Source of the DNA: a virus | Virus record (IMG/VR): IMGVR_UViG_3300031539_000161 | Span: 1 to 33,600 of that record | DNA: 33,600 bases | Strand: one strand, 5' to 3' | Shown here: one piece after another, positions 1-33,600 of the stretch | How the letters are laid out: every line of letters starts with the position of its first letter | How positions within the stretch are numbered: the stretch's first letter is position 1 | The notes under the pieces: generated by a model | Told to the model about the DNA's origin: nothing | The model's database searches: none | The model's input: only the letters and a program-made list of their open reading frames with translations | Made by a program: the position numbers and the translations under genes

Positions 1-2
1 AT

Positions 3-1391
3 ACTAGTTATCGGATTATAACAAGTGGTGACTATTATGCTAACGCAGGTGGTAACTATTGGGCAGAAGGTAGATTTAAGCAATATAGAGGATCTGGAAC
101 ATGGCATGATGTTATTGACTCTGGTAATATTGGATCTCAATCTGTAAACTATGCAAACAGTGCAGGATCTGCATCTAGTGCTTCTTATGCAGGATATCTT
201 CCAACACTTTATGCAGGAGGTGTCCAATCAAATCCACAAACTTATTTCAACAATAGTATAGGTTTAAGAGTAGCAATGACAGGTCATTGGTCCGTTTGGT
301 CTGATACTTTATGGATTAATGGGTATGCAGGAGGGGATGTTCTTCAAATGTGTGCATTACATACATTAAGGAATGGAGAACCTAGAATAGCAATTAGTGC
401 TCAAGCATCTACATCCACATCTTATGGAACTGTTTATGAGTTATGGTCAAGCTATAATTTGGATGCTCCAAATAAATCTGGTACATCATACTATCAGACA
501 AATACATGGATGCAGTTTAATGGTTCATACGGACTCTATTGGCCTAATAATAATGGATGCCATATTTATCCTAACAGTGCTACAAATTATACTCAATTTA
601 GATTTGATGGTGTAAGAAATGGATACACAGGTGTATATTTAGCAGACAGTGGTGTTAATGGAATGATGTATGACACTGCTGGTAATGGTGGTGTATACAA
701 AGAAAGTATTGGTAGATGGTATTTCTATTATCACATAGGTAATGACTGCATGGGTATTGGCACATCATCTACTAACTCTGGCTATAGCCTTTACTTAAAC
801 AAGGGTATATATGCTCCAAGTAGAATTGATGCTACAATATATTATGATGCTAGTAACACTGGATATTACCTAGATCCTAATGGTGGATCATATCTTGCTA
901 GTTCTGTAGAAGTTGCTAATGGATATTTTTTAACAAGCGGAGCAGGAGGATCAATTCAAATTAATGCTGCTACTGGCTCATTTGGAGGTTATTTAAGAAC
1001 TAGTGGGCACTTGGTGATAGATCAATCTAATGCTGGTTACAATGTTTATGTACTTGATGGTAATAGTGTAGGTGTTGTTAAAAATGCTGGTTCACAATCT
1101 TGGTCTGCATTTTCAGATGCAACAATCAAAACCGTTCACTCTACGATGGAAGACAATCTGTCAAAGCTTGAGTCAATTACTCCAATTTATTATTCTTTTA
1201 ATAACTTTGCAGACGATAAGAATAGAATAGGTTTGATAGCTCAAGAAGTTCAAGAACATTTTCCAGAGCTTGTTGAAGTAGAACCGAGAACTGAAAAGTT
1301 AACTCTTGACTACACTGGATTAATCCCTGTTCTTCTTGGAGCAATCAAAGAACTTAAAACAGAATTAGAAACTTTAAAAACACAATTATGA
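3..1391 (+). CDS. Tail fibre / receptor-binding protein, C-terminal part with S74 chaperone (5' end outside window)
   Basis: The frame is open from base 3, so the gene begins before the window; the ATG at 276 is internal. The visible part is rich in Gly, Ser, Asn and Tyr, with fibre-type motifs such as DSGNIGSQSVNYANSAG near the start and YYDASNTGYYLDPNG about 90 residues before the chaperone. The last ~95 residues are an intramolecular chaperone of peptidase family S74, recognised from FSDATIK, IGLIAQEVQEHFPELV and LDYTGLIPVLLGAIKEL. The Ser codon (1113-1115) and the Lys five residues on (1128-1130) match the Ser/Lys dyad spacing of the endosialidase chaperone, so self-cleavage after trimerisation is expected. 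The mature fibre would bind the host surface. The stop overlaps the next start (ATGA at 1388-1391), implying coupled translation. Confidence is high for the S74 domain; the receptor is unknown. Confidence 0.93.
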   Translation, partial: TSYRIITSGDYYANAGGNYWAEGRFKQYRGSGTWHDVIDSGNIGSQSVNYANSAGSASSASYAGYLPTLYAGGVQSNPQTYFNNSIGLRVAMTGHWSVWSDTLWINGYAGGDVLQMCALHTLRNGEPRIAISAQASTSTSYGTVYELWSSYNLDAPNKSGTSYYQTNTWMQFNGSYGLYWPNNNGCHIYPNSATNYTQFRFDGVRNGYTGVYLADSGVNGMMYDTAGNGGVYKESIGRWYFYYHIGNDCMGIGTSSTNSGYSLYLNKGIYAPSRIDATIYYDASNTGYYLDPNGGSYLASSVEVANGYFLTSGAGGSIQINAATGSFGGYLRTSGHLVIDQSNAGYNVYVLDGNSVGVVKNAGSQSWSAFSDATIKTVHSTMEDNLSKLESITPIYYSFNNFADDKNRIGLIAQEVQEHFPELVEVEPRTEKLTLDYTGLIPVLLGAIKELKTELETLKTQL

Positions 1392-1744
1392 TTTACACTT
1401 GGAAAGTAACAGGCATGAAGGGCATAGACTTGCCTAGCGAGCCAAACACAATCATCCAGACCTACTGGACAAAGACTGGGGTAGATGAGCAAGGAAACGA
1501 GGGTGTGTTCTCAGGAGCAACTCCTTTTAATCCTGCTGACATTGATCCAGAAAACTTTATTCCTTACGATCAGCTGACAGAAGAGATTGTTCTTGGATGG
1601 ATTCAGTCTGTTGTTGTAGGTAGCTATGAGGAGCATGTGAATTCTCAGATTCAAAAGCAAATTGATGACAAGAAAGTAAAAGATGAAGTACTGCCTTGGG
1701 CTCCTCCTACCCCAGAACCTACTCCAACTCCTGGTGCAGAATAA
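1388..1744 (+). CDS. Small fibre-associated protein of unknown function
   Basis: This 118-residue protein has an N-terminal globular part with the motifs YTWKVTG, QTYWTKTG and EGVFSGATPF, a pattern I associate with small proteins found beside structural genes in marine phages, and a C-terminal tail rich in Pro, Thr and Glu (PPTPEPTPTPGAE) that looks like a flexible linker. Its start overlaps the tail-fibre stop by four bases (ATGA), so it is probably made in step with the fibre and may take part in fibre assembly or capping. That role rests on position only. The family name is not certain. Confidence 0.75.
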   Translation: MIYTWKVTGMKGIDLPSEPNTIIQTYWTKTGVDEQGNEGVFSGATPFNPADIDPENFIPYDQLTEEIVLGWIQSVVVGSYEEHVNSQIQKQIDDKKVKDEVLPWAPPTPEPTPTPGAE

Positions 1745-1754
1745 AAATTAATAG

Positions 1755-1762
1755 TATATTTG
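1755..1762 (+). promoter_or_regulatory. Bacteroidota-type -7 promoter box
   Basis: The bases TATATTTG fit the TAnnTTTG -7 element of Bacteroidota housekeeping promoters and lie 18 bases before the ATG at 1781. No clear -33 TTG is seen at the usual distance. The expected start of transcription is near 1767-1769, giving a leader of about a dozen bases. Confidence 0.6.
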
Positions 1763-1780
1763 TAAAAAAATCAAATCATT

Positions 1781-2176
1781 ATGAAAATCAAACTAAAATA
1801 CTTAGAGCTTCTACGTCAGGAGCTGAATGGCCTATCTGACCAAAACACTGGTAAAATCTTTTACAAAGGACTGTTGTTTCAGGATATTCACTTCAAACAA
1901 AAGTATCATTTAACAAAGCTCTCAAAAGAAATCGAATCTGAGTTTGAATCTTTTAAGGAATCCCAAAAAGAGCTTTTTAAAAAGCACTTTGGTGATGAGC
2001 AGCCTGTTGATAGCATAGAGTTTCGTCAACGTGAGGAGTTTAAGAACTTTGAAAAGGAAATTATAGATTTCTTAGAAGAAGAAGTGAACTTCTCAGATTA
2101 CGAATTTTCAATCGAAGATTTTGACTTTAAGTCAACTGAGTCATACCCAGTCTTCACAGATTTATTTGTGAAATAA
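1781..2176 (+). CDS. Hypothetical acidic helical protein
   Basis: This 131-residue protein is not recognised. It is rich in Glu, Lys and Phe, with long predicted helices through residues 45-100 (runs such as ESEFESFKESQKELFKK and FKNFEKEIIDFLEEE) and an acidic, aromatic C-terminus (SDYEFSIEDFDF). It has no signal peptide or membrane segment. It has its own upstream -7 box and is separated from the lysis genes by a promoter and hairpin, so it seems to form a single-gene unit. The ATG at 1781 follows an A-rich leader, normal for Bacteroidota translation. Function unknown. Confidence 0.7.
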   Translation: MKIKLKYLELLRQELNGLSDQNTGKIFYKGLLFQDIHFKQKYHLTKLSKEIESEFESFKESQKELFKKHFGDEQPVDSIEFRQREEFKNFEKEIIDFLEEEVNFSDYEFSIEDFDFKSTESYPVFTDLFVK

Positions 2177-2177
2177 C

Positions 2178-2185
2178 TATATTTG
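2178..2185 (+). promoter_or_regulatory. -7 promoter box ahead of the lysis leader
   Basis: TATATTTG, identical to the box at 1755, begins one base after the stop codon of the preceding gene. Transcription should start around 2190-2192, which is where a short ORF begins (ATG at 2191), so the transcript may be leaderless. An intrinsic terminator lies about 35 bases further on. Confidence 0.62.
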
Positions 2186-2190
2186 TATCC

Positions 2191-2268
2191 ATGAAGGATA
2201 CAACATTAAACATGGTAAAGAACTCCCATTTCAGCAGCCGCTGTGGTGGGATTTCTTTTTGTCAATAG
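2191..2268 (+). CDS. Possible 25-residue leader peptide before the holin
   Basis: A short ORF starts five bases after the -7 box, runs through both arms of the downstream hairpin and ends with TAG at 2266-2268, three bases before the holin ATG. Its peptide begins MKDTTLNMVKN and ends GGISFCQ; it has two cysteines and no obvious membrane segment. It is in the same frame as the holin, so suppression of the TAG would give an N-terminally extended holin. It may be a regulatory leader whose translation melts the terminator, or it may be chance. Nothing except placement supports translation. Confidence 0.3.
   Translation: MKDTTLNMVKNSHFSSRCGGISFCQ
2224..2260 (+). terminator. Intrinsic terminator or attenuator before the holin
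   Basis: Arms 2224-2235 and 2240-2251 pair over twelve positions (TCCCATTTCAGC with GCTGTGGTGGGA: one T-T mismatch, two G-T pairs) around the tetraloop AGCC, followed by TTTCTTTTT at 2252-2260. It lies between a promoter and the lysis genes, so it could end a short RNA of about 70 bases or act as an attenuator for lysis. Confidence 0.7.
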
Positions 2269-2271
2269 ATT

Positions 2272-2742
2272 ATGAACGTGAAAGCCCTAGCCCCCTGGAC
2301 AATCAGCGATAACCTAACATTCGGAATGCACTCTATGTTCATAGGAACGCCAGTACTCTATCTTTTCGAGAGGTACGTCTTTAACGATTGGGACTTTCTA
2401 GTAAGCATTGGTCTGCTAGTATTCTTCGACACAATCTTCGGGGCATGGCTTGCAATCAAAGAAAATAGATTCAGCGCCACTAAAGGTATGAGTGGTTTTG
2501 CAAAGAAGTTGGCTTACATAGCAATGTCAGTAATGCTGATTGGAATTATTGATAACGCAAAGATAGATGGCCAAGAAAGCTTCTTTAGCGACATAATTGA
2601 CTCAGCAGCACTATCTATTCTAATGGCTTTTGAAGCCGTTTCAGCAATTAAGAACTTGTACAAACTAAACCCTCCAAAATCCGTTAAGACTCCGTTAGAG
2701 AAGATATTGTCAAAGCTTTCTAACTGGATGGACTCATGGTAA
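2272..2742 (+). CDS. Phage holin (holin_4-like)
   Basis: Holins form holes in the inner membrane and set the time of lysis. This 156-residue protein has about four hydrophobic segments, near residues 19-33, 42-60, 78-94 and 106-123. The segment FFDTIFGAWLAIKENRFSATKG followed by KKLAYIA matches the D...G...A.k...S...G...K pattern of the toxin-secretion/phage-lysis holin family (Phage_holin_4). The C-terminus is charged and cytoplasmic-like, with an amphipathic tail. The ATG at 2272 follows a terminator hairpin by only 12 bases, so expression probably needs read-through or an unseen start. The gene overlaps the endolysin start by seven bases. Confidence 0.88.
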   Translation: MNVKALAPWTISDNLTFGMHSMFIGTPVLYLFERYVFNDWDFLVSIGLLVFFDTIFGAWLAIKENRFSATKGMSGFAKKLAYIAMSVMLIGIIDNAKIDGQESFFSDIIDSAALSILMAFEAVSAIKNLYKLNPPKSVKTPLEKILSKLSNWMDSW

Positions 2743-3329
2743 GGGAACTACAAAAATCACTAGGGCTAAAGGATGATGGTTTAATTGGAAGGATTACTAC
2801 CACAGAATTTGGCAAGAAGAATAAGTTAAATCCAATAGAATGCGCTCACTTTTTTGGACAGTGTGACCACGAGACTGCTGGATTCACTGCGTTTGTTGAA
2901 AACCTCAACTACTCAGCAGAAGGTTTACTGAGAACTTTCCCAAAGTACTTTAACGATAAGACTGCGATAATAAGCGCTAGAAAGCCTGAGAAGATAGCTA
3001 ACATTGCTTATGCCAATCGAATGGGGAATGGTGACCCAGAGAGTGGTGATGGTTGGAAATACAGAGGAAGAACACCTATTCACTTAACTGGTAAGGCTAA
3101 CTACCAGGAGGCTTCAAAGCACTTTGGTGTTGACTTTGTTGAGAGTCCAGATCTAACTCTTGACTATGGTTTTGAGATTGCCTTGTGGTATTTCAGAAAA
3201 AACCGCATATTTGCATTATGTAAAGATTTGTCTGACAAATCAATAGCCGCTGTAACCAAGCGGATAAATGGAGGATTAAATGGAATCGAACAACGTATTA
3301 AGAAAACTAAGAGGTATTACTACGAATAA
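2736..3329 (+). CDS. Endolysin, glycoside hydrolase family 19 (chitinase/lysozyme-like)
   Basis: This enzyme should cleave glycan strands of peptidoglycan in the periplasm once the holin has opened the membrane. Residues 1-30 (LQKSLGLKDDGLIGRIT) resemble a short peptidoglycan-binding repeat. Residues ~34-197 are a GH19 domain: FFGQCDHETAGF carries the presumed general acid E46, and E55 in the following ENLNYSAEGL lies nine residues on, the spacing of the two catalytic glutamates in bacterial GH19 enzymes. The segments NRMGNGDPESGDGWKYRGR and INGGLNGIEQR are also typical. The ATG lies within the last seven bases of the holin gene. There is no signal peptide, so export depends on the holin. At 197 residues it is a normal size. 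Confidence 0.93.
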   Translation: MVRELQKSLGLKDDGLIGRITTTEFGKKNKLNPIECAHFFGQCDHETAGFTAFVENLNYSAEGLLRTFPKYFNDKTAIISARKPEKIANIAYANRMGNGDPESGDGWKYRGRTPIHLTGKANYQEASKHFGVDFVESPDLTLDYGFEIALWYFRKNRIFALCKDLSDKSIAAVTKRINGGLNGIEQRIKKTKRYYYE

Positions 3330-3807
3330 AGTTTACACTTACTTCGTACTTCTTATAGTTGGTTTCATAACTGGGGTATTATCTGTAAAAGAACCTGAAG
3401 AAAAGGTTACAGTTAAGTATGAGACTAAGCACGTTCCATTTAAGGAGTTTGTATTTATTGATGTACCTAAGCCGATTTATCTTAGGGACACTGTAATTAA
3501 TGAGGTTAGATATCCAGTAAATGTTTTTGAAGGTGTTCAAAAGACTGAATTTGGTAATCTAAATTATAAAGCCTCCACCGCTGGGCAATTGCTTGATTTA
3601 GAGTTTAAGCCAGATTTTAGCATTCCAGTAACAACTACAATAGTAGAAAAAAGAATAGAGAAATCATCGCTGTACGCAAACGCAACGTACACAGTAAATA
3701 ATACATTATCAGTAGGGCTTACCTTTGTACACAAGAAGTGGGAGCTAGGATACTCTAGGGGTTTTGACAAATCCAACACAATACGAATAGGAAGAAGAAT
3801 ATTTTAA
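3280..3807 (+). CDS. Spanin-like lysis membrane protein (candidate)
   Basis: This 175-residue protein overlaps the endolysin by 50 bases, the classic position of a spanin, which links or fuses inner and outer membranes in the last step of lysis. Residues ~17-35 (YTYFVLLIVGFITGVLSV) form one membrane anchor without a signal-cleavage or lipobox motif. The rest is predicted to be periplasmic: valine-rich strands (KVTVKYETKHVPFKEFVFIDVP), then C-terminal alternating strands (LYANATYTVNNTLSVGLTF, WELGYSRGF) ending in phenylalanine, as in outer-membrane beta proteins. No partner o-spanin lipoprotein is seen. Function is inferred from position and topology; an unrelated membrane protein is possible. 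Confidence 0.6.
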   Translation: MESNNVLRKLRGITTNKVYTYFVLLIVGFITGVLSVKEPEEKVTVKYETKHVPFKEFVFIDVPKPIYLRDTVINEVRYPVNVFEGVQKTEFGNLNYKASTAGQLLDLEFKPDFSIPVTTTIVEKRIEKSSLYANATYTVNNTLSVGLTFVHKKWELGYSRGFDKSNTIRIGRRIF

Positions 3808-3817
3808 TAACAATCAA

Positions 3818-4048
3818 ATGGCACAGATAGAAAAAAAACAACTAGACAAAATTCAAAATTTACGCAGAGCATACGCTACAGCTAAACTAAGAATCGCAGA
3901 AATCGAGATTGAAAAGCAGGGCATTTTTATTGATCTCTCTTCAATCGTGGGCAAAATCAATGAAGAGGAGAATGCTATTAAGGCTCAGTTCGGAGATGAT
4001 GCGGTTATCGACCTTAAGACTGGGGAGGTTACTAATGTTAATTCGTAA
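3818..4048 (+). CDS. Small helical protein, unknown
   Basis: The 76-residue product is not recognised. Residues 3-60 read as helix with heptad-like Leu/Ile spacing (LDKIQNLRRAYATAKLRIAEI, then IVGKINEEENAIKAQ), consistent with a short coiled coil, and the C-terminus (DLKTGEVTNV) is polar. The start follows the A-rich leader AACAATCAA. It overlaps the next gene by 14 bases. It sits between lysis and packaging genes, which suggests a morphogenesis accessory, but no role can be assigned. Confidence 0.65.
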   Translation: MAQIEKKQLDKIQNLRRAYATAKLRIAEIEIEKQGIFIDLSSIVGKINEEENAIKAQFGDDAVIDLKTGEVTNVNS

Positions 4049-4268
4049 GGTATCTATCGGAGCAGACTACAAGAGCAGTGCAATGCACTACGTTGTGGGT
4101 CAACCTGTTTTTAATGAAATGTATCGAATACATGAAATTAGAGAGAAGAATGGGCGTGTATCAATCTATGTGATTCACGGTGAAGATGGTTCTGGAGAGA
4201 TTTATTTATGGAAAACCTTTAACGAGAACATGGCTATAACATTTGAATTTAATCTTGATTTTGAATGA
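4035..4268 (+). CDS. Small conserved-looking phage protein, unknown
   Basis: Starting at ATG 4035, inside the end of the preceding gene, this frame gives 77 residues: MLIRKVSIGADYKSSAMHYV at the N-terminus, an alternating beta pattern (VSIYVIHGEDG, EIYLWKTF) and an acidic aromatic end. The same frame stays open upstream to 3909, but that part lies wholly inside the preceding gene and reads like out-of-frame sequence, so I chose the internal ATG. The pattern of a short beta-rich protein upstream of the terminase recurs, as I recall, in Bacteroidota phages. Function unknown. It overlaps the next start by four bases. Confidence 0.6.
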   Translation: MLIRKVSIGADYKSSAMHYVVGQPVFNEMYRIHEIREKNGRVSIYVIHGEDGSGEIYLWKTFNENMAITFEFNLDFE

Positions 4269-4843
4269 GGTCACCATCTCACTTTATTGTAGAGCCAGTT
4301 GGTGGTTCTAGGTATGATAACGTGAAGAGCATCGGTGGAATAGATTTTATCACTAGCTCTTCTAAAGAGGATCACAAGGCATCTAACAGACACGCTAAGG
4401 TACTTGCTACCCCAATTGGGTATGAAGGTGATGTTATACCTGGAGACATCGTTATTGTACACCACAATGTGTTTAAGTACTACAACGATATAAAGGGCAA
4501 CGAGAGAAGTGGTCGTGCTTTTCTAGGTGAAGGAATCTTCTTGATTGACGACGATCAGTTTTACTTGTACAAGAGAGACGGAGATTGGCAGGCACACTCT
4601 AGGTATTGCTTTGTGGTACCAGAGAAAAAACAAGACAACTTTATCTTAAAGAAGCTTGGTACTGAAGAGTACTTACGCGGAACATTAGCATATCCAAATA
4701 AGGATCTCGTTGAGAAGGGATTGAAAAAGGGTGACAAGGTTGGTTTTCTTCCTGAGAGCGAGTATGAGTTTGAAATTGATGGGGTAACCATGTATCGGAT
4801 GTATTCTAAAAACATTTGCCTAGAATTAAATGGAGATAAATGA
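4265..4843 (+). CDS. Possible GroES-like (Cpn10-type) phage co-chaperonin
   Basis: The 192-residue protein shows a pattern like the GroES fold: FIVEPVGG near the N-terminus, a polar stretch at 30-41 where the mobile loop would be (TSSSKEDHKASN), AKVLATPIGY followed by VIPGDIVIVHHNVF (GD at 60-61), and near the C-terminus KKGDKVGFLPESEYEFEIDG ending MYRMYSKNI, which matches the GroES ending GD-V-F...dGe-y-l...-DI. T4 gp31 is the precedent: it replaces GroES for folding the capsid protein. Here it lies upstream of terminase, portal and capsid genes. The match is by eye only and the protein is longer than GroES; a plain structural beta protein is the alternative. Start ATGA-overlaps the previous gene. 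Confidence 0.5.
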   Translation: MRSPSHFIVEPVGGSRYDNVKSIGGIDFITSSSKEDHKASNRHAKVLATPIGYEGDVIPGDIVIVHHNVFKYYNDIKGNERSGRAFLGEGIFLIDDDQFYLYKRDGDWQAHSRYCFVVPEKKQDNFILKKLGTEEYLRGTLAYPNKDLVEKGLKKGDKVGFLPESEYEFEIDGVTMYRMYSKNICLELNGDK

Positions 4844-5108
4844 AGCAAAGAGAAGGATAATCAAGGCTGGAAGAAGAGCTGTTGAACATCTAATCGAGGT
4901 TGCTGAAGAAAAGATTTTAACTGGTGATGAGACTGATTTGTCAGCAGATAAATTAAAGAACGCAGCCGCTACCAAAAAGCTTGCCATATTTGATGCCTTT
5001 GAGATACTTGAGCGCATTGAAGCAGAGCAAGAACTACTTAATAAAACAGATACTGATGAAACAGGTAAAGGAGGCTTTGCTGAACGAAGAGCAAAAAGAC
5101 ACGGGTAA
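4830..5108 (+). CDS. Candidate small terminase subunit
   Basis: This 92-residue, mostly helical protein immediately precedes and overlaps the large terminase, the usual place for the DNA-recognition subunit that starts packaging. It has a basic N-terminal helix (INEAKRRIIKAGRRAVEHL), a middle stretch typical of small terminase-adjacent proteins in Bacteroidota phages (LSADKLKNAAATKKLAIFDA), a heptad-like FEILERIEAEQELL and a basic tail (ERRAKRHG). No helix-turn-helix can be proved by eye. The start at 4830 overlaps the upstream gene by 14 bases. The role is inferred from position and size. Confidence 0.55.
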   Translation: MEINEAKRRIIKAGRRAVEHLIEVAEEKILTGDETDLSADKLKNAAATKKLAIFDAFEILERIEAEQELLNKTDTDETGKGGFAERRAKRHG

Positions 5109-7338
5109 ACCGCTTTTTTCTGTAATCGAAGTTATACCTGAAAAGGATAGAATTAAAGGTAACACCAAAAAGATATACCAGTACGGGTATAATTCTGAGT
5201 ATGATCTTGTGGTTATATCTAAAGACGGAACCATTGGTGAGATTTATGAAATCAATGGATTGAAAGTAGCGTTGCCAGAGGAGCCTAAAAAAGTATACAC
5301 TAGGTCTACCAAAAAAGATGAGCAGTACTGGGAGAGAGCAGACTTCCCATCTGCACTTTCTAAAATCAAGTCTATCTTCCAGTGGAACAAGATGCCTCTT
5401 CAGTTTAGAAACTCTTGGGTTGACTACATCGACCAGGAGTTTGAGAGAAGGGACAATGGTTTTTGGTTTAAGAACAATGGTGTGCCTACCTACATTACAG
5501 GGGGTCACTACATGTACCTTCAGTGGTCTAGCATTGACGTAGGCTTCCCTGACTTTAGAGAGGCCAACAGAATCCTTTACATATACTGGGAAGCTTGTAA
5601 GGCTGACTCAAGATCATTTGGTATGGTTTACCTAAAGATCCGTCGTTCTGGTTTTTCATACATGGCTGACGGAGAGATTGTCAATATTGGTACAAACATA
5701 CACAATGGGCGTATAGGCATTCTTTCTAAGACTGGCCCTGACGCTAAGACAATGTTTACCGACAAGGTGGTTCCAACATTTAGAAACTACCCTTTCTTCT
5801 TCAAGCCTATCCAGGACGGTATGGATAATCCAAGGACTGAGCTTGCGTTTAGAATACCATCTTCAAAGATTACTGCAAAGAACTTCAAAACAATGCACGA
5901 TGATGAAGAGCCAGAGGAAGGGCTTAACACAACTATTGACTGGAAGAACACAGCAGACAACAGTTACGATGGTGAGAAACTACAGTTGCTTGTCCATGAC
6001 GAAAGTGGAAAGTGGAGTCAGCCAAATAATATTTTGAACAACTGGCGTGTTACAAAAACATGTCTTCGATTGGGTAGAAAGATTATTGGCAAGTGTATGA
6101 TGGGATCTACCTCGAACGCCCTTGACAAGGGTGGGGAAAATTTCAAGAAATTATACGAAGATTCTAACCCTCGCAAGCGTTCTGATAACGACCAGACTAA
6201 ATCAGGGCTCTATGCATTATTTGTCCCGATGGAATGGAACATGGAAGGCTTTATTGATAAGTTTGGCATGCCAGTATTTAGAAGTCCAGATAAGCCTGTT
6301 TTAGGGGTCGATGGAGAGATGATAAACTTAGGGTCTGTTGACTATTGGGAGAATGAAGTTAAGTCCTTAAAGAGTGACCCTGATGCCTTAAACGAGTTCT
6401 ATCGTCAGTACCCACGTACAGAGTCTCACGCGTTCAGAGACGAGAGTAAGCAGTCGATATTTAACTTGACCAAGATTTACACTCAGATTGATTTTAATGA
6501 TAGCTTAATTGCTGGCAGCTTTACAACTAGAGGATTCTTTAGTTGGAGAGATGGAAGGAAGGACTCTGAGGTTGTTTGGACTCCAGACCCAAGAGGAAGA
6601 TTTAATATATCATGGGTACCTCCACGTGGCTTACAAAACAGGGTTGAAAGAAAAGGTGACTTATTCTATCCGATGAACGAGCACATTGGTGCGTTTGGTT
6701 GTGACTCCTACGACATCTCAGGAACCGTAGATGGGTTCGGCTCTAACGGAGCTTTGCACGGACTCACTAAATTTAATATGGAAGACGCTCCAAGTAACGA
6801 GTTCTTTCTTGAGTACGTTGCTAGACCTCAGACAGCAGAGATATTCTTCGAAGAGGTTCTTATGGCATGTTTCTTTTACAGCATGCCAGTACTAGCAGAA
6901 AACAACAAGCCAAGGCTACTCTACCACTTCAAGAATAGAGGTTACAGACACTTTTGTTTGAATAGACCTGATAAACCTTTATCAAAGCTTTCTACAACTG
7001 AGAGAGAACTTGGAGGAATTCCTAACTCAAGTGAGGATGTTAGACAGGCTCACGCTTCAGCGATTGAGACATACATTGAGAAGTACGTTGGGTTTGACTT
7101 TGAGTCTACGTATAGAGATCCTTCAGAGATGGGTTCTATGTACTTCAATAGAACATTAAATGATTGGGCTAAATTTGATATCAGCAACAGAACTAAGTAC
7201 GATGCCTCTATTAGCTCTGGTTTAGCTATTATGGCTAATCAAAAGCACATGTATCAGCCTGAGAGAAAAGAGTCAAAAATAAGCATTAAATTTGCAAGAT
7301 ACAAGAACAATGGGACAACCAGTCAAATAATTAGCTAA
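5056..7338 (+). CDS. terL: Large terminase subunit (packaging ATPase and nuclease)
   Basis: TerL drives DNA into the prohead through the portal and cuts the concatemer. From ATG 5056 the product is 760 residues. A Walker-A-like element KIRRSGFS lies at residues 194-201 and lacks the usual GK[ST]; a hydrophobic strand ending in DE (LLVHDE, D315-E316) is the Walker B; GSTSNALDKGG at ~350 is the coupling motif; and GCDSYD with D550 and D553 begins the RNaseH-like nuclease. The start is uncertain: the frame is open to 4981 through the upstream gene, and an AAGGAGG precedes a TTG at 5077. I chose the first ATG that limits the overlap. The stop shares a base with the portal start. Size and motifs suit a Bacteroidota or crAss-like phage. 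Confidence 0.92.
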   Translation: MKQVKEALLNEEQKDTGKPLFSVIEVIPEKDRIKGNTKKIYQYGYNSEYDLVVISKDGTIGEIYEINGLKVALPEEPKKVYTRSTKKDEQYWERADFPSALSKIKSIFQWNKMPLQFRNSWVDYIDQEFERRDNGFWFKNNGVPTYITGGHYMYLQWSSIDVGFPDFREANRILYIYWEACKADSRSFGMVYLKIRRSGFSYMADGEIVNIGTNIHNGRIGILSKTGPDAKTMFTDKVVPTFRNYPFFFKPIQDGMDNPRTELAFRIPSSKITAKNFKTMHDDEEPEEGLNTTIDWKNTADNSYDGEKLQLLVHDESGKWSQPNNILNNWRVTKTCLRLGRKIIGKCMMGSTSNALDKGGENFKKLYEDSNPRKRSDNDQTKSGLYALFVPMEWNMEGFIDKFGMPVFRSPDKPVLGVDGEMINLGSVDYWENEVKSLKSDPDALNEFYRQYPRTESHAFRDESKQSIFNLTKIYTQIDFNDSLIAGSFTTRGFFSWRDGRKDSEVVWTPDPRGRFNISWVPPRGLQNRVERKGDLFYPMNEHIGAFGCDSYDISGTVDGFGSNGALHGLTKFNMEDAPSNEFFLEYVARPQTAEIFFEEVLMACFFYSMPVLAENNKPRLLYHFKNRGYRHFCLNRPDKPLSKLSTTERELGGIPNSSEDVRQAHASAIETYIEKYVGFDFESTYRDPSEMGSMYFNRTLNDWAKFDISNRTKYDASISSGLAIMANQKHMYQPERKESKISIKFARYKNNGTTSQIIS

Positions 7339-9776
7339 TGCGGAAAGAGTCGAATATTGACATATCACCTATTCAGTTTCCTAGTCAGCTTGCTACCGAC
7401 GCAGAGAAGGCAAGTTTAGAGTTTGGGTTACGGGTAGGCCAGGCCATTCAGTACGAATGGTTTAGGAGAGACAGCGGATCTGCGAGGTATTACAATCAAT
7501 GGAAAGACTTTAACCGTCTAAGGTTGTACGCTCGTGGTGAGCAGCCGATTCAAAAATATAAGAACGAGTTAGCTATTGACGGAGACCTTTCTTACTTGAA
7601 CATCGACTGGACTCCAGTTCCTATTATACCTAAGTTTGTCGATATCGTCGTGAACGGTATGTCTGACAGACTTTTTACAGTTAAAGCCTACGCACAAGAC
7701 GCACTGTCTGCTGAGAAGAGAAATCAGTATCAAGATATGATTGAGGGGGAGATGGCAGCGAAAGAGGTGTTGATGGAGGTGCAGGATAAGTTTGGCATTG
7801 ATCCATTTATGGTTAGCCCAGAGGACTTACCTAACGATGATGAAGAGCTATCGTTGTTCATGCAGCTTAACTACAAGCCTGCGATTGAGATTGCTGAAGA
7901 AGAGGCAATCAACACAATCATGTTGGACAATCATTATGACGATCTTAAGAGAAGATTTGATTACGATTTAACTGTTCTTGGTATTGCTATTGGTAAGCAC
8001 GAGTTTCTTCCTGGAGAAGGAGTTAAACTTAATTATGTAGATCCTGCTAATGTGGTTTACAGTTACACAGAAGACCCTTACTTTAGAGATTGTTTCTACT
8101 GGGGTGAAGTCAAAACTGTTCCGATGACGGAGCTTGTAAAGATTAAGCCAAACATTAGCAAGGAAGAGCTTGAGACTATCTCAAAGACTAGCCAGTCTTG
8201 GGGTGAGTACTACTCTGTTTCTAGGTTCTACTCTGACGACGTTTTTTCAAGAGACACGTGTACTTTGCTTTACTTTAACTACAAGACCACCAAGACTTAC
8301 GTTTATAAGAAAAAGATTCTAGAAGGGAATGGCGCTAGAGTAATTGAGAAGGACGATACTTTTAACCCTCCTGTCGAGATGATGGAGGAAGGTCGATTTG
8401 AGAAAATCGAGAAGACTATTGATGTTTGGTATGAAGGTGTGATGGTTGCTGGTACTCAAATTGTACTTAAGTGGCAGTTGATGGAGAACATGGTTCGCCC
8501 TAAGTCTGCCTCGCAAATGGCTATGCCAAACTATGTTGCTGTTGCACCTAGAATGTACAAGGGAACAATTGAGTCTTTGACTAGACGAATGATTCCATTT
8601 GCAGACCTTATTCAAATCACTCACCTAAAGTTACAACAGGTAATTTCTAGAATGGTACCAGATGGTGTATTTATTGACGCTGATGGACTAAACGAGGTTG
8701 ACCTTGGTAACGGAAATGCATACAATCCAGAGGACGCTCTAAGACTATACTTCCAAACTGGTAGTGTTGTTGGTAGAAGTTACACTGGAGATGGAGACTT
8801 TAACAATGCACGAGTTCCAGTGCAGCCTCTCACAGGCACTACGGGCCAGTCTAAGATGGCTGCATTAACAAACAACTACAACCATTACCTTGAGATGATT
8901 CGTGGCGTGACGGGGCTAAATGAGGCTCGTGACGGCAGTGATCCAGACCCACGTGCACTAGTTGGTGTACAGAAGCTCGCAGCTCTTAATTCTAACACAG
9001 CGACAAGACACATTCTTGATGCTAGTTTGTTTATGACTAAGACCTTTGCTGAGGCTTTAAGTGTACGTGTTTCAGATATTCTTGAGTACGCTGAGTTTGC
9101 AGATGAGTTTACTATGCAAATAGGTAAGTACAATGTAGGTATACTTAGAGAAATTAAAGACTTGTACTTGCATGACTTTGGAATCTTTATCGAGGTATCT
9201 CCAGATGAAGAGCAGAAAGAAAGATTGGAACAAAACATTCAGATTGCCCTATCTAGAAATGATATTAATCTTGAAGATGCAATTGACATCAGAGAGATTA
9301 AGAACATTAAAATGGCTAATCAACTTCTAAAGGTTAAGAGAACTAAGAAGATGGAGCTAGATCAGAAAAATGACATGGTCAAGCAGCAGATGCAGGCTCA
9401 GATTAATATGCAGTCTCAGGAGGCAGCCGCTCAGATTAGTATACAAAAGATTCAACTTGAGACTGAAAGTAAAATTCAACTCAAGCAGGCTGAAGCCGCT
9501 ATGGATCTTGAGAAGCTTAAGGGTGAGGCTATGCTTAAGATGCAGTTGATGGAGCGTGAGTTTCAGTATAACTTGCAACTAAACGGAATGCAGACGCAGA
9601 TGCTTAAAGATCGTGAGCAGATGAAGGAGGACAGAAAGGACGAAAGAATAAGCAAGCAGAACACTCAGCAGTCTAAGTTAATTACACAAAGAAAGAATAA
9701 CTTACCTCCAATGAAGTTCGAGTCAAACGAAGATACACTCGATGGTTTTGACCTAGCTTCGTTCGAGCCAAAATAA
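7338..9776 (+). CDS. Portal protein
   Basis: The dodecameric portal is the DNA channel and head-tail joint. This 812-residue protein follows TerL with a one-base overlap (TAATG). Early residues include WFRRDSGSARYYNQW and a segment of the form YLNIDWTPVPIIPKFVDIVVNG, typical of the N-terminal part of portals from Bacteroidota podoviruses; the middle includes the conserved-looking MIRGVTGLNEARDGSDP and a helix rich in SNTATRHILDA that fits the crown-side stem. Residues ~650-780 are a very long Gln/Met/Lys helix (QQMQAQINMQSQEAAAQIS) expected to form the barrel reaching into the capsid. Identification rests on order, size and these features. Confidence 0.85.
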   Translation: MRKESNIDISPIQFPSQLATDAEKASLEFGLRVGQAIQYEWFRRDSGSARYYNQWKDFNRLRLYARGEQPIQKYKNELAIDGDLSYLNIDWTPVPIIPKFVDIVVNGMSDRLFTVKAYAQDALSAEKRNQYQDMIEGEMAAKEVLMEVQDKFGIDPFMVSPEDLPNDDEELSLFMQLNYKPAIEIAEEEAINTIMLDNHYDDLKRRFDYDLTVLGIAIGKHEFLPGEGVKLNYVDPANVVYSYTEDPYFRDCFYWGEVKTVPMTELVKIKPNISKEELETISKTSQSWGEYYSVSRFYSDDVFSRDTCTLLYFNYKTTKTYVYKKKILEGNGARVIEKDDTFNPPVEMMEEGRFEKIEKTIDVWYEGVMVAGTQIVLKWQLMENMVRPKSASQMAMPNYVAVAPRMYKGTIESLTRRMIPFADLIQITHLKLQQVISRMVPDGVFIDADGLNEVDLGNGNAYNPEDALRLYFQTGSVVGRSYTGDGDFNNARVPVQPLTGTTGQSKMAALTNNYNHYLEMIRGVTGLNEARDGSDPDPRALVGVQKLAALNSNTATRHILDASLFMTKTFAEALSVRVSDILEYAEFADEFTMQIGKYNVGILREIKDLYLHDFGIFIEVSPDEEQKERLEQNIQIALSRNDINLEDAIDIREIKNIKMANQLLKVKRTKKMELDQKNDMVKQQMQAQINMQSQEAAAQISIQKIQLETESKIQLKQAEAAMDLEKLKGEAMLKMQLMEREFQYNLQLNGMQTQMLKDREQMKEDRKDERISKQNTQQSKLITQRKNNLPPMKFESNEDTLDGFDLASFEPK

Positions 9777-9789
9777 AATTAATATTAAC

Positions 9790-9797
9790 TAAATTTG
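9790..9797 (+). promoter_or_regulatory. -7 promoter box for the scaffold-capsid unit
   Basis: TAAATTTG fits TAnnTTTG and ends seven bases before the ATG at 9805, so the transcript would have a leader of only a few bases. The 28-base gap between the portal and the next gene is otherwise A/T-only. No clear -33 element is seen. The unit would run to the hairpin at 12311. Confidence 0.6.
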
Positions 9798-9804
9798 TAA
9801 TCTA

Positions 9805-10872
9805 ATGGAAATCAAAGTAAGAGCTCTAGATGACGTAGAGCAGAAGTCAACTCAAGAGATTGAGGCAGAATTACTAAGAAAGCATGAGGAGCAGGTGGTT
9901 GCTTCCGAACAAGTCGAAACCACAGAGGTGGAAGAGACTCCTCAAGTAGAGGATTTAAGCGAGGATAAAGTCCTTGACTTTCTTGACAAGAAGTATGGCA
10001 GAAAATTATCTAGTGTAGAGGATCTGTTTGCCCCACAGAAAGAAGAGTTGCCTGAAGATGTTTCAGCATTCTTAAACTTTAAGAAAGAAACAGGTAGAGG
10101 GCTTAATGACTTTGTGAAGATTAACAGCGATTTGGATTCATTGAACCCAGATCAATTACTGAAAGAATATTACTCTCAAAAGGAGAGTGATCTTGATGCT
10201 GAAGAAATCGAGTACTTGATTGCTGACAAGTTCAGCTATGATGAGGACCTAGATGACGAGAAGGATATCAAGAAAAAACAGATTGAAAAGAAAAAAGAAC
10301 TTGCAAAAGCTAAGAAGTTCCTTGAGGAACAGAAGCAGAAATACAAGGCACCGCTTGAGTCAAGCTATGGTAGCCTCTCTGCTGAAGAACAAGAGGCACT
10401 GAAAGCTTACAAGGAATACTCAGCAAATGCACAGAGTAGCCAGGAGCTAGAACAACGTCAGGCAGAGTGGTTTTTGAAGAAGACAGATGAAGTCTTCAAC
10501 AGTGAATTCAAAGGTTTTGATTTCAAAGTTGGAGATAAAGAACTGAAGTTTTCACCAGGAGACTACAATGAACTGAAGAAGGTTCAGTCCAACATCAACA
10601 ACTTCATTGCAAAATTTGTAAACAATGATGGTTTGATTGAGGATGCGAAAGGATACCATAAGTCATTAGCTGTTGCTATGAACCCAGAAAAGTTCGCCAA
10701 GTTTTTCTACGATCAGGGAATTGCTGACGCTATCGAAAAAGAAGCTAAGTCAAGCAAGAACATAAACTTCGAAGTAAGAAGGTCTCCTGAAGTAATTAAC
10801 AAAGGTGGGTTTAAGGTTACTAGCGTTGGGGAAAGCGATGGTCGCGGACTCAGAATAAGATTTAAAAAATAA
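9805..10872 (+). CDS. Candidate scaffolding protein
   Basis: This 355-residue acidic protein lies directly before the capsid gene, where scaffolds are found. The first 60 residues are a low-complexity Glu/Gln/Val/Thr tail (QVETTEVEETPQVEDLSEDK); the middle is charged helix with coiled-coil character (DEKDIKKKQIEKKKELAKAKKF, ~150-175); the C-terminus is basic (GRGLRIRFKK), as expected for a segment that contacts the capsid shell. There is no recognisable protease. It would be co-transcribed with the capsid gene from the -7 box at 9790. Role inferred from position, composition and charge layout. Confidence 0.65.
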   Translation: MEIKVRALDDVEQKSTQEIEAELLRKHEEQVVASEQVETTEVEETPQVEDLSEDKVLDFLDKKYGRKLSSVEDLFAPQKEELPEDVSAFLNFKKETGRGLNDFVKINSDLDSLNPDQLLKEYYSQKESDLDAEEIEYLIADKFSYDEDLDDEKDIKKKQIEKKKELAKAKKFLEEQKQKYKAPLESSYGSLSAEEQEALKAYKEYSANAQSSQELEQRQAEWFLKKTDEVFNSEFKGFDFKVGDKELKFSPGDYNELKKVQSNINNFIAKFVNNDGLIEDAKGYHKSLAVAMNPEKFAKFFYDQGIADAIEKEAKSSKNINFEVRRSPEVINKGGFKVTSVGESDGRGLRIRFKK

Positions 10873-10884
10873 AACAACAAAACA

Positions 10885-12300
10885 ATGGCAGGATCAGTAC
10901 AATCTGTACCTGGTTTTAACTTACAACCAAGTGCAGAGCGAGTAGCCCTCGCAACTAACTACATCACTGACTTCAACTTCTTGAACCAGTATCTTCCTGA
11001 TACTTACGAGAAAGAATTTGAGCGTTATGGTGATCGAAGCGTAGCATCTTTCTTACGATTGGTGAGCGCAGAATTGCCTTCCACTTCTGACTTGATCAAG
11101 TGGACTGAGCAAGGTCGTCTTCACACTAAGTACGTAAACGTAACTCAGGATGGAGCAGCAGGTGATTCCAACGCAACATTCACAGTTCCAGCTGCTCAGT
11201 TGAGTGGTGGATTTGTAAACGGTGGAATCGCAATCCGAGTAGGACAAACTGTCCTTATCTCTGAAGAAGGAGTATCAGCAACTGGTATCAACAAAGGTAT
11301 CGTTACTGCTGTTGATTATGCAGCAAGAACATTTGACGTATCTTACTACGAAGTTGGAGGACAGACTTTTGCAGCTTTGACTACAGTATCTGTTTTCGTT
11401 TATGGTTCTGAATTTAAGAAAGGAACTCTAGGAATGGAGAACTCTCTTGAGTCTGACGGTTTGATCTTCGAGAACTCTCCAATCATCATCAAAGATCACT
11501 ACGCTGTTAGTGGATCTGACATGGCTCAAATTGGATGGGTAGAAGTAGAAGGAGATAACGGACCAGGTTTCTTGTGGTACCTAAAGTCTCAGCACGAGAC
11601 TCGTCTTCGTTTCGAAGATTACCTTGAGACTGCAATGATCGAAGCTATTCCAGCTTTGAATGTTGATGCAGGAGGAGCTAAAAATCTTGGTTACAAAGGT
11701 TCTGAAGGTTTGTTCGATGCTATCTCTAAGAGAGGTAACGTATGGTCTGGCGGAAACCCATCTACTTTGGATGATTTCGACAGCATCGTTTCTCGTCTTG
11801 ACAAGCAGGGAGCTATCGAGGAGAACGTAATCTTCTTGGATCGTCAGTTCGGATTTGATATCGACGATATGTTGGCAGCACAGAACAGCTACGGATCTGG
11901 CGGTACTTCTTACGGTCTATTTGACAACGATGAGAAGATGGCCTTGACTCTTGGCTTCACTGGCTTCCGTCGTGGTTATGACTTCTACAAGTCTGACTGG
12001 AAGTACTTGAACGATCCAACCATGCGTGGTGGTCTAATCGGTGGTGCTATCAGTGGTGTTCTTGTTCCAGCTGGAACTACTACCGTGTACGATAACGTAC
12101 TTGGTAAGAACGCTAAGCGTCCATTCTTGCACGTTCGTTACAGAGCTTCTGAGACTGAAGATCGTAAGTACAAGACTTGGATCACTGGTTCTGCTGGTGG
12201 TGCTCAGACTTCTAGCTTGGATGCAATGGAGGTACACTTCTTGTCTGAAAGAGCGTTGTGCACAATGGGTGCTAACAACTTCTTCTTGTTCGAGAAGTGA
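10885..12300 (+). CDS. Major capsid protein
   Basis: This 471-residue protein is the most likely shell subunit. It follows the scaffold candidate, has a strong A-rich leader and shows marked codon preference (Arg mostly CGT, with AAC, GAC, TAC and ATC favoured), unlike the AGA-rich neighbours, as expected for the most abundant protein. Residues ~60-85 (ELPSTSDLIKWTEQGRLHTK) resemble the start of HK97-fold capsid proteins of crAss-like phages. Residues ~85-180 form a Gly/Val-rich beta insertion (VPAAQLSGGFVNGGIAIRV). LDDFDSIVSRLDKQG and VIFLDRQFGFDIDDML lie in the core, and the C-terminus (MGANNFFLFEK) is typical. It ends in TGA and a strong terminator follows. No cleavage site was identified. 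Confidence 0.88.
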   Translation: MAGSVQSVPGFNLQPSAERVALATNYITDFNFLNQYLPDTYEKEFERYGDRSVASFLRLVSAELPSTSDLIKWTEQGRLHTKYVNVTQDGAAGDSNATFTVPAAQLSGGFVNGGIAIRVGQTVLISEEGVSATGINKGIVTAVDYAARTFDVSYYEVGGQTFAALTTVSVFVYGSEFKKGTLGMENSLESDGLIFENSPIIIKDHYAVSGSDMAQIGWVEVEGDNGPGFLWYLKSQHETRLRFEDYLETAMIEAIPALNVDAGGAKNLGYKGSEGLFDAISKRGNVWSGGNPSTLDDFDSIVSRLDKQGAIEENVIFLDRQFGFDIDDMLAAQNSYGSGGTSYGLFDNDEKMALTLGFTGFRRGYDFYKSDWKYLNDPTMRGGLIGGAISGVLVPAGTTTVYDNVLGKNAKRPFLHVRYRASETEDRKYKTWITGSAGGAQTSSLDAMEVHFLSERALCTMGANNFFLFEK

Positions 12301-12310
12301 TAATAAAACA

Positions 12311-12336
12311 GGAGGGGCCATTTGGCCTCTCCTTTA
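12311..12336 (+). terminator. Intrinsic terminator after the capsid gene
   Basis: GGAGGGGCC (12311-12319) pairs with GGCCTCTCC (12324-12332) over nine positions with one G-T pair, loop ATTT, followed by TTTACTTA. It starts 11 bases after the capsid stop. The T-run is short, so some read-through into the next gene is likely, since no other promoter was found there. Confidence 0.75.
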
Positions 12337-12354
12337 CTTATAAAAGACAGAGAC

Positions 12355-13017
12355 ATGGATAATGTACAAAAGGCCATTGCAGCTCAAAGAAAAAGAAGAG
12401 CGGACATTCAATCTTCTTACGATTCTAAGAAGAAGAGTGCTACTGAAGCTAGATTGAAGCCTACCCCTGTTAAAAGTAGTGTTAGCTCAGTTGGTGTTTC
12501 AGACTCAGTTTCTAAGGCCATTGCCGCTCAAAGAAAAAGAAGAGCAGATATTCAATCAGCTTATGATTCTAGAAAGAAGAGTGCTATTGAAGCTCGTAAA
12601 GGAATCGTATCTCCTGCGAAACCCACCCCTACAGCTCCAATTAAACCTACTTCTAAACCTAGTGGTTACGAGAGTTACATGAATACAGTTAAAGGTGAAT
12701 CTTTTAAAGCTAATTCTCCGAAAAAGCCAGCGGCTGCTCCAAAGAGTCCTTCAATTGCTCAGAAGAGAGCTGCTTTTCAGGCTGCTAATGCCCCTGTAGT
12801 AAGTAATGTGTCAAAGCCAAGACTTGCTCCAACTAAAGGGCCAATTGGTGTTGCTGGTCTTTCTAAGGCTGCTCCAAAAGCTATTAATGTGGCTCCAAAG
12901 AGAACCTACTCAGAGAAAGAACAGAAGATTAGCGCTATCTTAGCTACTGGTAAGAAAAAGAACGGAACCATGAAAACTTCTGCTCAACGTAAAATTCAAC
13001 GAATTCGTAAAAAATAA
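12355..13017 (+). CDS. Highly basic repeat-containing protein, candidate virion DNA-associated protein
   Basis: From ATG 12355 the product is 220 residues and very rich in Lys, Arg, Ala, Ser and Pro. It holds two copies of a ~30-residue unit with the shared core KAIAAQRKRRADIQS followed by YDS.KKSA.EAR, near residues 6-36 and 54-84, then a Pro/Ser/Lys linker and a basic C-terminus (SAQRKIQRIRKK). The frame extends to a TTG at 12322, but that lies inside the capsid terminator, so I rejected it. No enzyme motif or membrane segment is seen. Composition and position after the capsid gene suggest a nucleic-acid-binding internal head protein; a capsid-decorating or linker protein is the alternative. 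Confidence 0.62.
   Translation: MDNVQKAIAAQRKRRADIQSSYDSKKKSATEARLKPTPVKSSVSSVGVSDSVSKAIAAQRKRRADIQSAYDSRKKSAIEARKGIVSPAKPTPTAPIKPTSKPSGYESYMNTVKGESFKANSPKKPAAAPKSPSIAQKRAAFQAANAPVVSNVSKPRLAPTKGPIGVAGLSKAAPKAINVAPKRTYSEKEQKISAILATGKKKNGTMKTSAQRKIQRIRKK
12371..12598 (+). repeat. Direct repeat pair encoding the KAIAAQRKRRADIQS unit
   Basis: Two imperfect copies, about 12371-12455 and 12515-12598, start 144 bases apart. The first 15 encoded residues are identical, while third codon positions differ (GCAGCT/GCCGCT, GCGGACATT/GCAGATATT), so the duplication is old and kept under protein-level selection. Confidence 0.75.
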
Positions 13018-13029
13018 ACAAACAAAACA

Positions 13030-13476
13030 ATGGCAAAGAAAGTAACGGGCCCAGGTCCTAAACAAAGTAAGCCTGCGGCAGGTAGTAGAACTGATTCAGC
13101 TGGGATGCAGTATTTTGGAAAACAAGTTGCTGCTGCAATGAATGCAAAAAAGCCTGCTACTGTAAAGAAGACTACTCCTAAAAAAGCTGCTGCTCCTGCT
13201 GCTACTCCTAAAAAAGCTGCTGCTCCTGCTACTGCAAAGAAGCCTGTAAGTAAAAGAGCACCATTAATGGAGGTTGGCGTTGGCAACAAAGGATATAGAA
13301 TGTCAATCGACACCACAAACATGAACAAGCCAGACGAACAGACCTATAACTTTATAATGAGGGATTCAACTGGAAAAGTTACTAGCAAAGGAAACTTATC
13401 TAGAGCTGGTGGTGGAGCTGGTATTGGTAAATCTGCGGCTAGACAAATAGTTAATAAGTACAAAGGAAAGAAGTAA
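13030..13476 (+). CDS. Basic protein with histone-H1-like Lys/Ala/Pro tract
   Basis: The 148-residue protein has a low-complexity basic segment at residues ~36-78 (KKPATVKKTTPKKAAAPA and onward) resembling the tails of histone H1 and of bacterial nucleoid proteins, followed by a C-terminal part of about 70 residues with beta-like motifs (GYRMSIDTTNM, YNFIMRDSTGKVTSKGN) and a Gly-rich basic helix (GAGIGKSAARQIVNKYKG). Its leader is nearly identical to that of the capsid gene. A role in condensing DNA or lining the head is inferred from composition only. A hairpin follows its stop. Confidence 0.62.
   Translation: MAKKVTGPGPKQSKPAAGSRTDSAGMQYFGKQVAAAMNAKKPATVKKTTPKKAAAPAATPKKAAAPATAKKPVSKRAPLMEVGVGNKGYRMSIDTTNMNKPDEQTYNFIMRDSTGKVTSKGNLSRAGGGAGIGKSAARQIVNKYKGKK
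13171..13230 (+). repeat. 30-bp tandem repeat, two copies, in the basic tract
   Basis: Units 13171-13200 and 13201-13230 differ only at the first base (ACTACTCCTAAAAAAGCTGC versus GCTACTCCTAAAAAAGCTGC, then TGCTCCTGCT in both). Each encodes ten residues of the form TTPKKAAAPA. Near-identity at DNA level points to a recent duplication or slippage, so the copy number may vary between related phages. Confidence 0.85.
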
Positions 13477-13485
13477 TAATCAACT

Positions 13486-13514
13486 GAGGGAGTCATTGTG
13501 GCTCCCTCTATTTA
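13486..13514 (+). terminator. Intrinsic terminator after the basic-protein genes
   Basis: GAGGGAGTCA (13486-13495) pairs with TGGCTCCCTC (13499-13508) over ten positions with one G-T pair, loop TTG, then TATTTAAATT. The tail is A/T-rich rather than a pure T-run, so termination may be partial; the next gene has no obvious promoter of its own. Confidence 0.65.
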
Positions 13515-13526
13515 AATTCAAATCAA

Positions 13527-14258
13527 ATGGAAAAATTAAAATCGAGAACTTATGTTCTCAAGAGAGCTGACGCACCCCTTAGCTTGATGATTCCTTCAAA
13601 AGGAACAACTAGAAAGCCACTACTATACTTTGATGGCAAAACAAATAGACAGCTAAGATACTCCCCTAACCAACCAAGTCCTTTTATTGATGAACAAGAT
13701 GGCAATGTAGTTCTTGAGCCAATTGTATTCGAGGATGGAATGTTGCACGTTGCAGAAAGTAACCCTGTACTTCAGCAGTTTTTGTATTACCACCCTGGTA
13801 ATGGAAAAATATTTGAAGAACTAGATTCCGAGAGAGACGCTCAGAGAGACTTAGAACACCTTGATATTGAGGTAGATGCATTGATTGCAGCTAAGTCAAT
13901 GGAGATTACGATGATGGAGACAGTCGCTAGAATTGGTTTAGGAATTCAAGCTGACAAGAAGACCTCATCTGAACTAAAGAGAGATGTTATTGTATTCGCC
14001 AAGAAGCAGCCACATCGATTTATGGAAATATTGAACGATCCATTATTAAGAGTTCAAGACATTGTTGCTAGAGCATTCGAGCAGCAGATTCTTAAGATGA
14101 GAAACAAGAATAGAGATATCTATTTTAACTTCCCTGACAATAAGAGTAAATTCATGACGATCCCATTTGGGGAACACAGGATTTCAACTGTTTCTAAGTA
14201 CTTACAGTCTGACGAAGGTATTGAGACTTTGAAGTTACTAGAGAGACATGTAGAATAA
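13527..14258 (+). CDS. Conserved structural-region protein, unknown
   Basis: This 243-residue protein is mixed beta then helical. The first half has YVLKRADAPLSLMIPSKG, RKPLLYFDGKTNRQLRYSPN and PIVFEDGMLHVAESNPVLQ; the second half is charged helix (ERDAQRDLEHLDIEVDALIAA) followed by RDIYFNFPDNKSK. I have the impression of a family that follows the capsid gene in Bacteroidota phages, but I cannot name it or give a function. Position suggests a head-completion, head-tail or internal protein. It lies between two hairpins and ends just before the second. Confidence 0.7.
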   Translation: MEKLKSRTYVLKRADAPLSLMIPSKGTTRKPLLYFDGKTNRQLRYSPNQPSPFIDEQDGNVVLEPIVFEDGMLHVAESNPVLQQFLYYHPGNGKIFEELDSERDAQRDLEHLDIEVDALIAAKSMEITMMETVARIGLGIQADKKTSSELKRDVIVFAKKQPHRFMEILNDPLLRVQDIVARAFEQQILKMRNKNRDIYFNFPDNKSKFMTIPFGEHRISTVSKYLQSDEGIETLKLLERHVE

Positions 14259-14261
14259 ATT

Positions 14262-14288
14262 AGAGAGGGTAAAACCTCTCTTTTTTTT
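14262..14288 (+). terminator. Intrinsic terminator before the tail genes
   Basis: AGAGAGG (14262-14268) pairs with CCTCTCT (14275-14281) around the loop GTAAAA, and the T-run extends from 14281 to 14288. It is the most canonical terminator in the window. A -7 box starts two bases after it, giving a clean unit boundary. Confidence 0.85.
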
Positions 14289-14290
14289 AC

Positions 14291-14298
14291 TATCTTTG
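14291..14298 (+). promoter_or_regulatory. -7 promoter box for the tail genes
   Basis: TATCTTTG fits TAnnTTTG and lies 15 bases before the ATG at 14314, directly after a terminator. A possible TTG start at 14296 lies inside this box and is rejected in favour of the ATG. The -33 region would fall in the terminator stem and shows no TTG. Confidence 0.66.
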
Positions 14299-14313
14299 TA
14301 CAAAAAGAATAGA

Positions 14314-15015
14314 ATGATAAACTCAGTAAGAAATACGGTTCTATCGGTTCTGAATAAGAATAATTACGGGTATATCAGCCCGAATGACTTCAATCTATTT
14401 GCCAAGCAGGCGCAGCTTGACATCTTTGAGAATTACTTTTACAGATACAACTATCAAATCCAAAAGGAGAACGCTAGGCAATCTGGAATTGGATATGCGG
14501 ATATCAAGAAGCAGTATGAGGAAGTTATTGACTCATTTTCAGAGGTAGTTACCCTTACTGAGAGTGCTGGTGTTTTTGCTTTGCCAAATGATTTTTATAC
14601 CCTTGTTAGAGTTGTTTACACAAATGGGGCAGGAAAGATGGTTGAGGTTGAGAAGGTTCCTGTAGCAAGGTTGCAACAGCTGCTTATGTCAAACTTAACT
14701 CAACCTATCGAGTTGTTTCCAATGTACGTTCAAAAGGGTACAGACATTCAGGTATATCCAGACACGATATCAACTGGTGTTACTTGTTACTACGTTAGGT
14801 ATCCACTAGACCCTAAGTGGACATACACTCTCGTATCAGGAGAGCCTTTGTTCAATCAAGGTGCTGGTGACTATCAAGACTTTGAACTTCCTTTAACAGA
14901 CGAGCCAACACTTGTTGCAAAGATTTTGCAATTTGCAGGAATGTCTATCAGAGAGATTGAAGCTCTTAACTTTGGAGCTCAACAAGAACAAACAGAAATA
15001 GCTATCGAGAACTAA
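14314..15015 (+). CDS. Head-tail adaptor / ring protein (T7 gp11-like position)
   Basis: From ATG 14314 the product is 233 residues. The N-terminal third is helical (MINSVRNTVLSVLNKNNYGY, then NDFNLFAKQAQLDIFENYF); the middle has the phrase GVFALPNDFYTLVRVVYTNG, and a beta segment (TDIQVYPDTISTGVTCYYV) leads to DPKWTY. The order helices, 'LPxDFxxLxRV', then strands is what is seen in adaptor or tail-tube-A proteins that dock on the portal. It is the first gene after a strong terminator and promoter, and its stop overlaps the next start. The exact ring it forms cannot be told. Confidence 0.68.
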   Translation: MINSVRNTVLSVLNKNNYGYISPNDFNLFAKQAQLDIFENYFYRYNYQIQKENARQSGIGYADIKKQYEEVIDSFSEVVTLTESAGVFALPNDFYTLVRVVYTNGAGKMVEVEKVPVARLQQLLMSNLTQPIELFPMYVQKGTDIQVYPDTISTGVTCYYVRYPLDPKWTYTLVSGEPLFNQGAGDYQDFELPLTDEPTLVAKILQFAGMSIREIEALNFGAQQEQTEIAIEN

Positions 15016-15989
15016 TGAGCCTATATAATAAATATCTATCTGACCTTCAGTACTATAGCAACAATGGAAATGTTCCTGAAGATGCTAACTGGGGATCTTA
15101 TCAGTACATATCTCTAGAGGATATTGTCAATAACTTTATGTTGATGTATCAGGGAGACCATGAGTTGATGAACAACCTAAATAGGTATAAGGTTTTGTTC
15201 TATGCTAAGAGAGGAATTCAGGAGCTTAACTACGATGCAATGAAGGAAATCAAAATCCTTCAGCAGACAGTTGGCCCTAACCTTAAGTTTGTATTGCCAT
15301 CAGACTACGTAAACTGGGTTAGAATATCGCTTTACAAAGATGGTTTAATACTACCGTTGACTGAAAATATTCAGATAAACTTTGCAAAAGAGTATGTTCA
15401 AGACAATAACTTTAAGGTTGTGGTTGATGAGAACGGGGTTGTTATTGACGCGGAGAACTCTGAACTTGATTTTGACAGACTGAATAACATTCAGAAAAGC
15501 ATTTATTTAAATCCTTCTAGTCCATATCACAATATGTTTGGGTGGGAATACGGAGGAAACTGGTACTTTGATTACAATGTAGGAAGCAGATATGGTTTAA
15601 ATACTGAAACTGCAAATCAGAATCCAACATTTAAAATTGACAAGAAGTCTGGAGTGATTAACTTTAGTAATGAAATGGCTTACCAGTCATGTATACTTGA
15701 GTATATTTCAGATGGAATGGAATACACCTCTACAGCAAACCTACCAGGTATGCCAGTGGCATCTAGAAATGATTCGGCAATTAGTGTCAATAAAATGTTT
15801 GAGAACTACATTTACTCATTCATAAAGTATTCAATTCTTAGCAACAAACTAAATGTACAAGAGTACATTGTTGCAAGATCTAGAAAAGAGATGAGTGCAT
15901 TGTTGAGAAATGCAAGAATAAGAATTAGCAATATTCACCCAGGTAGACTTCTTATGAACATGAGAGGTCAGAACAAGATGATTAAATAA
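15015..15989 (+). CDS. Second head-tail adaptor / tail ring protein
   Basis: The 324-residue protein starts on the last base of the previous stop (TAATG). It repeats the layout of its neighbour: helical N-terminus (YISLEDIVNNFMLMYQGD), YAKRGIQELNYDAMKEIK, then KFVLPSDYVNWVRISLYKDG, which is very like the 'LPxDFxxLVRV' phrase of the preceding gene. The C-terminal half has helices (IYSFIKYSILSNKLNVQEYI) and a basic end (RNARIRISNIHPGRLLMNM). Two related adaptor proteins in a row are typical of crAss-like and related phages, where stacked rings join portal and tail. The assignment is by layout, not search. Confidence 0.72.
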   Translation: MSLYNKYLSDLQYYSNNGNVPEDANWGSYQYISLEDIVNNFMLMYQGDHELMNNLNRYKVLFYAKRGIQELNYDAMKEIKILQQTVGPNLKFVLPSDYVNWVRISLYKDGLILPLTENIQINFAKEYVQDNNFKVVVDENGVVIDAENSELDFDRLNNIQKSIYLNPSSPYHNMFGWEYGGNWYFDYNVGSRYGLNTETANQNPTFKIDKKSGVINFSNEMAYQSCILEYISDGMEYTSTANLPGMPVASRNDSAISVNKMFENYIYSFIKYSILSNKLNVQEYIVARSRKEMSALLRNARIRISNIHPGRLLMNMRGQNKMIK

Positions 15990-15991
15990 GT

Positions 15992-18900
15992 ATGGATTTA
16001 GTAAAAACCTTTGTAAGGGGCAGGATGAATAAAAGCCTTGACGAAAGGCTTATACCTGATGGCGAATATATTGACGCTATGAATGTTCGTGTTGGCTCTA
16101 CAGAGCTTACAGATGTCGGTGCTTTAGAAAATACAAAGGGAAATGTAAAAATTTCTAATATATTATATAACGGAAGTCCAATAGCTAGTACAGCAGTATG
16201 CATTGGTGCTTTGGAGGATGGTGTTAACGATACTATTTACTGGTTTATTCACTCTGAAGATGATGGAGTAGATATGATTGTTTCTATGAATGTGGAGACA
16301 GGATTAACTATTTATCACGTTATAAGCACATCTGTACTTAACTTCAGCAGAGACCACTTAATAAATGGAGCTGATTTAGTTGAAGATCTTTTGTTTTTTA
16401 CTGACGGATACAATCCTCCGCGCAAGATAAATGTAAAGAGATCATACCCTAGTGAACCTACATTAACTGAGTCAGACATTTCAGTTATTCTTGCTCCACC
16501 ATTTGAGTCACCATCTATCAAACTAATAAGCATATCGGGTGATGAGAATTATATAGAAGATAAGTTTTTATCGTTTGCCTATAGATACAAATATTTAGAC
16601 GGTGAGTATAGTGCAATTTCTCAATTTAGCGAGGTAGCATTTGAACCTGGCTTTTTTAATTTTGACTTCAGCACTTACGAGAACAGTGGAATGAAAAATA
16701 AATTCAACGCTGTTAATGTTACATTTAAAACTGGAGGTCCTAACGTAGTAGCAATTGACTTAATATTCAAGAACTCAGTTTCTTCTGTTATAAATGTTAT
16801 TGAAAAATACGATAAGAAGCTATTAGGAATTACGGACAACTCTGATTACACAGTTGAGTTTAGCTCTAAGAAAATCCTATCTACATTACCGCAGTCTGAA
16901 ATATTAAGGACGTTTGACAACGTCCCTATTGTTGCTAAGGCTCAAACCTTAATGTCTAATAGAATATTTTATGGCAACTATAAAGATGGTTATGATATTG
17001 TAGATTCAGATGGTAAGAAAATTGACGTAAAGTTTAATGCATCTTTAGTTTCTGAGGAGTTAGGATATCTAGAAGTTCCTTCAACTAAAACATCTTCTCA
17101 GTATAATATAGTACCGCTTGGCCCTTACACTTATAGTGACACGCTAACCACCATAGATTTAACTGGTGTAGATTTAAAAGAAGGAGGAGCTATAGGAATA
17201 GATTTTTCCTTAAGTGGTACATTGATTTCAGACCCAACATTTTCAAATAACATAATAGAGTCCTTTTATTTTCAACTACAAAGAGACTATTCGTCTGTTT
17301 ATGATTTAGTTACTAGTCAAGAGTTTATAGATGAGATAGGCGCTCAAACATTTCATGGAGATGTTGATGATTGTGGAACTGACGATGAGGGCACTTCTTT
17401 AACAGATAAAATATCTTGTCAAGCTACACCACCTCCTGGTTTTAGTAGCTATGGCTACGGAATAGATACTGTTGGGGAAGGAATTAAAATAACAGCAACA
17501 CCTGGATCTTCTTCTTTTTCATTGCAAATGATTGTGATGGTTTACGAAGATGATGCAAACCCTGGTATTTTTGACTATGAGTATTTTTCTATAAATTCAG
17601 TTTCTGCTGAGTACATGACTCAAGCTGACGCAAGTAGTCTGCATAGCAATAGAGATTTTTCTTTGGGTTTGATATACATGGATGATTTTAATAGAGCTAC
17701 GACTGTATTGACTTCTCAAAATAACTCTATACATGTTCCTGCTGCTAACTCAGTAAATAAAAACTCGATAAAGGTAGACATATTATCTCCCCCTCCATTT
17801 TGGGCTAAAAAATACAAATTTGCGTTACTACCATCTGGTTTAGATTACGAAACCATATACAGTACACTTTACTTCTTTAACCCTGGAGATAATACAGTAT
17901 TTTTAAATCTAGAAGGAAGCAATCAAAATAAAGCAAAGGTAGGCGACACTCTTATTGTAAAAAGAGACAGTACTGGTCCTTTAACAAACTTGGTTAAGTG
18001 TGATATTTTAGATATATCAGCACAACCATTAGACTTTATTTCGGGAGGCGAAGAAGAGCCTTCTGGTCTTTATATGAAGGTTAAACCAACTGGTTTTTCT
18101 GTAGACACAGAGACCAATTCGGTATTGGGAGGAAAGACAATCTCTGTTAGCGGTAAAGATTATCCACAACTATCTATCCCAGTATTTACAGAAGAACCTG
18201 CTGGTACTTTTACTCCTTGGGAGATAACTGACGGAAGCATCATTAGGTTTGAGTTTGTTTTAAACAGACCTTACAGATCTGAAAGCAAAGGTCAGAGAAG
18301 ATATAGTTACAATAAAGAGTATGTGGCTTCATCAAACTACGCTAATCTGCGTGACTTTGTGTTAGCTCAAAATATAGACTTCACTACAGGAGATAGTACG
18401 GTTAGCGGTGATGAAACTGAAAATCAAAACGTATTTAATCCAGCACTTGGGACTACATTCCCTACCTCTACTGGAGGTATAAATAAGTATCAGTTTTACG
18501 AAAGTCCTGCCGCGTCTGGTAAGTTGTACTTCGGTATAAGAACAGGAACACCAGGTTATAGTAATCCAGAGTCTTCAATTACTGGATCTATTACAGTTAT
18601 TAGACAGAATGGATTTATTGTATTTGAGACAGAGCCAACAGAAGCTGCTTCTGATATTTACTATGAGGGAAGTCAGACTTTTGACATAGTTGGCGGAGCT
18701 CACTCTGAAACTAGCATAGTCTTAAATTTTCATGACTGCTTTACATTTGGAAATGGAGTGGAAAGCTATAAGATTGAAGACTCTCTTGCAGCCCCTTACT
18801 TTAGACTAGGGGAAAGATTTTCTTCTGTTTCAGTAGAAGACTTTAAGTTAGCTGACAGATATGCGTCAATAACCTATAGTGGCGTATTCAATCCAGAAAC

Positions 18901-20203
18901 AAATCTAAATAAGCTAAACGAGTTTAATCTAGGTCTTGCAAACTTTAGAGATTTAGAGCGAAGATTTGGTCCAATTCAAAAACTATCAGGAAGACAGACA
19001 GATATTTTGGTTCTGCAAGAGGATAAGATTTCTTATGTTCTAGCTGGTAAAAACGTATTGTCTGATGCTAGTGCTGGTGGTGGGGCTATTGCCGCTATAC
19101 CAGAGGTTCTTGGAAACCAAATCGCTAGAATAGAGGAATACGGAATTAGTTATAATCCAGAGAGCTATGTTGAGTGGGGATTTGATAAGTACTTTACTGA
19201 TCAAAAAAGAGGGGCGGTAATAAAGTTATCAGGAGCTGGCCCTAACGAGCAACTATCTATAGTTTCTAATGAGGGAATGAGATCTTGGTTTAGAGACTTG
19301 TTTATAAGTGATGGTAAAACACAAAAGCTTGGTGGATTTGATCCATACATGGGTGAGTACGTACTTAGCTCTAATAGTCAAGATGTTGTTTTTGACCCTA
19401 CAAATATTAGTTGCGGTACAGAGATTCAAATTAGAGATGGAATTGGTGGTTTACCAAGTACTGTCGTTGACCTTGGAGATTATCAAGGACTTGTTTCTAT
19501 ATCTGTAGAAATAGACAGTCTACCTGTAGGAGGAACAATAAACGCATCCTTTGTTTATGATGGTGTAACTTATAGCAGCGGCAACATCAGCTCAAATGAT
19601 GTATTTACCTTTAGTAAAACATCTAAAAATAGTGGAGTTCTTAGCGTTGTTCAAAGTGCTTCTCCAGCTTCGTACAGAATTAATGTTGGATGCCCTGCTG
19701 TAGATGAATTAACTGTTATTTTAGTAACTGTTAACGATAAGTCTTATGTGGGTAAAGTTATCACAGATGAATATTCAGTAGGATCTTCTGTCTATGGAAA
19801 CTTGATTAGCATGTTAGGTGGTACAGCAACTCCAATAGTTTCAAACTATGAATCAATAGTAGGACCTGAAGGGTTTGGTGCTATACCATCTGATGGAGAT
19901 ACTGTTACAATAACTTCAAGAAAAGGATCTTCTGGAACAATGGAGTTTGACACAGCTACGCATAAGTTAAGATACTTGATTACAAACACTTTGTATACAC
20001 AAGCGAACGTGTTATCTTTACTAAACGCTTCGGTTGTAGCGAGCCCAGTACTAAACCCATCTACTGGAGTTTACTCTGCAAGCTTGACATACAACACGGG
20101 GTCTGATTACTTGTACATTATTCACGATTACAGAAATATTTACAGCGAAGATTTATGTTATAGCAATGCCTCTGCACTTGATGCTTGCTGTGATTGCGAG
20201 TAA
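15992..20203 (+). CDS. Large tail hub / tubular protein (T7 gp12-like)
   Basis: At 1403 residues this is the main tail nozzle candidate. The N-terminus (FVRGRMNKSLDERLIPDGEY, then DAMNVRVGSTELTDVGALEN) matches the opening of gp12-type propeller proteins, and TDGYNPPRKINVKR follows. The ~900-1140 region carries conserved-looking hub motifs (FRDLERRFGPIQKLSGRQTD, VLQEDKISYVLAGK, YFTDQKRGAVIKLSG, NEGMRSWFRDLF). The rest is beta-rich. The C-terminus ends in a cysteine cluster (ALDACCDCE) that echoes the next, Cys-rich protein. Base composition is more A/T-rich (many ATA, TTA and AGA codons) than the capsid gene. It follows the adaptors and should form the tail tube with binding sites for fibres. 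Confidence 0.8.
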   Translation: MDLVKTFVRGRMNKSLDERLIPDGEYIDAMNVRVGSTELTDVGALENTKGNVKISNILYNGSPIASTAVCIGALEDGVNDTIYWFIHSEDDGVDMIVSMNVETGLTIYHVISTSVLNFSRDHLINGADLVEDLLFFTDGYNPPRKINVKRSYPSEPTLTESDISVILAPPFESPSIKLISISGDENYIEDKFLSFAYRYKYLDGEYSAISQFSEVAFEPGFFNFDFSTYENSGMKNKFNAVNVTFKTGGPNVVAIDLIFKNSVSSVINVIEKYDKKLLGITDNSDYTVEFSSKKILSTLPQSEILRTFDNVPIVAKAQTLMSNRIFYGNYKDGYDIVDSDGKKIDVKFNASLVSEELGYLEVPSTKTSSQYNIVPLGPYTYSDTLTTIDLTGVDLKEGGAIGIDFSLSGTLISDPTFSNNIIESFYFQLQRDYSSVYDLVTSQEFIDEIGAQTFHGDVDDCGTDDEGTSLTDKISCQATPPPGFSSYGYGIDTVGEGIKITATPGSSSFSLQMIVMVYEDDANPGIFDYEYFSINSVSAEYMTQADASSLHSNRDFSLGLIYMDDFNRATTVLTSQNNSIHVPAANSVNKNSIKVDILSPPPFWAKKYKFALLPSGLDYETIYSTLYFFNPGDNTVFLNLEGSNQNKAKVGDTLIVKRDSTGPLTNLVKCDILDISAQPLDFISGGEEEPSGLYMKVKPTGFSVDTETNSVLGGKTISVSGKDYPQLSIPVFTEEPAGTFTPWEITDGSIIRFEFVLNRPYRSESKGQRRYSYNKEYVASSNYANLRDFVLAQNIDFTTGDSTVSGDETENQNVFNPALGTTFPTSTGGINKYQFYESPAASGKLYFGIRTGTPGYSNPESSITGSITVIRQNGFIVFETEPTEAASDIYYEGSQTFDIVGGAHSETSIVLNFHDCFTFGNGVESYKIEDSLAAPYFRLGERFSSVSVEDFKLADRYASITYSGVFNPETNLNKLNEFNLGLANFRDLERRFGPIQKLSGRQTDILVLQEDKISYVLAGKNVLSDASAGGGAIAAIPEVLGNQIARIEEYGISYNPESYVEWGFDKYFTDQKRGAVIKLSGAGPNEQLSIVSNEGMRSWFRDLFISDGKTQKLGGFDPYMGEYVLSSNSQDVVFDPTNISCGTEIQIRDGIGGLPSTVVDLGDYQGLVSISVEIDSLPVGGTINASFVYDGVTYSSGNISSNDVFTFSKTSKNSGVLSVVQSASPASYRINVGCPAVDELTVILVTVNDKSYVGKVITDEYSVGSSVYGNLISMLGGTATPIVSNYESIVGPEGFGAIPSDGDTVTITSRKGSSGTMEFDTATHKLRYLITNTLYTQANVLSLLNASVVASPVLNPSTGVYSASLTYNTGSDYLYIIHDYRNIYSEDLCYSNASALDACCDCE

Positions 20204-20218
20204 GAACATTTATAAAAC

Positions 20219-21667
20219 ATGGCAACATACTACATAGACACGGACAATTTATCAACGGCAACTAGTATATGGACAGACTCAAACCTGACCGTAAAGGCCG
20301 CTGATGGATTCTATCAGAAAGATGGAGTCTACAGACAAATGTCTGGAGGGGAGTTGCTTCCGTCAGAAATTTGCCCAGCTTGTGCTACACCATGTGGAGG
20401 TGCAATAAGTGCAAGTGGTCAGCAGGGTATATACTATTTAAACATAGACTTGGGTACTGACATTGGTGCTGTAGTTGTTACGTTTAATCCAGCAAGTGTT
20501 CCTGATGGAATATCAGCACTATTTAATAGCGTTGTTTACAATGGGGTTTCGTCCCCATCTTATGGATGGCTTCAGGGGGCTGCTGGCTTGCCTACTTATG
20601 TGGGTGCTACTGGTAATGACTGTGGAATTGTTGCTAACTCCCCATATACTCTTGATGAGTTTCAATATAATGGAAGCACATTTACTGATTTAGGAACTAC
20701 GACTAGCGTTTCAGTTGTATCTGGACAGATGCAGCTAACCGCTACAGGTCCAGGGAATTGTAAGATGGTTATACCAAAGACAGCTGCTTCGCCATCTGTT
20801 GTAGACATGACTTTTATTGGACCATGCTTGGGCACAGTTTTCTCTATTGGAGTGGCTTGTCCTACTCCATTAACTTCATTTGCATCCAGCACGGTGAATG
20901 TAGATAGTGCTACTGCTTGCTCAGATACTATAGACCAAACATACTACGTTGCACACGTAAATGGTGCGGCAGGAACGCTTGGTCTTTATGACTTGGTGTT
21001 CAGCGATGCCAACGGGGAGTTTAAGCTAGGAGCTGGATTCTATAAGACTACAGCTGCTGGTACTGATGATTGGTATCAAGTTGATGCCAATGGAGTAATT
21101 ATTGTATTTGGAGATTGCGTTGAGCCTCCTGTTGAATCATACAACTGTATTGATGGAAACTGTGTTGATCCAGGAGATGGTACAGGAACTTATGCTACAC
21201 TAGGAGAGTGTGAGGCAGCTTGCGGTGTTACTGAGTCTTATGACTGTATTGATGGAAACTGTGTTGATCCAGGAGATGGTACAGGAACTTATGCTACACT
21301 AGGAGAGTGTGAGGCAGCTTGCGGTGCTCCAACTATAAATGTTGCATCAGTGTTTGGATATATGGAGCCATGCAGCGGCGGTGCGATTGATGATTACATG
21401 GGGGCAGCGGTTGGGTTAGATGCTCCTGCCGATGTTAATACTCAGTTTGTTGTAGAGGTATACTATGTAGATGCAGGAGGAACTTGCGGTGGTACTCAAT
21501 TTACTGAGACATTTAACGTGAATATATTGGCAGGAAGTGACCTGTCAAACTTTGATGCTTGTACTCAAGGAGTCAACTTCCCTGCTGGGGCTGTTATTTG
21601 TAGTGCCTGCATATTAAGCTGTGATAATCCAAATATAATAATAGGGGCGTTTGAATGTCCAGTATAA
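20219..21667 (+). CDS. Cysteine-rich tail-associated repeat protein, candidate adhesin
   Basis: The 482-residue protein has about two dozen cysteines. Residues 4-55 (TYYIDTDN...VKAADGFYQK...) and ~241-301 (TYYVAHVNG...FKLGAGFYKT...) look like two copies of one module. Residues ~309-375 hold two consecutive 33-residue units CIDGNCVDPGDGTGTYATLG followed by ECEAACG, each with four cysteines that could form disulfides outside the cell. The C-terminal ~110 residues are another beta domain with paired cysteines. Its place after the hub suggests a tail spike, hub decoration or host-binding protein. No enzyme motif seen. The function is inferred. Confidence 0.62.
   Translation: MATYYIDTDNLSTATSIWTDSNLTVKAADGFYQKDGVYRQMSGGELLPSEICPACATPCGGAISASGQQGIYYLNIDLGTDIGAVVVTFNPASVPDGISALFNSVVYNGVSSPSYGWLQGAAGLPTYVGATGNDCGIVANSPYTLDEFQYNGSTFTDLGTTTSVSVVSGQMQLTATGPGNCKMVIPKTAASPSVVDMTFIGPCLGTVFSIGVACPTPLTSFASSTVNVDSATACSDTIDQTYYVAHVNGAAGTLGLYDLVFSDANGEFKLGAGFYKTTAAGTDDWYQVDANGVIIVFGDCVEPPVESYNCIDGNCVDPGDGTGTYATLGECEAACGVTESYDCIDGNCVDPGDGTGTYATLGECEAACGAPTINVASVFGYMEPCSGGAIDDYMGAAVGLDAPADVNTQFVVEVYYVDAGGTCGGTQFTETFNVNILAGSDLSNFDACTQGVNFPAGAVICSACILSCDNPNIIIGAFECPV
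21144..21326 (+). repeat. Perfect 84-bp direct repeat, 99-bp period
   Basis: Bases 21144-21227 and 21243-21326 are identical over 84 positions by my reading, including all silent sites; the 15 bases between them differ from those after the second copy. Each copy encodes most of one four-cysteine unit. Identity at silent sites indicates a recent duplication or gene conversion. Confidence 0.92.
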
Positions 21668-21673
21668 AATAAT

Positions 21674-22432
21674 ATGGCAAACTACACATTATCATATAGC
21701 CCTGGTGTTGAAGGATGGCCTTCATTTTACTCATACTATCCTGACTTCATGATAGGAATGAACCAGTTCTTCTATACATTTAAAGGGGGAAACCTATACA
21801 GACACAACGTAAACGAAAGTAGAAATACTTTCTATGGGACTTTCACACCGTCTACTGTAAGGGGAATTATAAATCAGTCTCCCATAGAAAAGAAGGTATT
21901 TAAAACTATAGCGCTAGAGTCAAACGCTGCATGGAGTGCAACACTAACTACAGATTTAGAGTCAGGCTTTATTGAAAAATCATACTTCCAAGAGAAGGAA
22001 GCCACTTTCTTCTCATTCATTAGAGGAGTGGATAGTGCGGCTCCAAATTTGAGCTTGAGATCTTCTCAAGGTATAGGGTCTTCAACATCAGTTAATTCAA
22101 CTACGACATCTGCTGTGGTTGTAACATTCCCATTTGATGTAGACTCAATGATTAGCATTGATGATTTAGTTTATGAATTTAATAGTGGATTAAATCAGAT
22201 TGCTTTTTGCGGACCTGTAACTTCAAGGACAAGCGACACTGTAACAATAAATTGCTCTGGGGCAGGTAAAATAGTACCAACTTCAGGGAGGTATTTAATA
22301 TATGTCAAGAATCAAATTGCTGAGTCACACGGACTTAGAGGAGATTACTTAGATTACACTGTTAGCAACGATGATAACTTTGCGGTAGAGTTATTTGCAA
22401 TACGTTCCGATGTATTCAAATCCTTTCCTTAA
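21674..22432 (+). CDS. Conserved tail-region structural protein, unknown
   Basis: The 252-residue protein opens with YTLSYSPGVEGWPSFYSYYP and DFMIGMNQFFYTFKGGNLYR, followed by NTFYGTFTPSTV and, later, WSATLTTDLESGFI and YFQEKEATFFSFIRG. I recognise this pattern as a conserved structural protein in several Bacteroidota and marine phages, but its function is not known to me. The second half is beta-rich (SAVVVTFPFDVDSMISIDDL). It lies between the Cys-rich protein and the ejection-protein unit. Its TAA stop forms the first three bases of the next promoter box. Confidence 0.72.
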   Translation: MANYTLSYSPGVEGWPSFYSYYPDFMIGMNQFFYTFKGGNLYRHNVNESRNTFYGTFTPSTVRGIINQSPIEKKVFKTIALESNAAWSATLTTDLESGFIEKSYFQEKEATFFSFIRGVDSAAPNLSLRSSQGIGSSTSVNSTTTSAVVVTFPFDVDSMISIDDLVYEFNSGLNQIAFCGPVTSRTSDTVTINCSGAGKIVPTSGRYLIYVKNQIAESHGLRGDYLDYTVSNDDNFAVELFAIRSDVFKSFP

Positions 22433-22437
22433 ATTTG
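22430..22437 (+). promoter_or_regulatory. -7 promoter box, leaderless arrangement, for the ejection unit
   Basis: TAAATTTG fits TAnnTTTG; its first three bases are the stop codon of the preceding gene, and the ATG at 22442 is only four bases past it, at the expected transcription start. The next genes overlap or abut, so this may drive 22442 to beyond 33600. Confidence 0.6.
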
Positions 22438-22441
22438 CATT

Positions 22442-22867
22442 ATGCTACACGTCAGAAAATTAAATAGTCAGGATTACGATGAAATTCTAGTAAAGTGGTG
22501 GAAAGACTGGAGATGGACACCTCCACCAGCAGAATTTCTACCAGACAATGGAGAGGGTGGTTTAATGGTTTGTGATGAAGACTATCCAGTTGCAGCAGGT
22601 TTTCTATATGTAACTAACTCTAGTGTGGCTTGGATGGAGTTCATTGTGTCAAACATAGAGTACAAACACAAGGAGAATAGAAAGCAAGCTATAAAATTGC
22701 TAATACTAACTCTAGAGGAATTAGCTAAAATAAGTGGTAAAAAATACATTTACTCAACTCTTAAGAACGAATCTCTAATAAACTATTACTTGGAGTGTGG
22801 ATTTTCTAAGGGAACAAGTAACTCACAAGAAATGATAAAAATAATATGGCAGCAGCAACAGCAATAA
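22442..22867 (+). CDS. GNAT-family N-acetyltransferase
   Basis: GNAT enzymes move an acetyl group from acetyl-CoA to an amine. This 141-residue protein shows the fold's layout: N-terminal strand MLHVRKLNSQDYDEIL, a helix with WWKDWRWTPPPAEFLPDNG, strands GLMVCDEDYPVAAGFLYV and WMEFIVSN, then a helix (NRKQAIKLLILTLEELAKI) and KYIYSTLKNESLINYYLECG with the C-terminal GF. The Q/RxxGxG CoA loop is weak (KHKENRKQA), as in several phage homologues. The phrase 'WWKxWxWxPPPxxFLPxxG' is typical of phage-borne GNATs next to virion genes. It ends in five glutamines encoded by the stretch that also starts the next gene. Substrate unknown. Confidence 0.78.
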   Translation: MLHVRKLNSQDYDEILVKWWKDWRWTPPPAEFLPDNGEGGLMVCDEDYPVAAGFLYVTNSSVAWMEFIVSNIEYKHKENRKQAIKLLILTLEELAKISGKKYIYSTLKNESLINYYLECGFSKGTSNSQEMIKIIWQQQQQ

Positions 22868-23643
22868 TATCAGCAGGAATAGGTGTAGCCTCAGCAGCAT
22901 CTTCATTTTCACAGGCGGCAAAACAACAAAGGCAAATGAAACAAGCTGAGGAAGCGGCAGCCAAATATATGGAGGACGCTAGGAAGAAGTTTAGCACTAA
23001 CTTTGCTGAACAACTTAGAGTACCTTTAGAAGGCTATGAGATGGCCTCTAATTTGAATAAGCAGATAGCAGGGCAGTCATTAGAAGCAATGAGAGAGTCT
23101 GGTCAGAGAGCTATAATTGGGGGAGTGGCTGGTTTACAGCAACAAGCTCAAGCTGGCTCAGAACAACTAAGAATGGGGATGCAGCAGGATTTATACGAGA
23201 GAGATAAAGCTATTGTTTCAGAGGAGTCTAGACTTAGAGATATTCAAGCAGAGCTTGACTTATCTGAGTCTGCTGGTGCTCAACAAGCTGCTGCTGACGC
23301 TCAAGCTTTAAGAGCCCAAAGTATCGAAGCTGGATTTGGAGCTTTAACATCAGCGGCTACTGGTTTACAAGAAGGATCAGCTTTATATAAGCAAACTAAA
23401 GGTGCTAAAATTGCTGACAAATTCGGGGGTGGTTTGACTGGAAATCAAAAAACTGGATTAGCAGATAGATTTTCTAATTTATCAAGAGGGCAAATGAAGT
23501 TTTTGGGTCAACAAGATCCTAATTCATATTCTCCATTCTTGCAAACTCCTGCCGCTCTTGCTCAAGCTCAACAAACAGCTTTAGCAGGAATTAAGAAAGG
23601 AGCATTGGGTCAAATGCCTTTACCTATAATTACTGGAAGATAA
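22846..23643 (+). CDS. Internal virion / ejection protein (T7 gp14-like)
   Basis: The 265-residue protein starts inside the GNAT gene (22-base overlap, another frame). Residues 1-22 are a hydrophobic Ala/Gly/Ser helix (MAAATAIISAGIGVASAASS); the rest is Ala/Gln-rich helix (QQRQMKQAEEAAAKYMEDAR, GVAGLQQQAQAGSEQLRM), ending in a Gly/Gln/Pro-rich tail. This layout is that of small inner-core proteins such as T7 gp14, which leave the capsid first and form a pore in the outer membrane. It comes before two larger proteins in the order gp14-gp15-gp16. Similarity is of layout and composition only. It overlaps the next start by one base. Confidence 0.7.
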   Translation: MAAATAIISAGIGVASAASSFSQAAKQQRQMKQAEEAAAKYMEDARKKFSTNFAEQLRVPLEGYEMASNLNKQIAGQSLEAMRESGQRAIIGGVAGLQQQAQAGSEQLRMGMQQDLYERDKAIVSEESRLRDIQAELDLSESAGAQQAAADAQALRAQSIEAGFGALTSAATGLQEGSALYKQTKGAKIADKFGGGLTGNQKTGLADRFSNLSRGQMKFLGQQDPNSYSPFLQTPAALAQAQQTALAGIKKGALGQMPLPIITGR

Positions 23644-25286
23644 TGTCAACATACTATAATTACGTAAGAAGAGGAACCGAGTCTCAGGTAGACTGGGGGA
23701 AGATAGGTAAAGGATTAACTGACGAGATCACTAGAATATCTAAAGATAGAGAGGCCAAGAGAACTGAGCTTGATAAGCTAAACACTGATCTTATTAGATC
23801 AGCTTCTGAGGTTACTGCTCCAGAGCAAGAATATGTTAGAAACTTAGTGCTCAATGGTACTAACGAGATGAAAAACCTTGCACTAACAAATAACAATTTA
23901 CTAAAGAGAGGCATCATAACTCCAGCTCAGTACAGAATGGTTATGGAGAACATGAGTGCTGGAGTAAGTAACTTAGATAAGGCTTCCAAGGAGTTTGATT
24001 CTTCATACAAGAAAAGTATGGAAAGACTCGCTAAAGGAGAGATGGGATTTAGAGAAGAGAAATTAAAAGAGAATCTATTCAAATACGGTAACCTTAAAGA
24101 CAAGACATTGTACGTTGCGCCAGATGGCTCTATGTATATAACTAGTATCGATGAGAATGGAAACCCAGTTGCTGATCCTAAAAAAATGATGAACACTAGT
24201 GTGCTTGCTCAGGGGCTAGGGCAAGAGATAACCTCTTTTGATTTAAATGCTAACTTAGAGAAGGGCGTGAATTCAATAGGTTCTGTTGTTGAAGTTCTAA
24301 GAAAGAACGGGGTTCTTACAACAGAGTCTCCGATGAATAATCCAAAGTACAAAGAGGCTCGTGATCTTTACATAGATTCTATAATGGGAGACCCAAATAA
24401 TGTGGTTGACATATTAGGAGATTTTCTTGGTAGAGAAGATATAGCTCAAGATGTTAATGGTAACTTTATTCCAACAGAACAACAAACTAAGGAGGTAAGA
24501 GAAAAGATTACTTCAATGTTTGATGCAATGGTTTCTAAGAAAGATGTTGCTATGCCTGTTTTTGCTCCTACTGGAGGAAGCGGAGGAAGTGGATCTGGAG
24601 CAGCTACAGAGGCTCAACTTGGAAGTAATCTTAAAGACTTAGTTTCTGGAGACCCTACAAGATCTAAAATTTCAGCACAGTTTTTCGCAAGTCAAAATCC
24701 AAATATTAGATCAATTGATAGAGCTAATGGAGTAATAACTATTAACTTTAATGACGGAAGTCCTGCTCAGTCTTTTGATCAAAATCAGGAGGGTATGAAT
24801 GCTGAACTTGTTGCAAGGGGGCTAGTGGGCTTCTTAATGCCTAAAGCAATATCTAATGTAGAGAAAGTTTTAAAGCTTGGAGGTATTACTCCAGGTCTTC
24901 AGATGGCCACCACGCCTATTGGATACGCTCCTACAGCGCAGATATTACCTCTATCTGAAACAATGATTATGTATGAGGGTGCTCCAGCTACTGCATCTGA
25001 TATAATTATGAACATATCTCCAGATGAAGATAATGTCAATGACGTTAATAAAGCTTTAATGGCCATAGACCCAACGCTATCTGTAAAACCAACTCCTTCA
25101 TCATGGTTATCAACTCAAGATCAAGTGGATTTATTCAAGAATGGAGTTAAGGTAGGAACAGTTAATTTTGATGATGACGGTGATCAGATGTTATTAATTG
25201 ATTTGATCAATCAATCTAGAATTCAAGGTAACCAACAACAAGCCGCACCTGCTCAGGGTGGATCAGTAAATTATTCAGATTTATAA
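23643..25286 (+). CDS. Internal virion / ejection protein (T7 gp15-like position)
   Basis: The 547-residue protein follows the gp14-like gene with TAATG overlap and precedes the giant gene by three bases. The N-terminal ~140 residues are charged helix (EITRISKDREAKRTELDKL, NNLLKRGIITPAQYRMVMEN), then KTLYVAPDGSMYITSIDENG. The middle has a Gly/Ser linker (GGSGGSGSGAATEA) near residue 315, and the C-terminal part is a mix of strands ending in GGSVNYSDL. No enzyme motif is convincing. A lone DDDGDQM near the C-terminus looks like an RNA polymerase motif, but lacks the rest of that domain. Position suggests the middle ejection protein of the inner core. Confidence 0.65.
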   Translation: MSTYYNYVRRGTESQVDWGKIGKGLTDEITRISKDREAKRTELDKLNTDLIRSASEVTAPEQEYVRNLVLNGTNEMKNLALTNNNLLKRGIITPAQYRMVMENMSAGVSNLDKASKEFDSSYKKSMERLAKGEMGFREEKLKENLFKYGNLKDKTLYVAPDGSMYITSIDENGNPVADPKKMMNTSVLAQGLGQEITSFDLNANLEKGVNSIGSVVEVLRKNGVLTTESPMNNPKYKEARDLYIDSIMGDPNNVVDILGDFLGREDIAQDVNGNFIPTEQQTKEVREKITSMFDAMVSKKDVAMPVFAPTGGSGGSGSGAATEAQLGSNLKDLVSGDPTRSKISAQFFASQNPNIRSIDRANGVITINFNDGSPAQSFDQNQEGMNAELVARGLVGFLMPKAISNVEKVLKLGGITPGLQMATTPIGYAPTAQILPLSETMIMYEGAPATASDIIMNISPDEDNVNDVNKALMAIDPTLSVKPTPSSWLSTQDQVDLFKNGVKVGTVNFDDDGDQMLLIDLINQSRIQGNQQQAAPAQGGSVNYSDL

Positions 25287-25289
25287 AAT

Positions 25290-28200
25290 ATGAACGAACA
25301 GGTAATAAGCGATCTATATAATAGAGCGGTATCTAACGGTTACAAGAAAAGTAGAGAAGAGTTTGTTTCTCTAATTCAAACAAATGATGCTGTTCTGAAT
25401 GACATGTATTCTTACGTTCAATCAAAAGGATACGGAAAGGGAGTCGAAGACTTCTCTGTTCTAGTTGGTAAAAAAAAAGACGATACAGGTTTATCTACGG
25501 TCGATGGTACATCGGCTTTGCCAAGCGGTGAGAAGGATACTCTAATAGAAAGAAGCTTTGGTAAAAACGCTGTAACAGACTTCTTTGGAGACATTTACAG
25601 ATCTTATGAAGCTGGATCTTCTAAGGTTGAAAATGTTGATCCAACGATGAATATTTTTGGAAAGAAAGCGTCAGAGTTAGATGACGCTTCGTTAGAGGAA
25701 TTCGTTAAGTCTTATGGAAAGCTTGCAAACACTCCTATTACTGACGAGATGCGTCAGTATCAGAAGGATGTTGAGGAAGCTGGTGGTGGATTTGTAAATT
25801 CTTTAATACAAGCTGTTAAAAATCCAGGGATTATACCACAGCTTGTTGTTGATTCTTTTTCAATGATGGTCCCATTTACAGATGAAGGTATCAGTGAATA
25901 CGGACTAGCGGGAGCAGGTGCGGGAGCTTTAGCTCTTGGTGGTACAGGTGCAGCTTTAGGAGCTCTAGGAGGGCCATTTGCTCCAGTTACCGCGACAGCA
26001 GGCGCAGTAGCAGGTGGTTTAAGAGGTCTTATGGCTGGTATGTCAGCAACCACAGAGGTTGCTCTATCTTATGGGCAGTTCTTAAAAGAAGAGGCCGACA
26101 AAAGAGGACTAGAGTTCAATGCTGAAAATTTAAAAAAATTATTAGAAGATGAAAACGTAGTTAATGAAGCTACGAATAGATCTTTAGCTAGGGGTGCCAC
26201 TATTGGTTTAGTAGACGCGGTTACATCTGGAATAGCTGGTAGAGCTATGGGTGCGACAAAGGCAGCTGTAAAAGGAACCGCTGGCAAGGCGTTGGGAACC
26301 GCTGCTGGCTTGGGAGTAGAAAGTGTGGGTGAAGGTGTTGGTGAGGGCGCTGCTCAAGTTGCTGCTGGGCAAGAGATTTCAGGTGAAGAAATTGCTCTTG
26401 AAATGCTTGGTGGTTTTGGTGGAGGCGTATTCAACGTAGCGGTTGAAAATTTGATTGGAGGAGAAAAGGTTGGCAGATATAGAATCAATGGAGAAGAAGT
26501 ATCAAAGAATAGACTAAACAAATTCTTGTCTACTGCTACTCCCGATCAAGTGGCAAAAACAAACATCGAAATTATAGATGACAATGATGCTTTAAAGATT
26601 GCTGAGGATAAGAAGAAAGAGGCGTTGCTTGCAGGTCAAATTGATCCTGCTGTAACAGATGAGACAGAAAAAGCTAAGTTAGTTAAACTTGAAAAAGAAA
26701 GAGCAAACTTAAAAGGCAACGACACAAAGTCTGCTCAGAACAGAGTTAGAGCCATTGATGAAGAAATTGATGCTATCACTGGTAAGTACACCTTACAAGT
26801 AGAAGAAGAGGGTATATCTTACAAGATTGATGGTTCTAAAATGGACCGAGCAAGATTCGTCGCTGCTGTAGGTGAGGCTAAGAATGAAGAGGCTCTTAAT
26901 GAACTTGAGACTACTGACCCAGAAGTTCAAAAAGTGATTGATGCTAAGAGAGCAGAACTTACTGGAGAGATACAGCCAGTGACAATTAATGTCGCTGACA
27001 AGTACACTACTGATGAGGTTGAAAGAGTAAAAAAACTTCCAATTGAAAATGAGGATGGAGCAACTATGAACCTTGACGGTACCAAGTACGAGAAAGGTGG
27101 TTTAGTTATTCCATTGGCATCAAGAAACCTACCCCTATCAGAACTTACAGCTGAGAGAATCAATCAGTTTGTTCAAGAGAACTCAGAGGCAATTGGGTCT
27201 GACATGGTCAAGGTTGGTATATATAAGTTCCCTGGGCGTAACGAGGCTTCGATAGACATAAACATTGTTGCTGACAGATCTAGAAGAGAAGAAGCACTTG
27301 CAATTGCTAGAGAGCTTGGCCAGGAGTCAATATTTGACCTAGATACATTTGAGAATGTTAAGACTGGAGCAGACGGTAAAAATCCTAAAGTTTTGACTCC
27401 TAAAGAGTTTTTAGGAATTCAGGACAGGTTATCTAGACCAGTTCAAACAGAGGTGATAGTGACCCCTGAAACATCGTCAAACTACGCAAATATGACTGAA
27501 GATAACGAAGGAAACTTCGTGTTCTTCCACGTTGGCAAAAAGGGGTACGACACAGTTAAGAGAGGAACAGGTAAAGCGCCTGTAACGTCAAGAGAAGAGG
27601 CTTCTGCTCTAGGTAAAGTAGGTGGGATGGCCATGTACTATACTGGTCCTGAACAAGGAGAAAGACAAAGTGCAGAGGGTGCTAAGTATGCTGTAAAGGT
27701 TCCTAAAGAAAAGGTTTATGACTTCAATACAGATCCATTAAACCTAATTGAGGAGGCGAAGAAAAGACACGAGGAAGAGAACCCAGGTAAGGCTTTTGAC
27801 CCTAACTCACAGATTGCATACGTAACTAAGATTGCTGGAGAGAGAGGTTTTGATATGGTCGTTGCTGACTGGGCTGGAGGAACAAGAGCGCAGACGACTA
27901 AAGAATTAGCTCCAGTTGACGTAGAAGAATCTACTGGCAATGTCGTGGAGAAGAAATTCTCTGAAGAATTCAAGTCAAACAAAGAGAAAGGATTTAAGTC
28001 TGTTGTTCCAGCTAGAAAGGCTGACAAGCTACAGAAGGTTTACGAAAAGATCAATGAGGCAAGAAACTCTGAGAAGAGATACGACGACCTTTACAGACTA
28101 TACACAGAGACTGAAAAGTACACTCAGCAGGAGATTACTGATCTTATTAACAACTCTGACCTATCTCAAGAGCTAAAGGATGAGTACAACGCAGCCCTTG

Positions 28201-31200
28201 ATTCTAAGGAGGAGAAAAGAAGATCTGAGAAGCCAGCTAAAGTAGAGACTGCTAAACAAAAGAAAGAGGCTCTACCAGAGAACGTAGAAGAAGCAATAAA
28301 GAACTCAGCTAAGACTCTACAGACATCATTTCCTGGTGTTAAGATAATTGTTGCAGACAACATCAGTGACGCCAAGAAACAAATAGTAGATCAACTTACT
28401 CCTATTGGAGGCAAGGAGGCGGCTGAATCTGTGGCTGAGCAAATGAAAACAGCCAGAGGGCAAGCGGTGTTCTACAATGGTAAGCCAGTTGCTGTTATTA
28501 TCAACAAGGAGAAAGCTAGTTCAAACACAGCTGCTCACGAGGTATGGCACCTTATTTTAAGGGAAGCATTTGGTCGTGATGCCAAGAAGTTTAAAAGCTT
28601 CCAGAATGCAATTGCAAGGGAGCTAAAGAACTCTGGATACACAGATGTTTCTGAGTACTTAGATAGATTTGCAGCGGCCTACGAGGGCGATACGGCCTAC
28701 GAAGAGTACTTGGCAGAGCTCGGTGGTCTGTTGACCACAAAAGGTTTTGATCCTAAGAACTTGACTGCTCAAGAGAAGAGCATCCTTAACAAGATCAAGG
28801 ACATCATCAACAAGTTTGCTAAGTCAGTCATTGGTAAGGATCTGTTCTTGAAGGATGCAAAGCCAGAGAACATCCTAGAGTTTATGATCAATGTATCTGA
28901 CTTGTTGGCGAAGGGAGAAGATGTTAGGCCAGTGATTGGTAAGACTAAAGCAAAGAAAGCAAAGGGCATAGAGTCTTCACTTCAAAATGATTTCTCAGAC
29001 TCAGTGTCTAAGTTGACATTTATCTACGACAAGAACTCTAAGAAATTTGAGCAATTAAAGAAGGATGGATTCATTAATGATAATGTATCTATAAATGATT
29101 TCAATGGCAAGACAATGTTATTGCATCAACCAGATGCAGCATTCTCTGGAGAGATCCAGAAGAATGGAGAAACCATTGTGGAAGGTAAGGGTGGCATATT
29201 CTTCCCTGCTAAATTCCATGAAGATCTTTTATTTTGGGCGGGTACTAAAAATACAATTTCACAATTTGTTAATTCCTTAAATAAGATTTCAAAGAGCAAT
29301 GGAGGAAAGATATATATGGCTTTAACATCTGCGCCATATCATAAATTACTTTCTAGCACTACAATGTCTAACGCTTTGGTTGATTTCTTTTCTTCTAAAA
29401 CAGTAGACAAGAACTTTAAAATATCAGAAGCTCAACTTAAATCCTCACTTGTTGACGCAGCAAAACATAAGACTACTAAAAAAATAACTAATAAGAAAAC
29501 TGGTAAAGTTTCTTATAAGGAAGTCGGCTTAAAGATTAATCTATCTAAAAATGACAGCATTGAGTCAATAAAGTCAAAAATAGCCGAAAGGTTAGGCCCA
29601 GATAATAGCAACTTTGATGACAGAAAATTGTTTTCTAAACAGCTTATAAAGCTGATGGCGAATCAAATAAATAAAAACGAAGTTTCAATTGCATCTTTCG
29701 GTAAGTTGTTTTCGCAAGGTATTCAAAATAAATACTTTAAAGGGATAACTAAAACTGGTAAAATAAAGATTTCAGCAGCAAATATGGAGCAGGCTCTTTC
29801 TGAAATGTTTACTGAGCCAATGTTAAAAGAAGGATTTAATGATAGATCCCTAGGAGGAGAAGTGTATGCTATAATTGAAGTTGATGGTGAAGTAGAAGCT
29901 ATTAACACAGATAAACATGAATCATATCCTGTTGCAGTTAAAGCGAAAAATCCAGTTAAGATTCACATATTAAAAGACAGGGTTAATTGGTACGATGTTT
30001 TCAATAAAGAGGGAGAAACTGGTGGCATTAAAGAATCCGAAAGAACAAGCGTTTATCCTTCAACTGGAGTAAGTACATCTGGATTACAATTAAATATTCC
30101 ATTAGTTGAAGTTTCTCAACAAAAGCAACTTCCTGCCAGAGTAAACGAGCAGATCAACAACATCATCTCTGAGCAGAAGGCACTTGGCAATAAGCCAGTT
30201 GATGTTGCTAGAGAGGCTACTAAGTATCTTAAGAGCACCGAAGCGTACAATAAGCTAGGTGACAGAGATAAGGCTAAGGTATTGTCTGGAGTCAAGAGAT
30301 TGTCTGGTATGAGGGTTAAGGTGACCGTAGACGAGTACGCATCACTTAAAGATCAAATTAGACTAGAGGCAAAAGCAGCGAAGGATGCTGTGACAGACTA
30401 CAAGACATCACTAAGAAATCTAGTGGCATCTGTCAGAGCTCTAGTTAAGGCTGGCAAGATCAGCACATTCAGAGCAGGTGTAATTATAGGTAGAATATCT
30501 AAGACCAATCTGACTAGTCCTGAGTCTGTAAATAAGACAATCAGCTACGTTGCAGACATATTTGACAATGCAAACTTGGCAATGAAAGTTAGCCGAGCAA
30601 AGTCTCTTATTAAAAACGCTAAGAGAAACATAAAGAGCAAGATTGGTCAGAACCCTGATTTGTTTACAGCGGCCAAGGTTTTGGCCTCAATAGACCCTCA
30701 CTTTATTCCTACTCCAATGATTGATGATTACCTAGAAATTATGGAGGTAATAGGTGAGAGAGCAAGAGTTCTTTCAATTCAAGACGCTGGAGATCTTACT
30801 GCCAAGATGAATGTAATTATCAACGCGGTAATGAATGAATCTGAATCTGTAGTTAATTCAGCAGAGCAGGAGAAGATAACAATGACTCCAGAGGAAAGTG
30901 TAGAAGCAGCTCAGTCATTGATAGATCAAATTAAATCAGACAAGTTAGATACATCTAACATTGTTGATCCAAATGATGCTGCCGTAGCTAGAAGTATTGC
31001 TTCTATCACAGAGAATGACATGAATGATTTGCTGTCAGTAGATAAAGACGGGATCACTGACTTCTCTAAGCTAAAACTATTACTTGGAATTAGAGAAAAC
31101 ATCAAGGCTGGAATCGTAACTCACGAAGCGATGGTTCTTTCTACAGCTGTAAATCAAAACAGAAATAAGAATCAATTACAAGGTGTAGTTAATAATCTTA

Positions 31201-33600
31201 CTGGAGCCAAAATACTTAATGGTGTAACTAGAACTATATCCAAAATTAAAGGAGCTATCACTAAAAGAGGTGGTGTTCTTGAGGCTATTAGATCCACACC
31301 ACTTGAGTTTATAGATGATGTTATTGGAAACTTCAATGACAAGACCATCCACAAACTTACATTTGGCATCCTTGGATCTGCTAAGGGTCAATTAGATGCT
31401 AGACTTGCTGACTTAGCCGCAAAAGCAGCAGCGGCCGAGAAGTTGCTACAATCTGCTGGAAGAACAGATAATGCTGTAGTTGAAGCCAAGTATAAAATAA
31501 TGGTGCTACAATTACAAAGAGAGTTTGAATCAAACCCTGGTAGCCCATCTGTAGCTCCAGCAATAGAGTTTATTGACGCTACACTTCGAGCAATTACTAG
31601 AAAAGAGTCTTCACTGACAAACAATGACGCAAGAATACTTCAGGAGGTTAGAAGCCAGCTTACAGCTAATGGAATAGCAGGAATAGAGAACTCTTTGACA
31701 GAAAATGACAAAAAGGCAATGGCCTTAATCGATGAGATTAACGCAGCTCAAGCATCTGAGGCTTTATTTACAAGTGCTGTAATTAGAGGTAACAGAGTAA
31801 ATATCATCAATAACTACGTTCACCACGCTGTACTTAGTAAAAATTTAAGACAAGAGGTTGAGGCAATTTTGAACAGATTGTTCGATAGAGGAGCGAGTGG
31901 TAAGCCATCAACAAAGGCAGGTACTCTAAACGAGAGAACTCCTGGGGCTAAGGCAATTATGTTTGACCCAGTGTCAGCATCAATGAGAGGAGCTAGAGAA
32001 ACCCTTACAGACTTCTACATGACTCCAGCTATCCGTGAGGTAACTGGAACATTAAACAAGCTTAAGGATAGTGTCTTTGATGATCCCAACTCAACGCAAG
32101 AGCAGAGAGATGTAGCTCAAGCTTTAGTAGAGTCTGTACAAGAATCTTTGGAAGTAACATTCCAGAACCACTTCGGTTCGGACAGCGCTATTGAATCTTT
32201 CTTGAAAGCAATACAGAAACTTGGCTATCAAACAACACTAGCATCTATTCCAAGAGCGTTTGCTGAACTTTCTTCAAACATGTCGTTCGCTATATTGTCT
32301 GATCCTAAGACCACAAATGACGCGCTTAAGTATACTAAGTTTGCGTTTTCAACAAACTTACTTCCTTTCTTAGAAAAGATTAAAAGTGCAGAATCAACAA
32401 GACTAGCAGGAAATCAAACTCTAACTGGTAAGTACGCTGAGGGTGGATTTGCGGCAGGATACGGAAGAACTAGTAAATCAGCAGCGTCTTCAAAGGTGAT
32501 GGACTACGCGTCATTTATAACAAGAATGACCATAGGTAAGGCTTATAGAGTTGCAGACGTAATATCAGACCTATTGATCTCAACTCCAGATAAAGTGGTC
32601 TCTAGAGCTTTCTACGTTGCAGACTTCATCAACAACTTCGAGAAAGAGACTGGTATCAGACTTACAAACAATGACCTTAATAAAATTGCTGACGGAACCT
32701 CTGAGTATCTATCTCCAGAGTTTGAGTCTGCAATTCAAAAGGCAAGACAGACCGCTGACTCAAATATTGTGAGAATGGCCGCGTCTGGTAACTCCTTTAA
32801 CACAATATTGAAGAACGCTCCAAGAAAGACGGATAACGCAGCTATGTCAGCGTACAGAGCTATCAACTCGTTCATGTCTAGGTTCTACTTAACTGAGTAT
32901 GGAACTCTAAGATCAGCTGTGATTGCTTTATTTAAGAGTGGTGAGATCGATAAGAAAGCCGCCAGTGCAATTATTGCTGCATCTGTAACTAGAATGAGTA
33001 TGTACCTAGTAGCCTATTCATTGCTAAGCTCGCTGTTTGACTCCATGATTGCACAAGGTCTTGACCTTGAAGAAGAAGAGGAGGATGACGAAGACCTAAT
33101 CACCAAAATGAAACGAAGCATTGTTGGTACTGGTGTTGGTGTACTTAGTAGAAGAACCCTTGGAAACTTAGGATATATGCCAATTGCTTTTGCAGTAGAG
33201 CAACTAAACGAGGATCTTGGTGAAGACTTTGGATTGAGAGATGATGACTACGATCCTTATAAGAACTCATTGGTTTACTCCAAAGTTTCTGAAAATGATT
33301 TGCTAACTAAGAATCCATTTGAGGTAATTGCTAAGGCGGTAGCTGGCCCACTATCTCCAGCGATATCAAGTGCAGCTAGAGCTGTAACTTTATACGGAAG
33401 AGCTACTAAGGAGGGGTCTAAAAAAGAAACCAAGGAGAGAGCTTTAGAAGAGCTTGAGACACGTATGGTTTTGGAAGCGGCTGGTAATTTAGGATTGATT
33501 CCTTTCTACAAAGACGCAAGAAGAATTTTGTTAAATGATTTTTATGCAAGAAATTATGATAAAAAAGACGATTCTTCTTTCACTATCACGAAAAAACAGA
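25290..33600 (+). CDS. Giant multidomain virion protein, partial (T7 gp16-like position; polyvalent-type)
   Basis: The frame opens at ATG 25290 and has no stop by the window end, giving at least 2770 residues. In order: a pair of 25-residue repeats (5-29, 35-59); Gly/Ala membrane-type segments (~205-245 and ~340-390, with GAGAGALALGGTGAALGALG); charged helix; an ADP-ribosyltransferase-like region (~735-885, FFHVGKKGYD and MYYTG); a zincin motif AAHEVWHLI with H1083, E1084, H1087 and a possible third ligand in EEYLAE (1138-1143); a region of different codon use (~1256-1610); then over 1000 residues of helix, with a hydrophobic segment near 2569-2590 (MSMYLVAYSLLSSLFDSMIA) before an acidic run. 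Large phage proteins of this sort are packed in the head and injected with the DNA. The enzyme calls are motif-based and untested. Confidence 0.85.
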   Translation, partial: MNEQVISDLYNRAVSNGYKKSREEFVSLIQTNDAVLNDMYSYVQSKGYGKGVEDFSVLVGKKKDDTGLSTVDGTSALPSGEKDTLIERSFGKNAVTDFFGDIYRSYEAGSSKVENVDPTMNIFGKKASELDDASLEEFVKSYGKLANTPITDEMRQYQKDVEEAGGGFVNSLIQAVKNPGIIPQLVVDSFSMMVPFTDEGISEYGLAGAGAGALALGGTGAALGALGGPFAPVTATAGAVAGGLRGLMAGMSATTEVALSYGQFLKEEADKRGLEFNAENLKKLLEDENVVNEATNRSLARGATIGLVDAVTSGIAGRAMGATKAAVKGTAGKALGTAAGLGVESVGEGVGEGAAQVAAGQEISGEEIALEMLGGFGGGVFNVAVENLIGGEKVGRYRINGEEVSKNRLNKFLSTATPDQVAKTNIEIIDDNDALKIAEDKKKEALLAGQIDPAVTDETEKAKLVKLEKERANLKGNDTKSAQNRVRAIDEEIDAITGKYTLQVEEEGISYKIDGSKMDRARFVAAVGEAKNEEALNELETTDPEVQKVIDAKRAELTGEIQPVTINVADKYTTDEVERVKKLPIENEDGATMNLDGTKYEKGGLVIPLASRNLPLSELTAERINQFVQENSEAIGSDMVKVGIYKFPGRNEASIDINIVADRSRREEALAIARELGQESIFDLDTFENVKTGADGKNPKVLTPKEFLGIQDRLSRPVQTEVIVTPETSSNYANMTEDNEGNFVFFHVGKKGYDTVKRGTGKAPVTSREEASALGKVGGMAMYYTGPEQGERQSAEGAKYAVKVPKEKVYDFNTDPLNLIEEAKKRHEEENPGKAFDPNSQIAYVTKIAGERGFDMVVADWAGGTRAQTTKELAPVDVEESTGNVVEKKFSEEFKSNKEKGFKSVVPARKADKLQKVYEKINEARNSEKRYDDLYRLYTETEKYTQQEITDLINNSDLSQELKDEYNAALDSKEEKRRSEKPAKVETAKQKKEALPENVEEAIKNSAKTLQTSFPGVKIIVADNISDAKKQIVDQLTPIGGKEAAESVAEQMKTARGQAVFYNGKPVAVIINKEKASSNTAAHEVWHLILREAFGRDAKKFKSFQNAIARELKNSGYTDVSEYLDRFAAAYEGDTAYEEYLAELGGLLTTKGFDPKNLTAQEKSILNKIKDIINKFAKSVIGKDLFLKDAKPENILEFMINVSDLLAKGEDVRPVIGKTKAKKAKGIESSLQNDFSDSVSKLTFIYDKNSKKFEQLKKDGFINDNVSINDFNGKTMLLHQPDAAFSGEIQKNGETIVEGKGGIFFPAKFHEDLLFWAGTKNTISQFVNSLNKISKSNGGKIYMALTSAPYHKLLSSTTMSNALVDFFSSKTVDKNFKISEAQLKSSLVDAAKHKTTKKITNKKTGKVSYKEVGLKINLSKNDSIESIKSKIAERLGPDNSNFDDRKLFSKQLIKLMANQINKNEVSIASFGKLFSQGIQNKYFKGITKTGKIKISAANMEQALSEMFTEPMLKEGFNDRSLGGEVYAIIEVDGEVEAINTDKHESYPVAVKAKNPVKIHILKDRVNWYDVFNKEGETGGIKESERTSVYPSTGVSTSGLQLNIPLVEVSQQKQLPARVNEQINNIISEQKALGNKPVDVAREATKYLKSTEAYNKLGDRDKAKVLSGVKRLSGMRVKVTVDEYASLKDQIRLEAKAAKDAVTDYKTSLRNLVASVRALVKAGKISTFRAGVIIGRISKTNLTSPESVNKTISYVADIFDNANLAMKVSRAKSLIKNAKRNIKSKIGQNPDLFTAAKVLASIDPHFIPTPMIDDYLEIMEVIGERARVLSIQDAGDLTAKMNVIINAVMNESESVVNSAEQEKITMTPEESVEAAQSLIDQIKSDKLDTSNIVDPNDAAVARSIASITENDMNDLLSVDKDGITDFSKLKLLLGIRENIKAGIVTHEAMVLSTAVNQNRNKNQLQGVVNNLTGAKILNGVTRTISKIKGAITKRGGVLEAIRSTPLEFIDDVIGNFNDKTIHKLTFGILGSAKGQLDARLADLAAKAAAAEKLLQSAGRTDNAVVEAKYKIMVLQLQREFESNPGSPSVAPAIEFIDATLRAITRKESSLTNNDARILQEVRSQLTANGIAGIENSLTENDKKAMALIDEINAAQASEALFTSAVIRGNRVNIINNYVHHAVLSKNLRQEVEAILNRLFDRGASGKPSTKAGTLNERTPGAKAIMFDPVSASMRGARETLTDFYMTPAIREVTGTLNKLKDSVFDDPNSTQEQRDVAQALVESVQESLEVTFQNHFGSDSAIESFLKAIQKLGYQTTLASIPRAFAELSSNMSFAILSDPKTTNDALKYTKFAFSTNLLPFLEKIKSAESTRLAGNQTLTGKYAEGGFAAGYGRTSKSAASSKVMDYASFITRMTIGKAYRVADVISDLLISTPDKVVSRAFYVADFINNFEKETGIRLTNNDLNKIADGTSEYLSPEFESAIQKARQTADSNIVRMAASGNSFNTILKNAPRKTDNAAMSAYRAINSFMSRFYLTEYGTLRSAVIALFKSGEIDKKAASAIIAASVTRMSMYLVAYSLLSSLFDSMIAQGLDLEEEEEDDEDLITKMKRSIVGTGVGVLSRRTLGNLGYMPIAFAVEQLNEDLGEDFGLRDDDYDPYKNSLVYSKVSENDLLTKNPFEVIAKAVAGPLSPAISSAARAVTLYGRATKEGSKKETKERALEELETRMVLEAAGNLGLIPFYKDARRILLNDFYARNYDKKDDSSFTITKKQ

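Follow-up and report, generated by a model that had tools for sequence, protein, structure and literature searches.

The DNA analyzed here, which we call the window, is a complete IMG/VR record of 33,600 bases and is itself a fragment. At its 3' edge lies a gene so large that we refer to it simply as the giant. Upstream on the same strand run the genes listed in Table 1, along with those for an S74-chaperone tail fibre, a GH19 lysin, capsid-type proteins and a 482-aa protein. The lysin gene, at 2736-3329, is of the chitinase type and scores above the cut-off for PF00182. The portal protein is 70% identical to that of a Manatee Spring phage, 50% to that of Maribacter phage Panino and 45% to those of the Flavobacterium elemoviruses, and 29-35% identical to those of Pervagoviridae and Pachyviridae; the isolated phages among these portal relatives grow on Flavobacteriia. 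The window phage is a short-tailed phage of Bacteroidota. A divergent muzzle homologue (28%) also turns up in the genome of a Myroides odoratus isolate (locus L194), perhaps in a prophage.

Table 1. Genes of the window that bear on the giant, the parts of the giant itself, and an insert found in relatives (residue numbers are those of the giant).
Feature	Position	Strand	Remarks
Terminase large subunit	4981..7338	+	
Portal protein	7338..9776	+	
Muzzle/nozzle-like protein, 1,403 aa	15992..20203	+	weak similarity to crAss001 gp44, P 0.006
Muzzle C-terminal domain as separate gene (crAss_MUZ_C, 252 aa)	21674..22432	+	PF25729, 3e-14
GNAT-like gene, 141 aa	22442..22867	+	conserved in block
Ala/Gln-rich gene, 265 aa, gp14 position	22846..23643	+	PHROG virion structural protein
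547-aa gene, conserved partner of the giant, gp15 position	23643..25286	+	directly upstream of the giant
Giant gene	25290..33600	+	ATG start; 2,770 codons in window, 302 kDa of product seen
N-terminal tandem repeats, GYxK-type units, residues 1-60	25290..25469	+	counterpart in Manatee Spring phage giant
Conserved block, residues 182-560, possible membrane-active part	25833..26969	+	contains Gly/Ala-rich hydrophobic stretch 199-258
Alpha/beta module D, residues 575-725	27012..27464	+	no function assigned
ART-fold module, residues 730-885	27477..27944	+	invariant H747, Y784, R866-A-Q868
Zincin metallopeptidase module, residues 989-1220	28254..28949	+	HEVWH 1083-1087, E1143
Module X, conserved alpha/beta domain, residues 1240-1606	29007..30107	+	no function assigned
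All-helical tail, residues 1606-2770	30105..33599	+	predicted structure
Ferritin-like insert in relatives	L019 10419-10929; L022 10404-10909; L024 8361-8872; L059, L069 7095-7576		

A preliminary description of this DNA, made from its letters alone, had drawn attention to a frame of at least 2770 codons at a phage ejection slot, and that frame is real. It runs from 25290 to 33599 without reaching a stop at the 3' edge of the window, while 200 first-order shuffles produced no stop-free run longer than 212 codons. Two relatives are complete, L009 (3,206 aa) and L010 (3,207 aa), and alignment to them puts the missing 3' part at about 40 codons, for a total of about 2,810 residues. Six parts of the gene, all of them outside module X, were compared with L007, a close relative: dN ranges over 0.07-0.13 and dS is about 1 or higher throughout, so that dN is 5-12% of dS. 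By this measure the giant evolves under purifying selection. Its domains are another matter for the standard libraries. Pfam gave no match anywhere in the protein, neither to a recognized polyvalent domain (LPD, ART-PolyVal, RadC and so on) nor to a transglycosylase, in agreement with the earlier remark that no transglycosylase motif was visible; PHROG gave a single match, to a family with no assigned function, on the tail.

The company the giant keeps is highly regular. In more than 50 loci it is nearly always the last gene, following the muzzle, the muzzle C-domain, the GNAT-like gene and counterparts of the genes at 22846 and 23643. These loci were retrieved by means of the zincin or ART module, and having thus been selected by module, they called for a second set picked by the muzzle alone, for which at least 565 related loci exist. 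Eighteen loci of the second set continue for 4.5 kb or more past the 23643-type gene. In 17 of the 18, a single giant ORF (1,496-2,043 codons) fills this space and runs off the locus; a zincin lies in the visible part of eight. Across these genomes, then, the position after the 23643-type gene is a giant-protein slot in which a zincin is common, though not necessarily universal. Several occupants of the same slot have no Pfam match and no visible zincin: L130 18160-24288, L122 12156-16910, L168 19394-24463 and L186 17027-22072. The order of genes around the giant parallels T7 genes 12-14-15-16 and also the cargo genes that follow the muzzle in crAss001, whose products have been detected in virions (PMC10172136). 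The parallel is one of order: sequence comparison detected no homology of the partner genes upstream of the giant to T7 gp14, T7 gp15 or crAss001 gp45. Two details of the block deserve a word. The muzzle of the window phage is split over several genes (15992-22432), and body and C-domain form one ORF in L019, L022, L026-L028, L055 and others. The small GNAT-like gene (22442-22867) sits between the muzzle and the ejection-type genes in about 50 relatives.

What does the giant contain? Sequence searches of the PDB with profiles of the ART, zincin, X, D and tail parts returned weak matches at best, and Foldseek against the PDB gave no match with E < 0.001. The picture that follows comes from predicted structures compared by VIA-align. 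An AlphaFold2 model of residues 575-1640, built from 71 aligned sequences, has a mean pLDDT of 80. All VIA Z-scores for the giant's modules lie below 8, which is moderate strength; the ART and zincin folds are supported nonetheless, because within each stretch the matches concur and fit the motifs. Residues ~989-1220 align with two zincins, Certhrax and the lethal factor of anthrax, over 155-167 residues (Z 6.4-7.5), with neprilysin and the ArdC protein of R388 (Z 3.4) lower down, and in the profile search of PDB sequences the sole weak match consistent with the fold was to IrrE zincins (E 0.05). The HExxH residues (H1083, E1084 and H1087) are kept in all 51 relatives, two Glu residues after the motif are invariant among the same 51, and the third zinc ligand, E1143, is kept in 48. 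A zincin was among the features first proposed from the letters; the motif, HEVWH, and the predicted fold now both speak for it, and the giant carries a predicted zinc protease, at moderate strength.

An ART-like region had been proposed too, and the models back the fold at residues ~717-889. This stretch consistently matches ADP-ribosyltransferases, including MbcT, ParT and the diphtheria and cholix-type toxins. The best match is an anti-CRISPR structure, 6kyf (Z 6.5 over 117/137 residues), which we take to be AcrIF11, an ADP-ribosylating protein. Across 21 sequences of the module, strand 1 always holds H747 and strand 2 always holds Y784, the same two residues that polyvalent ARTs have there; E770, E791, D815 and R866-Q868 are invariant as well. 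The strand-5 Asp of Tox-ART-HYD2 and ART-PolyVal is absent: all 21 sequences have R866-A-Q868 and no invariant acid there. With Gln in place of the canonical acid, ADP-ribosylation by the module is no more than possible, while the fold is still supported. On its sequence the giant's ART stands outside canonical HYD2 membership, having H-Y-Q instead of H-Y-D. The ART profile picked out no relative in bacterial genomes.

The rest of the front half is less readily named. Module X, missing in some close relatives, gave a YTH-like match with Z 5.0-5.6 over ~125 residues, and we rejected that name as too weakly founded. As for the membrane-type segments of the preliminary description, one part of that claim stood and one did not: the conserved block does hold a stretch, residues 199-258, in which Gly and Ala make up 53%, but no 19-residue hydropathy window within it reaches the level of a classical transmembrane helix. 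We found no homology between this Gly/Ala block and gp101 of phi38:1, the occupant of the same slot in that phage, and none between gp101 and the tail.

The tail is the largest part. That it would be very long and helical had been anticipated, and its AlphaFold model is all-helical at moderate confidence (pLDDT 64, pTM 0.61); the first 79 residues of the model are of low confidence, the all-helical part starting at ~1680. Its matches in BFVD include many giants whose annotation names polyvalent or ART-PolyVal domains. Among PDB structures, just two virion proteins rank near the top, the gp16-type core proteins of T7 (Z 5.9, 223 residues, 4.8 Å) and PhiM1 (Z 5.8, 236 residues, 6.5 Å), both weak matches, which fall on overlapping places of the tail. 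Helical proteins easily reach middling Z-scores, so this likeness to gp16 is suggestive only; sequence similarity to T7 gp16 was not detected. The all-helical tail also bears on whether the giant could be a modified form of the virion RNA polymerases known from N4 and the crassviruses, with its polymerase part overlooked. Its size, its podovirus setting and a slot that is also that of the crAss001 RNA polymerase genes would suit such an enzyme. Neither Pfam nor PHROG finds a polymerase in it, however, and its sole DxDxD string (DDDYD at 2651) lies in the helical tail in a form that is not polymerase-like. We give this reading next to no credence.

Among 73 loci, some of them truncated, profiles of D, ART, ZN (the zincin) and X occur in 13 combinations or orders. 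In the window, L023, L045, L100 and others the ART stands ahead of the zincin; in the elemovirus, L026, L042, L061 and others it stands behind. L009 and L010 lack X and have ~760 other residues instead, while being ~75-80% identical to the window giant elsewhere; the replacement in L009 (7809-10076) bears weak similarity to DUF7178 and to gp82 of mycobacteriophage L5. Mapped on a tree of neighbouring genes for 49 loci, the minimum number of changes is 11 for X, eight for ART, three for D and seven for the tail profile, counts that can be inflated by truncated loci and by profiles missing divergent modules. Other occupants of the slot carry LPD23 and RadC domains above the Pfam cut-offs, an ART-PolyVal just below, and LRR and methyltransferase-like domains. 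In L019, L022, L024, L059 and L069 the giant is cut into two ORFs by a ferritin-like gene of ~165 codons, which indicates that the modules are able to sit on separate chains. A group I intron was considered as the cause of the split and discarded: there was no Rfam match, and the insert is the ferritin-like gene. The giant of Manatee Spring phage was missed by tblastn in 'phages' and weakly matched by local blastp, so absence from that search is weak evidence. Taken together, the sequence comparisons show slot and tail persisting while putative payload modules are exchanged between phages.

The giant could be packaged and ejected solely as machinery or scaffold for crossing the envelope, like T7 gp16, with a zincin that acts on the giant only and an ART fold that is a dead binding module. 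The tail's size and its gp16-type neighbours in structure space would fit, as would an ART without an acidic strand-5 residue, and DdrB of phage P1 is processed before packaging, it has been proposed by its own MPTase. Yet modules that are gained, lost and reordered so often look more like a payload than like parts with a set task in assembly, and the ART module is under purifying selection and keeps H747, Y784, E770, E791, D815 and R866-Q868 without exception. We consider a scaffold alone unlikely.

Our preferred reading is that the giant is probably a polyvalent protein which its short-tailed Bacteroidota phage ejects. An ejected multi-enzyme protein is favoured by the gene order, the conserved slot, the polyvalent domains in other occupants of the slot and the folds of zincin and ART, which give that idea partial support. 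Synthesized late in infection, the giant would be packed into the virion together with the products of the two preceding genes, an arrangement of three that follows T7 gp14-gp15-gp16. On adsorption it would pass out by way of the muzzle before the DNA does. The helical tail (its resemblance to gp16 is weak), and perhaps the Gly/Ala-rich N-terminal block, would help to form a path across the envelope, and the middle modules would enter the cell as payload. To judge by its fold, the zincin might then cut the giant itself, freeing parts, or cut host proteins; self-cutting that frees modules has been proposed for other polyvalent proteins. The ART-fold module, on the same grounds, might bind NAD and, ahead of phage gene expression, modify or block a target in the host. 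The published account of polyvalent proteins (Iyer et al. 2017, PMC5512222) has them injected, and names zincin and ART as their most common domains. Could the giant instead be made after infection and stay outside the virion, working late in the cytoplasm as an enzyme or serving in egress, with its place at the end of the structural operon a coincidence? We think this very unlikely: the giant adjoins virion genes in more than 50 loci, its elemovirus homologue is annotated 'structural protein', and its plan is common to polyvalent proteins and crassvirus cargo. A bolder extension of the ejected polyvalent protein would have podoviruses of Bacteroidota use the slot as a general injection chassis, with a fixed helical ejection tail and an exchangeable payload that includes an H-Y-Q ART-fold enzyme disabling a host defence protein, in the manner of the anti-CRISPR that is its nearest structural match, before phage gene expression. 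That we hold to be rather doubtful.

If the preferred reading is right, it locates probable injected effectors in a large group of short-tailed Bacteroidota phages, and the fixed slot becomes a means of finding many such giant proteins. That polyvalent proteins are packaged, ejected and enzymatically active has so far been mostly a matter of prediction, and the elemoviruses of Flavobacterium sp. BAL314 are isolated phages in which all three lend themselves to direct tests.

How does the giant compare with systems already known? T4 Alt is an ART delivered with the genome for immediate action, but it is of the R-S-E type and a separate protein. The virion RNA polymerases of the N4 family likewise come from podoviruses, reach ~3,000 residues or more and are ejected, some with an MPTase or a fused ART domain; the giant differs in having no polymerase module. 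With the cargo of crAss001 (gp45-gp50) it shares large proteins placed after the muzzle and a muzzle C-terminal domain, PF25729, common to both, whereas that cargo, found in virions, consists of the C1/C2 pair and RNA polymerase subunits, and no polymerase was found in the giant. Against T7 gp16 and its PhiM1 homologue, the gene order after the nozzle is shared. The preliminary description had called the giant's domain order unlike that of T7 gp16. The transglycosylase is indeed missing, but both proteins follow one plan, in which enzymes lead and a long helical tail closes, with tail matches (Z 5.8-5.9) that are weak. The giant is also more than twice as long and has no detectable sequence similarity. 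Lacking the transglycosylase it does not count as a T7 gp16, though its tail may work like that of gp16.

A counterpart from an isolated phage is the 3,694-aa giant of elemovirus vB_FspP_elemoE_6-9C, which has zincin, X, ART and tail and is the last gene of the structural block (its annotation as 'structural protein' is the one hint of virion presence). Its order is ZN-X-ART-tail, with the ART after X and not before the zincin, and its N-terminal part is different. The class to which the giant appears to belong is that of the polyvalent proteins (PMC5512222; ART-PolyVal PF18760, LPD23 PF18838). Like them it is very large, joins several unrelated enzyme modules (zincin and ART being the commonest), is encoded with late virion genes and has modules that are reshuffled among relatives. 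In the window, two unrelated enzyme-type domains, an ART fold and a zincin fold, share one ORF, and that ORF lies among late virion genes, with portal, terminase and muzzle upstream. It has most of the class features we tested, and may be delivered into the host as they are. It departs from them in that its zincin, ART, D and X modules match no Pfam family, its ART is H-Y-Q where theirs is H-Y-D, and it adds a conserved helical tail of roughly 1,100 residues. Polyvalent proteins have been known as a class since 2017; this giant and its relatives would add to it a slot that stays fixed, payloads that are swapped, an ART of the H-Y-Q type and, in X, a module without a match.
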